Positions 1 to 64,000 of a DNA stretch of 64,000 nt are shown here, in pieces. The translations under genes were made by a program, and so were the position numbers. The stretch's first letter is position 1, and each line of letters begins with the position of its first letter. Under the pieces are notes generated by a model. That model was not told the DNA's origin, did no database searches, and saw nothing but the letters and a program-made list of their open reading frames with translations. This DNA is from Streptomyces antibioticus (GTDB lineage: Bacteria; Actinomycetota; Actinomycetes; Streptomycetales; Streptomycetaceae), in the NCBI RefSeq assembly GCF_001514065.1, contig NZ_KQ948426.1, forward strand, positions 434,001 through 498,000, read 5' to 3'.

Positions 1-601
1 CGTCGACGGCACGTTGATCGACGCGGTGAGCAACCAACGCCGGGTCTGGGGCACCTGGGCGGAGCGCCACGGCCTGAACCCGGCCGAGGTCCACGAGGTG
101 GCCCTGCGCACCCGCCCGCTGGAGACCTTCGCCCAGGTCGCCCCGGACCGGGACCCCCAGGAATGCCTGGCGGCCCTGCACGCACTGGAGGACGACGACG
201 TCCGAACCGGCGTCTACTCCGCCTTCGACGGCGCGTCCGAACTCCTGCACGCCCTGCACCCGGGCTCCTGGGCCCTGGTCACCTCGAACTACGAACACCG
301 CGTCCGCGGCCGCTTCCGCCGCACCGGCCTCCCCCTGCCGCCCGTGATCGTGGACGCGGCCGCGGTGACCGAGGGCAAACCGTCCCCCACCCCCTACCTC
401 CAGGCCGCCGCCCTTCTGGGCACACCCCCGGAGGACTGCCTGGTCATCGAGGACGCCCCCTCCGGAATCCACTCAGGCCTGCGCGCCGGAATGCAGGTCT
501 GGAGCGTGAACACGCAAACGGCCCCCGCACCCACCCACCGCCACTACCCGACCCTCCGCGAGGCGATCCCCGACATCCTGGCCTTCGCCGGGCAGGGCTG
601 A
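1..601 (+). CDS. HAD-family hydrolase (5' end outside window)
   Basis: Haloacid-dehalogenase superfamily phosphatase, probably acting on a small phosphorylated metabolite in the cytoplasm. The reading frame is open from base 2 and begins VDGTLID, the tail of HAD motif I (DxDGTLxD), so the nucleophile Asp and the start codon lie upstream. Motif II is the Thr/Ser in ALVTSNYEHR. A Lys precedes PSPTPYL (GKPSP, motif III) and motif IV is VIEDAPSGIHSG, where two acidic residues would hold Mg2+. The order of motifs and the EDAPSGI string are typical of the beta-phosphoglucomutase/sugar-phosphatase-like HAD group. The specific substrate cannot be read from the sequence. It converges on the pirin gene across a strong terminator. 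Confidence 0.85.
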   Translation, partial: VDGTLIDAVSNQRRVWGTWAERHGLNPAEVHEVALRTRPLETFAQVAPDRDPQECLAALHALEDDDVRTGVYSAFDGASELLHALHPGSWALVTSNYEHRVRGRFRRTGLPLPPVIVDAAAVTEGKPSPTPYLQAAALLGTPPEDCLVIEDAPSGIHSGLRAGMQVWSVNTQTAPAPTHRHYPTLREAIPDILAFAGQG

Positions 602-636
602 GTCGCTTCTCGCGATGCGGGTGCGGATGCGGCAAA

Positions 637-673
637 GGCCCGAATCCGCAGATCGATGCTGCGGATTCGGGCC
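637..673. terminator. bidirectional terminator hairpin
   Basis: Perfect 15-bp inverted repeat (637-651 and 659-673) with a 7-base loop, between the convergent HAD and pirin genes. It can form in either transcript. No U-tract is evident, as is common in high-GC actinobacteria. Confidence 0.8.
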
Positions 674-699
674 CTGGAGAGCCGGGGGGCCCGAGCGCC

Positions 700-1671
700 T
701 TACAGGCCACCCTCCGACATTCCGTGCACGGCGGGGATCGTCCCCAGCCGGCCCTTCTGGAAGTCGTCGAACGCCTGCTGGAGTTCCTCGCGGGTGTTCA
801 TGACGAACGGGCCGTAGTGGGCCATGGGCTCACGGATCGGCTGTCCGCCGAGGAGGACGACCTCGAGGTCCGGGGTGTGGGAGTCCTGCTTCTCGTCCGC
901 GCGGACCGTCAGGGAACCGCCGGCACCGAAGACGGCCGTCTGGCCGAGGTGGATCGGACGCCGCTCGACGCCCACCGAACCCCGCCCCGCCAGCACGTAC
1001 GCGAGGCCGTTGAAGTCCTCACGCCACGGCAGCGTGATCTCCGCGCCCGGCGCCAGCGTCGCGTGGATCATCGTGATCGGGGTGTGGGTGATACCGGGAC
1101 CCTGGTGGCCGTCGAGCTCACCGGCGATGACACGGAGCAGCGCACCGCCGTCGGGCGTCGTCAGCAGCTGGACGTTGCCGCCGCGGATGTCCTGGTACCG
1201 GGGCGCCATCATCTTGTCCTTGGCGGGGAGGTTGACCCACAGCTGGAGGCCGTGGAAGAGCCCTCCGGACATGACCAGCGACTCCGGCGGCGCCTCGATG
1301 TGGAGGAGGCCGGAACCGGCGGTCATCCACTGGGTGTCGCCGTTGGTGATGGTGCCGCCACCGCCCTGGCTGTCCTGGTGGTCGAAGATCCCGTCGATGA
1401 TGTAGGTGACGGTCTCGAAGCCGCGGTGCGGGTGCCAGGGGGTCCCCTTCGGCTCGCCCGGCGCGTACTCCACCTCCCCCATCTGATCCATCATGATGAA
1501 CGGATCCAGGTGGCGGTAATTGATCCCGGCGAACGCACGGCGCACCGGGAAGCCCTCGCCCTCGAAACCGCTCGGCGCGGTCGTGACGGTGAGCACGGGA
1601 CGGGCCACGGCGTCTGCGGACGCGGCGACGCGGGGCAGCGTCAGCGGGTTCTCGACGGTCACTGCAGGCAT
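700..1671 (-). CDS. pirin family protein
   Basis: Bicupin protein of the pirin family, 323 aa. The N-terminal cupin contains the family signature HPHRGFETVTY (about residues 82-92) with metal-binding His residues, followed by HxD/H and Glu positions in LLHIEAPPES. The C-terminal cupin follows from about residue 180. Some pirins are metal-dependent quercetin 2,3-dioxygenases and others are transcriptional cofactors, so the precise role is uncertain. The ATG at 1671 is preceded by AAGGAGG. The gene is monocistronic, and a dyad upstream (1701-1716) may be an operator. Confidence 0.9.
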   Translation of the reverse strand: MPAVTVENPLTLPRVAASADAVARPVLTVTTAPSGFEGEGFPVRRAFAGINYRHLDPFIMMDQMGEVEYAPGEPKGTPWHPHRGFETVTYIIDGIFDHQDSQGGGGTITNGDTQWMTAGSGLLHIEAPPESLVMSGGLFHGLQLWVNLPAKDKMMAPRYQDIRGGNVQLLTTPDGGALLRVIAGELDGHQGPGITHTPITMIHATLAPGAEITLPWREDFNGLAYVLAGRGSVGVERRPIHLGQTAVFGAGGSLTVRADEKQDSHTPDLEVVLLGGQPIREPMAHYGPFVMNTREELQQAFDDFQKGRLGTIPAVHGMSEGGL

Positions 1672-1700
1672 GGTCGGTACCTCCTTGGTGCATCCAGTTT

Positions 1701-1716
1701 AGTTGAGCGTTGAACT
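1701..1716. promoter_or_regulatory. candidate operator upstream of pirin gene
   Basis: Imperfect 16-bp dyad (AGTT...AACT with an inner GTTGA repeat) just upstream of the pirin ribosome-binding site. The geometry would suit a MarR-type regulator, but no such gene lies nearby. This is inference from position and symmetry only. Confidence 0.35.
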
Positions 1717-1738
1717 TTCTGCCACCCCTAACGGCAGA

Positions 1739-1764
1739 AGCCCGGAGGACATTCCCTCCGGGCT
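1739..1764 (-). terminator. hairpin upstream of pirin, 3' of the secreted protein gene
   Basis: Perfect 10-bp inverted repeat AGCCCGGAGG/CCTCCGGGCT with a 6-base loop, 24 bases past the stop codon of the secreted-protein gene. It reads as that gene's terminator. Confidence 0.75.
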
Positions 1765-1787
1765 CCACCACGCGGGGCCGACCCGCG

Positions 1788-3734
1788 TCAGTTGCTGAAG
1801 TACAGGTACTTCCAGGACCCGTACGTCGTCGAGTTCACGCTGTCGCCGGACGAGCCGTTGACGTACACCGACCGCATCCGCGCCCGGATGCCCGACTCGT
1901 CGGGCGCCCCGAGGGACACGGCCGACTTGCCGTTCGAGCCGAGCGGGAAGTACTCCGAGTCCGCCGAGTACCAGTCGCCCTGGTAGTAGACCTGGAGGTC
2001 GAAGCGCTGCTGACGGCCCGGGTAGTACGACATCGTCGTCGTGAGCAGCGGGTCCGTGCTCTTGTGGAACCAGTAGTACGTCTTCGAGCCGATCTTCGCC
2101 GTCTTGTAGTGCTTGGAGACGGCGGTGGAGATCTTGACCTTGGCGTAGGCCGTGGACTTGACGGTCTTCGGCTTGTAGCGGGAGTCGCCCGCGAAGACCG
2201 CGGTGACGGCCGTGTCCCGGGTCATGTCCACCCAGGCGCTGATGTTGCCGTCGGAGTTGACCGTGCCGGTCTTGATGAGCTTCTTGCCCTTGTCGCTGCC
2301 GAAGGGGTCGGCGTAGATCGAGACCGAGCGGTTCTTGTACGTCTTGCCCAGGTGCGCGGTGAACTTCACGTCGGCGCCGTACGAGTACAGCTTGCCGTTG
2401 TTGTTCAGGCTCAGCGTGGTGGCGGCGCGGGAGACGTCGACGGTGTCCGAGGCGCTCACGGCGGTGTGGGCGGCGTCGCCCGCGTACTTCACCGTGTACT
2501 TCACCTTGCCGCCGGCCGGCGGGGTGTTGGTGAAGGAGTACGTGCCGTCCGCCTTGACCGTCACCGCCGGCAGCGCCTTGCCGTTCGGGCTGTCCAGGTC
2601 GGTGCGGGTGACGGTGAGCTGGGTGCCGGCGGCGAACGGGACCGACGCCGTGATCTTGCCCTTGACGGTGAGCTGCTGGGCGCGGGTGGCCGTCGACGGG
2701 GCGTTGACCGTGAGGGTCGGGACGCTGAGCGTGGGCTGGGTCAGCGCCTTGAGCGTGTAGCCGTTGCTGAAGTTGACCAGGGCGAAGACGCGCGAGGCGT
2801 CCGGGGCCCAGGCCACGTCGTTGACGGGCCCGGTGCCCGGAGTGTAGGTGCGGACCGGCTGGGTGGCGTCGGGCCGGTAGATCGCGACCTGGGAGCCGGA
2901 GGTCTGGGCGATCAGGCCGCCCAGCCCGATGTCCGCCCCCTGCCCCGCGGGGTAGGCGCCGGCCTTGGTGAAGGTGCCGTTCGCGAAGGCGTCCCGGTCG
3001 GTGCCGTTGACGAGGACCTGGTCGCCGCCGGGGACGAGGTCGACGTCGTAGACGCCGTTCGTCAGGGCGTACGAGGTGTCGTGCCAGGCGGTGACCTTGG
3101 GGGTGGCGCCCGATACGTCGAGGACGGCGAGGGTGCCCGAGGAGTCACCGGTCTCGCCGACGGCCAGCAGGCCGGGGCGCTGCGGGTCGGTGTCGAGGAG
3201 GGCCTGGCCCCACAGTCCGGAGTTGGTGCCCTCGGTCGGGAGCTGGGCGAGTGCCACCGGGTCGGTGCCGCTCGCGGGGTCCACGGCCGGGTCGACGGAG
3301 CCCAGGTCGCCGTCCCACTGGTCGCCGTAGGAGAACCAGACCTTGCCGCCGGCGAACGCGATGTGCGCGGGGCCCGTGTCGGTGGCGACGGGGTAGCGGG
3401 TCTTGATGTCGAGGGTGGCGGGGTCGAGCGCCACGATCTCGTGCGTGCCGCGCAGGGCGGCGTACAGGGTGCTGCCGTCGTCGGAGAGGACCAGTTCGGA
3501 GACGCCTTCGACGCCGGTCACGGAGTCGACCTGGTTGCCGTTGTAGTCGGCGGCGAAGATCCGGCCGTTGGCGCTGTCGCCGACGAAGACCCGCTTGAGC
3601 GAGTCGCTGACGGCGAGGCCGCCGGGCGAGCCGACCGTGGTGGTGACGGCCGAGGCCGTCCCGGCCGTGACGGCGGTCAGCGCGACGGAGCTGAAGAGGA
3701 CCGCGAGCGCTGTCGCGGTGGATGTGCTGCGCAT
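1788..3734 (-). CDS. secreted beta-propeller / bacterial Ig-like repeat protein
   Basis: Predicted exported protein of about 648 aa. The ATG at 3734 gives a signal peptide with a short basic n-region, a hydrophobic stretch ALAVLFSSVALTAVTAG and cleavage after ASA. A GTG two codons earlier (3740), better spaced from GGGGG, is an alternative start. Residues about 40-340 resemble YncE/40-residue beta-propeller repeats (VALDPATLDI, VAVLDVSGATPKV, VNDVAWAPDAS). This is followed by Ig-like domains of the filler type (TVKADGTYSFTNTPPAGGKVKYTVKYAGDA is typical, quoted in part). A Tyr/Trp-rich C-terminal domain of about 150 residues ends SWKYLYFSN. No catalytic motif was found. An adhesion or cell-surface structural role is likely but unproven. 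Confidence 0.8.
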   Translation of the reverse strand: MRSTSTATALAVLFSSVALTAVTAGTASAVTTTVGSPGGLAVSDSLKRVFVGDSANGRIFAADYNGNQVDSVTGVEGVSELVLSDDGSTLYAALRGTHEIVALDPATLDIKTRYPVATDTGPAHIAFAGGKVWFSYGDQWDGDLGSVDPAVDPASGTDPVALAQLPTEGTNSGLWGQALLDTDPQRPGLLAVGETGDSSGTLAVLDVSGATPKVTAWHDTSYALTNGVYDVDLVPGGDQVLVNGTDRDAFANGTFTKAGAYPAGQGADIGLGGLIAQTSGSQVAIYRPDATQPVRTYTPGTGPVNDVAWAPDASRVFALVNFSNGYTLKALTQPTLSVPTLTVNAPSTATRAQQLTVKGKITASVPFAAGTQLTVTRTDLDSPNGKALPAVTVKADGTYSFTNTPPAGGKVKYTVKYAGDAAHTAVSASDTVDVSRAATTLSLNNNGKLYSYGADVKFTAHLGKTYKNRSVSIYADPFGSDKGKKLIKTGTVNSDGNISAWVDMTRDTAVTAVFAGDSRYKPKTVKSTAYAKVKISTAVSKHYKTAKIGSKTYYWFHKSTDPLLTTTMSYYPGRQQRFDLQVYYQGDWYSADSEYFPLGSNGKSAVSLGAPDESGIRARMRSVYVNGSSGDSVNSTTYGSWKYLYFSN

Positions 3735-3914
3735 GCGCACAGGTGTGAACCCCCACAAGAGATCCCGGGGTCGCCGGGAGACTGAGAGCGCCGCGCGGCG
3801 CCCGGACGCGGACCGCCCGGAAGGCGGTGTGACGTGCGGGGCGCGGCTGCCAGAGGGCACTCTATGGCATGCCTGTGACAATCGCGTGGAGGTTTTTTCT
3901 CCGCCGGGAGGCGG

Positions 3915-4379
3915 CTAGCCGTACATCCTTCGCATCGCGAACTCGACCATCTGCTCGACCGCCTTGGCGTCGAACACCATCCGGTGCTCGCCCTCCATGT
4001 CGAGGACGAAGCCGTACCCGGTCGGCAGGAGGTCGATCACCTCGGCGCCGGTGATCACGAAGTACTTGGACTCCTTGCCCGCGTACCGGCGCAGTTCCTT
4101 GAGCGAGGTGAACATCGGGATCACCGGCTGCTGGGTGTTGTGCAGGGCGAGGAAGCCGGGGTTGTCGCCGCGCGGGCAGTACACCTTGGACGTGGCGAAG
4201 ACCTGCTGGAAGTCCTCGGCGGCGAGCTGCCCGGTGGTGAAGGCGCGCACCGCGTCCGCGAGGGACGGCGGGGACGGCTCGGGGTACAGCGGCGGCTGCT
4301 GGCCGTACCCGCCCGGCATCTGCTGCTGTGGCGTGGCGTACTGCTGCTGCGTACCCGCGCTCTGGTCGTAGCCGTACAT
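3915..4379 (-). CDS. SseB-domain protein
   Basis: 154-aa cytoplasmic protein with a Gln/Tyr/Pro/Gly-rich N-terminal tail (about residues 1-38) followed by an SseB N-terminal domain: VYCPRGDNPGFLAL, PVIPMFTSLKELRRY and VIDLLPTGYGFVLD are the recognisable family stretches. SseB-fold proteins were named from an enterobacterial type III secretion locus, but actinobacterial members have no known function and no secretion genes lie here. The gene is divergent from the dioxygenase-like lipoprotein, with a 119-base gap. Its product ends MRRMYG. Confidence 0.8.
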   Translation of the reverse strand: MYGYDQSAGTQQQYATPQQQMPGGYGQQPPLYPEPSPPSLADAVRAFTTGQLAAEDFQQVFATSKVYCPRGDNPGFLALHNTQQPVIPMFTSLKELRRYAGKESKYFVITGAEVIDLLPTGYGFVLDMEGEHRMVFDAKAVEQMVEFAMRRMYG

Positions 4380-4498
4380 GGGCGCAAGCGTACCGAGCGG
4401 GGTGGCGTGGCGGAGGCCCGCAGGGGGCCGGAAACCGACAGCGACTCGACAGCCGTCGGCTCTGGGTTCGGGGGGCCGCCGCTCCTAGCGTCGTTCCC

Positions 4499-5296
4499 AT
4501 GCGCCGAGACGAGCACGACGAGGCCCGCGACGGGGTCCATGAGCACGACCGGGGGCTCTCCTACGACCTTCCCGTCCTCGCCCGCCGCCGGATGATCCGG
4601 CTGCTGGCGGGTGCGGGCCTCGTGCCGCTGGCCGGCTGTTCCACGGACGACTCCGGTGCCTCCGGGTGCTCTGCGGTCCCGGAGGAGACGGCCGGTCCGT
4701 ACCCCGCCGACGGTTCGAACGGGGTGAACGTCCTCAAGGAGAGCGGTGTCGTGCGCGGCGACATCAGGAAGAGCTTCGGCGACTCGGCGGGCGGCACGGC
4801 GGAGGGTGTTCCGCTGACCGTGACGCTCACCGTCGTGGCGGCGGACTCCGGCTGCGGTACGCCGAGGAAGGGCGCGGCCGTGTATCTGTGGCACTGCGAC
4901 CGGGAGGGCGCGTACTCCCTGTATACGGAGAGCGTCAGGGACGAGAACTACCTGCGGGGCGTGCAGGAGACCGACGAGTCGGGGCAGGTCACCTTCACCA
5001 GCGTCTTCCCGGGCTGTTACGCCGGCCGCTGGCCGCACATCCACTTCGAGGTCTACGGCAGTCTCGCGGATGCCACCGCCGCGACGGCGGTCATCAGCAC
5101 CTCGCAGCTGGCCTTCCCCGAGGACGTGTGCGACACGGTGTACGCCACCGAGGGCTATGAGGCGAGCGTGACCAACCTCGGCAGTCTCTCCCTGGAGAGC
5201 GACGGCGTCTTCCGGGACGGGTACGAGCGGCAGCTGGCGGTCGTGAAGGGGAGCACGGGCGCCGGATACACCGCCACCCTGACCGTTGCGGTGTGA
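4499..5296 (+). CDS. intradiol ring-cleavage dioxygenase-like lipoprotein
   Basis: 265-aa protein with a twin-arginine-like n-region (ARRRMIRLL) and a lipobox LAGC near residue 40, so it is probably a Tat-exported lipoprotein. The mature part has the intradiol dioxygenase core: ETAGPYPADG, VYLWHCDREGAYSLY and WPHIHFEVYG. The Tyr and His residues in these stretches correspond to the non-haem Fe(III) ligands (Tyr2His2) of protocatechuate/catechol dioxygenases. Extracellular members of this group are common in Streptomyces and have been linked to aromatic compounds. The ATG at 4499 was chosen because it begins the signal sequence; a longer frame upstream has no coding features. Confidence 0.88.
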   Translation: MRRDEHDEARDGVHEHDRGLSYDLPVLARRRMIRLLAGAGLVPLAGCSTDDSGASGCSAVPEETAGPYPADGSNGVNVLKESGVVRGDIRKSFGDSAGGTAEGVPLTVTLTVVAADSGCGTPRKGAAVYLWHCDREGAYSLYTESVRDENYLRGVQETDESGQVTFTSVFPGCYAGRWPHIHFEVYGSLADATAATAVISTSQLAFPEDVCDTVYATEGYEASVTNLGSLSLESDGVFRDGYERQLAVVKGSTGAGYTATLTVAV

Positions 5297-5331
5297 ACCG
5301 TCACAGATGGCCGGATCGGGGTTGCGACTTA

Positions 5332-5345
5332 TTACCGGCGGGTAG
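5332..5345. promoter_or_regulatory. TACC-n4-GGTA palindrome upstream of acyl-CoA dehydrogenase
   Basis: The stretch TTACCGGCGGGTAG is a TACC/GGTA dyad about 85 bases before the acyl-CoA dehydrogenase start, overlapping a weak TTGCGA (5322) / TAGCAT (5343) promoter-like pair. It is probably the operator of a fatty-acid-responsive repressor, by analogy with other actinobacterial fatty-acid genes. The regulator is not identified. Confidence 0.45.
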
Positions 5346-5429
5346 CATCATCGTATCGAAGCTACTTGTCGGTACGTGAACTAGCGCGAGGATCCAGTGC
5401 CTCGCCCGTCTCTCCAGGGAGCCGTCGCC

Positions 5430-7256
5430 ATGGGGCACTACAAGTCGAATCTCCGTGACATCGAGTTCAACCTCTTCGAAGTGCTCGGCCGCGACAAGCT
5501 GTACGGCACGGGTCCCTTCGAGGAGATGGACGTCGAGACCGCGAAGAGCATCCTCGCCGAGATGACGCGCCTCGCGGAGAACGAGCTGGCGGAGTCCTTC
5601 GCGGACGCCGACCGCAACCCGCCGGTCTTCGACCCGGAGACCAACACCGCGCCGGTCCCCGCGTCCTTCAAGAAGAGCTACAAGGCGTTCATCGACTCCG
5701 AGTACTGGCGTCTGGGCCTGCCCGAGGCCATCGGCGGCACGACCGCGCCCTCGTCGCTGATCTGGGGCTTCGCGGAGCTGATCCTCGGCGCCAACCCGGC
5801 CGTGTGGATGTACTCCTCCGGTCCGGCGTTCGCCGGGATCCTCTACGACGAGGGCAACGACGTACAGAAGAAGATCGCCCGGATCGCCGTGGAGAAGACC
5901 TGGGGTTCGACCATGGTGCTGACCGAGCCGGACGCCGGTTCGGACGTCGGCGCCGGTCGCACCAAGGCGATCCAGCAGGAGGACGGCTCCTGGCACATCG
6001 AGGGCGTCAAGCGCTTCATCACGTCCGGTGAGCACGACATGGAGGAGAACATCCTCCACTACGTCCTCGCGCGTCCCGAGGGCGCCGGCCCGGGCACCAA
6101 GGGGCTGTCCCTGTTCCTCGTCCCGAAGTACCTCTTCGACTTCGAGACCGGCGAGCTGGGCGAGCGCAACGGCGTCTACGCGACGAACGTCGAGCACAAG
6201 ATGGGCCTGAAGGCCTCCAACACCTGCGAGATGACCTTCGGCGACCAGCACCCCGCCAAGGGCTGGCTGATCGGCGACAAGCACGACGGCATCCGCCAGA
6301 TGTTCCGCATCATCGAGTTCGCCCGCATGATGGTCGGCACGAAGGCGATCTCGACGCTGTCGACCGGTTACCTGAACGCGCTGGAGTACGCCAAGGAGCG
6401 CGTCCAGGGCACCGACCTCGCCGCCTTCGGCGACAAGACCGCGCCCAAGGTCACCATCACGCACCACCCGGACGTGCGCCGCTCGCTGATGACGCAGAAG
6501 GCGTACGCGGAGGGCATGCGCGCGCTCGTCCTCTACACCGCCTCGATCCAGGACGCGATCGCCGTCAAGGAGGCCGCGGGCGAGGACGCCAAGGCCGAGC
6601 ACGCGCTCAACGACCTGCTCCTGCCCATCGTGAAGGGCTACGGCTCCGAGAAGGGATACGAGCAGCTCGCCCAGTCGCTCCAGACCTTCGGCGGCTCCGG
6701 GTTCCTCCAGGAGTACCCGATCGAGCAGTACATCCGGGACGCCAAGATCGACACCCTGTACGAGGGCACCACCGCGATCCAGGGCCAGGACTTCTTCTTC
6801 CGGAAGATCGTCCGCAACCAGGGCGCGGCCCTGAACGGTCTCGCCGAGGACATCAAGAAGTTCCTGGCGCTCGGCACCGGCGGCGAGGAGCTGGCCGGCG
6901 CCCGCGAGCACCTCGCGAAGGCGGCCGTCGAGCTGGAGGCCATCGTCGGTCTGATGCTGACCGACCTCGCGGCCACCGAGCAGGACGTCAAGAACATCTA
7001 CAAGGTGGGCCTGAACACCACCCGTCTGCTGCTGGCCTCCGGTGACGTGGTCGTCGGCTACCTGCTCCTCAAGGGCGCCGCCGTGGCCGCCGAGAAGCTG
7101 GAGACCGCCTCCGCCAAGGACAAGGCGTTCTACACCGGCAAGATCGCGGCGGCGAAGTTCTTCGCGGCCAACGTCCTGCCGGGTGTCACGGGTGCGCGCA
7201 AGCTCGCCCAGAACGTCGAGCTGGACCTGATGGACCTGGACGAGGCCGCGTTCTAG
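5430..7256 (+). CDS. acyl-CoA dehydrogenase, FadE5-like
   Basis: 608-aa FAD-dependent acyl-CoA dehydrogenase introducing the alpha,beta double bond in beta-oxidation. Domain order: an N-terminal extension beginning [14 protein letters not shown], then helical, beta-barrel ([19 protein letters not shown]/substrate loop) and C-terminal helical domains ([29 protein letters not shown]-type [13 protein letters not shown]). It ends with an extra about 120-residue C-terminal region, as in the long mycobacterial FadE5 type rather than the 380-aa short type. The likely catalytic Glu is in the LYEGTT loop. The start at ATG 5430 follows GGGAG and matches the family N-terminus; an in-frame GTG 11 codons upstream is less likely. 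It is monocistronic, followed by a terminator. Confidence 0.93.
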
Positions 7257-7278
7257 GACACATCAGCACAGCTCTCCT

Positions 7279-7312
7279 GAGGGCCCGCTTCCTTCACCGG
7301 GAGCGGGCCCTC
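7279..7312 (+). terminator. terminator after acyl-CoA dehydrogenase
   Basis: Perfect 11-bp inverted repeat GAGGGCCCGCT/AGCGGGCCCTC with a 12-base loop, 22 bases after the stop codon. Confidence 0.8.
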
Positions 7313-7355
7313 GTACGTCGTCCAGGTGAATCCCTTCGTCGTTAAGGTGAACCCC

Positions 7356-8651
7356 ATGAGCGAACCCTCCCGCTTCGACCGCGGCCACACCGACGACCTC
7401 ATGTCCTTCCTGGCGGCGAGCCCGTCGCCGTACCACGCCGTGGCGAACGCCGCCGAGCGGCTGGAGAAGGCCGGCTTCAGGCAGGTCGCCGAGACGGACG
7501 CCTGGGACGGGACGAGCGGCGGCAAGTACGTGCTGCGCGGTGGTGCGATCGTGGCCTGGTACGTGCCCGAGGGCGCCGAGGCGCACACGCCGTTCCGGAT
7601 CGTCGGCGCGCACACCGACTCCCCCAACCTGCGGGTCAAGCCACTGCCGGACGCCGGGGCGCACGGCTGGCGGCAGGTGGCGGTGGAGATCTACGGCGGG
7701 CCGCTGCTGAACTCCTGGCTCGACCGTGACCTGGGGCTGGCCGGCCGGCTGACCCTGCGGGACGGTTCGACGCGGCTCGTGAACGTGGGCCGGCCGCTGC
7801 TGCGGGTGCCGCAGCTCGCCATCCACCTGGACCGCTCGGTGTCGGCGGAGGGGCTCAAGCTCGACAAGCAGCGGCATCTGCAGCCCATCTGGGGGCTCGG
7901 CGACGACGTCCGCGAGGGCGATCTGATCGCGTTCCTGGAGGCGGAGGAGGGGCTCGGCGCGGGCGAGGTCACCGGCTGGGACCTGATGGTCCACTCCGTC
8001 GAGCCGCCCGCCTACCTGGGCCGTGACCAGGAGCTGGTGGCCGGGCCGCGCATGGACAACCTGCTGTCCGTGCACGCCGGGGTGGCCGCGCTGACCGCGG
8101 TCGCGGCCGGCCCGGACCTCGGGTACATCCCCGTGATCGCCGCCTTCGACCACGAGGAGAACGGCTCGCAGTCCGACACCGGTGCGGACGGGCCGCTGCT
8201 CGGCAGTGTGCTGGAGCGTTCGGTGTTCGCGCGCGGCGGGTCGTACGAGGACCGGGCGAGAGCGTTCGCGGGCACCGTCTGTCTGTCCTCCGACACGGGC
8301 CACGCGGTCCACCCCAACTACGCCGAGCGGCACGACCCGACGCACCACCCGCGGGTCAACGGCGGACCGATCCTCAAGGTCAACGTCAACAACCGCTACG
8401 CGACGGACGGTTCGGGACGCGCGGTGTTCGCCGCCGCCTGCGAGAAGGCGGGCGTCCCCTTCCAGTCCTTCGTCTCCAACAACTCCATGCCCTGCGGCAC
8501 CACCATCGGCCCGATCACCGCGGCCCGGCACGGCATCAAGACGGTCGACATCGGTGTCGCCATCCTGTCGATGCACAGCGCCCGCGAACTGTGCGGCGCG
8601 GACGACCCGCATCTGCTGGCCAATGCGCTGGTGGCGTTTCTGGAGGGATAG
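7356..8651 (+). CDS. M18 family aminopeptidase
   Basis: Dinuclear-zinc aminopeptidase of the M18 (aspartyl aminopeptidase/ApeB) family, 431 aa, cytoplasmic, removing N-terminal residues from peptides. Metal-ligand and catalytic motifs are visible in order: IVGAHTDSPNL (His, Asp), AGPRMDNL (Asp), AAFDHEENGSQS (adjacent Glu pair: catalytic and ligand), SDTGHAVHPNY, NNSMPCGTTIGPI and SMHSARE (terminal His). The ATG at 7356 is preceded by AAGGTGA at good spacing; the in-frame GTG at 7326 would add ten residues not expected in the family. Confidence 0.95.
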   Translation: MSEPSRFDRGHTDDLMSFLAASPSPYHAVANAAERLEKAGFRQVAETDAWDGTSGGKYVLRGGAIVAWYVPEGAEAHTPFRIVGAHTDSPNLRVKPLPDAGAHGWRQVAVEIYGGPLLNSWLDRDLGLAGRLTLRDGSTRLVNVGRPLLRVPQLAIHLDRSVSAEGLKLDKQRHLQPIWGLGDDVREGDLIAFLEAEEGLGAGEVTGWDLMVHSVEPPAYLGRDQELVAGPRMDNLLSVHAGVAALTAVAAGPDLGYIPVIAAFDHEENGSQSDTGADGPLLGSVLERSVFARGGSYEDRARAFAGTVCLSSDTGHAVHPNYAERHDPTHHPRVNGGPILKVNVNNRYATDGSGRAVFAAACEKAGVPFQSFVSNNSMPCGTTIGPITAARHGIKTVDIGVAILSMHSARELCGADDPHLLANALVAFLEG

Positions 8652-8710
8652 TTCCGCCGCGCCTGGTTACCCGCCCCTGACGGAAACTTCATGCAGGGGA
8701 GGCGACACTC

Positions 8711-8935
8711 ATGGGCCTCGGCGGATGCATCATCCTCATCGCCGCGGGAGCCATCCTCACGTTCGCGACCGACTGGGACATGCAGGGGGTCAACCTCGAT
8801 CTGGTCGGGATCATCCTGATGATCGTCGGACTGATCGGGGTCAGCACCTTCAGCAGCATCGCGCGGCGCAGGCGGGTCGTGGTGCCGCCCACCACGCCGG
8901 TCGTCGACGAAGAGGTACGGCGCAGGGAGTACTGA
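8711..8935 (+). CDS. small two-helix membrane protein, DUF6458-like
   Basis: 74-aa protein with two hydrophobic helices (residues about 4-18 and 29-46) separated by a polar turn (TDWDMQGVNLDLV), then a basic RRRR and a charged tail. This pattern is that of the actinobacterial DUF6458 family, whose function is unknown. It begins at an ATG behind AGGGGAGG, 59 bases after the aminopeptidase gene, and could be cotranscribed with it. Confidence 0.75.
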   Translation: MGLGGCIILIAAGAILTFATDWDMQGVNLDLVGIILMIVGLIGVSTFSSIARRRRVVVPPTTPVVDEEVRRREY

Positions 8936-8999
8936 CAGCGGGCCGTTCCTGACAGCTCGTCATCAATTGGGCTCACAGGAAATATCCAGACAACCGTGA

Positions 9000-9021
9000 G
9001 CAGTCCGTTACCCCGGACTGC
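9000..9021. terminator. stem-loop upstream of the glycosyltransferase gene
   Basis: Perfect 8-bp inverted repeat GCAGTCCG/CGGACTGC with a TTACCC loop, 64 bases after the DUF6458-like gene and about 105 before the glycosyltransferase start. It may be a terminator or a leader structure. Confidence 0.45.
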
Positions 9022-9127
9022 TTGTCGGCTTGTATGGATTTCGTGAAGACTTGTGAGGACACAGGGGCTCGGGGGGTGAGCGACACCGGGCCCTGTCCTC
9101 GCAAGACTTCGCACCAGGGGGCCCGGC

Positions 9128-10276
9128 GTGCTCGACCTCGCGGCGCCGAGCGGTCCGAGACCGCACCCGGTGCCCCGCCATGCGGCCCGCCGCGCCCACG
9201 CGGCGCCCGAGGAGCCGCCGACGCGCCCCCGGCTCGCCGTGCTGATCCCGGCGCACAACGAGGCGGACCGCATCGGCGCCGCCATCGACGGCCTGCGCGA
9301 CCAGACCCGGCGCCCCGACCTCGTCGTGGTGGTCTGCGACAACTGCACCGACGACACCGCCGAGGTCGCCGTCGCGCACGGCGCCCAGGTGTTCCACACC
9401 CAGGGCAACACCCACAAGAAGGCCGGCGCCCTCAACCAGGCCATCGCCTGGATGCTGCCCCACCTCGACGACCGCGACCTGCTGCTGGTCCAGGACGCCG
9501 ACACCGTCCTCGACCCCTGGTTCGCCGAGACCGCGCTCGGCACCTTCAACCGCAAGGTCGGCGCCGTCGGCGGGGTCTTCTACGGCGAGGACGGCGGCGG
9601 CTTCCTCGGTCTGCTCCAGCGCATGGAGTTCCACCGCTACGCCTGGGAACTGGAACGCACCGGCGGCAAGGCCCAGGTCCTCACCGGCACCGGAACCATG
9701 TTCCGCGCCCGGGTGCTGCGCGAGGTGCGGGCGGCCCGCCGCGCCGGGGTGATCGGCGGCGGCAGCAGCTACTACAGCCTCGCCTCCCTCACCGAGGACG
9801 ACGAGATGACCAAGGCGGTCAAGACCCTCGGCTACCGGGCCATGTCCCCGGCCGGCTGCGCGGTCACCACCGAGGTCATGCCGACGCTGGGCAAGCTGTG
9901 GCACCAGCGGCTGCGCTGGCAGCGCGGCGCCCTGGAGAACCTGCGCGACTACGGCTGGACCAAGGTCACCGCCCGCTACTTCGCCCAGCAGCTCCTGATG
10001 GGCTTCGGCGCGTTGTCGTTCCTGGTCTACCTCGTCTACATGACCACGTTCACCACGCTGTACGGCTGGCCGGGCTTCTCCCCGTTCTGGACGGGGATCG
10101 GCCTGATCTTCGTCGTCGAGAAGACGGTCTCCGTGCGGCGGGCCGGCCCCAAGGCAGTCCTGGTCGCGGCGCTGATGGTCCCGGAGATGCTCTACGACCT
10201 CTTCCAGCACGCCGTCTACTTCACCTCGCTGTGGGGGATGGTGCGCCGCAGCGAGGAGAAGTGGGTCGCAACCTAA
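9128..10276 (+). CDS. family 2 glycosyltransferase (membrane, processive type)
   Basis: 382-aa GT2 enzyme likely making or extending a polysaccharide at the cytoplasmic membrane. A disordered Pro/Arg-rich leader (residues 1-34) precedes LAVLIPAHNEADRI. The nucleotide-sugar motif is QDADTVL (DxD-like), followed by TEDDEMTK (acidic base) and QRLRWQRGALEN, the (Q/R)xxRW motif of processive synthases. Two or three transmembrane segments lie in the last 110 residues (LLMGFGALSFLVYLVYMTTF, FWTGIGLIFVV). The GTG at 9128 follows AGGGGG. It is followed after 32 bases by a small LAATG-containing protein that may be made with it. The sugar and product are not identifiable. Confidence 0.88.
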   Translation: MLDLAAPSGPRPHPVPRHAARRAHAAPEEPPTRPRLAVLIPAHNEADRIGAAIDGLRDQTRRPDLVVVVCDNCTDDTAEVAVAHGAQVFHTQGNTHKKAGALNQAIAWMLPHLDDRDLLLVQDADTVLDPWFAETALGTFNRKVGAVGGVFYGEDGGGFLGLLQRMEFHRYAWELERTGGKAQVLTGTGTMFRARVLREVRAARRAGVIGGGSSYYSLASLTEDDEMTKAVKTLGYRAMSPAGCAVTTEVMPTLGKLWHQRLRWQRGALENLRDYGWTKVTARYFAQQLLMGFGALSFLVYLVYMTTFTTLYGWPGFSPFWTGIGLIFVVEKTVSVRRAGPKAVLVAALMVPEMLYDLFQHAVYFTSLWGMVRRSEEKWVAT

Positions 10277-10308
10277 CCAACCCTCAACCGAGAGAAGCGA
10301 GAAGCACG

Positions 10309-10473
10309 ATGTACGGACGAGTGATCGGCGCGGGCACCACCGGTGCCGGAGGCGCCACCCTGGCCGCGACCGGCCTGTGGATGAACAGCATGGCCCTGGT
10401 CGTCACGGCGACCACTCTGGCGGCGGCGGGCGTGGCCCTCTACAAGCTGGCCCCGCGCCCGCGCCGCCGCTAG
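10309..10473 (+). CDS. 54-aa microprotein with LAATG sorting-like signal
   Basis: Small protein directly downstream of the glycosyltransferase, behind a GAGAAG ribosome-binding site. Its second half is laid out like a sortase class E sorting signal: LAATG (about residues 18-22), a hydrophobic segment of about 25 residues (LWMNSMALVVTATTLAAAG onward) and a basic tail PRPRRR. Streptomyces class E sortases are known to prefer LAXTG. The N-terminal 17 residues (MYGRVIGAGTTGAGGAT) are Gly/Thr-rich without a clear classical signal peptide, so export is not certain. It could instead be a plain single-span membrane peptide. Its stop lies 5 bases from the converging NHL gene. Confidence 0.7.
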   Translation: MYGRVIGAGTTGAGGATLAATGLWMNSMALVVTATTLAAAGVALYKLAPRPRRR

Positions 10474-10478
10474 TCCCT

Positions 10479-12317
10479 TCACCGAGCGGGCTGGTCGGGG
10501 TCCATCCCGGCCAGCACGAGCGGCAGCCGGTCCGCCCCGCCCTCGACGAGGCGGACCGGGACGCCCCAGTCCTGCTGGTGGACATGGCAGGCGGGGTATT
10601 CGTGGTCCGGGTCGTCGTCGCAGGACGCGGCCATCGCGGAGACGTGCAGCACGCCCTCCCCGACGGCCGGGTCGAGGCGCAGGGTGCGGGAGAGGTCGGT
10701 GCCCGCGCCCTCACCCACGCCGTCGAGCAGCAGTTCGGGCGGGGTCGACGAGACCAGCAGCCGGGTCGAAGGCCCGTAACGCGTGTCGAGCTTCTGCCCG
10801 GCCGGCGCCTGGAAGACGACGTCCAACCGGAGCTCGCCGGGCGCGACCTCGGTGGCGGCCCGCTGGGTGCGATGGGCGACGGAGGCCACCTTCACGGCCT
10901 CCTCCGGCAGCCGCAGCCGGGTCAGCCGGTGCCGGGCCGACTCCACGACCACGATGTCCTCGCCGACGAGCACGGCGTCGCTGGGCTCACGCAGGTCGGT
11001 GGCCAGGGTGGTGACCTCGCCGGTCGCCGGGTCGAAGCGGCGCAGGGCGTGGTTGTAGGTGTCGCTGACGGCGACCGAGCCGTCGGGGAGCGCGGTGACG
11101 CCCAACGGGTGCTGGAGCAGCGCCTGCTCCGCGGCACCGTCCCGGTGCCCGAAGTCGAACAGCCCCATCCCTACGGCGGTGCGGACGGTGCCGTCGAGGT
11201 CGACCCAGCGCAGGGCGGACGTCTCGGAGTCGGCGAGCCAGAGCCTTTCCGGGGTGGCGGCGAGGCCGGAGGGCTGGGCGAACCAGGCCTCCTCGGCGGG
11301 GCCGTCCACGAGGCCTTCGTTGGTGGTACCGGCGGCGGCCGAGACGGTCCCCTCCTCCGGGTCGTACGTCCACAGCTGGTGGACGCCGGCCATGGCGATC
11401 CACACCTTGCCGTTCCAGTGGGCGACGTCCCAGGGGGAGGAGAGGTTGACGTCGCGCGCGGGACCCGAGGTGGCGTCGGCCTGCATCCACTGCCGTCCGG
11501 TGCCCGCGAGGGTGGTCACCTCGCCGGTGGCGGGGTCGAGCCGGCGCAGGGCGTGGTTGACGGTGTCGGCGACGACCACGGAGCCGTCCGGCAGCGGCGC
11601 GAGCCCCTGCGGCTCGTTGAAGGAGGCCGCGTCGGCGGACCCGTCCGCGAAGCCGCGCCGCCCCGACCCGATCCGCCGCACGACGCTCTCCCCGTCCGCC
11701 GCCAGCTCGACGAGCTGATGCCGGGTGGTGTCGCTGACCAGGAAGTGCCCCGAGGGCAGCACGAGCGCCTTCCCGGGGAACCGCAGCACGGTCGGCTCCG
11801 GCTCCGGCGCCACATAGGGCCCGTCCCCGCGCCGCAGCGTCCCCTTCGTCTCGTGCTCCGACTCCAGCTCGGTCACGAGGCGCTCGATGGCGTGCACATG
11901 GCCCTCACCGGCATGCTGCGCGACGACGTACCCCTCCGGGTCGATCACGACGAGCGTCGGCCAGGCCCGTACCGCGTACTGCTTCCAGGTGGCCAGCTCG
12001 GGGTCGTCCAAAACCGGATGCCCGACCCCGTACCGCTCCACGGCGTCCACCACCGCCCCGTGCTCCGCCTCGTGCACGAACTTGGGCGAGTGCACGCCGA
12101 TGACGACGACGGTGTCGCGGTGCTTCTCCTCCAGCTCGCGCAACTCGTCGAGGACATGCAGGCAGTTGATGCAGCAGAAGGTCCAGAAGTCGAGAATGAC
12201 GATGCGTCCCCGCAGGTCGGCCAGGCTGTACTGCTTCTCGCCCGTGTTCAGCCAGCCGCCCTTGCCGACCAGCTCGGGGGCGCGGACACGGACGCGGCGG
12301 GGTGCGGAGTCGCTCAT
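10479..12317 (-). CDS. thioredoxin-fold / NHL-repeat protein
   Basis: 612-aa protein with an N-terminal TlpA/AhpC-like thioredoxin domain (about residues 1-150; redox site FCCINCLHVLDEL, i.e. a CxxC with an extra preceding Cys) fused to an NHL beta-propeller (about 170-480, repeats such as GLAPLPDGSVVVADTVNHALRRLD and a second near-identical VTALPDGSVAVSDTYNHALRRFD, here quoted as short signatures) and a C-terminal domain of about 120 residues. No signal peptide is seen, so it is probably cytoplasmic. The same architecture occurs in animal NHLRC2, whose function is poorly defined. It lies 29 bases downstream of the cupin gene on the same strand. Confidence 0.85.
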   Translation of the reverse strand: MSDSAPRRVRVRAPELVGKGGWLNTGEKQYSLADLRGRIVILDFWTFCCINCLHVLDELRELEEKHRDTVVVIGVHSPKFVHEAEHGAVVDAVERYGVGHPVLDDPELATWKQYAVRAWPTLVVIDPEGYVVAQHAGEGHVHAIERLVTELESEHETKGTLRRGDGPYVAPEPEPTVLRFPGKALVLPSGHFLVSDTTRHQLVELAADGESVVRRIGSGRRGFADGSADAASFNEPQGLAPLPDGSVVVADTVNHALRRLDPATGEVTTLAGTGRQWMQADATSGPARDVNLSSPWDVAHWNGKVWIAMAGVHQLWTYDPEEGTVSAAAGTTNEGLVDGPAEEAWFAQPSGLAATPERLWLADSETSALRWVDLDGTVRTAVGMGLFDFGHRDGAAEQALLQHPLGVTALPDGSVAVSDTYNHALRRFDPATGEVTTLATDLREPSDAVLVGEDIVVVESARHRLTRLRLPEEAVKVASVAHRTQRAATEVAPGELRLDVVFQAPAGQKLDTRYGPSTRLLVSSTPPELLLDGVGEGAGTDLSRTLRLDPAVGEGVLHVSAMAASCDDDPDHEYPACHVHQQDWGVPVRLVEGGADRLPLVLAGMDPDQPAR

Positions 12318-12346
12318 GGACCAAGCGTGCCACCCGCCACCGACAG

Positions 12347-12733
12347 TCAGCTCAGCGCATGCCCGGTCGTCGCGTCCACATGGTCCGGTACGTCGTCATG
12401 GCGGTCGCCGACGGTGAGGGTGCCGGTCGGTTCGAAGAGGAGGATCGCGGTGGGGACGGGGGCGTAGGGCTTGTGCTCGGTGCCGCGCGGGACGGTGAGG
12501 ACCGAGCCCTTCGGCAGGACCACCGTGCGCTCACCGGCCGGCTCCCGCAGGGAGATGTGCAGTTCGCCGTCCAGGACCAGGAAGAACTCGTCGGTGTGGT
12601 CGTGGACGTGCCAGACGTGGTCGCCCTCGACCTTGGCGACGCGTACGTCGTAGTCGTTGACGGCCGTGACGATGCGGGGGCTCCACTGCTCGGAGAAGGA
12701 GGCGAGGGCGGCGGAGAGCGCGATGGGTTCCAT
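12347..12733 (-). CDS. single-domain cupin protein
   Basis: 128-aa small cupin. Motif 1 is VWHVHDHTDEFFLVLDGEL (G(X)5HXH(X)3,4E(X)6G pattern with His, His and Glu metal ligands) and motif 2 is LPKGSVLTVPRGTEHKP. The substrate is unknown; members of this group are often small-molecule isomerases or oxygenases or sugar-binding proteins. It is divergent from the GlxA-type regulator with a gap of only 52 bases, making it the most likely target of that regulator, and lies just upstream of the thioredoxin/NHL gene. Confidence 0.85.
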   Translation of the reverse strand: MEPIALSAALASFSEQWSPRIVTAVNDYDVRVAKVEGDHVWHVHDHTDEFFLVLDGELHISLREPAGERTVVLPKGSVLTVPRGTEHKPYAPVPTAILLFEPTGTLTVGDRHDDVPDHVDATTGHALS

Positions 12734-12785
12734 GACGTCATCGTGCGGGGTGCCGCCGACGGTTCACGAGTGCTAGGAATTGCAT

Positions 12786-13784
12786 ATGCCGCAAGGATCC
12801 TCTCAGCATCTGCGCCCGCACCGGGTGGTGCTCGTCGTCGACGAGAACTCCAACCCCTTCGAGATGAGCTGCGCCATCGAGATCTTCGGACTCCGGCGGC
12901 CCGAGCTGGGGCGGACGCTCTACGACTTCGCCCTGTGCGGCGCCGAGCCGCGCACCCGTATGCGGGACGGCTTCTTCACGCTCACCGACATCGCCGGTCT
13001 GGACGCCGCCGAGGAGGCGGACACCCTGATCGTGCCGAACCGGCCCGACACCGACACCCCGCGCTCACCCCGCGTCCTGGACGCCGTACGCCGGGCACAC
13101 GCGCGTGGCGCCCGGCTGCTCGGCTTCTGCTCCGGCGCGTTCACGCTGGCGGAGGCCGGGCTGCTCGACGGGCGACGGGCGGCCTGCCACTGGATGTGGG
13201 CCGACTCCTTCCGGGCCCGGTTCCCGCAGGTACGGCTGGAGCCGGACGTGCTCTTCGTCGACGACGGGGACATCCTGACGGCGTCCGGCAGCGCCTCCGC
13301 CCTCGACCTCGGCCTCCACGTGGTCCGGCGCGACCACGGCGTCGAGATCGCCAATGCCGTCTCCCGCCGCCTCGTCTTCGCCGCCCACCGCGACGGCGGG
13401 CAGCGTCAGTTCGTGGAGCGGCCCATCCCCGAGGTGGCCGACGCGTCGCTGGGGCCGCTGCTGGCGTGGGCGCAGGAGCGGCTGGGCGAACCGCTGACCG
13501 TGGCGGACCTGGCGGCCCGCGCCGCCGTCTCCCCCGCCACCCTGCACCGCCGCTTCCAGACCCAGCTGGGGACGACACCGCTCGCCTGGCTGACCGGGGA
13601 GCGGGTGGCGCTGGCTTGCCGGCTGATCGAGCGCGGCGAGGAGCGCCTCGACGTGGTGGCCGTGCGGAGCGGACTCGGCACGGCGGCCAACCTCCGCGCG
13701 CGTGTGCGGCGCGAGACGGGGCTCAGCCCGTCGGAGTACCGGCGGCGTTTCGGCCCGGCGTCCGGGGAACGGGTCATGGCATGA
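12786..13784 (+). CDS. GlxA family transcriptional regulator (DJ-1/PfpI + AraC HTH)
   Basis: 332-aa regulator. The N-terminal class-I glutamine-amidotransferase-like domain (about 8-180) has a cysteine in the nucleophile-elbow position (GFCSGAFTLAEAGLLDG). The C-terminal AraC-type double helix-turn-helix follows (LTVADLAARAAVSPATLHRRFQTQ and LDVVAVRSGLGTAANLRARVRRETGLSPSEYRRRF are its two halves, quoted in part). The ATG at 12786 is 8 bases after AGGA; a TTG two codons earlier is too close to it. It is likely to control the divergent cupin/NHL genes. It overlaps the next gene by 4 bases (ATGA). Confidence 0.9.
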   Translation: MPQGSSQHLRPHRVVLVVDENSNPFEMSCAIEIFGLRRPELGRTLYDFALCGAEPRTRMRDGFFTLTDIAGLDAAEEADTLIVPNRPDTDTPRSPRVLDAVRRAHARGARLLGFCSGAFTLAEAGLLDGRRAACHWMWADSFRARFPQVRLEPDVLFVDDGDILTASGSASALDLGLHVVRRDHGVEIANAVSRRLVFAAHRDGGQRQFVERPIPEVADASLGPLLAWAQERLGEPLTVADLAARAAVSPATLHRRFQTQLGTTPLAWLTGERVALACRLIERGEERLDVVAVRSGLGTAANLRARVRRETGLSPSEYRRRFGPASGERVMA

Positions 13785-14278
13785 GATTCCTCGTACGCGA
13801 CCGGCTGCTCGGCTTCGGCGACGACTACTGGATCGAGGACGACCAGGGCAACAAGGTCTTCCTCGTGGACGGCAAGGCCATGCGGCTGCGCGACACCTTC
13901 GAGCTGAAGGACACGCGCGGGCGCGTCCTCATCGACATCCGCCAGAAGATGTTCGCCCTGCGCGACACCATGCTCATCGAGCGGGACGGCGAGCCGCTGG
14001 CCACCATCAAGCGCAAACGCCTGTCCCTGCTCCGCAACCACTACCGCGTCTCCCTGGCCGACGGCAGCACCGAACTCGACGTCAGCGGCAAGATCCTCGA
14101 CCGCGAGTTCGCCATCGAGTACGACGAGGAGCTCCTCGCCGTCGTCTCGCGCCGCTGGCTGCACGTCCGGGAGACCTACGGCGTGGACGTCGTACGGGAG
14201 GACGCGGACCCGGCGCTGCTGATCGCGGTCGCGGTGTGCGTGATCCACCTGGCGGAGAAGGAACGCGAGGAGGACTGA
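13781..14278 (+). CDS. LURP-one-related family protein
   Basis: 165-aa protein with the Tubby/LURP-one beta-barrel pattern: RFLVRDRLLGFGDDYWIED, KVFLVDGKAMRLRDTFELKD, VLIDIRQKMFALRDTMLIERDG and SGKILDREFAIEYD (short signatures). Members may bind lipids or phosphoinositide-like head groups, but the bacterial role is unknown. A hydrophobic patch (PALLIAVAVCVIHLA) lies near the C-terminus. Its start overlaps the stop of the GlxA-type regulator by 4 bases, so the two are translationally coupled. Confidence 0.85.
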   Translation: MRFLVRDRLLGFGDDYWIEDDQGNKVFLVDGKAMRLRDTFELKDTRGRVLIDIRQKMFALRDTMLIERDGEPLATIKRKRLSLLRNHYRVSLADGSTELDVSGKILDREFAIEYDEELLAVVSRRWLHVRETYGVDVVREDADPALLIAVAVCVIHLAEKEREED

Positions 14279-14288
14279 CGGGCGACGG

Positions 14289-15086
14289 CTACGGCTTGCG
14301 CGGGGGTTCCAGGCCCAGCATGCGGTCCTTCAGCGCCGGGAACTGCTCGCGGGTCGTCGCGACCTTCCCGGGGTCGAACTCGACCGTGAGGATCTCCTCG
14401 CCGGCCCCCGCCTCGGCCAGCACCTCGCCCCAGGGATCGACCACGATCGAGTGACCGGCCTGCGGAACTCCCGCGTGCGTCCCGGCCGTTCCACACGCGA
14501 GCACGAACGCCTGGTTCTCGACCGCCCGCGCCTGGGCCAGCAGCGTCCAGTGCGCCCGGCGTCGCTCCGGCCAGCCCGCGGGGAGGACCAGGGTCTCAGC
14601 GCCGGCGTCGACGAGGCCGCGGAAGAGTTCGGGGAAGCGGAGGTCGTAGCAGGTGCCCAGACCGAGGGTCGTCTCGGGCAGACGGACCGTCACCAGCTCG
14701 CGGCCCGCGCCCATCAGGACGGCCTCGCCCTTGTCGAAGCCGAAGCGGTGGATCTTGCGGTAGGCGGCGATCAGATCACCGGAGGGGGAGAAGACGAGCG
14801 AGGTGTTGTAGAGCGTCCCGTCGTCGGCGCGCTCGGGGATCGAGCCCGCGTGCAGCCACACGCCCGTGTCGCTCGCGGCCTTCGCCATCGCCTCGTGGGT
14901 CGGCCCGTCCAGCGGCTCCGCGTCGCTGTCGAACCCCTGGTAGGCGAAGGCGCCGGTGGTCCACAGTTCGGGGAGGACGACGAGATCGGCGCCCGCCTGT
15001 CCGCGCACCAGAGAGGCCACCCGCAGCCGACGCGACTCGACCGATTCGTCCTCGTTCACGTCGATCTGGATCAGAGAGGCGCGCAC
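14289..15086 (-). CDS. carbon-nitrogen hydrolase (nitrilase superfamily amidase)
   Basis: 265-aa cytoplasmic amidase/omega-amidase-like enzyme. The Glu-Lys-Cys triad is visible: LVVLPELWTTGAF (Glu), YRKIHRFGFDKGE (Lys) and LGTCYDLRFPELFRG (Cys). The length is right for a single-domain carbon-nitrogen hydrolase. The GTG at 15086, behind GGTGG, starts exactly at the family's first beta-strand (VRASLIQIDV). A frame running 49 codons further upstream lacks coding features and is rejected. The substrate is unknown; deaminated glutathione or omega-amides are family examples. Confidence 0.88.
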   Translation of the reverse strand: MRASLIQIDVNEDESVESRRLRVASLVRGQAGADLVVLPELWTTGAFAYQGFDSDAEPLDGPTHEAMAKAASDTGVWLHAGSIPERADDGTLYNTSLVFSPSGDLIAAYRKIHRFGFDKGEAVLMGAGRELVTVRLPETTLGLGTCYDLRFPELFRGLVDAGAETLVLPAGWPERRRAHWTLLAQARAVENQAFVLACGTAGTHAGVPQAGHSIVVDPWGEVLAEAGAGEEILTVEFDPGKVATTREQFPALKDRMLGLEPPRKP

Positions 15087-15268
15087 ACTACCACCGTCCT
15101 GGCATTCGAGCCGTTCACACGGGCCTACGATCGTCACACGAAAGCACTGCCGGGGTGCCTCACAGCAGCGTAACTTAGCGTTTCGAGACACCCGCCGAGT
15201 GCAGCCACCTCCCGCTGGCAACGCCGCCGCCATCTGCCCGTGTACCGACCGCCGAGGGGTCCCGTTCC

Positions 15269-16093
15269 GTGAGTCTGCATCCCACCCTCCAGCCCTACGC
15301 CGACGCCTGGACCCACTCCATCGAAGCGATATCCGAGCTGGTGAGTCCGCTCGTGGAAGGAGAGTGGAACCGGCGCACCCCGTGCCCGGCCTGGTCGGTC
15401 CGTGACGTGGTCTCCCATGTCATCGGTCTGGACTGCGAGATGCTCGGCGACCCGCGCCCGATCCACACCCTGCCCCGCGACCTGTACCACGTGACGAACG
15501 AACAGCAGCGGTACACGGAGATGCAGGTCGACGTCCGCCGGCACCACACGGCGCCGGAGATGACGTCCGAGCTGGAGTACGTGATCATCCGCCGCAACCG
15601 CCAGCTCCGCAACGAGTCGCGTACCCCCGGGACCAAGGTGCGCGGCCCCTACGGCAGCGAACTGACGCTCGAGGAGTCCATGCGCAGGCACGCCTTCGAC
15701 GTCTGGGTCCACGAGCAGGACCTGCGTGCCGCCCTCGGCCGGCCGGGCAACCTCGACTCGCCCGGCGCGCACATCGCGCGGGACTACCTGCTCGCCGAAC
15801 TCCCCGCCGTGGTCGCGGAGAAGGCCGACGCCCCGCGCAGTTCGGCGGTCGTCTTCGACGTGCACGGCCCCATCGAGTTCCTGCGCACGATCCGCGTCGA
15901 CATCCAGGGCCGCGGCACCCTGGAGACGGTCCCCGCCCTCGGCCCCGCCGCCACCCTCACCCTCGACTGGGAGACCTACGTCCGCCTGGCCTGCGGCCGA
16001 GTGACGCCGGAACAGGTGGCGGACCGGGTCAAGGCGGAGGGCGAACCCCAGCTGACGGCGGCGATATTGAGGAACTTCACGGTGACGCCGTAG
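15269..16093 (+). CDS. maleylpyruvate isomerase-like mycothiol-dependent enzyme
   Basis: 274-aa protein with the DinB-like four-helix N-terminal domain of the mycothiol-dependent maleylpyruvate isomerase family (WNRRTPCPAWSVRDVVSHVIGLD, with the His that would bind metal; MRRHAFDVWVHEQDLR supplies further His/Glu) and a C-terminal sterol-carrier-like domain (LTLDWETYVRLACGR). Such enzymes use mycothiol, the actinobacterial thiol. The real reaction is probably thiol transfer or detoxification rather than maleylpyruvate isomerisation. The GTG at 15269 follows GAGGGG. Confidence 0.85.
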   Translation: MSLHPTLQPYADAWTHSIEAISELVSPLVEGEWNRRTPCPAWSVRDVVSHVIGLDCEMLGDPRPIHTLPRDLYHVTNEQQRYTEMQVDVRRHHTAPEMTSELEYVIIRRNRQLRNESRTPGTKVRGPYGSELTLEESMRRHAFDVWVHEQDLRAALGRPGNLDSPGAHIARDYLLAELPAVVAEKADAPRSSAVVFDVHGPIEFLRTIRVDIQGRGTLETVPALGPAATLTLDWETYVRLACGRVTPEQVADRVKAEGEPQLTAAILRNFTVTP

Positions 16094-16107
16094 CCACGCG
16101 TGCGGTA

Positions 16108-16127
16108 CTGGGGGCGAAAGCCCCCAG
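16108..16127. terminator. GAAA-tetraloop terminator hairpin
   Basis: Perfect 8-bp stem CTGGGGGC/GCCCCCAG capped by a GAAA tetraloop in the 36-base gap between convergent genes. It should serve both. Confidence 0.8.
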
Positions 16128-16129
16128 CC

Positions 16130-17425
16130 CTACGCCGGTACGTGCACCGCCTCCACCCGGCTCGCCACCAGCCGCTCCCGCTCCCTGCGGATCGCCCGCC
16201 TGCGCAGCCGCAGGATCTGGCTGACCCCCAGCGCCTGGAGCACGAACACCACGGAGAACGCGATCCGGTAGTTGTCCCCGGTCGCGTCCAGCAGCACCCC
16301 CACCGCGAACAACGTCGTCATCGAGGCGACGAACCCGCCCATGTTGGTGATCCCGGACGCGGTCCCCTGCCGCTCCGGCGGATTCGCCGGCCGCGCGAAG
16401 TCGAAGCCCAGCATCGACGCCGGACCGCAGGCCCCCAGCACCGCGCAGAGCACCACCAGCAGCCACATCGGCGCGTGCTCGCCGGGATACGCCAGCGTCA
16501 CCGCCCAGATCAGCGCGGTCGCCCCCACGGTCCCGAGCGCCAGCGGCAGCCGCGCCTCGTGGTGCCGGGCGACGACCTGACCGTAGACGAGCCCTATGAC
16601 CATGTTGGACAGCACGACGAGGGTCAGCAGCTCACCGGCGGTCGCCCGGGACAGCCCCTGCGCCTCGACCAGGAACGGCAGGCCCCACAGCAGCAGGAAC
16701 ACCATCGCCGGGAACTGGGTCGTGAAGTGCACCCACAGCCCCAGCCGGGTCCCCGGCTCCCGCCAGGACGCGGCGATCTGACGGCGTACGTAGGCCGCGC
16801 CCTGGTGCGGAACGGGCTCGGGCTCGTGTCCCTCGGGGTGGTCCTTCAGGAAGAGGAGCAGCAGCACCAGCACCACCACGCCCGCGAGCGCGCTGCCCGC
16901 GAAGGCGGCCGTCCAGCCGATGCCGTGCAGCAGCCGGGCCAGCACCAGGGTGGAGACGAGGTTGCCGGCCATGCCGACCAGTCCCGCGAGCTGGGCGACC
17001 AGCGGGCCGCGCCGGGCGGGGAACCAGCGGCTGCCGAGCCGCAGCACGCTGATGAACGTCATCGCGTCACCGCAGCCGAGCAGCGCGCGCGAGGCGAGGG
17101 CCATGCCGTACGAGGGGGAGAAGGCGAAGCCCAGCTGTCCCGCCGTGAACAGCACGACCCCGATGGTCAGCACCTTCTTGGTGCCGAGCCGGTCGACGAG
17201 CAGGCCGACGGGTATCTGCATGCCCGCGTAGACCAGCAGCTGGAGGATCGAGAAGGTCGACAGCGCGGAGGCGTTGACGTGGAAGCGGTCGGCGGCGTCG
17301 AGGCCGGCGACGCCGAGGGAGGTGCGGAAGATGACGGCGACGAAGTAGACGGAGACGCCGATGCCCCACACGGCCATGGCGCGGCGGCCGCCGGGAGGAT
17401 CACCGGGAAGGGTCTCGGATCTCAT
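16130..17425 (-). CDS. MFS transporter
   Basis: 431-aa major facilitator superfamily permease with about 12 hydrophobic segments. MFS signatures include the loop LLVDRLGTKKVL between TM2 and TM3 (GxxxDRxGxRR-like) and GLPFLVEAQGLSRATAGELLTL in the second half. The substrate is unknown; the PxxSxxG-type layout and the pairing with a GntR-FCD regulator suggest uptake of an organic acid. Its ATG overlaps the stop of the upstream GntR gene by 4 bases, so both are made from one transcript and the transporter is probably controlled by that regulator. Confidence 0.9.
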   Translation of the reverse strand: MRSETLPGDPPGGRRAMAVWGIGVSVYFVAVIFRTSLGVAGLDAADRFHVNASALSTFSILQLLVYAGMQIPVGLLVDRLGTKKVLTIGVVLFTAGQLGFAFSPSYGMALASRALLGCGDAMTFISVLRLGSRWFPARRGPLVAQLAGLVGMAGNLVSTLVLARLLHGIGWTAAFAGSALAGVVVLVLLLLFLKDHPEGHEPEPVPHQGAAYVRRQIAASWREPGTRLGLWVHFTTQFPAMVFLLLWGLPFLVEAQGLSRATAGELLTLVVLSNMVIGLVYGQVVARHHEARLPLALGTVGATALIWAVTLAYPGEHAPMWLLVVLCAVLGACGPASMLGFDFARPANPPERQGTASGITNMGGFVASMTTLFAVGVLLDATGDNYRIAFSVVFVLQALGVSQILRLRRRAIRRERERLVASRVEAVHVPA

Positions 17426-18093
17426 CGGACCTCACCCCGCGCGAGGTGGGAGAACCACTCGACGTGCGCGTGGACGATCCCGACGACCGCCTCCGCGTCG
17501 CCGGAGCGCAGTGCTTCGAGGATCTGCTCGTGCTCGGCGAGGGCCTTGGTGACGCGGTCGGGGTGGGCGTGCATGACGGCGACGCCCATCCTCAGCTGCC
17601 GGTCGCGCAGCTGGTCGTAGAGGCGGGACAGGATCTCGTTGCCGCCGCTGCGGACGATCTCGGCGTGGAAGCAGCGGTCGGTGACCGCGGCGCCCGCCAG
17701 GTCCCCGGCGGTGGCCTGCTCCTTCTGCTGCGCGAGCAGCTCCTCCAGGCGGGCGATGAGCTGCGGGGACGCCGGTACGGCCTTCCGCGCGGCGTGCTCC
17801 TCGACCAGCTGGCGGGTCTCGACCACGTCCGCGATCTCCTGTGCGGAGACCGGCAGGACCAGGGCGCCCTTCTTCGGGTAGAGCCTGATCAGCCCTTCCA
17901 CCTGGAGCCGCAGCAGCGCTTCCCGCACCGGGGTGCGGGACACCCCGACGGCCTCGGCGAGCTCGCCCTCGGTGAGGAGCGTCCCGCCCTCGTAGCGGCG
18001 CTCCAGGACGCCCTGCTTGACGTGGTCGTAGACACGGTCGGCGGCGGGTGGCTGTCTGGTGGTGGCGGTGGCTGCGGGTGGAGCGGAAGACAT
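17422..18093 (-). CDS. GntR/FadR-type (FCD) transcriptional regulator
   Basis: 223-aa regulator: N-terminal winged helix (YDHVKQGVLERRYEGGTLLTEGELAEAVGVSRTPVREALLRL, in part) and C-terminal FCD ligand domain with the usual Asp/His metal-site residues (DRCFHAEIVRSGGN; HEQILEALRSGD; HAHVEWF). The ATG at 18093 fits the domain start; the frame runs ten codons further. It probably senses a carboxylate and controls itself and the MFS gene. Upstream, the TTGTATCTATGC stretch (about 18099-18112 on the minus strand) is AT-rich and could hold its operator and the promoter. Confidence 0.9.
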   Translation of the reverse strand: MSSAPPAATATTRQPPAADRVYDHVKQGVLERRYEGGTLLTEGELAEAVGVSRTPVREALLRLQVEGLIRLYPKKGALVLPVSAQEIADVVETRQLVEEHAARKAVPASPQLIARLEELLAQQKEQATAGDLAGAAVTDRCFHAEIVRSGGNEILSRLYDQLRDRQLRMGVAVMHAHPDRVTKALAEHEQILEALRSGDAEAVVGIVHAHVEWFSHLARGEVR

Positions 18094-18289
18094 AAGCACA
18101 GCATAGATACAACACGTACGCATGAGGGATCCGTTTCACGATGCGGACCGCCCTCCGATGTCTCGACATTCGCCCCAGCCGCCGCACAACCTTCTGTGGT
18201 AGTTACGTGTCACACCTATGCGGCCCCCTCGTCACCCCCTCCAACTCGGCCGCATAACAGGCGAATTCGACGTATTCGGGGTATTTCAG

Positions 18290-19189
18290 TTGACAACCGC
18301 TACCAAGGGCCTCCGCGTCCGCAGAGCCGCTGCCGTCGCCCTCACGACCGGCGCGATGCTCGCCACCGGAGCACTTACCGCGGCACCGGCGCAGGCCGTG
18401 ACCACGCCCACCATCACCGCCAAGGGCGGCTACCTGATGAACGGCGCCACCGGCAAGACGCTCTTCACCAAGGCCGCCGACACCAAGCGGCTCACCGCGT
18501 CCACCACCAAGGTCATGACGGCGAAGGTCGTGCTGTCGCAGTCGAACCTGAACCTGGACGCCAAGGTCACGATCAAGAAGGCGTACAGCGACTACATCGT
18601 GGCCAACGGCGCCTCGTCCGCCGGTCTGATCGTCGGCGACAAGGTCACCGTCCGCCAGCTCCTCTACGGGATGATGCTGAAGTCCGGCTGTGACGCCGCG
18701 ATGGCGCTGGCCGACAAGTACGGCTCCGGCACCACGGTGGCGGCCCGCACCAAGAACTTCATCGGCAAGATGAACACCATGGCCAAGAACCTGGGCATGA
18801 CGAACACGCACTTCGACTCGTTCGACGGCATCAGCAAGGGTTCCAACGCCTCGACGCCGCGTGACCTGACGAAGGTCGCCCGCAGCGCGCTGAAGAGCTC
18901 CACCTTCAAGACCGTCGTCAAGACCAAGTCGTACACGGCCAAGACGATCACGAAGACCGGCTCCACCCGCACCATGGCGGCGTGGAAGAACACCAACGCC
19001 CTGCTCGGCTGGAACGGCACGCTCGGCGTGAAGACCGGCTCCGGCACCGAGGCCAAGTACTGCCTCGTCTTCGCCGCCACCCTCAACGGCGAGTCGGTGA
19101 TCGGCGCCGTCCTCACCGCGCCCGACGAGGCCAGCCGCACGGCGGACGTGAAGAAGCTCATCAACTACGGCTACGCGAAGATCAGCTGA
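18290..19189 (+). CDS. K15-type DD-peptidase/transpeptidase (low-mass PBP, S11)
   Basis: Exported penicillin-binding enzyme of the S11 group that trims or cross-links peptidoglycan stem peptides. After a signal peptide ending AQA, the three active-site motifs are STTK (nucleophile Ser), SGC in place of the usual SxN, and KTG (VKTGSGTEAKYC). The SGC motif and the surrounding string AYSDYIVAN, VTVRQLLYGMML and HFDSFDGI match the Streptomyces K15 DD-transpeptidase. The TTG at 18290 gives a compact signal peptide; an in-frame ATG at 18218 would add 24 residues and also lacks a good ribosome-binding site, so the start is uncertain. Confidence 0.9.
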   Translation: MTTATKGLRVRRAAAVALTTGAMLATGALTAAPAQAVTTPTITAKGGYLMNGATGKTLFTKAADTKRLTASTTKVMTAKVVLSQSNLNLDAKVTIKKAYSDYIVANGASSAGLIVGDKVTVRQLLYGMMLKSGCDAAMALADKYGSGTTVAARTKNFIGKMNTMAKNLGMTNTHFDSFDGISKGSNASTPRDLTKVARSALKSSTFKTVVKTKSYTAKTITKTGSTRTMAAWKNTNALLGWNGTLGVKTGSGTEAKYCLVFAATLNGESVIGAVLTAPDEASRTADVKKLINYGYAKIS

Positions 19190-19204
19190 CGCGTGGACAG
19201 GTGA

Positions 19205-19238
19205 CGAGAGGGGGCCCGCGACGGCGGGCCCCCTCTCG
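19205..19238. terminator. bidirectional terminator
   Basis: Perfect 15-bp inverted repeat (CGAGAGGGGGCCCGC and its complement) with a GACG loop between convergent DD-peptidase and GNAT genes. Confidence 0.85.
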
Positions 19239-19242
19239 CATG

Positions 19243-19701
19243 TCACCGCACCGGCAGGAAGAACCGCCGCTTGTCCTTGGACGTGGCCCCGATCCGCCCG
19301 TAGAACCGGATGGCCCCGTCGTTCCACACGGGCGTCTGCCACTGCACATGCCCGAGCCCCAGCCGCCGCGCCTCCGCACGCACGCCGTCCATGAGCAACT
19401 CCCCGATACCCAGCCCCCGATGCCCGTCCCGCAGGAACAGGCAGTCCATGTGCAGGTACTCGGCCCCGTCCCAGGTGGACACCTCGGCGGAACAGGTGGC
19501 GTACCCGACGACGGGCCCGCCCTCCTCCAACTCGGCGACGAGCCCGATCAGTCGGGGCTCGGGACTCCCGAACAACAACGGCTCCAGCCGCCCGGCAAGC
19601 CCGTCATCGGGCGGGTCGGCCTTCTCATAGACGGCATGCTCGGCGATGAGGGAAACAAGATCCGGAAGATCCCCGACACGAGCCCGCCTGACGTTGGTCA
19701 T
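19243..19701 (-). CDS. GNAT family N-acetyltransferase
   Basis: 152-aa acetyl-CoA-dependent N-acetyltransferase. The core shows VRRARVGDLPDLVSLI (beta1-alpha1), YLHMDCLFLRDGHRGLGIGELLMDGVRAEARRLG (motif A with the RGxGIG pyrophosphate loop, in part) and WNDGAIRFYGRIGA (motif B). The spacing is as in diamine/spermidine acetyltransferase-like members, but the substrate is not determinable. The start at ATG 19701 begins the first beta-strand. Confidence 0.88.
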   Translation of the reverse strand: MTNVRRARVGDLPDLVSLIAEHAVYEKADPPDDGLAGRLEPLLFGSPEPRLIGLVAELEEGGPVVGYATCSAEVSTWDGAEYLHMDCLFLRDGHRGLGIGELLMDGVRAEARRLGLGHVQWQTPVWNDGAIRFYGRIGATSKDKRRFFLPVR

Positions 19702-19870
19702 CGGACCATGATGCCTGGTAGGAGGCACCGTTGCCGCCGTAGACGTGGTGCCAGGGCCACTGCTTGACCGTGCTGCCCGTGCAGGTCACCAGACGGACGG
19801 CCGGGTGGAACCCGTCGGCCTCGGTGTCCTTCACGGTGATCTTCAGCGGGTCGATCCTGGTCCTGCTCAC
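19625..19870 (-). pseudogene. possible remnant of a small secreted-protein gene
   Basis: An 81-codon frame on the same strand just after the kinase gene. Its first about 50 codons look like real coding sequence (ITVKDTEADGFHPAVRL, QWPWHHVYGGNG), resembling the middle of small secreted Streptomyces proteins, but no signal peptide or proper N-terminus is present. The frame then runs out of phase into the start of the GNAT gene. The GTG at 19870 has only a weak ribosome-binding site. It could be a decayed gene or a genuine short gene; confidence is low. Confidence 0.3.
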
Positions 19871-19888
19871 CCAGGTCCGGAGTTCGGA

Positions 19889-21505
19889 TCACTCCGGGTT
19901 GCCGGACGACACGTCGAACTGCATCTCCGGCGGGTCCTTCGGATCGAAATCCGTACCCGCCTTGGGGTACTGCTTCATCACCGTGCCCTGACCCCAGGTG
20001 TTCTCGTCCACGGGAGTCGGGTCGTAGTGCCAGCCGGCGGCCTTCAGGCAGTCGAGCACCGAGTCCCAGTTCTTGTACTGGAAGTCAGGCATCTGGACCA
20101 TGTCCGGGTCGTTGTACGACTCCTGCGGCTCGGTGCACTCCGTCGTCTCGACCGTCCGGTTCGCGTCACCCGTCCGGTACCCCGTCGGGTGGGAAGAAGC
20201 CGAAGTGCTCGCCCCGTCGCTCCCCTTCGCGTCGTCGTCCGAGCCGCCGTTCATCAGCAGGGCCGCGATGAGACCGCCGACCGCGATGACCGAGACGACG
20301 ATCGAGCCGAGGATCACCGGCTTGTTGTTCTTGCCGCCACCGCCCGACGAGGCGGGAGCCTGCTGCGGCGTGATGTTGTACGGCGGCGGAGTCGACGCGT
20401 ACCCGTTCGGCGCCGGCGTCTGGTAGCCGCCCTGCTGCGGGTAGCCGTACGCGGGGGCCGGGGTCGGGGTGCCGTACGGGTTCGGCGTCGGGGCCGGCTG
20501 GTACGGGGTCTGGACGTTGTTCGTGGGCGGCGGGGGCGTCTGCCCGACCGGCGGGAAGACGGCCGAGCCGACACCCGCGCCGCTCGCGGTCTGCGCGCCC
20601 GGGACGATGCTGGGCGGCGCCGCCTGGAAGGAGGCCGCGACCCGCAGACACTCGTCGCGCATGGCCTCGGCGCTCGGGAACCGTTCGTTCGGGTTCTTCT
20701 TCAGGGCGCGGGCGACCAGCGCGTCCACGGCCGGTGGGAGCGATCTGTTGATCGAGGAGGGCGCCACCGGCTCCTCCTGGACATGCGCGTACGCGATCGC
20801 CAGCGGCGAGTCCGCCTCGAACGGCAGCCGCCCCGTGACCAGTTGGAACAGCATGATGCCGACCGAGTAGAGGTCGGAACGGGCGTCCACGCCACGGCCG
20901 AGGGCCTGCTCGGGGGAGAGGTACTGCGGGGTGCCGACGACCATGCCGGTCTGCGTCATCGACGTCACGCCCGACTGCATGGCGCGGGCGATGCCGAAGT
21001 CCATCACCTTGACCACGCCACGCTTGGTCATCATCACGTTGCCGGGCTTGATGTCGCGGTGGACCAGGCCCATCTCGTGGCTGATCTCAAGGGCCGCCAG
21101 CACGTCCGCGGTGATCTTCAGCGCCTTGTCGGCGGGCATCGCGCCGAACTGCCGTACGTCCTCGTCGAGCACCGAGCCCAGGGGCCGGCCCTCGACGTAC
21201 TCCATGACGATGTACGGCATCGTCGATCCGTCGAGGCTGTCCTCGCCGGTGTCGAAGACCGAGACGATGTTCGTGTGGGTGAGCTTGGCCACGGCCTGGG
21301 CCTCGCGCCGGAATCGCTCGCGGAAGGCCTGTTCCCGGCCCAGCTCGGTGTGCAGCGTCTTGATCGCGACGGGGCGGTCCAGCATGGTGTCGTGCGCCAG
21401 GTGCACCGAGGCCATGCCGCCTTCGCCGAGCAAGTCGCGCAGCTGATAGCGGTTGTTGGCGAGCGCCCGCCCCGCGTACCGGCCCTGTGCGCCGTCCTGG
21501 CTCAT
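19889..21505 (-). CDS. Ser/Thr protein kinase with C-terminal PASTA-like domain
   Basis: 538-aa membrane-anchored eukaryotic-type kinase. Kinase domain about 15-275: glycine loop LGEGGMASVHLAHD, VAIKTLH (Lys), VHRDIKPGN (catalytic HRD), VKVMDFGIAR (DFG) and the APE-equivalent SPEQALG. A Pro/Gln/Tyr-rich linker (about 300-385) follows, then one transmembrane helix (about 395-417) and an extracellular region whose last 65 residues (MPDFQYKNWDSVLDCLKAAG...) resemble a PASTA domain that could sense cell-wall fragments. It is divergent from the second kinase. It resembles the PkaA-type kinases described in S. coelicolor, but the assignment is not certain. Confidence 0.92.
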   Translation of the reverse strand: MSQDGAQGRYAGRALANNRYQLRDLLGEGGMASVHLAHDTMLDRPVAIKTLHTELGREQAFRERFRREAQAVAKLTHTNIVSVFDTGEDSLDGSTMPYIVMEYVEGRPLGSVLDEDVRQFGAMPADKALKITADVLAALEISHEMGLVHRDIKPGNVMMTKRGVVKVMDFGIARAMQSGVTSMTQTGMVVGTPQYLSPEQALGRGVDARSDLYSVGIMLFQLVTGRLPFEADSPLAIAYAHVQEEPVAPSSINRSLPPAVDALVARALKKNPNERFPSAEAMRDECLRVAASFQAAPPSIVPGAQTASGAGVGSAVFPPVGQTPPPPTNNVQTPYQPAPTPNPYGTPTPAPAYGYPQQGGYQTPAPNGYASTPPPYNITPQQAPASSGGGGKNNKPVILGSIVVSVIAVGGLIAALLMNGGSDDDAKGSDGASTSASSHPTGYRTGDANRTVETTECTEPQESYNDPDMVQMPDFQYKNWDSVLDCLKAAGWHYDPTPVDENTWGQGTVMKQYPKAGTDFDPKDPPEMQFDVSSGNPE

Positions 21506-21683
21506 CTTCCGCGTCCCCCATCGGCCATCAGGCGCCGGCCCGACTGTCGTTGATCGAATGGCTCATTCCCGGCCAAGTCTGCCCCACGGCACTGACAGGT
21601 CAAGCCGGGTGCCCGTTCCGTGACCGTACGCGAAAGAAGCGTCGCGGAAGCGTTACAGCGGCTGTACGGCCGGTACACAGAAT

Positions 21684-21734
21684 TTGCACGACAGCGCGTG
21701 CTACCGCTTTGATGACCGGTCCGTCTCGGACCGG
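21684..21734 (+). promoter_or_regulatory. promoter-like pair and dyad in the divergent kinase gap
   Basis: The 336-base gap 21506-21841 between the two kinases holds a TTGCAC (21684) / TTTGAT (21708) pair with 18-base spacing reading rightward. It is followed immediately by a perfect 8-bp hairpin CCGGTCCG-tct-CGGACCGG (21716-21734), which may act as an operator or leader structure. Nothing else recognisable was seen in the gap. Confidence 0.35.
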
Positions 21735-21841
21735 CCCCCGGGGTCTTCCCGGCCCGGAGGCTTGCGCGGAGGCTGTAGCGTGGCCGACGGAGACCGTAAC
21801 AACACCGCGCGCACCGCGGGCAGAAACGACGGCGAGGACTG

Positions 21842-23401
<1,560 letters not shown>

Positions 23402-23518
23402 AGGCCGGGCCTGCCGACCAGGCCTGTGACCTGAACTCCACGCGCGCGTGCGGACCGGAAACGGACCGTACGCGCTCGTGCTGTTTCCCGGGCCCCGGGC
23501 GCCCCGGGACCGTGGTCC

Positions 23519-24535
23519 TCATCCCGCGAATGCGTCGCACACCGTCTCGTACTCCCGCGTCCACCACACCGCCAGCGCCGACGCGGCCGGGAACTGGGGG
23601 TCCGCGCGGGTGTCGCCGCGCTCGTAGTGCCAGCGCAGCATCCAGAAGTCGTTGAGCCGCTCCCACCACACCCGGTGCACGGCCGCCGCCAGCTCCGAGG
23701 GCGTAACCCCGGCCGCGCGCCGGTACGCGCGCGCGTACGCCCGCACCTTCGGCAGGTCGAGCGCCCCGGCGGGCCGTACGAAGAAGATCGCGGCGGCGCG
23801 TACGGCCTCCTCCGCGCGGGGCTGCACGCCGAGCCGGTCCCAGTCGACGATCGCGGCGGGGGCGTCCCCCTGGTAGAGCAGGTTGAAGGGGTGGAAGTCG
23901 CCGTGCACCCAGCCCACGCAGGCCCCGTTCGGCGGCCGTTGGTGGGCGTGCTGCTCCAGCAGGGCGCGGCGCTCCAGGAGGCGGTGGCGGGCCAGTTCGT
24001 CGAAGGAGTCGGCGGGGCGGTGGCGGCGCACGCGCGTGAGGAGCTCGTCGATGAGGGCGAAGGTGGCGGTCGGGTCGGCGCTGCGGACGGGGTGGGGGCT
24101 CGTGGCCGGGCGGGTGCGCCCCTTGGGCGGCATGACGCGCTCCAGGGCGGCGTGCACGGCCCCCAGCAGCGCCCCGAGCCGGGCGCACTGCTCCGGGGTG
24201 AGCTGGCCGCCGTGGCGGTGCCGGCCCTCGATCCAGGGGTGCAGGGCGTAGGCGTGACCGCCGACGACCGCGACCGTACGGCCGTCGCGGCCGGCCAGCG
24301 GAGGGGCCACGGGGACGCCGAGGTCGGCCAGGCGCTGGGTGGCGCGGTGCCGGCGCTCGATGGCGGCCGGGTCGGCGGTGTCGGGGTCGAAGTGGTGCTT
24401 GAGGAAGTAGCGGCCGCGGGTCGTGCGGAGCCGGTAGCCGCGGTTCAGCAGCCCTTGTTCGACGGGTTCGCAGGCGACGGCGGAGCCGGCGGCGTACTGG
24501 CTCAACAGGGCGCTCAGCGGGGGCGCGTGGGGCAT
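23519..24535 (-). CDS. APH-fold phosphotransferase family protein
   Basis: About 338-aa protein of the aminoglycoside phosphotransferase/homoserine kinase II fold. ATP-site features: LLNRGYRLRTTRGRYFLKHHF (Lys), the Brenner motif VGWVHGDFHPFNLLY (catalytic Asp and Asn) and AIVDWDRLGVQPRAEE (metal-binding DxD). The real substrate may be a small alcohol or amino alcohol rather than an antibiotic, as the CotS/homoserine-kinase-like group is broad. The ATG at 24535 was chosen over a GTG nine codons upstream; neither has a convincing ribosome-binding site. The 117-base gap to the converging kinase holds GC-rich dyads only. Confidence 0.82.
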   Translation of the reverse strand: MPHAPPLSALLSQYAAGSAVACEPVEQGLLNRGYRLRTTRGRYFLKHHFDPDTADPAAIERRHRATQRLADLGVPVAPPLAGRDGRTVAVVGGHAYALHPWIEGRHRHGGQLTPEQCARLGALLGAVHAALERVMPPKGRTRPATSPHPVRSADPTATFALIDELLTRVRRHRPADSFDELARHRLLERRALLEQHAHQRPPNGACVGWVHGDFHPFNLLYQGDAPAAIVDWDRLGVQPRAEEAVRAAAIFFVRPAGALDLPKVRAYARAYRRAAGVTPSELAAAVHRVWWERLNDFWMLRWHYERGDTRADPQFPAASALAVWWTREYETVCDAFAG

Positions 24536-24627
24536 GAGGGGTGGTACACAAGGGCGCGGCACGCGCCAGATGCTAGGGCACGCGACGGGGCCGTGAGCTG
24601 GGCGTTGTCACAGACAGTCGCATTCGA

Positions 24628-25080
24628 TCACGGCAGGTGCGCGAAGTGACTTTCCAGAGCGCCGTCGGTGGAGTGCACGGTCCCGAACTGCGGCTCGACG
24701 CGCAGATAGACGGGTTCGTACGGCTCGCCGTCGACGACGCGGGGCCCGGGGCCGAACCGTTCGAGTTCGGCGGGCGTCGGCTCGTGCCGCGCGCACGCGC
24801 CGACCACCTGGACCGACCACAGCCCCTCGCCCGGCCGGGCCGAGCTCAGGTTGTCCGCGCCGTAGGCGACGACGTGACCGACGCACGCCCGGTGGTAGCC
24901 GACGTTCCCCGGCAGCCGCAGCAGGACCCGGCCGTCGGCCACGATGTGCCGGGCGAAGGCGAGGAAGGGCAGCGCGCGCATACTGGTGGCCACCCGGCCG
25001 TAGTCGGTGCGGGCGAGCAGGTCGACGGCGAGCTGTTCGCCCGAGGGCTGTTCGTCGGAGGGCTGTTCGTCGGAGGGCAT
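24628..25080 (-). CDS. pyridoxamine 5'-phosphate oxidase-like (FMN split-barrel) protein
   Basis: 150-aa protein. After an acidic N-terminus with a tandem repeat (SDEQP, SDEQP, SGEQ), the rest follows the FMN-binding split-barrel pattern: LLARTDYGRVATSMRALPFLAF, GHVVAYGADNLS, GLWSVQVVGACARH. Such proteins are flavin- or F420-dependent reductases or flavin-binding regulators. Key flavin contacts cannot be confirmed by eye. It sits next to the response regulator gene on the same strand, 49 bases downstream. Confidence 0.72.
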   Translation of the reverse strand: MPSDEQPSDEQPSGEQLAVDLLARTDYGRVATSMRALPFLAFARHIVADGRVLLRLPGNVGYHRACVGHVVAYGADNLSSARPGEGLWSVQVVGACARHEPTPAELERFGPGPRVVDGEPYEPVYLRVEPQFGTVHSTDGALESHFAHLP

Positions 25081-25129
25081 GTAACCAATGTCGGACCTCG
25101 GCGCCTGCGAATGCAGAGGTCTTTGGTCC

Positions 25130-25795
25130 TCAATGCCGCTGCTGTTCCGCCTGCATGCGCGCCACGTACGCCGCCGCCTGCGAGCGTCGCTCCATACCGA
25201 GTTTGGACAGCAGACTGGACACGTAATTCTTGATCGTCTTCTCGGCCAGGTGCAGCCGCTCACCGATCACCCGGTTGGTGAGCCCCTCCCCGATCAGATC
25301 GAGGATCCTGCGTTCCTGTTCCGTGAGGTGCGCGAGCCGGTCGTCGCCCTTGGCGGTGCCGCCGTCCCGCAGCCGCTCCAGCACGCGCGCGGTGGCCACC
25401 GGGTCGAGCAGCGACTTGCCGGCCGCGACGTCCCGCACCGCCGACAGCAGCTCATTGCCGCGGATGGCCTTGAGGACGTACCCGGAGGCCCCCGCCATGA
25501 TCGCGTCGAAGAGGGCCTCGTCGTCGGCGAAGGAGGTCAGCATGAGGCACTTGACGTCCTCGTCCCGCGACCGGATCTCCCGGCAGACCTCCACGCCGCT
25601 GCCGTCCGGCAGCCGTACGTCGAGGACCGCGACGTCGGGCCGGGTGGCCGGGATCCGCACCAGCGCGTCGGCCGCCGTACCGGCCTCGCCCACCACCTCG
25701 ATGTCGTCCTCGACCGAGAGCAGCTCATGGACGCCTCGACGGACCACCTCATGGTCATCGAGAAGAAATACGGTGATTTTTCCGTCTTCGCGCAC
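25130..25795 (-). CDS. NarL/LuxR-type response regulator (no adjacent kinase)
   Basis: 221-aa two-component response regulator. The receiver domain shows [12 protein letters not shown] (acidic pocket), [11 protein letters not shown] (phospho-acceptor Asp), [10 protein letters not shown] (Thr/Ser) and YVLKAIRG (Lys). The output domain is a LuxR helix-turn-helix ([36 protein letters not shown], in part). No histidine kinase is encoded next to it, so it is an orphan in this window. The GTG at 25795 was chosen; a TTG four codons earlier is possible. It is divergent from the first bkd operon, with the tandem palindromes in between as possible targets. Confidence 0.9.
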
Positions 25796-25909
25796 GCGGC
25801 AAGTCAAACACAGAAAGTCTTCCGGTGACCTGGGTAGCCGGGATAACGTGCCGTTGCTCCGGCCTCCTGCAAGGCTGTGACCAGCGGCTGTTCCCGATTG
25901 CGCGATCTA

Positions 25910-25947
25910 CTAGGAAATCCAAGCATCGAATTACTTGGAAATCCAAG
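25910..25947. promoter_or_regulatory. tandem palindromic operators in the response regulator/bkd gap
   Basis: Two near-identical palindromes, CTAGGAAATCCAAG (25910-25923) and CTTGGAAATCCAAG (25934-25947), spaced 24 bases centre to centre. The second is a perfect CTTGGA-AA-TCCAAG dyad and both are followed by CA. They lie in an AT-richer patch of the 346-base gap 25796-26141 between the response regulator gene and bkdA1, so they could control either or both. The rest of the gap shows no other recognisable feature. Confidence 0.6.
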
Positions 25948-26141
25948 CAAAATCGCAGGTCAGGAGGGGTTTCACAGAATTGTGCAGCACTGGGTAACGT
26001 GCCTTTTGCAGGGCGCTCGCCGGGGCACCTTGTCACGCCTGATCCGACCGGTCCGCACCCACCCCGTGCACCGGCAGGGCCTCAGGTGAGCCGCACTGGC
26101 ACCCGGCGAACCCGGGATGCCGGACCGACGGAGGAGCACAC

Positions 26142-27290
26142 GTGACCGTGGAGAGCACTGCCGCGCGCAAGCCGCGACGCAGCGCCGGGACCAAAAAATC
26201 CCCGAGCACCGAGCCCGAACTGGTTCAGCTGCTGACGCCCGAGGGCGAGCGCGTCAAGAACGCCGCATACGACAAGTACGTCGCCGGCATCACCCCTGAT
26301 GAGCTGCGTGGTCTGTACCGCGACATGGTGCTCACCCGCCGCTTCGACGCCGAGGCGACCTCTCTGCAGCGCCAGGGCGAGCTGGGTCTGTGGGCGTCGC
26401 TGCTCGGCCAGGAGGCCGCCCAGATCGGCTCGGGCCGGGCCACCCGCGAGGACGACTACGTCTTCCCGACCTACCGTGAGCACGGCGTCGCCTGGTGCCG
26501 CGGCGTCCCGCCGGAGAACCTGCTGGGCATGTTCCGCGGCGTGAACAACGGCGGCTGGGACCCCAACAGCAACAACTTCCAGCTCTACACGATCGTCATC
26601 GGCTCCCAGACGCTGCACGCCACCGGCTACGCGATGGGCATCACCAAGGACGGCGCGGACAGCGCGGTCGTCGCCTACTTCGGCGACGGTGCCTCCAGCC
26701 AGGGCGACGTCGCCGAGTCGTTCACCTTCTCCGCGGTCTACAACGCGCCGGTGGTGTTCTTCTGCCAGAACAACCAGTGGGCGATCTCCGAGCCGACCGA
26801 GAAGCAGACCCGCGTCCCGCTCTACCAGCGCGCCCAGGGCTTCGGCTTCCCGGGCGTCCGCGTGGACGGCAACGACGTGCTGGCCTGCCTCGCGGTGACC
26901 AAGTGGGCGCTGGAGCGCGCCCGCGCCGGCGAGGGCCCCACCCTGGTCGAGGCGTTCACCTACCGGATGGGCGCCCACACCACCTCCGACGACCCGACCC
27001 GCTACCGCGGTGACGAGGAGCGCCAGTCCTGGGAGGCCAAGGACCCGATCCTGCGCCTTCGCCGGTACCTGGAGGCCTCAAACCACGCGGACGAGGGATT
27101 CTTCGCGGAACTCGAGGCCGAGAGCGAGGCGTTGGGCAGGCGAGTGCGCGAAGCGGTCCGTGCCATGCCGGACCCGGACCACTTCGCCCTCTTCGAGCAC
27201 GCGTATGCGGACGGACATGCGCTGGTCGACGAGGAGCGAGCCCAGTTCGCCGCCTACCAGGCGTCGTTCGCTGACGAGGGGGATCACTGA
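26142..27290 (+). CDS. bkdA: branched-chain 2-oxo acid dehydrogenase E1 alpha (cluster 1)
   Basis: 382-aa thiamine-diphosphate subunit of the complex that oxidatively decarboxylates the 2-oxo acids of Val, Leu and Ile, supplying branched acyl-CoA starters for fatty acids and polyketides. The ThDP motif is GDGASSQGDVAESFTFSAVYNAPVVFFCQNN (GDG...NN, quoted as signature). The phospho-loop-like region is YRMGAHTTSDDPTRYR and the active-site stretch is YVFPTYREHGVAW. The GTG at 26142 follows GGAGGAG. It heads a three-gene operon with E1 beta and E2; no E3 is present in the window, so lipoamide dehydrogenase must come from elsewhere. A second paralogous operon lies at 37.8-41.3 kb. Confidence 0.94.
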   Translation: MTVESTAARKPRRSAGTKKSPSTEPELVQLLTPEGERVKNAAYDKYVAGITPDELRGLYRDMVLTRRFDAEATSLQRQGELGLWASLLGQEAAQIGSGRATREDDYVFPTYREHGVAWCRGVPPENLLGMFRGVNNGGWDPNSNNFQLYTIVIGSQTLHATGYAMGITKDGADSAVVAYFGDGASSQGDVAESFTFSAVYNAPVVFFCQNNQWAISEPTEKQTRVPLYQRAQGFGFPGVRVDGNDVLACLAVTKWALERARAGEGPTLVEAFTYRMGAHTTSDDPTRYRGDEERQSWEAKDPILRLRRYLEASNHADEGFFAELEAESEALGRRVREAVRAMPDPDHFALFEHAYADGHALVDEERAQFAAYQASFADEGDH

Positions 27291-27291
27291 C

Positions 27292-28269
27292 ATGGCAGAG
27301 AAGATGGCTCTTGCCAAGGCGATCAACGAGTCGCTGCGCCGTGCCCTCGAATCCGACCCCAAGGTGCTGGTCATGGGCGAGGACGTCGGCAAGCTCGGCG
27401 GCGTCTTCCGCGTGACGGACGGCCTGCAGAAGGACTTCGGCGAGAGCCGCGTCATCGACACCCCGCTCGCCGAGTCCGGCATCGTCGGCACCGCGATCGG
27501 CCTCGCCCTGCGCGGCTACCGCCCGGTGGTGGAGATCCAGTTCGACGGCTTCGTGTTCCCGGCCTACGACCAGATCGTCACCCAGCTCGCGAAGATGCAC
27601 GCCCGCTCGCTGGGCAAGGTCAAGCTCCCCGTGGTCATCCGCATCCCCTACGGCGGCGGCATCGGCGCGGTCGAGCACCACTCGGAGTCGCCCGAGGCGC
27701 TCTTCGCGCACGTGGCGGGCCTGAAGATCGTCTCGCCGTCCAACTCCTCCGACGCGTACTGGATGATGCAGCAGGCTATCCAGAGCGACGACCCGGTGAT
27801 CTTCTTCGAGCCCAAGCGCCGCTACTGGGACAAGGGCGAGGTCAACACCGAGGCCATCCCAGGACCGCTCCACAAGGCCCAGGTGGTCCGTGCGGGCACG
27901 GATCTGACGCTGGTGGCGTACGGCCCGATGGTGAAGACCTGCCTGGAGGTCGCGGACGCCGCGGCCGAGGAGGGGCGCTCGCTGGAGGTCCTGGACCTGC
28001 GCTCGGTGTCCCCGCTGGACTTCGACGCGATCCAGGCCTCGGTCGAGAAGACCCGCCGCCTGGTCGTGGTCCACGAGGCGCCGGTGTTCTTCGGCTCGGG
28101 CGCCGAGATCGCCGCCCGCATCACGGAGCGCTGCTTCTACCACCTGGAGGCCCCGGTGCTCAGGGTCGGCGGCTATCACGCCCCGTACCCGCCGGCCCGC
28201 CTGGAGGAGGAGTACCTGCCGGGCCTGGACCGGGTGCTCGACGCCGTCGACCGTGCCCTGGCGTACTGA
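27292..28269 (+). CDS. bkdB: branched-chain 2-oxo acid dehydrogenase E1 beta (cluster 1)
   Basis: 325-aa transketolase-type beta subunit that completes the ThDP site with E1 alpha. Family strings: VLVMGEDVGKLGGVFRVTDGL, DTPLAESGIVGTAIGLAL, VVEIQFDGFVFPAYDQI, IPYGGGIGAVEHHSES and FFEPKRRYW (signatures). The Glu of MGEDVG would activate the cofactor. The transketolase C-terminal domain (VVRAGTDLTLVAYGPMV, VLDLRSVSPLD) is complete. It starts one base after the E1 alpha stop and is followed after ten bases by E2. Confidence 0.94.
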   Translation: MAEKMALAKAINESLRRALESDPKVLVMGEDVGKLGGVFRVTDGLQKDFGESRVIDTPLAESGIVGTAIGLALRGYRPVVEIQFDGFVFPAYDQIVTQLAKMHARSLGKVKLPVVIRIPYGGGIGAVEHHSESPEALFAHVAGLKIVSPSNSSDAYWMMQQAIQSDDPVIFFEPKRRYWDKGEVNTEAIPGPLHKAQVVRAGTDLTLVAYGPMVKTCLEVADAAAEEGRSLEVLDLRSVSPLDFDAIQASVEKTRRLVVVHEAPVFFGSGAEIAARITERCFYHLEAPVLRVGGYHAPYPPARLEEEYLPGLDRVLDAVDRALAY

Positions 28270-28279
28270 GGAGAGGGTC

Positions 28280-29689
28280 GTGACGACGATGACGGAAGCG
28301 TCCGTACGCGAGTTCAAGATGCCCGACGTGGGCGAGGGCCTCACCGAGGCCGAGATCCTCAAGTGGTACGTCCAGCCCGGTGACAAGGTCACCGACGGCC
28401 AGGTGGTGTGCGAGGTCGAGACCGCCAAGGCGGCCGTCGAACTGCCCATCCCCTACGACGGTGTCGTCCGGGCACTCCACTTCCCCGAGGGCACCACGGT
28501 CGACGTGGGCACGTCGATCATCGCCGTGGACGTCTCGGGCGGGGCGGCCCCCGCCGAGGCCCCGGCACCCGCGGCCGCACCCGCCGCACAGCCCGCCGCC
28601 GAGCCCGAGAAGAAGCCCGAGGGCCGCCAGCCCGTCCTCGTCGGCTACGGCGTCGCCGCGTCCTCGACGAAGCGCCGCCCCCGCAAGGGCCCCCAGATCC
28701 CGGTCCAGGAGGCCTCGACGGCGATCCAGACCGAGCTGAACGGCCACGGTCCCGCCGCACCGGCGACGCCCGCCGCGCCGGCGGCCCAGGAGCGCCCGCT
28801 GGCCAAGCCGCCGGTGCGCAAGCTGGCCAAGGACCTCGGCGTCGACCTGGCGACGGTCACCCCGACCGGCCCGGACGGCATCATCACGCGCGAGGACGTC
28901 CACGCGGCGGCGGCCCCGGCACCCGAGGTGGTCGCGGCACCGGCGCCCGCCCGGACGCCCGCGCCGCCCGTGCCGACGTACGACAGCGCGCGCGAGACCC
29001 GCATCCCGGTCAAGGGCGTCCGCAAGGCTACGGCGGCGGCCATGGTCGGCTCGGCGTTCACGGCGCCGCATGTCACGGAGTTCGTGACGGTCGACGTGAC
29101 CCGGACGATGAAGCTGGTCGAGGAGCTCAAGCAGGACAAGGACATGCAGGGGCTGCGGGTCAACCCGCTGCTGCTGATCGCCAAGGCCCTGCTGGTCGCG
29201 ATCAAGCGCAACCCCGAGGTCAACGCGTCCTGGGACGAGGCCAACCAGGAGATCGTGCTCAAGCACTATGTGAACCTGGGCATCGCCGCGGCCACCCCGC
29301 GCGGCCTGATCGTCCCGAACATCAAGGACGCCCACGCCAAGACACTGCCGCAACTGGCCGAGTCGCTCGGCGAGTTGGTGGCGACCGCGCGCGAGGGCAA
29401 GACCTCCCCGGCAGCGATGCAGGGCGGCACGGTCACGATCACCAACGTCGGCGTCTTCGGCGTCGACACCGGCACCCCCATCCTCAACCCCGGCGAGTCC
29501 GCGATCCTCGCGGTCGGCGCGATCAAGCTCCAGCCGTGGGTCCACAAGGGCAAGGTGAAGCCGCGTCAGGTCACCACGCTGGCGCTCAGCTTCGACCACC
29601 GCCTGGTGGACGGGGAACTGGGCTCCAAGGTGCTCGCGGACGTGGCGGCGATCCTGGAGCAGCCCAAGCGGCTGATCACCTGGGCGTGA
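28280..29689 (+). CDS. bkdC: branched-chain 2-oxo acid dehydrogenase E2 (cluster 1)
   Basis: 469-aa dihydrolipoyl acyltransferase. Domains: one lipoyl domain (about 6-85, lipoylated Lys in EVETAKAAVE), an Ala/Pro-rich linker, the E1/E3-binding domain (VRKLAKDLGVDLATVTPTG, about 183-215) and a catalytic acyltransferase domain ending SFDHRLVDGELGSK, where His and Asp of HxxxDG catalyse acyl transfer to CoA. The GTG at 28280 is well spaced from GAGGAG; an ATG three codons later is possible. It is the last gene of the operon and is followed by a strong terminator. Confidence 0.94.
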   Translation: MTTMTEASVREFKMPDVGEGLTEAEILKWYVQPGDKVTDGQVVCEVETAKAAVELPIPYDGVVRALHFPEGTTVDVGTSIIAVDVSGGAAPAEAPAPAAAPAAQPAAEPEKKPEGRQPVLVGYGVAASSTKRRPRKGPQIPVQEASTAIQTELNGHGPAAPATPAAPAAQERPLAKPPVRKLAKDLGVDLATVTPTGPDGIITREDVHAAAAPAPEVVAAPAPARTPAPPVPTYDSARETRIPVKGVRKATAAAMVGSAFTAPHVTEFVTVDVTRTMKLVEELKQDKDMQGLRVNPLLLIAKALLVAIKRNPEVNASWDEANQEIVLKHYVNLGIAAATPRGLIVPNIKDAHAKTLPQLAESLGELVATAREGKTSPAAMQGGTVTITNVGVFGVDTGTPILNPGESAILAVGAIKLQPWVHKGKVKPRQVTTLALSFDHRLVDGELGSKVLADVAAILEQPKRLITWA

Positions 29690-29697
29690 GACACGAC

Positions 29698-29735
29698 CGA
29701 AGGGGGCCGGCGTCCATGGACGCCGGCCCCCTTCG
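29698..29735. terminator. bidirectional terminator after bkd operon 1
   Basis: Perfect inverted repeat with 18-bp arms centred on CCATGG (29698-29735), between the convergent E2 and bpa genes. Confidence 0.88.
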
Positions 29736-29762
29736 CTCTGTCGTGTTCCGCTCTCGCGGGGT

Positions 29763-30299
29763 CTACAGGTACGGCCCGCCCGAGCGGCCGCCCGGGTGCC
29801 CGTCCTCGCCCTCGTGGCCCACGCCCGGCGGCAGCGCCCGGCGCATCTGCTCCAACTGGGCCCGCGCGGCCATCTGCTGGGCGAACAGCGTGGTCTGGAT
29901 GCCGTGGAAGAGGCCCTCCAGCCAGCCGACCAACTGGGCCTGCGCGATCCGCAGTTCGGCGTCGCTCGGGGTCGCCCCCTCCGTGAAGGGCAGGGACAGC
30001 CGCTCCAGCTCCTCGACCAGCTCCGGCGCCAGACCGTCCTCCAGCTCCTTGACCGAGCTGCGGTGGATCTCCTTCAGCCGGACCCGGCTGGCCTCGTCCA
30101 GAGGAGCCGCGCGCACCTCCTCCAGCAACTGCTTGATCATGCTGCCGATCCGCATGACCTTGGCGGGCTGCTCCACCATGTCCGTCACCGGAAGCTCGCG
30201 GGAGTCCTCGTCCCCGCTGCCGCCGAGCGCCATCCCGTCCTGGCCCACGACCAGGATCTGCGGCTGCTCGGACGACCGTTCGTTCCTCGGCATCTCCAT
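29763..30299 (-). CDS. bpa: bacterial proteasome activator
   Basis: 178-aa ring-forming, ATP-independent activator of the actinobacterial 20S proteasome (Bpa/PafE family). The conserved N-terminus (PRNERSSEQPQILVVGQDGMALGG) and the central four-helix part (RVRLKEIHRSSVKELEDGLAPELVEELERLSLPF, in part; AQAQLVGWLEGLFHGIQTTLFAQQMAARAQLEQMR, in part) are recognisable. The flexible tail ends GGPYL, the position of the HbYX-like motif that docks into the proteasome; mycobacterial Bpa ends GQYL, so a Pro replaces Gln here. Alternative starts are GTG 30317 and ATG 30293. Confidence 0.9.
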   Translation of the reverse strand: MEMPRNERSSEQPQILVVGQDGMALGGSGDEDSRELPVTDMVEQPAKVMRIGSMIKQLLEEVRAAPLDEASRVRLKEIHRSSVKELEDGLAPELVEELERLSLPFTEGATPSDAELRIAQAQLVGWLEGLFHGIQTTLFAQQMAARAQLEQMRRALPPGVGHEGEDGHPGGRSGGPYL

Positions 30300-30473
30300 G
30301 CCGCCATTCTCTCGCACCCGTACACCTCATCACTGGGGTGCCCCCGGTGGAGGGTGATCCACCGTTTACGGGCCGCGAGATTCGGCCGACCGCCGGACCC
30401 GATCGTGCGGCCTTCTCGGCCCGGCGGCGGTACCCGTAATGCCGGAATCGCGGGGTGATGTGACGCTGGTGCT

Positions 30474-31163
30474 GTGACGGGATGGCTGCGCACAGTGCGC
30501 ACGACGGGACTGCTGATCGCTCTCGCAGCAGGCGGGGCGCTGCTGCCGTACGACGTGAGGGCGGCGCCCGCCGGGCCGACGCCGGGCGTGCACGCGTCCG
30601 TCGCGGCGAGCTCCCCCGCGGGGCAGCGGCGGGAGCGCGGAGAAGGGCCCGGGTGGTCGGGGCCGGGCGGTGCGGCGACCTCCACGGGACATCCCACCGA
30701 ACGTCCCACCGGCGCTGACGCCACGCCCGCACCCGACACCCCCCGGAAAGCCGCCTCCCCGCGGCCCTCCGTCGCACCGCCGCGCCATGGACAGCCGGTC
30801 GTCCCGCGCACCGGGCCGTCCCGGGCCGGGAGCAGCGCGGGTGAGGGGCGGGAGCGTCCGGGACGGCAGGAGGACGCCGAGGCGGCGGAGAGTGCCGACG
30901 CCGTTGCCGATGAGAACAGTGAGCTTCAGGACTCCGGGGCCCCGGACGAGGGCGGCGTGACGGACGAAGGGGCCGGCCGGCCGACCAACGGCGCCCCCAC
31001 CGCCGTACCGGCGGCCTCGCGGCAGCCGGTCGGGCAGGCCGTCGGCGAGGAACGGCCGGCCACCGAGCCCGTCCTGCGCATCCTGCCGCTCGGCAGCGGA
31101 CTGGTGCTGATCGGGCTCGGTCTGGGGCTCGCCCTGCTCGGGGTGCGGCTGCGCCGCGCCTGA
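30474..31163 (+). CDS. secreted, C-terminally anchored low-complexity protein
   Basis: 229-aa protein of unknown function. It has a signal peptide (TVRTTGLLIALAAGGALLP, cleavage near VRA-AP), a long Pro/Gly/Arg/Glu/Ala-rich disordered region (about 30-200) and a C-terminal transmembrane helix (LGSGLVLIGLGLGLALLGV) with a basic RLRRA tail. This topology is that of a type I surface protein with most of its chain outside. No LPxTG/LAxTG motif precedes the helix. It starts at GTG 30474, divergent from bpa. Confidence 0.7.
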   Translation: MTGWLRTVRTTGLLIALAAGGALLPYDVRAAPAGPTPGVHASVAASSPAGQRRERGEGPGWSGPGGAATSTGHPTERPTGADATPAPDTPRKAASPRPSVAPPRHGQPVVPRTGPSRAGSSAGEGRERPGRQEDAEAAESADAVADENSELQDSGAPDEGGVTDEGAGRPTNGAPTAVPAASRQPVGQAVGEERPATEPVLRILPLGSGLVLIGLGLGLALLGVRLRRA

Positions 31164-31207
31164 CGGCTGCCGCCCCCGGGTCCGTTCGGCCTGTCGATCT
31201 GTTGGAG

Positions 31208-32188
31208 CTACTCCACGACCAGCAGGACCTTCCCCACGTGCCCGCTCTCCTCCACCACCCGGTGGGCCGCCGCCGCGTCGCTCATCGGGAACTCGCGGTC
31301 GACGACCGGGCGGATGTGACCGCCCTCGAGCAGGGGCCAGACATGTTCGCGCACGGCCGCCACGATCGCCGTCTTCTCGCTCAGCGGGCGGGCGCGCAGC
31401 GTGGTCGCGCTGATCGCCGCGCGCTTGCCGAGCAGCGCGCCGATGTTCAGCTCGCCCTTGGTGCCGCCCTGGAGGCCGATGATCGCGAGGCGGCCGTTGA
31501 CCGCGAGCGCCCGGACGTTGCGGTCCAGGTACTTGGCGCCCATGTTGTCGAGGATGACGTCGGCCCCCGCACCGTCCGTGGCCGCCTTGAGCTCGGCCAC
31601 GAAGTCCTGCTCCTTGTAGTTGATCAGGATGTCGGCGCCGAGCCGTGCGCAGTGCTCCAGCTTCTCCTTCGTGCCCGCCGTGACGGCGACCTTCGCGCCC
31701 ACGGCCTTCGCGAGCTGGATCGCCATCGTGCCGATGCCGCTGGAGCCGCCGTGCACGAGCAGCGTCTCCCCGGGGCGCAGGTGGGCGATCATGAAGACGT
31801 TCGACCAGACCGTGCAGGCCACCTCGGGCAGCGCGGCGGCGTGCTTCAGGTCGACCCCCTTGGGCACCGGCAGCAGCTGGCCCGCGGGGACGACGACCTT
31901 CTCGGCGTAGCCGCCGCCGGAGAGCAGCGCGCACACCTCGTCGCCGACGGCCCAGCCGGAGACTCCGGTACCGATCTCGGCGATCCGGCCGGAGCACTCC
32001 AGACCGGGGTAGGGGGAGGCGCCGGGCGGCGGGTCGTAGAAGCCCTGCCGTTGCACGATGTCGGCGCGGTTGACGGCGCTGGCCACCACCTCGACCAGCA
32101 CCTCGCCCTCGCCGGGCACCGGGTCGGGGACCTCGTCCCACGACAGCACCTCGGGCCCACCTGATTCGGGAATCGTGATCGCACGCAT
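31208..32188 (-). CDS. NAD(P)H-quinone oxidoreductase (PIG3-like MDR)
   Basis: 326-aa medium-chain reductase of the quinone oxidoreductase/TP53I3 (PIG3) group, without zinc-ligand Cys residues. Features: N-terminal GroES-like domain (VLVEVVASAVNRADIVQRQGFYDPPPG signature), Rossmann motif VHGGSSGIGTMAIQLAK (AxxGxxG-type) and a C-terminal MSDAAAAHRVVEESGHVGKVLL ending. It would reduce quinones or enones using NADPH in the cytoplasm. The ATG at 32188 fits the family start. The frame is intact, with no near neighbour on its strand. Confidence 0.9.
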   Translation of the reverse strand: MRAITIPESGGPEVLSWDEVPDPVPGEGEVLVEVVASAVNRADIVQRQGFYDPPPGASPYPGLECSGRIAEIGTGVSGWAVGDEVCALLSGGGYAEKVVVPAGQLLPVPKGVDLKHAAALPEVACTVWSNVFMIAHLRPGETLLVHGGSSGIGTMAIQLAKAVGAKVAVTAGTKEKLEHCARLGADILINYKEQDFVAELKAATDGAGADVILDNMGAKYLDRNVRALAVNGRLAIIGLQGGTKGELNIGALLGKRAAISATTLRARPLSEKTAIVAAVREHVWPLLEGGHIRPVVDREFPMSDAAAAHRVVEESGHVGKVLLVVE

Positions 32189-32352
32189 GGGGCGACGCTA
32201 CTCCTCGGTCTCCGGACCCATGCCGATCGGCCTTTCGACGGGGCCACCCGAAAATCCCTGTACGCCACCGATGAGTTTGGGCGACCGTAAAGGTCTCCCC
32301 ATGCGTAGCCCAAGCAAGCGCCAGCGCCTCGCACGCGGAAGGACACCCGACC

Positions 32353-33366
32353 ATGAGCCCCACCACCAGCCGGCCCACCTCCGGCCTGGCCATCGAGACC
32401 GCGGGACTGGTGAAGACGTTCGGTGAGACCCGGGCCGTCGACGGAGTCGACCTCGCCGTCCCGGCCGGCACGGTCTACGGCGTCCTCGGCCCGAACGGCG
32501 CCGGCAAGACGACCACCGTGAAGATGCTCGCCACCCTGCTCCGCCCCGACGGCGGCGAGGCCCATGTCTTCGGCCACGACGTGGTCCGCGAGGCCGACGA
32601 GGTGCGCGCCAGGGTGAGCCTCACCGGCCAGTACGCCTCCGTCGACGAGGACCTCACCGGCCTGGAGAACCTGGTCCTGCTCGGCCGCCTCCTCGGCCAC
32701 CACAAGAAGGCCGCCCGGGTGCGGGCCGGGCAGCTCCTGGAGGCCTTCGGGCTGACGGACGCGGCCGCGAAGCAGGTCAAGCACTACTCGGGCGGCATGC
32801 GGCGCCGTATCGACATCGCCGCCTCCATCCTCAACACCCCCGACCTGCTGTTCCTCGACGAGCCGACGACCGGTCTCGACCCGCGCAGCCGCAACCAGGT
32901 GTGGGACATCGTGCGCGCGGTCGTCGCCCAGGGCACCACCGTGCTGCTGACCACGCAGTACCTGGACGAGGCCGACCAGCTGGCGTCCCGGATCGCCGTC
33001 ATCGACCGCGGCAAGGTGATCGCCGAGGGCACCAAGGGCGAGCTGAAGGCGTCCGTCGGCGCCGGGTCCGTGCATCTGCGGCTGCGCGATCCGGGGCAGC
33101 GGCCGGAGGCGGAGCGGGTCCTGAGGCTCGCGCTCGACACGGACGTACAGCGGGAGCCGGATCCCGTGGCGCTCACGGCACGGCTGTCCGGGGCGGGCGA
33201 CTCCGCGGCCGAGCAGGCCTCCCGCGCGCTCGCCGAACTCGCCCGCACCGGCATCACCGTCGACAACTTCTCGCTGGGCCAGCCCAGCCTGGACGAGGTC
33301 TTCCTCGCCCTCACCGGACACGACACCCAGGAATCCCGCGACGCGAAGGAAGAGGCGGCGGCATGA
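32353..33366 (+). CDS. ABC exporter ATP-binding protein, DrrA-type
   Basis: 337-aa nucleotide-binding subunit. Walker [11 protein letters not shown]-loop region [15 protein letters not shown], signature [11 protein letters not shown], Walker [14 protein letters not shown] and switch His region TTQYLDEAD, where Gln replaces the common His (TTHY), as in other daunorubicin-resistance (DrrA) proteins. A C-terminal DrrA-specific extension of about 100 residues ([18 protein letters not shown]... [17 protein letters not shown]) follows. It pairs with the overlapping permease gene. The exported compound is unknown. Confidence 0.93.
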
Positions 33367-34211
33367 GCACCGCGACCACCACCGAGGCCAAGGATCTCGC
33401 CCCCGTCAGCGCCGAGTCGCTGGCCGCCCTGCTGGTCGCCGGGGAGCGGCCGCCGCGCCCCAGCGCGCTCTCGGCCTCCCTCACCTTCGGCTGGCGGGCG
33501 ATCCTCAAGATCAAGCACGTCCCCGAGCAGCTCTTCGACGTGACCGCGTTCCCGATCATGATGGTGCTGATGTACACGTACCTGTTCGGGGGCGCCCTGG
33601 CCGGCTCCCCGAAGGAGTACATCCAGTTCCTGCTGCCGGGCATCCTGGTGATGTCGGTCGTGATGATCACGATGTACACGGGCGTCTCCGTGAACACCGA
33701 CATCGAGAAGGGCGTCTTCGACCGGTTCCGGTCGCTGCCGATCTGGCGGCCGTCGACGATGGTCGGCTATCTGCTGGGCGACGCCCTGCGCTACACGATC
33801 GCGTCGGTCGTGATGCTCGTCGTCGGCATGATCATCGGCTACCGGCCGGACGGCGGACTCGGCGGTGTCCTCGCGGGGATCGCGCTGCTGGTCGTGTTCT
33901 CGTTCGCGTTCTCGTGGATCTGGACCATGTTCGGGCTGCTGCTGCGCACCGAGAAGTCGGTGATGGGCGTCAGCATGATGGTGATCTTCCCGCTGACCTT
34001 CCTGTCCAATGTGTTCGTCGACCCGAGGACCATGCCGGGCTGGCTCCAGGCCTTCGTCAACAACAGCCCGATCACGCATCTGTCCTCGGCGGTGCGCGGG
34101 CTGATGGCGGGCGACTGGCCCGCCGACGAGATCGCCTGGTCGCTGGGGTGGGCGGGCCTGTTCGTCGCCGTCTTCGGCCCGGTCACCATGCGGCTCTACA
34201 ACCGCAAGTGA
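33363..34211 (+). CDS. ABC-2 type permease, DrrB-type
   Basis: 282-aa integral membrane subunit with about six transmembrane segments (for example [80 protein letters not shown]). The cytoplasmic loop [15 protein letters not shown] is the EAA-like coupling segment of ABC-2/DrrB permeases. Its ATG overlaps the DrrA-type gene by 4 bases, so a two-gene exporter operon is clear. It abuts the convergent channel gene with no gap. Confidence 0.92.
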
Positions 34212-35318
34212 TCACTCCTGCACGAGGGGCCGGACGTCGGGTGCGATCTGCGTGCCCGGCGTCGCCCGCACGATCGTGATGAGCCGGTCGGTCAGCTCCA
34301 GCGTCCCGATGTCCGGATCGTCGTAGCCGAGCACGCGATGACCTCGTACGACACTCACCACCAGGTCCTCGGTCTCCCGCGGTCTCAAGCCCACCTCGGC
34401 TTTTATGACCGGCCGTTCGATGATGTCGAGCCCGCTGCCCTGCTGGATGAGGTCCTCCATCACCATGCCGGCGGCCGGGCTCAGCACGGACAGTCCGAGC
34501 AGCCGTCCGGCCGCGCTCGCGCTGGTGATGACGGCGTCCGCGCCCGACTGCTTCAGCAGGGGCGCGTTCTCCTCCTCCCGCACCGCGGCCACGATCTTGG
34601 CGCCCTTGTTGAGCTGCCGGGCAGTGAGTGTGACGAGGACGGCGGTGTCGTCCCGCTGGGTGGCGATGATGATCTTCCGGGCCTTGTGCACCTCGGCCCG
34701 CTTCAGCACCTCGCTGCGCGTCGCGTCCCCTATGACCCCCGCGTACCCCTCGGCGGTCGCGGCGTCGATCACCTTGGAGCTGGGGTCGACCACGACCACC
34801 TGCTCTTTCTTCAGCCCCGTCGCACAGACGGTCTGGATCGCCGACCGGCCCTTGGTCCCGAAGCCGACGACGACGGTGTGGTCACGCAAGGTGGACCTCC
34901 AGCGGTTGAGCCGCCATTCCTCCCGGGTGCGTTCGGTGAGGACTTCGAGCGTGGTGCCGACCAGGATGATCAGGAACAGCACGCGCAGGGGCGTGATGAC
35001 GAAGATGTTGGTGAGCCGGGCCGCGTCGCTGACCGGGGTGATGTCGCCGTATCCGGTGGTGGAGAGGGTGACGGTCGCGTAGTACCAGGCGTCGAGGAAA
35101 TCGACCGAGCCGTCCGAGTTGTCGTTGTAGCCCTCGTGGTCGGCATAGACCAGCAGCGCGGTCGCCGAGAGCACCAGCAGCGCCATGAGGACCCGCTTGG
35201 CGACCTGCCGGAACGGGTGCTCCACCACCTTCCTCGGGAGTTTCACCCGATGGGTCACGAGATGTTCGTCCGCCTGGCGGGCGATCGCGTCATGGCCCGG
35301 AAGTTTCACGTGAAACAC
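34212..35318 (-). CDS. potassium channel family protein with TrkA-N (RCK) domain
   Basis: 368-aa K+ channel subunit: TM1 (VLMALLVLSATALLVYAD), pore helix and selectivity filter STTGYGDITP, TM2 (IFVITPLRVLFLIILVGTTLEVL), then a cytoplasmic RCK/TrkA-N domain (TVVVGFGTKGRSAIQTV, a GxGxxG-like nucleotide fold) and TrkA-C-like end (DIIERPVIKAEVGLRP, DRLITIVRATPG). This is the MthK-like two-TM architecture with gating by a cytosolic ligand. The GTG at 35318 starts the frame inside the end of moeA. A parS site forms codons 2-5 (FHVK) plus flanks. Confidence 0.9.
   Translation of the reverse strand: MFHVKLPGHDAIARQADEHLVTHRVKLPRKVVEHPFRQVAKRVLMALLVLSATALLVYADHEGYNDNSDGSVDFLDAWYYATVTLSTTGYGDITPVSDAARLTNIFVITPLRVLFLIILVGTTLEVLTERTREEWRLNRWRSTLRDHTVVVGFGTKGRSAIQTVCATGLKKEQVVVVDPSSKVIDAATAEGYAGVIGDATRSEVLKRAEVHKARKIIIATQRDDTAVLVTLTARQLNKGAKIVAAVREEENAPLLKQSGADAVITSASAAGRLLGLSVLSPAAGMVMEDLIQQGSGLDIIERPVIKAEVGLRPRETEDLVVSVVRGHRVLGYDDPDIGTLELTDRLITIVRATPGTQIAPDVRPLVQE
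35303..35316. other. parS: parS centromere-like site
   Basis: GTTTCACGTGAAAC is a perfect 14-bp palindrome equal to the canonical bacterial/Streptomyces parS core bound by ParB, flanked by A on both strands. It lies across the overlap of the moeA 3' end (its TGA is inside parS) and the channel gene's 5' end. Its presence agrees with an origin-proximal chromosomal location. Sequence identity is seen directly; ParB binding is inferred from the known site. Confidence 0.92.
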
Positions 35319-36706
35319 ACCCCGATTCCGGCGGACGCCCAGGGCAGGTCGAGGAGTTCCAGCTCCTGACCCGCCCGGGCACCGCCCGGCGGTACGACGG
35401 CCAGCGCGTCGGCCGCCGCGATGCCGCGCAGCATGGCCGGGCCGTTGTAGTGCAGCGGGACGGCGCTGTCACCGCGCAGGACGACGGGAATGAGCCGGGT
35501 GTCGTGCGGATGGCCATGGGCCTCGTCCCGCAGGGGCAGCGCGTACGGCTCCGGGGCGGGGTGGGCGGCAAGGGTCCGCAGCAGCGGCTCGGCGAGCGTG
35601 AGCAGCCCGGAGACGGCGGCGAGGGGGTTGCCGGGCAGGCCGACGAGGTGCTGGTTCTCCTTGATGCGGGCCAGCAGCATCGGGTGTCCGGGGCGCACCT
35701 TGACGCCGTTGACCAGGAGTTCGGCACCGATGCGCTGGAGTGTGGGGTGGACGTGGTCGACGGGGCCGGAGGCGGTGCCGCCGGTGGTGACGACGAGGTC
35801 GGCGTCGGAGGTGGTGATCGCCTTGTGCAGGGCCTCGGCGTCGTCGCCGAGCCGGCGTACGGCGATGACCTCGGCGCCGAGTGCGCGCAGCCAGGGCGGC
35901 AGCATCGGACCGAGCGCGTCCCGGATCAGGCCCTCGCGCGGGAGGCCCGCGGTGAGCAACTCGTCGCCCAGGACGAGGACTTCGACCCGGGGGCGGGGGA
36001 CCGCGGTGAGGGTGTCGTACCCGGCGGCCGCGGCAAGCCCGAGGACGGCCGGGGTCACCAGGGTGCCGACGGGCAGGAGTTGGTCGCCGCTGCGGCACTC
36101 CTGGCCGCGCGGGCGGATGTCCTGGCCGTGCTTGGTCTCGCGGAGGGCGTGCAGCCGGCCCTGGGTGTCGGTACGGCCGTGCTCGCTGCGCAGGACCGCG
36201 GTGGTGTCCGGGGGGATGCGGGCACCGGTGGCGATCCGGACGGCCTCGCCGTCGCTGAGCGGCTGCGGCTCGGCGTGCCCGGCCAGGACGCCCTCGTCCC
36301 GTACGTCCCACGGGCCCGGTCCGGCGACCGCCCAGCCGTCCATCGCGGAGGTGTCGAAGGAGGGCAGGTCGGTGAGGGCGGTGAGGGGGGCGGCCAGGGT
36401 GAGGCCGAGGGCGGCGTCGAGGGGGACGGGGGCGAGGGCGCGGCGGGCGGTCCGACTGCCGGGACGGGCGGCGATGGCCGCCCGGGCGGCGATGGCGCGG
36501 GCCTCGGGCCAGGGGGTGGCGCGGTGGTGGGCGTCGGGCTTGCGGGGGGCGTCGCCCTGCGCGGCGGGCGGGGGTACCTGATCGCCGGAGGCCGAACCCG
36601 CGCCTGCGGTACGGCCGGTGTCGCGGCGGTCGTTCACGAGGGCGAGCACCTCCTCGACGTCCAGGTCCTCGGCGTCGGTCTCCGCGCCGGTGGAGCGGGC
36701 GGTCAT
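35306..36706 (-). CDS. moeA: molybdopterin molybdotransferase
   Basis: 466-aa enzyme inserting molybdate into adenylylated molybdopterin. Motifs: LPSFDTSAMDGWAV (conserved substrate/Mg loop), ATGARIPPDTTAVL, EVLVLGDELL, VVTTGGTASGPVDHV (MoCF/MogA-like site), FGVKVRPG-type NGVKVRPGHPMLLA and LPGNPLAAVSGL. A variable, low-complexity N-terminal extension of about 80 residues precedes the family start. The ATG at 36706 overlaps the mobA-like stop by 4 bases. Its last codons and TGA lie within parS and overlap the channel gene by 13 bases. Confidence 0.92.
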   Translation of the reverse strand: MTARSTGAETDAEDLDVEEVLALVNDRRDTGRTAGAGSASGDQVPPPAAQGDAPRKPDAHHRATPWPEARAIAARAAIAARPGSRTARRALAPVPLDAALGLTLAAPLTALTDLPSFDTSAMDGWAVAGPGPWDVRDEGVLAGHAEPQPLSDGEAVRIATGARIPPDTTAVLRSEHGRTDTQGRLHALRETKHGQDIRPRGQECRSGDQLLPVGTLVTPAVLGLAAAAGYDTLTAVPRPRVEVLVLGDELLTAGLPREGLIRDALGPMLPPWLRALGAEVIAVRRLGDDAEALHKAITTSDADLVVTTGGTASGPVDHVHPTLQRIGAELLVNGVKVRPGHPMLLARIKENQHLVGLPGNPLAAVSGLLTLAEPLLRTLAAHPAPEPYALPLRDEAHGHPHDTRLIPVVLRGDSAVPLHYNGPAMLRGIAAADALAVVPPGGARAGQELELLDLPWASAGIGVCFT

Positions 36707-37635
36707 CCGGCGTCCGTGCCGGGTCGGGGGCCGGGCGCGGCGTCGGAGGCGGCACCCGGCTTGGCGTCGGGCGCGTCCTCGTCGGGCCAGGCGAGGGCGA
36801 GGGCGGTGGCCTTGCGGGCGGCCTCGGCGACCGCCTCGGGGCCTCCCCCGGCCTGCGCGGCCGCGTAGCCGACGAGGAACGTGGTCAGCGGCGCCCCGGG
36901 CCTGGCCACGTTGTGGGCGGCGTCGCGGGCGAGGTCGAGCAGGACGCCGGTGTCGACGTCGAGTTCGATGCCCAGCTCGTCCTTGACTGCGGAGATCCAT
37001 TCATCCAGCACGGGTCCATGCTCCCTGATACGTGCCCTGGCGGCGGCGATGTCGTCCCAGGTGTCGCAGTCGAAGGACGCGACGGGGTCCGGGACACGGG
37101 TGAGGTGGAGTCCGGCGGTGAGCCGGCGCAGGGGCAGCCCGGTGAGGCCGTCGTGCGCTGTGGTGAGCGTGGTGAGCTCACGGCGCAGTGCGGAGGCGCG
37201 GTAGGCGGCGACGAGGGGTTGGTCGCGGCCGTCGGCGTCGGTGAGCAGCGCTCCGTCGGTGCCGGCCGCGCGCAGGGCGGTCAGCAGGCGGCGGACGGTG
37301 TCCGCGGTGAGGAAGGGCAGGTCGGCGGAGAGGACGACGACGTCCCGCGCGGTGGTGGGGTGGAGGCCGGCGCTGAGCGCGGCGAGCGGACCGCCGCCGG
37401 GCGGGTCCTCGCGGGCCCAGGTGACGGGCCGGGCGGTGGGCCGGGGGCCGGCGACCACGACGGTGGTACGGGCGTCGGCGCAGGCGGCCAGGACGCGTTC
37501 CAGCAGCGCCCGCCCGCCCACGCGCAGGCCGGGCTTGTCCGCGCCGCCGAGCCGCCGGGCGGCACCCCCGGCGAGCACGACGGCGTCGTACGCGAGGTCG
37601 GCACCGGTGGCGCCCGCGGGCTCGTACGAGGTCAC
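36703..37635 (-). CDS. molybdenum cofactor guanylyltransferase-like protein fused to DUF6457
   Basis: 310-aa protein. The N-terminal NTP-transferase domain (about 15-195) carries VVLAGGAARRLGGADKPGL (nucleotide loop, LAGGxxxRxGxxK), VVLSADLPFLT (metal Asp) and VASFDCDTWDDI, as in MobA, which makes Mo-bis-MGD from GTP. The C-terminal segment LDEWISAVKDELGIELDV... to YAAAQAGG is a DUF6457 domain of unknown role, usually found beside Mo genes. The GTG at 37635 begins the domain; a longer frame upstream contains repeat sequence and is rejected. It is the first gene of a two-gene operon with moeA. Confidence 0.85.
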   Translation of the reverse strand: MTSYEPAGATGADLAYDAVVLAGGAARRLGGADKPGLRVGGRALLERVLAACADARTTVVVAGPRPTARPVTWAREDPPGGGPLAALSAGLHPTTARDVVVLSADLPFLTADTVRRLLTALRAAGTDGALLTDADGRDQPLVAAYRASALRRELTTLTTAHDGLTGLPLRRLTAGLHLTRVPDPVASFDCDTWDDIAAARARIREHGPVLDEWISAVKDELGIELDVDTGVLLDLARDAAHNVARPGAPLTTFLVGYAAAQAGGGPEAVAEAARKATALALAWPDEDAPDAKPGAASDAAPGPRPGTDAG

Positions 37636-37654
37636 CCTCCGAGTATGCGGGCCG

Positions 37655-37802
37655 TCGCGATCACAGGGAACGCGTGGGGCTCCGCGATCGCACGGGGCCA
37701 CTCGCGCGACCCCGCGATCACGGAGGGCACGGGAGGCGCCTCGCAGCCCTGAGCGCATGGGGCGCCTCCCTCTCGGGTGCGCTGGAGGCGTCCCGCGATC
37801 AC
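37655..37802. repeat. four scattered CCGCGATCAC-like repeats
   Basis: TCGCGATCAC (37655), CCGCGATCGC (37682), CCGCGATCAC (37712) and CCGCGATCAC (37793) lie in the 163-base gap between the E2 gene of bkd operon 2 and mobA; the last overlaps the E2 stop codon. Spacing is irregular (27, 30, 81). The function is unknown; they could bind a protein or be chance reuse of a GC-rich word. Confidence 0.5.
37731..37770 (-). terminator. terminator after bkd operon 2
   Basis: Perfect 10-bp inverted repeat GGGAGGCGCC/GGCGCCTCCC with a 20-base loop, 29 bases past the E2 stop. Confidence 0.6.
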
Positions 37803-39130
37803 AACGTGCGCAGCAGCACCGCCGGTTGTTCGACGCAGTCCGCCACGTACCGCAGGAAACCGCCCGCCGTGCCGCCGTCGCAGACGCGGTGGTCGAAGGT
37901 GAGCGACAGCTGGACGACCTGCCGGACCGCCAGCTCGCCCTCGTGCACCCACGGCTTGGGGACGATGCGGCCGACGCCGAGCATCGCGGCCTCGGGGTGG
38001 TTGATGATCGGGGTGGAGCCGTCGACGCCGAAGACGCCGTAGTTGTTCAACGTGAAGGTCCCGCCGGTGAGTTCGCCGGGGGTGAGGGTGCCGGTGCGGG
38101 CCGCCTCGGTCAGCCGGGCGAACTCCGCGGTCAGCGACTCCGCGTCCCGCGCGTGGGCGTCCCGGACGACCGGTACGACGAGCCCGCGCTCGGTCTGGGC
38201 GGCGAAGCCGATGTGGACCTGGTCGAACTGGACGACCTCCCTCGCCGCCATGTCGACCGTGGAGTTGAGCTCGGGGTAGCGGGCCAGAGCCGCCGTGCAG
38301 ATGCGGGCCAGCAGGGCGAGCAGGGAGATCTTCGATCCCCCGGCGGCGTTCATCGCGGCACGCGCACGCATGAGTTCGGTCGCGTCGGCGTCGACCCAGC
38401 AGGTGGCGTCGGGGATCTCGCGCCGGCTGCGGGACAGCTTGTCGGCGACGGCACCGCGGATGCCCTTGAGGGGGGTGCGGGTGCCTCCGGCGACAGGGGC
38501 GGCCGGGGTGGGCGTCGGTTCCGGAGCCGATGTGAGTGCCGGTGCGGCCGTCGGCTGGGAGGCGGTGCGTCCCTGGGCCGTGGCCGCGCGCAGCGCGTAC
38601 TCCACGTCCGCCCGCAGGATCAGCCCCTCGGGGCCGGAGCCGGTCAGCTCCCGCAGGTCCAGGCCGTTCTCCCGGGCCAGCTTGCGCACCAGCGGCGAGA
38701 TCACCGGAACAGGCCCTTCCACCGGTTCGGGAACCGCCGGCCGCCCGTTCGCAGCCATGGGCGCCGCGGGCCTCCGTACCCTTCTGCGCCGCGCCGGTGC
38801 CTCCGAAGTGCCGTATCCCACCAGCACGTTCCCCGAGCCCTCGGCCGGCGCGCCCGTCTCATCCGCCGGACCGCCGGAGGCAGGCGCCCCCACGGCGACC
38901 GTGATCAGCGGCGCGCCCACGGGCAGTTCCGTGCCCTCCTCACCGAAGCGGGCCGTGACGACACCCCCGTACGGGCTGGGCACGTCGACCAGCGCCTTGG
39001 CGGTCTCGACCTCGACGACCGGCTGGTCGACGGCGACCACGTCACCGACCTCCACCAGCCAGCGGACGATCTCCGCCTCGGTGAGCCCCTCCCCGAGGTC
39101 GGGGAGCTTGAACTCCAGCACCTGTGCCAT
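37799..39130 (-). CDS. bkdC: branched-chain 2-oxo acid dehydrogenase E2 (cluster 2)
   Basis: 443-aa dihydrolipoyl acyltransferase paralogous to that at 28.3-29.7 kb. It has one lipoyl domain (EVETAKALVDVPSP with the modified Lys), an Ala/Pro/Thr-rich linker, an E1-binding domain (VRKLARENGLDLRELTGSG) and a catalytic domain ending SLTFDHRVCDGGTAGGF, the HxxxDG-equivalent His and Asp. The start at ATG 39130 shares one base with the E1 beta stop (TGATG). It is the last gene of the operon, followed by a hairpin. Confidence 0.93.
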   Translation of the reverse strand: MAQVLEFKLPDLGEGLTEAEIVRWLVEVGDVVAVDQPVVEVETAKALVDVPSPYGGVVTARFGEEGTELPVGAPLITVAVGAPASGGPADETGAPAEGSGNVLVGYGTSEAPARRRRVRRPAAPMAANGRPAVPEPVEGPVPVISPLVRKLARENGLDLRELTGSGPEGLILRADVEYALRAATAQGRTASQPTAAPALTSAPEPTPTPAAPVAGGTRTPLKGIRGAVADKLSRSRREIPDATCWVDADATELMRARAAMNAAGGSKISLLALLARICTAALARYPELNSTVDMAAREVVQFDQVHIGFAAQTERGLVVPVVRDAHARDAESLTAEFARLTEAARTGTLTPGELTGGTFTLNNYGVFGVDGSTPIINHPEAAMLGVGRIVPKPWVHEGELAVRQVVQLSLTFDHRVCDGGTAGGFLRYVADCVEQPAVLLRTL

Positions 39131-40134
39131 CAGCTCTCGGCCTCCCACTGCAGACGCCCCACGGCGTCCAGGATCCGGTCCACGCCGGGCAGGTGGTGAC
39201 GCTCCAGCATCGGCGGCGGGTAGGGGATGTCGAACCCGGCCACGCGCAGCACCGGCGCCTCCAGATGGTGGAAGCAGCGCTCCATGACACGGGCCGCGAT
39301 CTCCCCGCCCGGGCCGCCGAACCCGCCCGACTCGTGCACGACGACCGCGCGTCCGGTCCGCCGTACCGAGGCGCAGACCGTCTCGTCGTCGAACGGCACC
39401 AGGGAGCGCAGGTCGACGACTTCGAGGTCCCACCCCTCGGCCCGGGCCGCCTCGGCGGCTTCGAGGCAGACGGGTACGGACGGCCCGTACGTGATGAGCG
39501 TGGCGCTCCGGCCCGAGCGCCGCACCACCGCGCGGCCTATCGGTTCAACGCTCTGGGGCTCCTCGGGGTTCCAGGAGTCCTTCGACCAGTACAGGCGCTT
39601 GGGTTCGAGGAAGACGACCGGGTCGTCGGAGGCGATCGCGGCGCGCAGCAGGCCGTAGGCGTCGGCGACCGTGGCGGGCGCGACGACATGGAGCCCCGGG
39701 GTCGCCAGGTAGTACGCCTCGGAGGAGTCGCTGTGGTGCTCGACGCCGCCGATGCCGCCGCCGTAGGGGACGCGGATGGTGATCGGGAGCGGCATGGTGC
39801 CGCGCGTGCGGTTGCGCATGCGGGCGACATGGCTGATGAGCTGCTCGAACGCCGGGTAGGCGAACGCGTCGAACTGCATCTCCACGACCGGCCGCAGCCC
39901 GTACATCGCCATGCCGACGGCGGTGCCGAGGATGCCGGCCTCGGCGAGCGGGGTGTCGGTGCAGCGGTCCTCGCCGAACTCCTTGGCGAGGCCGTCGGTG
40001 ACCCGGAAGACGCCGCCGAGGGTGCCGACGTCCTCGCCCATGACGTGGACGGTGGGGTCGGCGGCCATCGCGTCGCGCATCGCGCGCGTGAGGGCCTGCG
40101 CCATGGTGGCGGGCTTCACCGCGACGGTGGTCAT
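39130..40134 (-). CDS. bkdB: branched-chain 2-oxo acid dehydrogenase E1 beta (cluster 2)
   Basis: 334-aa transketolase-like beta subunit: VHVMGEDVGTLGGVFRVTDGL, DTPLAEAGILGTAVGMAM, VVEMQFDAFAYPAFEQL, VPYGGGIGGVEHHSDS and FLEPKRLYW match cluster 1 closely. It overlaps the E1 alpha stop by 4 bases and E2 by 1 base, so the three are translationally coupled. The Glu of MGEDVG is the expected ThDP activator. Confidence 0.93.
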   Translation of the reverse strand: MTTVAVKPATMAQALTRAMRDAMAADPTVHVMGEDVGTLGGVFRVTDGLAKEFGEDRCTDTPLAEAGILGTAVGMAMYGLRPVVEMQFDAFAYPAFEQLISHVARMRNRTRGTMPLPITIRVPYGGGIGGVEHHSDSSEAYYLATPGLHVVAPATVADAYGLLRAAIASDDPVVFLEPKRLYWSKDSWNPEEPQSVEPIGRAVVRRSGRSATLITYGPSVPVCLEAAEAARAEGWDLEVVDLRSLVPFDDETVCASVRRTGRAVVVHESGGFGGPGGEIAARVMERCFHHLEAPVLRVAGFDIPYPPPMLERHHLPGVDRILDAVGRLQWEAES

Positions 40135-41261
40135 GGAGTCTCCCCCTCGGCTTCCAGCTCGGCCTGCAACTGGGCGCGCTGCTCCAGCAGTTGCGGGGTG
40201 GGTTCGGCGTAGACGTGGGCGAACAGGTCCATGGGGTCGAGGACCGGGTCCTGGTTCATGCGCTCGCGCAGGTCGGCGGCCATGGTCTCGGCGGCGTCGC
40301 GGGCGGCCTGGATGCCGGCGTCGTCGAGGAGACCTCGCGTGGTCAGCTCGTGTTCGAGGAGCTTGATCGGGTCGTGGTCGCGCCAGGCGTCGACCTCGGC
40401 GTCGCCGCGGTAGCGGGTCGCGTCGTCGGCGTTGGTGTGGGCCTCCACGCGGTACGTGATGGCCTCGACGAGGGTGGGGCCGCCGCCCGCGCGCGCGTGC
40501 CGTACGGCGTCGGCGAGGACCTGGTGCACGGCCGCCGCGTCGTTGCCGTCCACCAGCCGGCCGGGCATACCGTAGCCGACGGCCTTGTGGGCCAGCGACG
40601 GGGCCGCGGTCTGCTTGGCGAGCGGGACGGAGATCGCGAAGCCGTTGTTCTGGACGAGGAAGACGACCGGCGCCTGCCAGACGGCGGCGAAGTTCAGCGC
40701 CTCGTGGAAGTCGCCCTCGCTGGTGCCGCCGTCGCCGACCAGGGCGAGCGCGACCACGTCGTCGCCCTTGAGTCGGGCGGCGTGCGCGAGGCCCACGGCG
40801 TGCGGGAGCTGGGTGGCCAGCGGGGTGCACAGGGGGGCGATCCGGTGCTCGTGCGGGTCGTAGCCGGTGTGCCAGTCGCCGCGCAGCAGCGTCAGCGCCT
40901 CGACGGGGTCGAGGCCGCGGGCGACGGCGGCGAGGGTGTCGCGGTAGCTGGGGAAGAGCCAGTCACGGTCCTCCAGGACCAGCGCGGCGGCGACCTCGCA
41001 GGCCTCCTGGCCGGTGCTGGAGGGATAGACGGCGAGGCGGCCCTGCTTGGTGAGGGCGGTCGCCTGCGCGTTGTACCGACGGCCGCGCACCAGTTCGGCG
41101 TAGAGGCGGCGCAGCAGGCCGGGGTCGGCCTTGCCGGCGGCCTCGGTGCCGAGGACGCGGTACGGCTCCGCGTCCGGCAGCAGCGGCGCGGGGTCGGTAC
41201 GGGGCTGCCAGGCGGGCGGCGGCGATGGCCGGTACCCGCCCCGCTGCTCCATGACCGTCAT
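40131..41261 (-). CDS. bkdA: branched-chain 2-oxo acid dehydrogenase E1 alpha (cluster 2)
   Basis: 376-aa ThDP-binding alpha subunit. The cofactor motif is VGDGGTSEGDFHEALNFAAVWQAPVVFLVQNN (signature), with WLFPSYRDTLAAVARG and YRVEAHTNADDATRYRG around the active site. The ATG at 41261 was chosen because GAGGAGGTG sits 7 bases upstream; the frame extends 13 codons further. It is the first gene of operon 2, with an ACCGAttGTTCGGT operator 61 bases upstream of the start and the Lrp-type regulator divergent beyond it. Confidence 0.93.
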   Translation of the reverse strand: MTVMEQRGGYRPSPPPAWQPRTDPAPLLPDAEPYRVLGTEAAGKADPGLLRRLYAELVRGRRYNAQATALTKQGRLAVYPSSTGQEACEVAAALVLEDRDWLFPSYRDTLAAVARGLDPVEALTLLRGDWHTGYDPHEHRIAPLCTPLATQLPHAVGLAHAARLKGDDVVALALVGDGGTSEGDFHEALNFAAVWQAPVVFLVQNNGFAISVPLAKQTAAPSLAHKAVGYGMPGRLVDGNDAAAVHQVLADAVRHARAGGGPTLVEAITYRVEAHTNADDATRYRGDAEVDAWRDHDPIKLLEHELTTRGLLDDAGIQAARDAAETMAADLRERMNQDPVLDPMDLFAHVYAEPTPQLLEQRAQLQAELEAEGETP

Positions 41262-41321
41262 GACGGCACCTCCTCGTGGGAGCGGCTTCAGACACGTCAC
41301 GGCTTGTGATGCGCCTCACCT

Positions 41322-41335
41322 ACCGATTGTTCGGT
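41322..41335. promoter_or_regulatory. PaaR-box-like operator in front of bkd operon 2
   Basis: ACCGATTGTTCGGT differs by one base from the paa operator core found at 44100 and 48760 (ACCGAnCGnTCGGT). It sits 61 bases upstream of the E1 alpha start codon, where a bound repressor could act. The regulator is inferred to be the TetR protein encoded at 41.9-42.5 kb. Confidence 0.6.
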
Positions 41336-41364
41336 CGTCGGCACATTTTGGCTACAGGCCCCCT

Positions 41365-41396
41365 CAGGCTGTGGACAAACGGTTCTCCACAGCCTG
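41365..41396. promoter_or_regulatory. 11-bp inverted repeat with two DnaA-box-like cores
   Basis: CAGGCTGTGGA (41365-41375) and TCCACAGCCTG (41386-41396) form a perfect inverted repeat with 10 bases between, in the divergent gap before the Lrp-type gene. It contains TGTGGACAA (41370-41378, the complement of the Streptomyces DnaA-box consensus TTGTCCACA) and TTCTCCACA (41383-41391). It may be the Lrp/BkdR operator, a DnaA-binding site, or both. Confidence 0.5.
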
Positions 41397-41436
41397 CAAT
41401 GAACGCAGTACGTCCATGGTAGGGAGGCGGGGGGAC

Positions 41437-41937
41437 ATGGCACCTGAACAAATGGCCGAAGGACCGGAGGGTGGCGTCCCCCTGCCACCCCCGCGTCCTC
41501 TCGACGCCATCGATCAGGACATCCTCCAGATGCTCCAGGTCGACGGCCGTGCCTCGATAAGGTCCGTCGCCGAACGTGTCCACGTCTCCCGCGCCAACGC
41601 CTACGCGCGTATCAACCGCCTCATCGAGGACGGCGTGATCCGCGGCTTCGGGGCCCGCGTCGACCACGAACGCGCGGGTCAGGGCACCTCGGCGTACATC
41701 ACCCTGAAGATCGTCCAGAACACCTGGCGCACGGTCCGCGAGCAACTGCGCCAGCTCCCCGGCGCGTCCCACATCGCCCTGGTCGGCGGCGACTTCGACG
41801 TCCTGCTGCTGGTGCACACGCCGGACAACAGATCCCTGCGCGAGCTGGTCCTCACCCGCCTCCAGGCCATCCCGGAGGTACTGAGCACGCGCACGCTCCT
41901 GGTCTTCGAGGAGGAGGACCTGGAGCCGCAGGGCTGA
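41437..41937 (+). CDS. Lrp/AsnC-family regulator (BkdR-like)
   Basis: 166-aa regulator: N-terminal AsnC-type helix-turn-helix (LDAIDQDILQMLQVDGRASIRSVAERVHVSRANAYARINRL, in part) and C-terminal RAM ligand domain (IALVGGDFDVLLLVHTPDNRSLRELVL, in part). A disordered leader of about 20 residues precedes the DNA-binding domain. It is divergent from bkd operon 2, the arrangement of bkdR genes that control branched-chain oxo acid dehydrogenase operons in response to branched amino acids. ATG 41437 was chosen; an in-frame ATG seven codons earlier (41416) is also possible. Confidence 0.85.
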   Translation: MAPEQMAEGPEGGVPLPPPRPLDAIDQDILQMLQVDGRASIRSVAERVHVSRANAYARINRLIEDGVIRGFGARVDHERAGQGTSAYITLKIVQNTWRTVREQLRQLPGASHIALVGGDFDVLLLVHTPDNRSLRELVLTRLQAIPEVLSTRTLLVFEEEDLEPQG

Positions 41938-41938
41938 G

Positions 41939-42529
41939 TCAGCCGGCGTTCCTGAGTCCCCCGAACACCAGCTGCGCCACCGCGTCCGCCACTTCGCGCT
42001 CGTTCATCCCGCGCCCGTCCGGCCGGTACCACTCCACGATGGAGTTGATCATCCCGAAGACGAGCCGGGTCGCGAGGCGCACCTCCACGTCGCCGCGTAC
42101 GTCCCCCTCGGCGGCCGCGGCCTTCAGCAGTTCGGCGACCCGGTGGTCGAACTCGCGGCGGCGCTCCAGGGCCCAGCGCTCGGTGCCGGTGTTGCCGCGG
42201 ACGCGCAGCAGCAGGGTGACGTAGGGGAGTTCGGCGATGAGGACCTCGACCATGCGCCGGACCACGTACTCCAGGCGCTCGGCGGCGTGCCCCACGCGCG
42301 CGTGCTCCTCGTCGAGGATGCCGAACAGGCCGTCCAGCGCACGGCTGACGGCCCGCCGCAGCAGCTCCTCCTTGCCCGCCACGTGGTGGTAGATCGAGGA
42401 CTTGGAGATCCCGGCCGCCTTGGAGAGGTGCTCCATGGAGGTGCCGTCGTAGCCGCGCTCGTTGAAGACCTGGACGGCGACGGACAGCAGCGTCTCGGGG
42501 GTGTACGTGTCGCGCTTGGCGGTGGTCAT
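41939..42529 (-). CDS. TetR-family regulator (PaaR-like)
   Basis: 196-aa repressor: the N-terminal TetR helix-turn-helix lies at about residues 10-55 (LLSVAVQVFNERGYDGTSMEHLSKAAGISKSSIYHHVAGKEEL, in part), followed by a helical ligand domain (YVVRRMVEVLIAELPYVTLLLRV, MINSIVEWYRPDGRGM). It is coupled by a 4-base overlap to the 3-hydroxyacyl-CoA dehydrogenase gene of the paa region, and the ACCGATCGTTCGGT operator precedes that operon. This supports a PaaR-type, phenylacetyl-CoA-responsive role with autoregulation. It converges with the Lrp-type gene with only one base between stop codons. Confidence 0.85.
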   Translation of the reverse strand: MTTAKRDTYTPETLLSVAVQVFNERGYDGTSMEHLSKAAGISKSSIYHHVAGKEELLRRAVSRALDGLFGILDEEHARVGHAAERLEYVVRRMVEVLIAELPYVTLLLRVRGNTGTERWALERRREFDHRVAELLKAAAAEGDVRGDVEVRLATRLVFGMINSIVEWYRPDGRGMNEREVADAVAQLVFGGLRNAG

Positions 42530-44043
42530 GACGTACTGCCCTCCCTCTTGTCGGTGGCGTACGCGTGGCGGTACAGCGCGAGGGACGGCGCGTACCGCCC
42601 GGAGGGGTCGCGCAGGTGCAGGTCGTCCAGGAGCGCGTAGGCCCAGTTGCGGCCCAGCCGGCGGCTCCATTCGAAGGGGCCCAGGGGGTAGTTGACCCCG
42701 AGCCGCATCGCTGTGTCGATGTCCTCCTCCGTGGCCACGCCCTTGGCCAAGGCGTCGTGCGCGAGGTCGACGATCCGGGCGACCGTGCGCGCGACGATCA
42801 TGCCGGGGACGTCTCCGATGACGCTGACGTCCTTGCCGAGCGCCTGGAAGAGGCCGATGGCCTCGGCGAGGGTCTGCGGGGCGGTGTCCTGGGAGGCGGA
42901 CAGGGCGATGCGGGTGGCGCGGCGGTAGTCGAGGGCGAGGTCGAAATAGACCACGTCCCGGAACTCCACCGACGTCTGCCCGTCCGCGAGCGCCAGCTGG
43001 CCGCCGCTCGGCAGCACCAACCGGGTGCCGTAGTCCTCCTCGTCCTCGCGGACCTGGATGCCCGCCTCGCGGATCAGGGCGAGCAGCTCGGAGGCGGGGC
43101 CCAGGTCGCCCTCGGCAGTGACGTGGGCGGGCGGCTGGGAGGGTTCGGCGGTGTGCGGCTCGGCGGGCTCGGCGTCCGGCCCGTGGTCGTACCAGCCGTG
43201 CCCGCTCTTGCGGCCGAGGCGGCCCGACTCGACCAGGCGGCGCTGGGCGAGCGAGGGGGTGAAGCGGACGTCCCGGAAGAAGGACTCCCAGACCGAGTGC
43301 GTGACGGACTCGTTGACGTCCTGCCCGATGAGGTCGGTGAGCTCGAACGCGCCCATTTTGAAGCCGCCGGACTCGCGCAGCACCGCGTCGATGGTGGCGG
43401 GGTCGGCGCCCTGGGCCTCGTAGACCGCGAACGCCTCGGCGTAGAAGGGCCGGGCGATGCGGTTGACGATGAAGCCGGGGGTGTCGGCGCAGGCGACCGG
43501 TGTCTTGCCCCACGCGCGTGCCGTCTCGTACGCGCGCGTGGCCGACGTGACGTCGGTGGCGAACCCGGAGACGACCTCGACGAGCGGCAGCAGCGGGGCC
43601 GGGTTGAAGAAGTGCAGGCCCACGAGACGGCCGGGATTGCGCAGGGCGCCGCCGATCGCGGTCACCGACAGGGAGGAGGTGTTGGTGGCGAGCAGACAGT
43701 CCTGGTCGACCACGTCCTCCAGCTCCCGGAACAGCTCCTGCTTGACGTCCAACCGCTCCAGGACGGCCTCGACCACCAGGGAGCAGTCGGCGAGGTCGGC
43801 GAGCGTGCCGGCGGCCGTCAGACGGGCGCGTGCCGCGTCCCGGTCGGTGCCGGTGAGGCGGTCCTTCTCGACGAGCCGGTCGAGGCGGGCGCCGATCGCG
43901 TCGGCCGCCGCCTGGGCACGCCCGGGGGCGGTGTCGTACAGCCGTACGGGGTGGCCGGCGACCAACGCGACCTGGGCGATGCCCTGGCCCATGGTGCCGG
44001 TGCCGACGACGGCCACGGGGCTGCTGAGGTCGAGTGCTGTCAT
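42526..44043 (-). CDS. 3-hydroxyacyl-CoA dehydrogenase (PaaH-like)
   Basis: 505-aa NAD-dependent enzyme oxidising 3-hydroxyacyl-CoA in the lower phenylacetate pathway (or 3-hydroxybutyryl-CoA). The Rossmann motif is VAVVGTGTMGQGIAQVALVAGH; SSLSVTAIG, LVGLHFFNPAPLLPLVEVV (catalytic His-containing), DTPGFIVNRIARPF and ELTDLIGQDVN are the family signatures. A second C-terminal 3HCDH domain (MRLGVNYPLGPFEWSRRLG) makes it the long, about 500-aa class seen in paa clusters. It starts at ATG 44043 and is cotranscribed with the TetR gene downstream. Confidence 0.93.
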   Translation of the reverse strand: MTALDLSSPVAVVGTGTMGQGIAQVALVAGHPVRLYDTAPGRAQAAADAIGARLDRLVEKDRLTGTDRDAARARLTAAGTLADLADCSLVVEAVLERLDVKQELFRELEDVVDQDCLLATNTSSLSVTAIGGALRNPGRLVGLHFFNPAPLLPLVEVVSGFATDVTSATRAYETARAWGKTPVACADTPGFIVNRIARPFYAEAFAVYEAQGADPATIDAVLRESGGFKMGAFELTDLIGQDVNESVTHSVWESFFRDVRFTPSLAQRRLVESGRLGRKSGHGWYDHGPDAEPAEPHTAEPSQPPAHVTAEGDLGPASELLALIREAGIQVREDEEDYGTRLVLPSGGQLALADGQTSVEFRDVVYFDLALDYRRATRIALSASQDTAPQTLAEAIGLFQALGKDVSVIGDVPGMIVARTVARIVDLAHDALAKGVATEEDIDTAMRLGVNYPLGPFEWSRRLGRNWAYALLDDLHLRDPSGRYAPSLALYRHAYATDKREGSTS

Positions 44044-44066
44044 GTGCGCGATCCTCCCGCACGGGG

Positions 44067-44075
44067 TTTTCCACA
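44067..44075. promoter_or_regulatory. DnaA-box-like TTTTCCACA
   Basis: A DnaA-box-type 9-mer between the 3HCDH start and the PaaR-type operator, one of six similar sites seen in 41-57 kb. Binding is not demonstrated. Confidence 0.35.
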
Positions 44076-44099
44076 GATGCGGCGGACCCCCTTGTCCCG

Positions 44100-44113
44100 A
44101 CCGATCGTTCGGT
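44100..44113. promoter_or_regulatory. PaaR-type operator between 3HCDH and paaN
   Basis: ACCGATCGTTCGGT, an inverted-repeat core shared with the site before paaA (48760, the exact complement). It lies in the 172-base divergent gap serving both the 3HCDH-tetR operon and paaN. It resembles the core of the PaaR operator known from Corynebacterium (recalled from memory). Confidence 0.7.
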
Positions 44114-44141
44114 TACTCTAACTCTGACTGGCCGTTCCTGC

Positions 44142-44161
44142 CCATGGTTCCGACCATGGTT
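44142..44161. repeat. CCATGGTT direct repeat upstream of paaN
   Basis: CCATGGTT occurs twice with a 12-base period (44142-44149, 44154-44161), forming also a CCATGGT/ACCATGG inverted repeat, 55 bases before the paaN start. It could be a second regulator's site or a leader structure. Confidence 0.45.
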
Positions 44162-44215
44162 GTGCCCAGGTCATGAGCTCGACGCAGAGTTCTCCAGACG
44201 AGGAGTTGGTCCCGC

Positions 44216-45907
44216 ATGGCCGCCGAACTGACCGCCCACGAGCTGATCGCCCAGCACCGGCCCACTCTCGACCAGGCGCTGGAAGCGATCCGCACGCGCG
44301 CGTACTGGTCACCGCACCCCGAGCACCCGAAGGCCTACGGCGAGAACGGCAGCCTGGACGCGGCGGCGGGCAAGGCGGCCTTCGACGCCCTTCTCGGCAC
44401 CCGCCTCGACCTCGGCCAGCCCGGCACGGACGGCTGGGTGTCCGGCGAAGTGTCCCCGTACGGCCCGGAGTTGGGCGTCGAGTACCCGCACGCGGACGTG
44501 GACGTGCTGCTGCCCGCCATGAAGGCGGGCCAGAAGGCGTGGCGGGAGGCCGGCGCGGAGATCCGCGCGGTGGTCTGCCTGGAGATCCTCAAGCGCATCA
44601 GCGACCGGACGCACGAGTTCGCGCACGCGGTCATGCACACCTCCGGCCAGGCCTTCATGATGGCGTTCCAGGCGGGCGGCCCGCACGCGCAGGACCGCGG
44701 CCTGGAAGCGGTGGCGTACGCGTACGTGGAGCAGGTCCGCACCCCCGACACCGCCGAGTGGTCCAAGCCCCAGGGCAAGCGCGACCCCCTCGCCCTGACC
44801 AAGCAGTTCACGCCGGTCCCGCGCGGGATCGCGCTGATGATCGGCTGCAACACCTTCCCGACGTGGAACGGCTACCCGGGCCTGTTCGCGTCCCTCGCCA
44901 CCGGCAACGCGGTCCTGGTCAAGCCGCACCCGCGCGCGGTGCTGCCGCTCGCGCTCACCGTCCAGGTCGCCCGGGAGGTGCTGGCCGGTGCCGGCTTCGA
45001 CCCGAACCTGGTGGCGCTGGCCGCCGAGCAGCCGGGCGAGGGCATCGCCAAGACCCTCGCCACGCGCCCGGAGATCCGGATCATCGACTACACCGGCTCG
45101 ACGTCGTTCGGCGACTGGCTGGAGGCCAACGCCCGCCAGGCGCAGGTCTACACGGAGAAGGCCGGCGTCAACACCGTGCTGGTCGACTCCACGGCGAACT
45201 ACAAGGGCATGCTCTCCAACCTGGCGTTCTCGCTGTCCCTGTACAGCGGCCAGATGTGCACCACCCCGCAGAACTTCCTCATCCCGCGCGACGGCATCCG
45301 CACCGACGAGGGCCCCAAGACCTTCGACGAGGTCGCCGCCGACCTGGCCCGCTCGGTCGACGGCCTGCTCGGCGACGACGCCCGGGCCAACGCCCTGCTG
45401 GGCGCGATCGTCAACCCGGACGTCAAGGCCCGCCTGGAGGCCGCGGCCGGGCTCGGCGAGGTCGCCCTCGCCTCCCGGGAGATCACCAACCCGGAGTTCC
45501 CGGACGCGGTGGTGCGCACGCCGGTCATCGTCAAGCTGGACGGCGCCAAGCCGGACGACGAGGCCGCCTACATGAGCGAGTGCTTCGGCCCGGTCTCCTT
45601 CGCCGTTGCGGTCGACTCCTCGGCGGACGCGGTGGAGCTGCTGCGGCGCACGATCCGGGAGAAGGGCGCGATGACGGTCGGCGCGTACACGACCGACGAC
45701 GAGGTCGAGCAGGCGGTCCAGGAGGTCTGCTTCGAGGAGGCCGCGCAGCTGTCCCTGAACCTCACGGGCGGGGTGTACGTCAACCAGACGGCCGCGTTCT
45801 CCGACTTCCACGGCTCGGGCGGCAATCCTGCGGCCAACGCGGCCCTCACGGACGGCGCGTTCGTCGCCAACCGCTTCCGGGTCGTGGAGGTACGCCGGGA
45901 GGCCTAG
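44216..45907 (+). CDS. paaN: phenylacetic acid degradation protein PaaN (aldehyde dehydrogenase)
   Basis: 563-aa aldehyde dehydrogenase-fold enzyme of the paa pathway, related to the oxepin-CoA ring-opening/aldehyde oxidation step. Catalytic Cys is in LYSGQMCTTPQNFLIPRDG; NAD-site stretches are GIALMIGCNTFPTWNGYPGLF and LVKPHPRAVLPLALT; EKAGVNTVLVDS holds the catalytic-face residues. Unlike E. coli PaaZ there is no hydratase domain, so the hydrolase step must be done by another protein. ATG 44216 follows GAGGAG. The gene is monocistronic and followed by the convergent TrmH gene. Confidence 0.92.
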   Translation: MAAELTAHELIAQHRPTLDQALEAIRTRAYWSPHPEHPKAYGENGSLDAAAGKAAFDALLGTRLDLGQPGTDGWVSGEVSPYGPELGVEYPHADVDVLLPAMKAGQKAWREAGAEIRAVVCLEILKRISDRTHEFAHAVMHTSGQAFMMAFQAGGPHAQDRGLEAVAYAYVEQVRTPDTAEWSKPQGKRDPLALTKQFTPVPRGIALMIGCNTFPTWNGYPGLFASLATGNAVLVKPHPRAVLPLALTVQVAREVLAGAGFDPNLVALAAEQPGEGIAKTLATRPEIRIIDYTGSTSFGDWLEANARQAQVYTEKAGVNTVLVDSTANYKGMLSNLAFSLSLYSGQMCTTPQNFLIPRDGIRTDEGPKTFDEVAADLARSVDGLLGDDARANALLGAIVNPDVKARLEAAAGLGEVALASREITNPEFPDAVVRTPVIVKLDGAKPDDEAAYMSECFGPVSFAVAVDSSADAVELLRRTIREKGAMTVGAYTTDDEVEQAVQEVCFEEAAQLSLNLTGGVYVNQTAAFSDFHGSGGNPAANAALTDGAFVANRFRVVEVRREA

Positions 45908-45915
45908 GGCCTGTC

Positions 45916-46689
45916 CTAGATCCCGCGCTGGAAGTCCGCCGTGAGGCTCCAGTGGTACAGCGTCATCCCCACGCTCGTCGCGAGGTTGTAGCTGGAGACC
46001 TGGGGCCTCATCGGCAGCGCCACCAGATGGTCGGCCCGCGCGCGCAGCTCGGCGGACAGCCCGCTGCGCTCCGAGCCGAACGCGAGGACGGCGTCGTCCG
46101 GGAGCTTCACGCCCCGGATGTCGTCGCCCTCCGGGTCGAGGGCGTAGAGCGGCCCCGGGGGCAGCTCCTCGACCGTCACCCGCTCCACCGCGGTCGCGAA
46201 GTGCAGTCCCGCGCCCCCGCGCACGACGGTCGGGTGCCAGGGGTCGAGCGTGCCCGTGGTGACGACACCGGTCGCGCCGAATCCCGCCGCCAGCCGGATG
46301 ACGGCTCCCGCGTTGCCGAGGTTGCGCGGGTTGTCCAGGACCACCACCGGCGCGGGTCGGGGCACGCGCGCCAGCGCCTCCAGGTTCGCCACGCGGGGCG
46401 GTCGTACCGCCAGGGCGGCCACTCCCGTCGGATGCGGGCGCGGCACGAGCTTCTCGTACGTCCCCGGCGCGACCTCCGTCAGCAGCGCGTCCAGCGTCTC
46501 GCGCACGTCGGAGGCCAGCTCGTCGGCGAGGGCGAGCGTGGCCGCGCGGTCGGTGGTGACCGCCACCGGGACCTCCGCCCCGAAACGCAGCGCGTGCTTG
46601 AGGGCGTGGAAGCCGTCGAGAAGGACGGCGAAGTCGGCGAGCCGGTGCCAGACGGCCACCGGGCCGGCGGGGTCGGCGGGGTCGGTCAT
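45916..46689 (-). CDS. TrmH/SpoU-family RNA 2'-O-methyltransferase
   Basis: 257-aa SAM-dependent RNA methyltransferase with the SPOUT trefoil-knot motifs: VVLDNPRNLGNAGAVIRLAAGFG (motif 1, catalytic Arg/Asn), LAFGSERSGLS (motif 2) and PMRPQVSSYNLATSVGMTLYHW (motif 3, in part). An N-terminal rRNA-binding-like domain (about 100 residues) precedes. The target could be rRNA or tRNA. Its start overlaps the HTTM gene by 4 bases, an unusual operon partner. Confidence 0.92.
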   Translation of the reverse strand: MTDPADPAGPVAVWHRLADFAVLLDGFHALKHALRFGAEVPVAVTTDRAATLALADELASDVRETLDALLTEVAPGTYEKLVPRPHPTGVAALAVRPPRVANLEALARVPRPAPVVVLDNPRNLGNAGAVIRLAAGFGATGVVTTGTLDPWHPTVVRGGAGLHFATAVERVTVEELPPGPLYALDPEGDDIRGVKLPDDAVLAFGSERSGLSAELRARADHLVALPMRPQVSSYNLATSVGMTLYHWSLTADFQRGI

Positions 46690-47882
46690 GCCGTGAAGCC
46701 TACGTGCGTCTCCTCGGCGCTCTCGGGGGCGCGGGGCTGCGGCAGCGTCGTACGGCCCCGCCCGGCCGTGAGCCGCCCACGCGCGCGTGCCGCCCAGCCG
46801 CCCAGCCGGCGCAGGAACGGCGTCGGCAGGAACACCGCGTCGGCGGCGATCATCGCCAGCGAGAAGAACGGCAGCCCGAGGACGACGGCGATCACGGCGT
46901 GCTCGGTCATCATGGCCGCCAGCAGGACGTTCTTGACCCGCCGGTTGAACAGCGTGAACGGGAAGGCGACCTGCACGGCGACGGTGCCGTAGGTGATGAG
47001 CAGCACCATGGTGGCGCTGGAGGTCAGCGCGTCGGCGAGGCCGGGCCAGGGTGAGAAGTAGTCGAGGTGCAGCGGGTAGTAGACGGCGGTGCCGTCCTGC
47101 CAGCGCGAGCCCTGGATCTTGTACCAGCCGGCCGTCGCGTAGATCAGACAGGCCTCGGCCATGATCACGAGGAGGGCGCCGTTGTGCACGATGTTGGTGA
47201 CGACGTCCAGGAAGATGCGCGGCTGGTCGGTCCGCGCGAGACGGTCGACCGCCCAGCGCACGCCCAGGGCCAGCCACACGGCCCACAGCAGCGCGGGCAC
47301 GAACGGGTCTCCCTCCAGGAGCCGGCCCGCGCCCGTCACCGCGATCAGCACCAGCCCGAGGACGATCCACAGCACCGGCCCGACCCGGTCCGGAACCTGC
47401 TCTCCACGCGCGCGTGCCCTGCGCGCGTCCAGTGACCACACCTGGCCGCACCGCGTGAACACGAGGTAGATGCACATCAGGTGCAGGACGTTGTCGCCGC
47501 CGTCGCCCATGAAGATGCTGCGGTTCTGGAGGGAGAGCACGCCGACCATGAAGAGCACGGACATCGTGCGGGTGCGCCAGCCCAGCAGCAGCAGGGCGCT
47601 GGACAGAACGGCGAGGCCGTAGACGAGTTCGAACCAGAACCGTCCGTCGGACCACATCAGCGCGGTGAACGCGCCGTTGCCGGCGATCAGCTGCTCGGCG
47701 AGGTCCCAGCTCCAGGGCCCGTCGGGGCCGTACAGCTCATTGCGGTGCGGCAGCTCGCGCAGCAGGAACAGCAGCCAGGTCGCGCTGAAGCCGATGCGGA
47801 CCACGGCGGCCTGGTAGGGGCCGAGCGCCGACTCGGTGATCCGGGCGATGGCCTGGGAGACCGCGAGGGAGAACCGGTTCAC
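46686..47882 (-). CDS. HTTM-domain membrane protein (vitamin K gamma-carboxylase-like)
   Basis: 398-aa polytopic protein with about eight hydrophobic helices, of the HTTM (horizontally transferred transmembrane) family related to vitamin K-dependent gamma-glutamyl carboxylase. Recognisable stretches: [71 protein letters not shown] and [19 protein letters not shown]. The bacterial function is unknown. It starts at GTG 47882, overlapping the DUF5819 gene by 4 bases, and ends in an ATGA overlap with the TrmH gene. Confidence 0.9.
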
Positions 47883-48628
47883 CGGGCGCCTCCCACGCGG
47901 TCGGCCGGGGTGACCGCCCACCAGGGCAGCTCCCGGTAGGCGGGCTTGTCGGAGACCTGCTCCTGGCTCCAGCCGGGCGGCCGTACGTTGGTGGACACGG
48001 ACCGTACCTGTACCCGCTCGACGCTCCCGTCGGGCCCCGCCGCGTCGTCCCGGTCGAGCCGCATCACCACGATCCGGCGCAGATACGTCTCCGACAGCGC
48101 GCCGCGCAGCCCGACCGGCCGGTTGTCGGTGCCGTGCGTGGCGGTGAAGAAGTCCCAGGCCCGGCGCAGCTCGTTCTGCTGGGTGTGGCTGGGCAGCAGA
48201 TTGCCGTCGATGACCCGGCCGTCCTCGGCGGACAGGTCGTACCAGCCGCTGGTGCGGACGGTCCCGTCCGCGGCCAGCACCTGGGCCCGCACCTGCACGG
48301 CGATGTTCTGCTGGAGCGGGTTCGGCGCGAACAGCTTCCAGTTCTGCTCGAACTCCGGGTAGACCCAGTCCTCGATCGCCCTGCCGTGCTGCTTGGTGAC
48401 CGCGTTCGCGGGCGCGACGTGCAGGAAGGTCATCCCGAGGTGCACACAGACGGTGACCGCCACGATCGCGAGGGCCAGCGCGGCCCCGATCTGGTAGGGG
48501 AGGGACAGCGCGGCGACTCCCGTACGGAGGTGCGGCGGCAGCGGCGGAGCCGGCGCGGCGGGCGGCTCGGGGGCACGCGGCTCGTCGGCCCCGCGCCGGG
48601 CCTCCGAGTCTGTGTCGTACGCGTCCAT
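47879..48628 (-). CDS. DUF5819 family membrane protein
   Basis: 249-aa protein with an Ala/Pro/Glu-rich N-terminal cytoplasmic region, one transmembrane helix ([20 protein letters not shown], about 65-84) and an extracytoplasmic domain bearing the DUF5819 signature [23 protein letters not shown]. Trp/Phe-rich ends ([19 protein letters not shown]) close the chain. DUF5819 and HTTM genes are adjacent here and overlap, suggesting one membrane complex of unknown function. The ATG at 48628 is the domain-consistent start. It is divergent from paaA. Confidence 0.85.
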
Positions 48629-48706
48629 GGCGCCCCGTTTCCCGATGTCCGGACCGTGTCTGCGGCCTGTCGCCCGGCCCCTGTCGTGCACAGGGACCCC
48701 GGCAGG

Positions 48707-48773
48707 TTATCCACAGCGGTTGACACCATACGGCGCCCGGCACACCATGGATGCGACGAACCGAACGATCGGT
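48707..48773 (+). promoter_or_regulatory. paaA promoter/operator region
   Basis: Three overlapping signals precede paaA: TTATCCACA (48707-48715, a DnaA-box match), TTGACA (48720-48725, a consensus -35 with a weak CACCAT -10 at about 48743), and the PaaR-type operator ACCGAACGATCGGT (48760-48773), 41 bases before the start codon. A repressor there would block the start of transcription of paaABCDE. The -10 and start are inferred. Confidence 0.6.
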
Positions 48774-48814
48774 CGGGAGCTTGTTCCGGACAGGGCCGGG
48801 GTCGAGGGGGCCAC

Positions 48815-49801
48815 ATGGCAACAGCAGCACAGGCGTACGACAGGACGGACACCGCCGGTCAGGACGCGTACGAGCGGGCCTTCGACGCCGCCGTGGCCGC
48901 CGACGAGCGCATCGAGCCGCGCGACTGGATGCCGGACGCCTACCGCGCCACGCTCGTCCGCCAGATCGCCCAGCACGCCCATTCCGAGATCATCGGCATG
49001 CAGCCGGAGGCGAACTGGATCACGCGCGCGCCCAGCCTGCGCCGCAAGGCCATCCTGATGGCCAAGGTCCAGGACGAGGCGGGCCACGGCCTGTACCTGT
49101 ACAGCGCCGCCGAGACCCTCGGCACCGGCCGCGACGAGCTCCTCGACAAGCTCCACTCCGGCCGCCAGAAGTACTCCTCGATCTTCAACTACCCGACCCT
49201 GACCTGGGCGGACGTCGGCGCGATCGGCTGGCTCGTGGACGGCGCCGCGATCACCAACCAGGTCCCCCTGTGCCGCTGCTCCTACGGCCCGTACGCGCGC
49301 GCGATGGTCCGTATCTGCAAGGAGGAGTCCTTCCACCAGCGCCAGGGGTACGAACTGCTGCTGGCCCTGAGCAACGGCACCCCCGAGCAGCACGCGATGG
49401 CGCAGGACGCGGTGGACCGCTGGTGGTGGCCGTCGCTGATGATGTTCGGCCCGCCCGACGACGAGTCCTCGCACTCCGCGCAGTCGATGGCCTGGAAGAT
49501 CAAGCGGCACTCCAACGACGAGCTGCGTCAGCGCTTCGTCGACATCTGCGTCCCGCAGGCCGAGTCCCTCGGCCTGACCCTCCCCGACCCGGACCTGAAG
49601 TGGAACGAGGAACGGGGACAGCACGACTTCGGCCCGATCGACTGGACCGAGTTCTGGGACGTCCTCAAGGGCAACGGCCCCTGCAACGAACAGCGGATCA
49701 CCCAGCGCAGGCGCGCCCACGAAGAGGGCGCCTGGGTCCGGGAGGCGGCGGCCGCCTACGCCGCCAAGCACGGCAACGGGACAGGAGAGCAGCAGGCATG
49801 A
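48815..49801 (+). CDS. paaA: phenylacetyl-CoA 1,2-epoxidase subunit A
   Basis: 328-aa catalytic di-iron subunit of the PaaABCE epoxidase that converts phenylacetyl-CoA to ring-1,2-epoxide. The iron ligands fall in two ExxH motifs, [14 protein letters not shown] and [15 protein letters not shown], plus upstream Glu in [30 protein letters not shown] is a family signature. It heads the paaABCDE operon (each gene overlaps the next) with a PaaR-type operator upstream. ATG 48815 follows GAGGGG. Confidence 0.95.
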
Positions 49802-50085
49802 CGAACACCGACTGGCCCCTGTGGGAGGTCTTCGTGCGCTCTCGCCGCGGCCTCTCCCACACCCACGCCGGCAGCCTGCACGCACCGGACGCGGAACTCG
49901 CCCTGCGCAACGCCCGCGACCTGTACACGCGGCGCGGCGAGGGCGTCTCGATCTGGGTCGTCCCGTCGGCCGCGATCACCGCGTCCTCCCCGGACGAGAA
50001 GGACCCGTTCTTCGAACCGGCCGCCGACAAGCCGTACCGCCACCCCACGTTCTACGAGATCCCGGAGGGGGTGAAGCACCTGTGA
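49798..50085 (+). CDS. paaB: phenylacetyl-CoA epoxidase subunit B
   Basis: 95-aa structural subunit linking the PaaAC heterodimers of the epoxidase. [41 protein letters not shown] matches PaaB (in part), with [12 protein letters not shown] and [21 protein letters not shown]. It overlaps paaA by 4 bases and paaC by 4 bases (GTGA). Confidence 0.94.
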
Positions 50086-50816
50086 CCGCCGACATGACCC
50101 TCGACGCGACCACGCGCACCGCCGCCCTGGCCCTCGGCGACGACGCCCTGGTGCTCTCCCACCGCCTTGGCGAATGGGCCGGCCACGCACCCGTCCTTGA
50201 GGAGGAGGTCGCCCTCGCCAACATCGCCCTGGACCTGCTGGGCCAGGCCCGGGTGCTGCTGTCGATGGTCGGTGACGAGGACGAACTGGCGTATCTGCGC
50301 GAGGAGCGCGCCTTCCGCAACCTCCAGCTGGTGGAGCAGCCGAACGGCGACTTCGCCCACACCATCGCCCGCCAGCTGTACTTCTCCACCTACCAGCACC
50401 TTCTGTACGCCGAACTGGCCGCCGCAGAGGGCCCGTTCGCGCCGCTCGCCGCGAAGGCCGTCAAGGAGGTCGCCTACCACCGCGACCACGCCGAGCAGTG
50501 GACCCTGCGGCTCGGCGACGGCACCGACGAGAGCCGGGAGCGGATGCGGCGGGCGTGCGGGGCGCTGTGGCGGTTCACCGGGGAGATGTTCCAGCCAGTG
50601 GCCGGCCTCGACGTCGACGGGACGGCCCTGGAGGCGGCCTGGCTCGCGTCCGTGACGGCCGTCCTCGACCGCGCCACGCTCCCGGTCCCCGAAGGGCCGC
50701 GCACGGGCGCGTGGGCGGCCGGAGCGGGCCGGCAGGGCCTGCACACCGAGTCGTTCGGCCGCATGCTCGCCGAGATGCAGCATCTGCACCGCAGCCACCC
50801 GGGGGCGTCATGGTGA
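50082..50816 (+). CDS. paaC: phenylacetyl-CoA epoxidase subunit C
   Basis: 244-aa ferritin-like structural subunit that pairs with PaaA. EEEVALANIALDLLGQARVLLSMVGDEDELAYLREERAFRN and FSTYQHLLYAEL... KEVAYHRDHAEQWTLRLGDGTDES (signatures quoted in part) are typical; the di-iron site is degenerate in this subunit. It starts at GTG 50082, overlapping paaB by 4 bases, and overlaps paaD by 7. Confidence 0.93.
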   Translation: MTADMTLDATTRTAALALGDDALVLSHRLGEWAGHAPVLEEEVALANIALDLLGQARVLLSMVGDEDELAYLREERAFRNLQLVEQPNGDFAHTIARQLYFSTYQHLLYAELAAAEGPFAPLAAKAVKEVAYHRDHAEQWTLRLGDGTDESRERMRRACGALWRFTGEMFQPVAGLDVDGTALEAAWLASVTAVLDRATLPVPEGPRTGAWAAGAGRQGLHTESFGRMLAEMQHLHRSHPGASW

Positions 50817-51331
50817 CCACGACCCCGCTGGAGGCGGAACTCCTGGAGATCGCCGGCGCGGTCCCCGACCCCGAACTGCCCGTGCTCACCCTCCAGGAGC
50901 TCGGCGTCGTCCGCGCGGTGCACGCCCACGGCACCGACACCGTCGAGGTCGAACTGACCCCGACCTACACCGGCTGCCCCGCCATCGAGGCGATGTCCCT
51001 CGACATAGAGCGGGCCCTGCACGCCCACGGCGTCCGGGACGTCACCGTCCGCACGGTGCTCACGCCCGCCTGGTCGACGGACGACATCTCGGCCGAAGGC
51101 CGCCGCAAACTCCAGGAGTTCGGCATAGCGCCCCCGCGCGTGCAGCGCACCACCGGACCGGTCCCCCTGACCCTGGGCACCACCCGCACCCTCACCGCAC
51201 CCCCCGTGCAGTGCCCGCACTGCGGCTCCGCCGACACCGAACTGCTCAGCCGTTTCTCCTCCACCGCGTGCAAGGCGCTGCGCCGCTGCCTGGCCTGCCG
51301 TGAACCGTTCGACCACTTCAAGGAGCTGTGA
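50810..51331 (+). CDS. paaD: phenylacetate pathway protein PaaD (DUF59, Zn-binding)
   Basis: 173-aa maturation-type protein of the MIP18/DUF59 family thought to help assemble iron or Fe-S in the epoxidase. The DUF59 core is VPDPELPVLTLQELGVVR and LTPTYTGCPAIEAM, with its conserved Cys. The C-terminal tail has a zinc-ribbon-like set of four or five Cys (QCPHCGS, TACKALRRCLACREPF). ATG 50810 overlaps paaC by 7 bases; a GTG one codon later is also possible. Confidence 0.92.
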   Translation: MVTTTPLEAELLEIAGAVPDPELPVLTLQELGVVRAVHAHGTDTVEVELTPTYTGCPAIEAMSLDIERALHAHGVRDVTVRTVLTPAWSTDDISAEGRRKLQEFGIAPPRVQRTTGPVPLTLGTTRTLTAPPVQCPHCGSADTELLSRFSSTACKALRRCLACREPFDHFKEL

Positions 51332-52389
51332 TGGCCCGCTTCCACGCGCTCCCGGTGGCAGCGGTCGACCGGCTCACCGACGACTCCGTGGCCCTCACCT
51401 TCACCGTGCCGCCGGAACTCGCCGAGGAGTACCGCCACGCCCCGGGCCAGCACCTCGCCCTGCGCCGCAGGGCCGACGGCACGGAGATCCGCCGCACGTA
51501 CTCCATCTGCTCCCCGGCCCCGCACACCGAGGCTCCCCGTCAGCTCCGGGTCGGCGTACGGCTGGTGGAGGGCGGTGCGTTCTCGACGTACGCGCTGAAG
51601 GAGATCAACGTCGGCGACGAGGTGGAGGTGATGACCCCGGCGGGCCGCTTCACCCTGGCCCCCGCGCCCGGGCTGTACGCGGCGATCGTCGGCGGCAGCG
51701 GCATCACGCCGGTGCTGTCGATCGTCTCGACGCTGCTGGCGCGTGAGCCCAAGGCCCGCTTCTGCCTGATCCGCAGCGACCGTACGGCCGCCTCGACGAT
51801 GTTCCTGGACGAGGTCGCCGACCTGAAGGACCGCTACCCCGAGCGGTTGCAGCTGGTGACCGTGCTGTCCCGGGAGGAGCAGCAGGCGGGCCTGCCGTCC
51901 GGGCGGCTCGACCGGGAGCGGCTGACCGGGCTGCTGCCCGCGCTGCTGCCGGTGGCGGAGGTGGCGGGCTGGTTCCTGTGCGGGCCGTTCGGCCTGGTGC
52001 AGGGCGCGGAGCGGGCCCTCAAGGAGCTCGGCGTCACGCGCACCCGGATCCACGAGGAGATCTTCCACGTCGACGCGGGCACCCCCACCGCCCCGACGAC
52101 CCCGGCGCCCGCGCACAGCACGGTCACCGCCCGGCTCGACGGCCGCGGCGGCACCTGGCCCGTCCAGGACGGCGAGTCCCTCCTGGAGACGGTCCTGCGC
52201 AACCGCTCCGACGCCCCCTACGCCTGCAAGGGCGGGGTCTGTGGCACCTGCCGCGCCTTCCTCGTCTCCGGCGAGGTCCGCATGGACCGCAACTTCGCCC
52301 TGGAGCCGGAGGAGACGGAGGCCGGCTATGTGCTGGCGTGCCAGTCCCATCCGGCGACGGAGAAGGTGGAACTGGACTTCGACCGGTAG
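51331..52389 (+). CDS. paaE: phenylacetyl-CoA epoxidase reductase subunit E
   Basis: 352-aa electron-transfer subunit feeding NADPH electrons to PaaA. Domains: FAD (RRTYSICSPAPH, residues about 55-66), NAD(P) (IVGGSGITPVLSIVSTLL) and a C-terminal plant-type 2Fe-2S ferredoxin domain whose ligands are YACKGGVCGTCRAFL and the Cys in VLACQSHP. ATG 51331 was preferred over GTG 51328 because AAGGAG ends 5-6 bases before it. It overlaps the paaD stop by one base and ends the operon. Confidence 0.94.
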   Translation: MARFHALPVAAVDRLTDDSVALTFTVPPELAEEYRHAPGQHLALRRRADGTEIRRTYSICSPAPHTEAPRQLRVGVRLVEGGAFSTYALKEINVGDEVEVMTPAGRFTLAPAPGLYAAIVGGSGITPVLSIVSTLLAREPKARFCLIRSDRTAASTMFLDEVADLKDRYPERLQLVTVLSREEQQAGLPSGRLDRERLTGLLPALLPVAEVAGWFLCGPFGLVQGAERALKELGVTRTRIHEEIFHVDAGTPTAPTTPAPAHSTVTARLDGRGGTWPVQDGESLLETVLRNRSDAPYACKGGVCGTCRAFLVSGEVRMDRNFALEPEETEAGYVLACQSHPATEKVELDFDR

Positions 52390-52425
52390 CCGTCAGCCGG
52401 GCGGCGCCCCGCCGTTCCCTTCTTC

Positions 52426-52439
52426 TAGAACCTGTTCTA
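52426..52439. promoter_or_regulatory. KstR-type operator TAGAACCTGTTCTA
   Basis: TAGAAC-CT-GTTCTA is a perfect 14-bp dyad matching the actinobacterial KstR box pattern TnnAACnnGTTnnA (family knowledge). It lies 75 bases upstream of the acyl-CoA dehydrogenase start. No steroid catabolic genes were seen in the window, so the actual regulator is uncertain. Confidence 0.6.
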
Positions 52440-52442
52440 TCT

Positions 52443-52455
52443 TGACGGTCCGTCA
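52443..52455. promoter_or_regulatory. TGACGGTCCGTCA dyad
   Basis: A 13-bp palindrome TGACG-GTC-CGTCA immediately downstream of the KstR-type box. A second TetR-type operator or a promoter-proximal element is possible. No promoter hexamers are convincing. Confidence 0.4.
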
Positions 52456-52513
52456 GATCGGCTCGGTCGCAGCGGCCGTGGGCCGATCGGCCACCCGTCG
52501 GGAGGACAGGACC

Positions 52514-53647
52514 GTGGACTTCAGCTTCACCGAGGAGCAGCAGGCGGCGGCCGAGGCGGCGCGCGGGGTCTTCGCCGGGGTCGCACCGGACGCGGTCCCC
52601 AGCCCCGCGCTCGCCGTGGGCGCCGTCGCCGACACCTTCGACCGTGTGCTGTGGCGCAAGCTCGCGGACGCGGACCTGCTGAGTCTGCTGCTGGACGGCG
52701 CATACGGCGGAGCGGGCCTGGACGCCGTCGCCCTGTGCCTGGTGCTGAGCGAGTCGGCGAAGGTGCTGGCCCGGGTGCCGCTGCTGGAGAGCAGCGCCGC
52801 CATGGCCGCCGTACAGGCCCACGGCAGCGCTGAGTTGAAGTCCGCCCTGCTGGAGCGGGCGGGCCGCGGTGAGCTGATCCTCACGGTCGCCGCGAGCGGC
52901 CGCACCGGCCACGACCCTGCCGAACTCGCCGTGACCGCACGGCAGGAGGGCGCCGAGTGGATCCTGGACGGGATGCAGACGGCGGTGCCGTGGGCGTACG
53001 ACGCCGACCTCGTCGTCGTACCCGCGCACACGGCCGCAGGTCACACGGTGCTCGCGCTGGTGGCGCCGGACAGTGCCGGGGTGGTCCTCGCCGAGCAGTT
53101 CTCCACGACGGGGGAGCGGCTGGGCGAGCTGCGCCTGGAGTCGGCGCGGATCGCGGCGCGGGACGTGCTCGACGCGGAGGGCGCCTGGGAGTGGCTGCAC
53201 CATCTGCTGGCCGTGGGGACCTGTGCACAGGCGCTCGGGCTGGGCCGGCAGGTGCTGCGCATGACCAGCGAATACACCGGCAAGCGGGAGCAGTTCGGGT
53301 TCCCGGTCGCCACGTTCCAGGCGGTCGCCGTGCAGGCCGCCGACCGCTACATCGACCTCAAGGCCATGGAGGCCACCCTGTGGCAGGCCGCGTGGCGGCT
53401 CGGCTCCGGGACGCGGGGGACGCTGCCGGTCTCCGGTGAGGTCGCCGTCGCCAAGATCTGGGCCTCGGAGGGCGCCCGGCGGATCGTGCAGACGGCACAG
53501 CATCTGCACGGCGGCTTCGGCGCCGACGTCGACTACCCCCTGCACCGGTACCACGCCTGGGCCAAGCACCTGGAGCTGTCGCTCGGCCCGGCAGCGGCCC
53601 ACGAGGACGCCCTCGGCGACCTGCTGGCGGCGCACCCGCTGGGCTGA
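52514..53647 (+). CDS. acyl-CoA dehydrogenase family protein
   Basis: 377-aa flavin-dependent dehydrogenase of the short acyl-CoA dehydrogenase type. The N-terminal domain (FSFTEEQQAAAEAARGVF), the middle FAD-loop region (LTVAASGRTGHDPAEL, less conserved than TEPxxGSD) and C-terminal helices (TSEYTGKREQFGFPVATFQAV, AQHLHGGFGADVDYPLHRYH) are present. The Glu-type catalytic base is not obvious. The divergent middle loop and the KstR-type box upstream suggest a steroid/side-chain-type FadE partner subunit, usually paired with another chain, but no partner is nearby. GTG 52514 follows GGAGGACAGG. Confidence 0.82.
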   Translation: MDFSFTEEQQAAAEAARGVFAGVAPDAVPSPALAVGAVADTFDRVLWRKLADADLLSLLLDGAYGGAGLDAVALCLVLSESAKVLARVPLLESSAAMAAVQAHGSAELKSALLERAGRGELILTVAASGRTGHDPAELAVTARQEGAEWILDGMQTAVPWAYDADLVVVPAHTAAGHTVLALVAPDSAGVVLAEQFSTTGERLGELRLESARIAARDVLDAEGAWEWLHHLLAVGTCAQALGLGRQVLRMTSEYTGKREQFGFPVATFQAVAVQAADRYIDLKAMEATLWQAAWRLGSGTRGTLPVSGEVAVAKIWASEGARRIVQTAQHLHGGFGADVDYPLHRYHAWAKHLELSLGPAAAHEDALGDLLAAHPLG

Positions 53648-53662
53648 CGCCGGCCCCGGCTG

Positions 53663-54010
53663 TTACAGGACGAAGGCGGGCGAGCCGTTGTCCGTCACCA
53701 TCGGGCGGCCTGCGCCCTCCCAGGCCAGCATGCCGCCGTCGATGTTCACCGCGTCGATGCCCTGCTGCACCAGATACTGTGTGACCTGCGCGGAACGGCC
53801 GCCGACGCGACACATCACATAGGCGCGCCGCCCCTCCGCCACCGCCTCGGTCACCTCACCGAACCGGGCCACGAAGTCACTCATGGGGACGTGCAGGGCA
53901 CCCTCGACATGCCCGGCGGCCCATTCCTCGGCCTCACGGACGTCCAGCACGAGGGCGTCGGCCGGAACACCGGCGACGTCCACCGAAGGCAAAGCAGCAC
54001 CAAAACTCAT
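53663..54010 (-). CDS. rhodanese-like domain protein
   Basis: 115-aa single rhodanese domain (sulfurtransferase). LVLDVREAEEWAAGHVEGALHVPMSDFV, the active-site loop VMCRVGGRSAQVTQYL with catalytic Cys, and DGGMLAWEGAGRP are the family signatures. The substrate is unknown; possible roles are thiosulfate-cyanide sulfur transfer or persulfide handling. It converges with the acyl-CoA dehydrogenase, 15 bases apart. Confidence 0.9.
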   Translation of the reverse strand: MSFGAALPSVDVAGVPADALVLDVREAEEWAAGHVEGALHVPMSDFVARFGEVTEAVAEGRRAYVMCRVGGRSAQVTQYLVQQGIDAVNIDGGMLAWEGAGRPMVTDNGSPAFVL

Positions 54011-54081
54011 GGCCCGAGGCTACCTGAGCCAGGCCGGGCCCTCACTGCCCGGCGTACGCCCACCCCCGGCCACTGCGCCGG

Positions 54082-54948
54082 CTACTGGCCCAGCATCTCC
54101 GCCAGCTCCCGCTCCCGCTCCGCGACCTGCGCGAGCAGCTGCTCGGCGATCTCCTCCAGGAGACGGTCGGGATCGTCCGGGGCGAGGCGGAGCATCGCGC
54201 CGATCGCGCTCTCCTCCAGCTCCCGCGCGACGACGGTCAGCAGTTCCTTGCGCTGGGCGAGCCATTCGAGGCGGGCGTAGAGCTCTTCGCTCTCCGTCGG
54301 CCCCTGCTCGGGCGGCTTGGGCCCGGCCGCCCACTCCTCGGCGAGCTCCCGCAGCAGCGGTTCGTCGCCGCGGCCGTAGGCGGCGTTGACGCGGGTGATG
54401 AACTCCTCGCGCCGGGCCCGCTCGGTCTCGTCCTGAGCCAGGTCGGGGTGGGCCTTGCGGGCCAGCTCGCGGTAGAGCTTGCGGGCCTCGTCGCTGGGCC
54501 GCACCCGCTGCGGGGGCCGCACCGGCTGGTCCGTGAGCATCGCGGCGGCCTCCGGGAACAGCCCGTCGCCGTCCATCCAGCCGTGGAACAGCTCCTCCAC
54601 GGCCGGCATCGGCATCACCCGGGCCCGCGCCTCGTCCGCCTTGCGCCGGTCCTCGGGATCACCGCTGCGGGCGGCCCTGGCCTCGGCGATCTGCGCGTCC
54701 AGCTCGTCGAGGCGGGTGTACATCGGGCCGAGCCGCTGATGGTGCAGCCGTGAGAAGTTCTCGACCTCGACCCGGAAGGTCTCCACCGCGATCTCGTACT
54801 CGATCAGCGCCTGCTCGGCGGCCCGCACGGCCCGCTCGAGCCGCTCCTCGGGCCGGGGCTCACCGCCCTCCGGCCGGAGCGCACCCTCCTCGGGCACCGC
54901 CCGCGTCCCGCCGGCGACACCACCCTGCTCAGCTTCCGGGGTCGTCAC
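54082..54948 (-). CDS. J-domain protein with coiled-coil N-terminal region
   Basis: 288-aa protein. A long Glu/Ala/Arg-rich, probably coiled-coil segment (about 30-100, with RVEVENFSRLHHQRLGPMYTRLDELDAQI) is followed by a DnaJ-like J domain (EARKLYRELARKAHPDLAQDETERARREEFITRVNAAY; the His-Pro-Asp triad is present, quoted in part). The rest is helical. J domains stimulate Hsp70, but the partner here is not known. GTG 54948 was preferred to the frame's upstream start. Confidence 0.82.
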   Translation of the reverse strand: MTTPEAEQGGVAGGTRAVPEEGALRPEGGEPRPEERLERAVRAAEQALIEYEIAVETFRVEVENFSRLHHQRLGPMYTRLDELDAQIAEARAARSGDPEDRRKADEARARVMPMPAVEELFHGWMDGDGLFPEAAAMLTDQPVRPPQRVRPSDEARKLYRELARKAHPDLAQDETERARREEFITRVNAAYGRGDEPLLRELAEEWAAGPKPPEQGPTESEELYARLEWLAQRKELLTVVARELEESAIGAMLRLAPDDPDRLLEEIAEQLLAQVAERERELAEMLGQ

Positions 54949-55029
54949 CCGACCAGCGTAGGCCACGGCCGGGTCGGCACCCCCGGCACGGCGTACTCCG
55001 TGGCCTCGGCCCGCCCGGCGCCGCGCACG

Positions 55030-55503
55030 TCAGCCGTCACGGGCATCCGGGCAGTCCACCGCCACCCACTCGGCCACGAGGTCCCGGCACGCGACGACCA
55101 ACGTCCCGGGCCGGCACACGACCTCGTGGGTGCAGCCGCCCTCGTACGGCAGCACCTCGTCGAGGATCACGTCCCCCAGCGCGGCCAGGTCACAGACGTC
55201 GAGGACGTCCACCTGGAACCGCGAGACGCCCAGGTACCGGACGAGCAGGTCCTCGTCGTGCTTCCAGCAGTTGTGCCCGAAGCGGATCTCGATCTCCTCG
55301 TCGCCGATCCGCCGCAGGTGAAGCGGTTTGAGGTCCTTCACGCACCGTCTGCCGGAGAAGTCGTAGTGCCCCGGGTCGCGGGCGAAGGCGCGGGCCCCCG
55401 GCGGCAGTGCCTCCGCCAGCTCGGGCAGCCTCGCCAGGTAGGGCCGGGGGTCGATGATCCCGGTGACGTCCCCGTCCCGCCCGTCGAGATCGACGTACCT
55501 CAC
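55030..55503 (-). CDS. hypothetical protein
   Basis: 157-aa cytoplasmic protein that I do not recognise. Features: compact, rich in charged residues, with MRYVDLDGRDGD at the start and an LRRIGDEEIEIRFGHNCWKHDEDLLVRYLG segment (in part) in the middle. There are Cys/His in FGHNCWKHDEDL and EGGCTHEVVC that could bind metal, but no known motif. It has ordinary base composition, and its stop lies 81 bases from the J-domain gene start on the same strand. Confidence 0.6.
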   Translation of the reverse strand: MRYVDLDGRDGDVTGIIDPRPYLARLPELAEALPPGARAFARDPGHYDFSGRRCVKDLKPLHLRRIGDEEIEIRFGHNCWKHDEDLLVRYLGVSRFQVDVLDVCDLAALGDVILDEVLPYEGGCTHEVVCRPGTLVVACRDLVAEWVAVDCPDARDG

Positions 55504-55543
55504 GCATCCCTCCTCACGACGCGACCGGCCCCCTTCCGCGCCC

Positions 55544-56977
55544 TCAGACCCCCATCTCCGCAGCGATCCGCCCCGCCCGCACCGCCGCCACCAGCTCCGC
55601 GTGGTCCGCCTCCGTGCGGTCCGCGTAGGTGACGGCGAACGTCGCGACCGCCTCGTCCAGTTCCTCGCTCTTGCCGCAGTACCCGGCGACCAGGCGCGGG
55701 TCGGTGCTGTGGGAGTGGGCGCGGGCCAGGAGTGCGCCGGTCATGCGGCCGTAGTCGTCTATCTGGTCGGCGGCGAGCGCGGCGGGGTCGACGCTGCCCT
55801 TGCGGTTACGGAACTGCCGTACCTGGAAGGGCCGGTCCTCGACCGTCGTCCAGCCCAGCAGGATGTCGCTGACGACCTGCATGCGCTTCTGACCGAGCAC
55901 CACCCGGCGGCCCTCGTGCCCGGCGGCGGGCGCCTCGAAGCCGGCGGTCACCAGGTGCGGCAGCAGCGCCGAGGGGCGGGCCTCCTTCACCTGGAGGACC
56001 AGCGGTTCGCCGCGGTGGTCGAGGAGCAGGACGACGTACGAGCGAGTGCCCACACTGCCCGTGCCGACGACGCGGAACGCGACGTCGTGGACCGCGTGCC
56101 GGGACAGGAGCGGCAGGCGGTCCTCGGAGAGCGTGTCCAGGTACTCCTCCAGGGAGCCGGCGACGGCCGCGGCCTCCACGTCCGGCACCCTGTGCAGCAC
56201 CGGCGCCGCGTCGACGAAGCGGCGCCCGCCGTTTTCGGTCGGCTCGGTCGACTTCGCGGCGAACCGGCCGCTGGTGTTGGCCCGCGCCTTCTCGGATACC
56301 CGCTGCAGGGTGCCGACCAGGTCATGGGCGTCGGTGTGGGAGACGAGCTCCTCGTCCGCGATGGCGTTCCACGCGTCCAGCACCGGGAGCTTGGCGAGCA
56401 GGCGCATGGTGCGGCGGTAGGCGCCCACCGCGCCGTGCGCCGCCTGGCGGCAGGTGTCCTCGTCCGCGCCCGCCTCCCGGCCCGCGAGCACCAGCGACGC
56501 CGCGAGCCGCTTGAGGTCCCACTCCCAGGGGCCCGGCACCGTCTCGTCGAAGTCGTTGAGGTCCATGACGAGGTCGCCGCGGGCGTCGCCGTAGAGACCG
56601 AAGTTGGCCGCGTGGGCGTCGCCGCAGATCTGGGCGACGATCCGGGTCATGGGGGTGCGCGCCAGGTCGTACGCCATGAGTCCGGCCGAGCCGCGCAGGA
56701 ACGCGAAGGGCGTGGCCGCCATCCGTCCGACGCGGATCGGGGTGAGGTGGGGAAGGCGTCCGCTGCTGGACTCCTCGACCGCGCCGACCGCGTCCGGGCG
56801 GGAGCCGTCCAGGTCGAGCGCGGCGTGCGCGCTGCGCGGGACCGTGCCCCGCAGCGACTTGCCCTCTTCCTTGGGCGAACCCTGCGCGGGCCAGGTGGCG
56901 AAGCCGCGCACCCGGGGCAGCCTGCGCCCCGCCTCAGCGGAAACCCGCACGGCAGCTTCTGAACCGACCTCGGTCAT
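55544..56977 (-). CDS. DUF2252 family protein (kinase-like fold)
   Basis: 477-aa protein of the DUF2252 family, which has a protein-kinase-like fold. Recognisable: GRMAATPFAFLRGSAGLMAYDL, ICGDAHAANFGLYGD (kinase catalytic-loop-like HAxN) and MDLNDFDETVPGPWEWDLKRLAASL (metal-binding DFDE). The enzyme substrate is unknown. The ATG at 56977 follows GGGGGAGGCGG; the frame extends 33 codons upstream without support. Two DnaA-box-like sites lie 85-111 bases upstream. Confidence 0.88.
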   Translation of the reverse strand: MTEVGSEAAVRVSAEAGRRLPRVRGFATWPAQGSPKEEGKSLRGTVPRSAHAALDLDGSRPDAVGAVEESSSGRLPHLTPIRVGRMAATPFAFLRGSAGLMAYDLARTPMTRIVAQICGDAHAANFGLYGDARGDLVMDLNDFDETVPGPWEWDLKRLAASLVLAGREAGADEDTCRQAAHGAVGAYRRTMRLLAKLPVLDAWNAIADEELVSHTDAHDLVGTLQRVSEKARANTSGRFAAKSTEPTENGGRRFVDAAPVLHRVPDVEAAAVAGSLEEYLDTLSEDRLPLLSRHAVHDVAFRVVGTGSVGTRSYVVLLLDHRGEPLVLQVKEARPSALLPHLVTAGFEAPAAGHEGRRVVLGQKRMQVVSDILLGWTTVEDRPFQVRQFRNRKGSVDPAALAADQIDDYGRMTGALLARAHSHSTDPRLVAGYCGKSEELDEAVATFAVTYADRTEADHAELVAAVRAGRIAAEMGV

Positions 56978-57061
56978 ACCGACCGCCTCCCCCGAACATG
57001 CACGCGCCCGAACATCAACTCGTGCAGACCGTACAGCCGGTGGCCGAAACGCGTCAGACCC

Positions 57062-57088
57062 TGTGGACAACTCCACCGCTGTGGAAAA
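57062..57088. promoter_or_regulatory. pair of DnaA-box-like sites
   Basis: TGTGGACAA (57062-57070, complement of TTGTCCACA) and TGTGGAAAA (57080-57088, complement of TTTTCCACA) lie in the 132-base gap between the HxlR and DUF2252 genes, 18 bases apart start to start. DnaA binding is inferred from the consensus only. Confidence 0.4.
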
Positions 57089-57109
57089 CCCACCGCCTGA
57101 CCGTGCGGC

Positions 57110-57460
57110 TCAGCATCCGCCCCCCGGCAGGTACCGCTCCGCCCACCGTCCCAGCTCCGCGAACGCGGGCTCCAGCGCGGCCCCCGCCTCCGTCAGCCGG
57201 TACGACACCCGCAGCGGCGGCCCCTCGTCGACCTCGCGCACGACGAGTCCCGCGGCGGCGAGCTCGGTGAGTCGGTCGGACAGCATCCGCTCACTGATGC
57301 CGGGGACCGCGCGGCGCAGATCGACGAAGTAGGCCGGTCCGGAGGTGAGGACGGCCACGATCGGCCCGGTCCAGCGCTTGCCCAGCAGCTGGAAGACGCG
57401 GCTGATCCCGTCGTCGACCCGCTTGCACGCCTCGGTGCCGTGAATCAGCTCGCCCGCCAT
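57110..57460 (-). CDS. HxlR-family transcriptional regulator
   Basis: 116-aa winged-helix MarR-like repressor of the HxlR/DUF24 family. DDGISRVFQLLGKRWTGPIVAVLTSGPAYFVDLRRAVPGISERMLSDRL (in part) is the DNA-binding core. One conserved Cys near the N-terminus (Cys12, GTEACKRVDD) is the position at which HypR/YodB-type proteins sense quinones or hypochlorite. It is divergent from the azoreductase gene, the same pairing as YodB-azoR1 in Bacillus. Confidence 0.88.
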   Translation of the reverse strand: MAGELIHGTEACKRVDDGISRVFQLLGKRWTGPIVAVLTSGPAYFVDLRRAVPGISERMLSDRLTELAAAGLVVREVDEGPPLRVSYRLTEAGAALEPAFAELGRWAERYLPGGGC

Positions 57461-57485
57461 GCCCCCAGCGTACTGCCCCGCATGG

Positions 57486-57601
57486 AAGGGGATGAAAAAA
57501 AGTAAGTCCCTGTGTTATTCATAGTCGAGTACGAATTATTAGCTGCTCACGCGAGCTTCTGCCCCTGCCCGCTCACGCGAGCCTCTTCCCTGGAGAGCCC
57601 C
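57486..57601 (+). promoter_or_regulatory. AT-rich divergent promoter region with direct repeat
   Basis: The gap between HxlR and azoR genes contains an unusually AT-rich block (about 57490-57545, with AAAAAAAGTAAGT and TACGAATTATTAGC) likely to hold both promoters and the HxlR operator. GCTCACGCGAGC is repeated at 57545-57556 and 57571-57582, 26 bases apart, each a near-palindrome. Confidence 0.45.
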
Positions 57602-58255
57602 ATGGCCACGCTGCTCCACATCGACTCCTCCGTGTTCCCGCACGGCGCCTCCGCCTCCCGCTCCGTCACGGACGCCTTCCGCAGGACCTGGGAGGAGCAG
57701 CACCCGGAGGGCACGGTGATCTACCGCGACCTCGCCACCGACCCCGTGCCGCACCTCACCGCCGACGCCCACCTCGCCGGCTTCTCCGATCCGGCGGCCC
57801 ACACCCCCGAGCAGGCCGCCGCCTTCGCCGCGCGCGTGGCACTGATCGAGGAACTGGAGGCGGCGGACGCGGTACTGATCGGCGCCCCCATGTACAACTA
57901 CTCGATCCCCTCGACACTGAAGGCCTGGCTGGACAACGTGATCCTCAGGGGCCGCACCTTCATGGCGGAGGACTCGAAGATCAAGGGAATCCCGGTCACC
58001 GTCGTCGCCAGCCGCGGCGGCTCGTACGCGCCGGGCACCCCGCGCGAGGGCTACGAGTACGTGCAGACCTACCTGCGGGCGGTCCTCTCCGACACCCTCG
58101 CCCTGGACGTCGACTTCATCGTCCCGGAGCTGACCATGGCCCCGCATGTCCCGGAGATGACCGAACTGGTCCCCCTCTACGAGGCCTCCCGCGAGCGGGC
58201 CCTCGAGGACGCGACGGCCAAGGCCAAGGAACTCACCGGGCGCCTGGCCGCGTAG
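57602..58255 (+). CDS. azoR: FMN-dependent NADH-azoreductase/quinone reductase
   Basis: 217-aa flavodoxin-fold reductase of the AzoR group reducing azo dyes and quinones with NADH. FMN phosphate loop SSVFPHGASASRSVTDAF (short form SASRSV), GAPMYNYSIPSTLKAWLDNVILRGRTF (FMN/NADH-binding) and VTVVASRGGSYAPG are present. The length fits the family. ATG 57602 follows GGAGAG. The divergent HxlR regulator probably represses it. Confidence 0.9.
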   Translation: MATLLHIDSSVFPHGASASRSVTDAFRRTWEEQHPEGTVIYRDLATDPVPHLTADAHLAGFSDPAAHTPEQAAAFAARVALIEELEAADAVLIGAPMYNYSIPSTLKAWLDNVILRGRTFMAEDSKIKGIPVTVVASRGGSYAPGTPREGYEYVQTYLRAVLSDTLALDVDFIVPELTMAPHVPEMTELVPLYEASRERALEDATAKAKELTGRLAA

Positions 58256-58327
58256 CCCCGCCACCGGCCGCACATCATGTGATTGTCCTCACCACCGGCA
58301 CTCGCAGAATGTGCGGCCGGACAACGC

Positions 58328-58360
58328 GGAAGCCCCCAGGTCCGAGACCTGGGGGCTTCC
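58328..58360 (-). terminator. terminator of the tRNA-Leu transcript
   Basis: Perfect 15-bp inverted repeat GGAAGCCCCCAGGTC/GACCTGGGGGCTTCC with a CGA loop, three bases beyond the CCA end of the tRNA gene on the minus strand. Confidence 0.88.
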
Positions 58361-58363
58361 GTC

Positions 58364-58450
58364 TGGTGCGCGAGGGGGGAGTTGAACCCCCACGCCCTTG
58401 CGGGCACTGGAACCTGAATCCAGCGCGTCTGCCTATTCCGCCACCCGCGC
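58364..58450 (-). tRNA. tRNA-Leu (anticodon CAG)
   Basis: 87-nt type II tRNA with encoded CCA. The acceptor stem GCGCGGG pairs with CTCGCGC, the D-arm region is TGGCGGAATAGGCAGACGC-like, the anticodon stem-loop CTGGA-TTCAGGT-TCCAG gives CAG, and the long variable arm (TGCCCGCAAGGGCGT) and T-arm GGGGGTTCAACTCCCCC are present. It reads CUG, the main Leu codon in high-GC genomes. A terminator follows directly. Confidence 0.95.
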
Positions 58451-58939
58451 ATTGGGTGTGTCCTCGGGCCCTGCTCCCTTGCGGGTTTGGCGCCTTCCGA
58501 CATGCAGAACATTAGCACGCTGGCAGGGGTGGGTTCACATCCCTTTCCCCGGGGCAGCAGCCGACCAGGGCGTTCGTCCGACGGCACCGAACCCCCGCCC
58601 CTCCGGCTACGTATCAACGTCGACCGGTTCACGTATCAACCTCGTACCGGTCCCGCCCGTCTCCCCAGGAGCCGGTCAGGGTCCACAGTCAGGTGCGGGA
58701 CACTTGTCTGCGGCCGCCTCTACGATCCTTGACAAGGAGGAGTCGGCCACGGGAGTTCGAAGACGAGCTCCAGAGGGAACTTCGGAGGCGTCGACACCCG
58801 TCGACGAGGCCGACAGGGGGAACCAGCCGATCCACCCGCGCGTGGATACGATCAGTAAGCAGTACCAGGTGCAGTACCAGGTAAGGCAGTACCCGCTCTG
58901 CGGGGTGCAGAACGGCAGCAGCTACGGAGGAGGTGCCCC
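58451..58939. other. 489-base non-coding region before fhaA
   Basis: No gene was found here; the open frames are shadows. It includes a TTGACA-AGGAGGAG stretch (from 58733) and two TACGATC words (about 58720, 58847) that could be part of promoters for the fhaA operon. At its 3' end, GCAGTACCAGGT is tandemly repeated (58859-58870, 58871-58882) with a third partial copy GCAGTACC (58886-58893) just before the fhaA ribosome-binding site. Confidence 0.5.
58859..58893 (+). repeat. tandem 12-bp repeat before fhaA
   Basis: Two adjacent identical 12-mers GCAGTACCAGGT plus a shorter third copy, in the leader or promoter of the fhaA-pbpA operon. Possible regulator-binding site or RNA element; function not known. 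Confidence 0.5.
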
Positions 58940-59818
58940 ATGGGAGTCCTGAAGAAGTTCGAGCAGCGTCTCGAAGGTCTGGTCAACGGCACCTTCGCCA
59001 AGGTGTTCAAGTCCGAGGTCCAGCCCGTCGAGATCGCCGGCGCGCTCCAGCGCGAGTGCGACAACAACGCGACGATCTGGAACCGCGACCGGACCGTCGT
59101 ACCCAACGACTTCATCGTGGAGCTGAGCACGCCGGACTTCGAGCGGCTCAGCCCCTACTCCGGCCAGCTCGGCGACGAACTCGCCGGCATGGTCCGCGAC
59201 TACGCCAAGCAGCAGCGCTACACCTTCATGGGCCCGATCAAGGTCCACCTGGAGAAGGCCGACGACCTCGACACCGGCCTGTACCGGGTGCGCAGCCGTA
59301 CGCTCGCCTCCTCCACCGACCAGCAGGCCCCCGGAGCCTCGGGAGCGCCCGCCGCCCCGGCCGGCCGGCCCACCGCGCCGAGCGGCTACGGCTACCCGCA
59401 GGCCGCCGCGCCCGCGGGCGCCCCGCCCATGCCGGCCGCGCCGCCCCCCGGCGGACGCCCCGGCGGCTACGGCTACCCGCAGCCCGCCCAGGCCCCGCGC
59501 GCCGGCGGACCCGTCGGCGCCCCGGCGCCCGGCGGCCGCACCCGCCACTGGATCGAGATCAACGGCGCCCGCCACCAGATCTCCCGCGCGACACTCGTGC
59601 TGGGCCGCAGCACCGAGGCCGACGTGCGGATCGACGACCCCGGCGTCTCCCGCCGGCACTGCGAGATCCGGACCGGTTCGCCCTCGACGATCCAGGATCT
59701 CGGGTCCACCAACGGCATCGTGGTGGACGGACAGCACACCACCCGCGCTACGCTCCGCGACGGCTCGCGGATCGTCGTGGGCAGCACCACCGTTATCTAT
59801 AGGCAAGCCGAAGGGTGA
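58940..59818 (+). CDS. fhaA: FHA-domain protein FhaA (DUF3662)
   Basis: 292-aa signalling protein of the cell growth/division cluster. The N-terminal DUF3662 domain (about 1-115: FEQRLEGLVNGTFAKVFKSEVQPVEIAGALQREC in part; VVPNDFIVELS) is joined by a long Ala/Pro/Gly/Tyr-rich linker (about 125-205) to a C-terminal forkhead-associated domain (TLVLGRSTEADVRIDDPGVSRRHCEI with phosphothreonine-binding Arg, Ser and His; DLGSTNGI). FHA domains bind phosphothreonine made by PknB/PknA. The RBS is GGAGGAGG. fhaB, pstP, rodA and pbpA follow. Confidence 0.94.
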   Translation: MGVLKKFEQRLEGLVNGTFAKVFKSEVQPVEIAGALQRECDNNATIWNRDRTVVPNDFIVELSTPDFERLSPYSGQLGDELAGMVRDYAKQQRYTFMGPIKVHLEKADDLDTGLYRVRSRTLASSTDQQAPGASGAPAAPAGRPTAPSGYGYPQAAAPAGAPPMPAAPPPGGRPGGYGYPQPAQAPRAGGPVGAPAPGGRTRHWIEINGARHQISRATLVLGRSTEADVRIDDPGVSRRHCEIRTGSPSTIQDLGSTNGIVVDGQHTTRATLRDGSRIVVGSTTVIYRQAEG

Positions 59819-59828
59819 AGCGGGGGCA

Positions 59829-60344
59829 ATGTCAGAGCTGACCCTCACGGTCATGCGGCTGGGTTTCCTGGCCGTACTGTGGCTGTTCGTGATCGTGGCC
59901 GTGCAGGTCATCCGCAGCGACCTGTTCGGTACGCGCGTCACCCAGCGCGGCTCCCGGCGTGAGGCCGCCAGGCCGCAGCAGGCCCAGCGGCAGCAGCAGG
60001 CGCCCCCGCAGCAGCGCCAGCAGAGCGCCGGCGGCCGCCGCGGCCGCAACGCCCCCACCAAGCTGGTCGTCTCCGAGGGCACCCTCACCGGCACCACCGT
60101 CGCGCTCCAGGGCCAGACCATCACGCTCGGCCGGGCGCACGACAGCACCATCGTGCTGGACGACGACTACGCCTCCAGCCGCCACGCGCGGATCTACCCG
60201 GACCGGGACGGCCAGTGGATCGTCGAGGACCTCGGCTCCACCAACGGCACGTACCTGGACCGAAGCCGGCTGACGACCCCCACACCGATTCCGCTGGGCG
60301 CGCCGATCCGCATCGGCAAGACCGTCATCGAGCTGCGGAAGTAG
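59829..60344 (+). CDS. fhaB: membrane FHA-domain protein FhaB
   Basis: 171-aa protein with an N-terminal transmembrane helix (LGFLAVLWLFVIVAVQVI, about 11-28), a Gln/Arg-rich linker (about 40-75) and an FHA domain (ITLGRAHDSTIVLDDDYASSRHARIYP; DLGSTNGTYLDRSRL). This is the FhaB/FipA type, a partner of PknB signalling in growth. It starts ten bases after fhaA. Confidence 0.93.
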   Translation: MSELTLTVMRLGFLAVLWLFVIVAVQVIRSDLFGTRVTQRGSRREAARPQQAQRQQQAPPQQRQQSAGGRRGRNAPTKLVVSEGTLTGTTVALQGQTITLGRAHDSTIVLDDDYASSRHARIYPDRDGQWIVEDLGSTNGTYLDRSRLTTPTPIPLGAPIRIGKTVIELRK

Positions 60345-60469
60345 TGCTACATCATGAATAGGCGCGAGCGGAGCGAGCACGCAGCGGCCCCCACCCCGGG
60401 CCCCGGCGCGCTCCCGACCGGAGGGTGGGCACCGTGCGGATGTATCCGGAGCCGACGGGCGAGGTGCGC

Positions 60470-62008
60470 ATGAGTCTGTCACTGCGCTTCGCCGCCGGAT
60501 CGCACAAAGGCATGATCCGGGAGGGCAACGAGGACTCCGGATACGCCGGACCCCGACTGCTCGCCATCGCCGACGGCATGGGCGGCGCCGCCGCCGGTGA
60601 GGTCGCCTCCTCCGAGGCCATCTCCACCATCGTCGCCCTCGACGACGACGTCCCCGGCTCCGACGTCCTCACCTCCCTCGGCATCGCCGTGCAGCGCGCC
60701 AACGACCAGCTGCGCTCCATGGTCGAGGAGGACCCGCAACTGGAGGGCATGGGCACCACGCTCACCGCCCTCCTCTGGACGGGCCAGCGCCTCGGACTCG
60801 TCCACGTCGGCGACTCCCGCGCCTACCTGCTGCGCGACGGCGTCCTGACCCAGATCACCCAGGACCACACCTGGGTGCAGCGCCTGGTCGACGAAGGCCG
60901 CATCACCGAGGAAGAAGCCACCACCCACCCGCAGCGCTCCCTGCTGATGCGCGCACTGGGCAGCGGCGAACACGTCGAGCCCGACCTCTCCATCCGCGAG
61001 GTCCGCGCCGGCGACCGCTACCTGATCTGCTCCGACGGCCTCTCCGGCGTCGTCTCCCACCAGACCCTGGAAGAGACCCTCGCCAGCTACCAGGGCCCGC
61101 AGGAGACCGTCCAGCAGCTCATCGAGCTCGCGCTGCGCGGCGGCGGCCCCGACAACATCACCGTCATCGTCGCCGACGTCCTCGACCTCGACACCGGCGA
61201 CACCCTCGCCGGGCAGCTGCACGACACCCCGGTCGTGGTCGGCGCCGTCGCCGAGAACCAGAACCACCTGCACGACAACGGCATCATGCAGACCCCCGCC
61301 GGACGCGCCTCCGGGCTCGGCCGTCACGTGCCCGGACAGGGCGGCGGAGGCGGCGAGTTCGGCCCGCCCGGCTCCGGCGACGTGACCGGCTTCATCTCCA
61401 CCGACGGCTTCGGCGGCTACTCCGACGACGACTTCGTCAAGCCCCGCAAGGGCCGTAAGTGGCTGAAGAGATCCCTCTACATCGCCCTCGCCCTCGGCAT
61501 CATCGGCGGCGGGCTCTACGGCGGCTACCGCTGGACCCAGACCCAGTACTACGTCGCCGCCAACGGCGACCACGTCGCCCTCTACCGCGGCATCAGCCAG
61601 GACCTCGCCTGGGTCTCGCTGTCGAAGGTGGAGAAGGACTACCCGAAGATCGAACTCAAGTACCTGCAGCCGTACCAGCAGGAGCTCGTCGAGAACACCA
61701 TCGCGGAGGGCGGTCTGAAGACCGCTCAGAAGAAGATCGACGAACTCGCCGTGCAGGCCTCCGCCTGCCGCAAGGTGGCCGAGGCGCAGGCCACCGAGAG
61801 CGAGAAGAACTCCAAGACCGGTGAAGGCGAGGCAGGAGGGACCACGGGAACCACCCGCTCCTCCCTGACGTCCAAGGCATCGCCCAGCCCGAACACCTCG
61901 ACCTCACCGACCCCGAACGCGTCCGCAACCCCGACCGCGCCCACTCCCACCCCCGGCCCCACGCTCTCGGACGAAGAGAAGCAGGTCGCGGGCAAGTGCG
62001 GTACGTGA
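60470..62008 (+). CDS. pstP: PP2C protein phosphatase PstP
   Basis: 512-aa membrane-anchored Ser/Thr phosphatase that reverses PknA/PknB phosphorylation. The PP2C domain (about 1-240) has metal-site Asp and Gly residues in GNEDSGY, IADGMGGAAAGE, VGDSRAYLLRDG, ICSDGLSGVV and GGGPDNITVIVADV. A linker, transmembrane helix (SLYIALALGIIGGGLYGGY) and a Ser/Thr/Pro-rich extracellular tail with two Cys follow. The start is unsure: ATG 60470 has GAGG at good spacing, but GTG 60434, GTG 60425 and ATG 60440 are in frame. Confidence 0.92.
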   Translation: MSLSLRFAAGSHKGMIREGNEDSGYAGPRLLAIADGMGGAAAGEVASSEAISTIVALDDDVPGSDVLTSLGIAVQRANDQLRSMVEEDPQLEGMGTTLTALLWTGQRLGLVHVGDSRAYLLRDGVLTQITQDHTWVQRLVDEGRITEEEATTHPQRSLLMRALGSGEHVEPDLSIREVRAGDRYLICSDGLSGVVSHQTLEETLASYQGPQETVQQLIELALRGGGPDNITVIVADVLDLDTGDTLAGQLHDTPVVVGAVAENQNHLHDNGIMQTPAGRASGLGRHVPGQGGGGGEFGPPGSGDVTGFISTDGFGGYSDDDFVKPRKGRKWLKRSLYIALALGIIGGGLYGGYRWTQTQYYVAANGDHVALYRGISQDLAWVSLSKVEKDYPKIELKYLQPYQQELVENTIAEGGLKTAQKKIDELAVQASACRKVAEAQATESEKNSKTGEGEAGGTTGTTRSSLTSKASPSPNTSTSPTPNASATPTAPTPTPGPTLSDEEKQVAGKCGT

Positions 62009-62024
62009 GAGGCCCCGTCACACG

Positions 62025-63461
62025 ATGAGCAGTACCACCAACTCGCCGACGCACCACACGTCCACGATCGGCTCGATCGGCACGCCGAGCCGGCGCAACA
62101 CCGAGCTCGCACTGCTCGTGTTCGCCGTCGTCATCCCGGTGTTCGCCTACGCCAACGTGGGCCTCGCCATCAACGACGAGCTGCCCGCCGGTCTGCTGAG
62201 CTACGGCCTGGGCCTCGGCCTGCTCGCGGGCGTCGGACATCTGGCCGTAAGGAAATTCGCGCCGTACGCGGATCCGTTGCTGCTGCCGCTGGCGACGCTG
62301 CTGAACGGACTGGGGCTGGTGGTCATCTGGCGCCTGGACCAGTCCAAGCGGCTCAGCGCCAACTACCCCGACGCGGCACCGCGCCAGCTGCTGTACTCGG
62401 CGCTGGGCGTCGCCCTGCTGGTGGCCGTACTGATCTTCCTCAAGGACCACCGCGTCCTCCAGCGCTACACCTACATCTCCATGGCCGGAGCCATGCTCCT
62501 GCTGGTGCTGCCGCTGATCCCCGGCATCAGCGCACCCACCTACGGCGCCAAGATCTGGATCAAGATCCCCGGCCTCGGCACGCTCCAGCCCGGTGAGTTC
62601 GCCAAGATCGCCCTGGCCGTGTTCTTCGCCGGCTACCTCATGGTCAAGAGAGACGCCCTGGCCCTGGCCAGCCGCCGCTTCATGGGCCTGTACCTGCCGC
62701 GCGGACGCGACCTCGGACCGATCCTCGTCGTCTGGGTCCTGTCGATCCTCATCCTGGTCTTCGAGACCGACCTCGGTACATCCCTGCTGTTCTTCGGGAT
62801 GTTCATCATCATGCTGTACGTCGCCACCGAGCGGACCAGCTGGATCGTGTTCGGTCTGCTGATGTCCGCGGCCGGCGCCGTCGGCGTCGCCTCCTTCGAG
62901 CCGCACGTCCAGCAGCGCGTCCAGGCCTGGCTCGACCCCATGAACGAGTACCTGCTCAGCCGCAAGGGCATCTACGGCCACACCGAGCAGTCCATGCAGG
63001 CCCTCTGGGCCTTCGGCTCCGGCGGCACCCTCGGCACCGGCCTCGGGCAGGGCAACTCCGACCTCATCGGCTTCGCCGCCAACTCCGACTTCATCCTCGC
63101 CACCTTCGGCGAGGAACTGGGCCTCGCGGGCGTCATGGCGATCCTGCTGCTCTACGGGCTGATCGTGGAGCGCGGCATCCGCACCTCCCTCGCGGCCCGC
63201 GACCCCTTCGGCAAGCTCCTGGCGGTCGGCCTGTCCGGCGCCTTCGCGCTCCAGGTCTTCGTCGTCGCCGGCGGTGTCATGGGCCTCATCCCGCTGACCG
63301 GTATGACGCTGCCCTTCGTGGCCTACGGCGGTTCGTCCGTCATCGCCAACTGGGCCCTCATCGGCATCCTGCTGCGCATCAGCGACACCGCCCGCCGTCC
63401 CGCGCCGGCACCCGCCCCCAACCCCGACGCCGAGATGACCCAGGTGGTCCGCCCGTCATGA
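62025..63461 (+). CDS. rodA: FtsW/RodA/SpoVE SEDS-family peptidoglycan polymerase
   Basis: 478-aa SEDS glycosyltransferase of cell-wall synthesis with about ten transmembrane helices. Family strings are IPGLGTLQPGEFAKIALAVFFAGY, RGRDLGPILVVW, FETDLGTSLLFFGMF, LFAFGSGGTLGTGLGQ-type WAFGSGGTLGTGLGQGNSDLIGFAANSDFILATFGEELGLAG (in part) and LTGMTLPFVAYGGSSVIANW. It overlaps pbpA by 4 bases, so the SEDS/PBP pair is coupled. Confidence 0.94.
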   Translation: MSSTTNSPTHHTSTIGSIGTPSRRNTELALLVFAVVIPVFAYANVGLAINDELPAGLLSYGLGLGLLAGVGHLAVRKFAPYADPLLLPLATLLNGLGLVVIWRLDQSKRLSANYPDAAPRQLLYSALGVALLVAVLIFLKDHRVLQRYTYISMAGAMLLLVLPLIPGISAPTYGAKIWIKIPGLGTLQPGEFAKIALAVFFAGYLMVKRDALALASRRFMGLYLPRGRDLGPILVVWVLSILILVFETDLGTSLLFFGMFIIMLYVATERTSWIVFGLLMSAAGAVGVASFEPHVQQRVQAWLDPMNEYLLSRKGIYGHTEQSMQALWAFGSGGTLGTGLGQGNSDLIGFAANSDFILATFGEELGLAGVMAILLLYGLIVERGIRTSLAARDPFGKLLAVGLSGAFALQVFVVAGGVMGLIPLTGMTLPFVAYGGSSVIANWALIGILLRISDTARRPAPAPAPNPDAEMTQVVRPS

Positions 63462-64000
63462 ACAAGCCCCTGCGCCGGATCGCACTCTTCTGCGGCTTCC
63501 TCGTCCTGGCCCTGCTCATCCGCGACAACTGGCTCCAGTACGTCAAGGCGGACGAGCTGCGCACCGACACCGACAACCGCCGAGTGGCCATCGAGCGGTA
63601 CGCCACCCCGCGCGGCGACATCATCGTCGACGGCAAGGCCATCACCGGGCACAAGGAAACGACCACCGGCGACTTCAAGTACAAGCGCACCTACAAGGAC
63701 GGCGCCATGTGGGCGCCCGTCACCGGCTTCGTCTCCCAGGCGTACGGCGCCAACCAGCTGGAGTACATCGAGGACGGCATCCTCACCGGCAACGACGACC
63801 GGCTCTTCTTCCGCAACACCCTCGACATGATCACGGGCAAGCCGAAGGAGGGCGGCAACGTCGTCACCACCCTCAACGCCGCCGCCCAGAAGGCCGCCTA
63901 CGAGGGCCTCTCCAAGCGCGGCAAGGGCGCCGTCGTCGCCCTGGAGCCGTCCACCGGCAAGATCCTCGCGCTGGCCTCCTACCCGTCGTACGACCCGGGG
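63458..64000 (+). CDS. pbpA: class B penicillin-binding protein PbpA (3' end outside window)
   Basis: First 181 codons of a class B PBP, the transpeptidase partner of the RodA protein before it. It has an N-terminal signal anchor (IALFCGFLVLALLIRDNWLQ) and the PBP dimerisation region (RRVAIERYATPRGDIIVDG), then the start of the linker toward the catalytic domain (GAVVALEPSTGKILALASYPSYDP). The SxxK active-site motif lies beyond the window. The ATG at 63458 overlaps the rodA stop by 4 bases. In Streptomyces pknB normally follows. Confidence 0.93.
   Translation, partial: MNKPLRRIALFCGFLVLALLIRDNWLQYVKADELRTDTDNRRVAIERYATPRGDIIVDGKAITGHKETTTGDFKYKRTYKDGAMWAPVTGFVSQAYGANQLEYIEDGILTGNDDRLFFRNTLDMITGKPKEGGNVVTTLNAAAQKAAYEGLSKRGKGAVVALEPSTGKILALASYPSYDPG

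Follow-up and report, generated by a model that had tools for sequence, protein, structure and literature searches.

A candidate PaaR operator conserved at the phenylacetate genes and at a second bkd operon in Streptomyces

The window analyzed here is a 64,000-nucleotide stretch (G+C content, 71%) of a 10.15-Mb Streptomyces antibioticus genome that contains two bkd operons. In bkd operon 2, the E1 alpha, E1 beta, and E2 genes lie together in one operon, followed on the chromosome by regulatory and phenylacetate (paa) genes, and the features of this region are as follows.

37799 to 39130, minus strand: bkdC, E2 acyltransferase (closest NCBIfam models are for E2, with no match above cut-off)
39130 to 40134, minus strand: bkdB, E1 beta (closest NCBIfam models are for E1 beta, with no match above cut-off)
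40131 to 41261, minus strand: bkdA, E1 alpha of bkd operon 2 (of the NCBIfam models, only TIGR03181 passed)
41322 to 41335: putative PaaR-type operator in the bkdA-bkdR gap, ACCGATTGTTCGGT (exact match; likewise exact in 174 of the 181 loci that have both genes)
41326 to 41354, minus strand: predicted bkdA promoter, TAGCCA-17-AACAAT, with the -10 falling within the operator (8 of 12 bases matched in a hexamer scan)
41437 to 41937, plus strand: bkdR, Lrp/AsnC-type regulator (Lrp-type NCBIfam matches, below cut-off)
41939 to 42529, minus strand: TetR-family regulator, proposed PaaR (phmmer to SCO3833)
42526 to 44043, minus strand: paaH-like 3-hydroxyacyl-CoA dehydrogenase gene, overlapping tetR (NF006124 passed; PaaH model TIGR02279 below cut-off)
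44100 to 44113: putative operator between paaH-tetR and paaN, ACCGATCGTTCGGT (exact match)
44216 to 45907, plus strand: paaN (TIGR02288 PaaN, above cut-off)
48760 to 48773: putative operator before paaABCDE, ACCGAACGATCGGT (exact match)
48815 to 52389, plus strand: paaABCDE operon (PaaA, PaaB, and PaaC above the NCBIfam cut-off, PaaE just below; PaaD named by position)

A TetR gene had been predicted in this stretch and was confirmed at 41939 to 42529 on the minus strand; its product matches SCO3833 of Streptomyces coelicolor (structure 2iai) over residues 1 to 195 with a phmmer E value of 1.9e-106. The two preceding S. coelicolor genes are bkdA2 (SCO3831) and bkdR (SCO3832), in that order, according to the accessible text of PMC12323332. 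The TetR gene is linked to the paa genes, overlapping paaH and facing paaN, and this neighborhood recurs in many relatives. Because the protein scores above the cut-off of none of the NCBIfam models, the name PaaR rests on neighborhood and operators.

All three 14-mers of the original prediction were recovered as exact matches at 41322, 44100, and 48760. The sequence ACCGAACGATCGGT is the reverse complement of ACCGATCGTTCGGT, and the site at 41322 departs from that at 44100 by a single central base, in agreement with the one mismatch claimed for it. The 41322 site lies 60 bp upstream of the start of bkdA (41261, minus strand) and 101 bp upstream of that of bkdR (41437, plus strand), the 44100 site lies 56 bp upstream of paaH (44043, minus strand) and 102 bp upstream of paaN (44216, plus strand), and the 48760 site lies 41 bp upstream of paaA (48815, plus strand). 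The 14-mers give five strand matches at three places in the window, versus a mean of 0.11 and a maximum of 2 in 100 shuffles, and exact ACCGA-N4-TCGGT palindromes number four, versus 0.06 predicted from composition. With two mismatches allowed, ACCGANNNNTCGGT was found 54 times versus a mean of 45.1, and 10 of 100 shuffles reached 54; because such matches are not commoner than chance, only exact half-sites are informative. An exact copy of the palindrome with a different center lies at 33948. No exact ACCGA-N4-TCGGT was found near the first bkd operon, whose paralogous E1 alpha gene starts at 26295 and encodes a protein with 40% identity; a one-mismatch copy lies near that operon at 25262.

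The genome-wide search proposed with the original prediction returned ACCGANNGNTCGGT at 12 distinct places in 10.15 Mb, three of them in the window, versus one match for the reversed control pattern. Six of the nine places beyond the region fall within open frames, one lies by another TetR-like gene, one is ambiguous, and one is an additional promoter copy (C10:308692), 37 bp before a gene passing the PaaK model. The intergenic sites, leaving aside the ambiguous one and that by the other TetR gene, are thus three paa promoters and bkd, and half-sites and spacing are the same at bkd, paaN, paaA, and paaK. A second motif, GGTTNTCCACAG, is also found near all three promoters of the window; we considered it as a co-regulator site and rejected it as a widespread element that occurs at 25 places in the genome, versus 2 for the reversed control. 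We inspected 21 of its 22 places away from the three promoters, many of them near unrelated genes; the motif resembles DnaA boxes.

The bkd site is a palindrome of the ACCGA-N4-TCGGT type in the window and in the relatives alike. TetR was detected in 99 of 101 genus genomes (E value, 1e-30). The genus set comprised 60 pulled loci plus the window, 61 in all; both bkdA and bkdR were found in 59, with exact ACCGATTGTTCGGT between them in 58. The exact site also occurs without exception in the 27 loci that we pulled from other family genera and whose TetR is at least 68% identical, and in all 80 of the named genomes closest to the query. This conservation (58/59 and 27/27) strongly supports a single shared regulator as the predicted cause, and the pattern proposed as telling against one, loss of the bkd site from close relatives that keep the other two sites, did not emerge.

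The paa promoters are similarly conserved. ACCGA-N4-TCGGT is present at paaN in all 60 genus loci with the region, 58 of them identical to the window, and the paaA site is identical in all 42 genus loci having paaA in the stretch. Nineteen genus loci are without paaA in the stretch, of which 17 keep the bkd site; some of the stretches were cut by contig ends, and paaA may lie elsewhere in these genomes. A PaaK match was found in 54 of 61 genomes, and the 30 paaK loci returned all carry ACCGA-N4-TCGGT. We located paaN in 79 of the 80 named loci, and the palindrome is there in every case; paaA was located in 46, where the site is identical in 44, a variant palindrome in one, and mismatched in one.

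At the level of the family, TetR was detected in 143 of 150 genomes (E value, 1e-25) and, in the larger Streptomycetaceae set, in 386 of 394 (E value, 1e-45). The exact 14-mer occurs in 383 of these 394, its placement at bkdA-bkdR being checked in the pulled loci, and 381 genomes have both, i.e., 381 of the 386 with TetR. The five with TetR and without the exact 14-mer are G340, G358, G488, G604, and G688, with degenerate sites in three; two have the 14-mer without TetR (G343 and G368), in 3-kb stretches where no tested gene is present; and six have neither (G348, G353, G356, G366, G370, and G374). A partial TetR match of 57% lies at a contig end in G374. A TAG inside the TetR gene of G089 is probably a natural stop, because the TetR match at locus L045 ends at residue 193. 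The 2-by-2 table gives a Fisher P value of 2.5e-9, but the genomes are related, and it reflects mostly loss of the whole locus, because five of the eight TetR-negative genomes are also without a bkdR match, locus L161 being the only informative loss. Stronger evidence than this table comes from L161 and from both half-sites being conserved in parallel with the paa sites. In a class-wide sample, the 14-mer was present in 24 of 24 genus members and in 9 of 222 others; we set these nine aside as chance matches, with none of the tested genes in the eight stretches (2.2 to 3 kb) examined, the ninth being G170.

For a combined count we took 184 loci, of which 181 have bkdA adjoining bkdR; L034, L045, and L163 are without bkdA or bkdR. 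Left out of the 184 were L070, where bkdR stands without bkdA; L075 to L078, which are loci of TetR paralogs; L079 and L080, from the flanks of G010; L167, which has no bkd; L168, a bkd paralog in G342; and L172 to L175. The core CGATTGTTCG was found in 177 of the 181, with exact ACCGATTGTTCGGT in 174 and one or two outer changes in three (L169, L170, and L171). Some genomes are present twice, so that the 177 core-bearing rows hold 166 distinct stretches. The palindrome is the best-conserved 14-column window among 84 aligned columns, an outcome favored by the anchoring of the rows on its core. What was observed directly is the sites themselves, where they lie, how far they are conserved, and that they co-occur with TetR.

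The site is absent at four loci (L161, L164, L165, and L069). L161, from genome G348, keeps bkdA (67%) and bkdR (76%) and has lost the left half-site, with TGGCCG-17-GAGGAT in place of TAGCCA-17-AACAAT, so that a promoter-like pair is kept; no TetR match was found in this 93%-complete genome at an E value of 1e-25. The joint absence of TetR and site at L161 speaks for control by PaaR; that it is the only clean natural knock-out, in a genome of that completeness, counts on the other side. L164, of the same genus as L165, has TetR (63%) and a site at paaN and none at bkd; either the gain or a loss of the bkd arm may therefore have taken place within the family. In L069, TetR (72%) and its own site persist, yet the bkd site is gone; the stretches taken show neither paaN nor paaA. 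L069 and L164 tell against a simple one-to-one rule between TetR and the bkd site.

The bkdA promoter is in itself a weak prediction: it matches at 8 of 12 bases, an equal-scoring alternative pair, TCCACA-19-CAAAAT (41375 to 41345), lies in the same gap, and a stricter promoter scan found none. The central base of the bkd site is a fixed T that departs from the consensus of the paa sites and on the minus strand forms part of AACAAT; overlap of the operator with the predicted bkdA -10 would explain its constancy. Assignment of this T to a -35 of bkdR was dropped in favor of the bkdA -10 after the hexamer scan. At paaN the operator occupies the gap between TTGTCC and TACTCT, and at paaH it lies just beyond TGGGCA-18-TAGAGT.

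We consider it likely that PaaR represses bkdABC operon 2 jointly with the paa genes and is released by phenylacetyl-CoA. The TetR protein encoded at 41939 to 42529 would be PaaR and would bind ACCGA-N4-TCGGT at four promoter regions, those of paaH-paaR/paaN, paaABCDE, paaK, and bkdABC operon 2. A bound TetR dimer usually means repression, and at bkd PaaR would cover the predicted bkdA -10 and block transcription. On accumulation of phenylacetyl-CoA, PaaR would release the DNA, and bkdABC would be induced alongside phenylacetate breakdown. The arrangement suggests that one aromatic-acid sensor also switches the second oxo acid dehydrogenase operon. One repressor for both paa and bkd had been the core of the original prediction; it is partly supported, its shared-regulator part by the 58/59 and 27/27 conservation, while we infer binding by PaaR, repression, the bkdA promoter, and bkdABC as the target, with the phenylacetyl-CoA signal taken from PaaR of other bacteria.

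Counted against this reading is the center of the bkd site, where one fixed base sets it apart from the paa sites. In addition, most genus loci have the site at an unchanging distance from bkdR, with well-conserved DNA in between and a variable bkdA side, which could favor bkdR as the real target of PaaR, with bkdABC reached only via BkdR. We regard this as unlikely, as the bkdR strand offers a promoter-like pair scoring 7 at best, versus 8 on the bkdA strand, and the predicted bkdA -10 lies inside the site. Somewhat less probable again is that the palindrome is BkdR's own operator, controlling its divergent promoter: it does sit in the bkdA-bkdR gap, and BkdR controls the bkd complex in Streptomyces (PMC8176718, accessible text), but the same half-sites occur at paaN, paaA, and paaK, away from any bkdR, and L161 retains bkdR (76%) and bkdA with the site absent. 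We give very little credence to conservation of a promoter alone, with a chance likeness to the paa operators. All 177 core-bearing rows share the central ATTGTT, even where outer bases have changed, although the rows were selected by that core; a promoter does not, however, account for the outer letters ACCG and CGGT, which 174 of the 181 loci retain, nor for four exact palindromes in the window where 0.06 were predicted. Least credible is another TetR-family repressor at the bkd site, such as an AccR- or PccD-type acyl-CoA sensor, for although a branched-chain dehydrogenase operon of Saccharopolyspora erythraea is under direct control of PccD (PMC8176718, accessible text), the AccR and PccD sites tabulated in the accessible part of PMC10933834 are unlike the bkd site.

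Operon 2 encodes a putative branched-chain oxo acid dehydrogenase, and the models are compatible with other substrates: the sole NCBIfam model that its E1 alpha passes is for pyruvate dehydrogenase, and among solved structures the closest are those of pyruvate and 2-oxo acid dehydrogenases. It is conceivable, if doubtful, that the enzyme acts mainly on phenylpyruvate, yielding phenylacetyl-CoA, and not on branched-chain substrates, as a self-inducing entry from phenylalanine into the phenylacetate pathway. Phenylacetyl-CoA from operon 2 would then serve PaaABCDE as substrate and also be the expected PaaR signal. The pyruvate-dehydrogenase-like pair PglB/C of Streptomyces pristinaespiralis has been suggested for the same conversion (PMC7089894, accessible text). 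Joint induction of paa and bkd may also simply mark growth on amino acids. In Streptomyces, branched fatty acids and many polyketides are built on starter units that bkd enzymes make. If one bkd operon carries a conserved aromatic-acid switch, phenylacetate breakdown would be tied to starter-unit supply, which could help explain why the two bkd operons are not interchangeable; bkdF mutants of Streptomyces avermitilis reportedly lose activity despite intact bkdABC.

PaaR is already known in Streptomyces (PMC10933834). Like the protein proposed here, S. pristinaespiralis PaaR (SSDG_03033) is a TetR repressor of paa genes, with the putative site AACGA-N4-TCGGT; we liken the two by site and paa linkage, and bkd has 0 occurrences in the accessible text of the review (PMC10933834). 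A 2026 pathway survey reports PaaR as conserved in a group including Streptomyces, again with 0 occurrences of bkd in the accessible main text (PMC13186573). A literature search for a PaaR-bkd link found none within its coverage, outside which lie the S. pristinaespiralis and Corynebacterium glutamicum PaaR papers, which may contain one. PaaR proteins of Burkholderia cenocepacia and Thermus thermophilus are likewise TetR repressors, which bind 14- to 15-bp inverted repeats at several paa promoters and are released by phenylacetyl-CoA; the Burkholderia site, ACCGACCGGTCGGTT, is of the same kind as those described here, whereas the accessible text describes no oxo acid dehydrogenase target for either protein (PMC9493321). 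At the bkdA2-bkdR gap of S. coelicolor, the same gene pair, BkdR (SCO3832) and MtrA are the regulators described, with a predicted MtrA site (PMC12323332, accessible text). Both belong to other regulator families than the TetR protein proposed here, and their site sequence is a different one.

The inverted pair CTGTGGACAAACGGTTCTCCACAG lies within the bkdA-bkdR gap and is conserved across the genus. A second motif was found upstream of each of the three promoters at the bkd and paa genes:

Window 41381, 44065 and 48705: motif GGTTNTCCACAG

This motif occurs at 25 places in the whole genome, compared with 2 for the reversed control pattern, and 22 of the copies lie beyond these window positions.

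The genomes of L012, L064, and L073 contain both the TetR and the bkd site; paaA was not found within the stretches taken at these loci, and these genomes gave no PaaK match at 1e-150. A further TetR, with 59 to 64% identity, is present in some genomes (loci L075, L076, L077, and L078), and in L075 and L077 it lies near a paaN-like gene of their own. Sites of the form ACCGAACATTCGGT or ACCGAATGTTCGGT were found in L075, L077, and L078 and not in L076.

A site was found beside another TetR-like gene at locus L004:

L004 around 3691 (G000:C9:61190): ACCGAGCGCTCGGT, 71 bp from the TetR-like gene
L004 3090-3620, minus strand: TetR-like gene

This site is possibly an operator for the product of that TetR-like gene itself.
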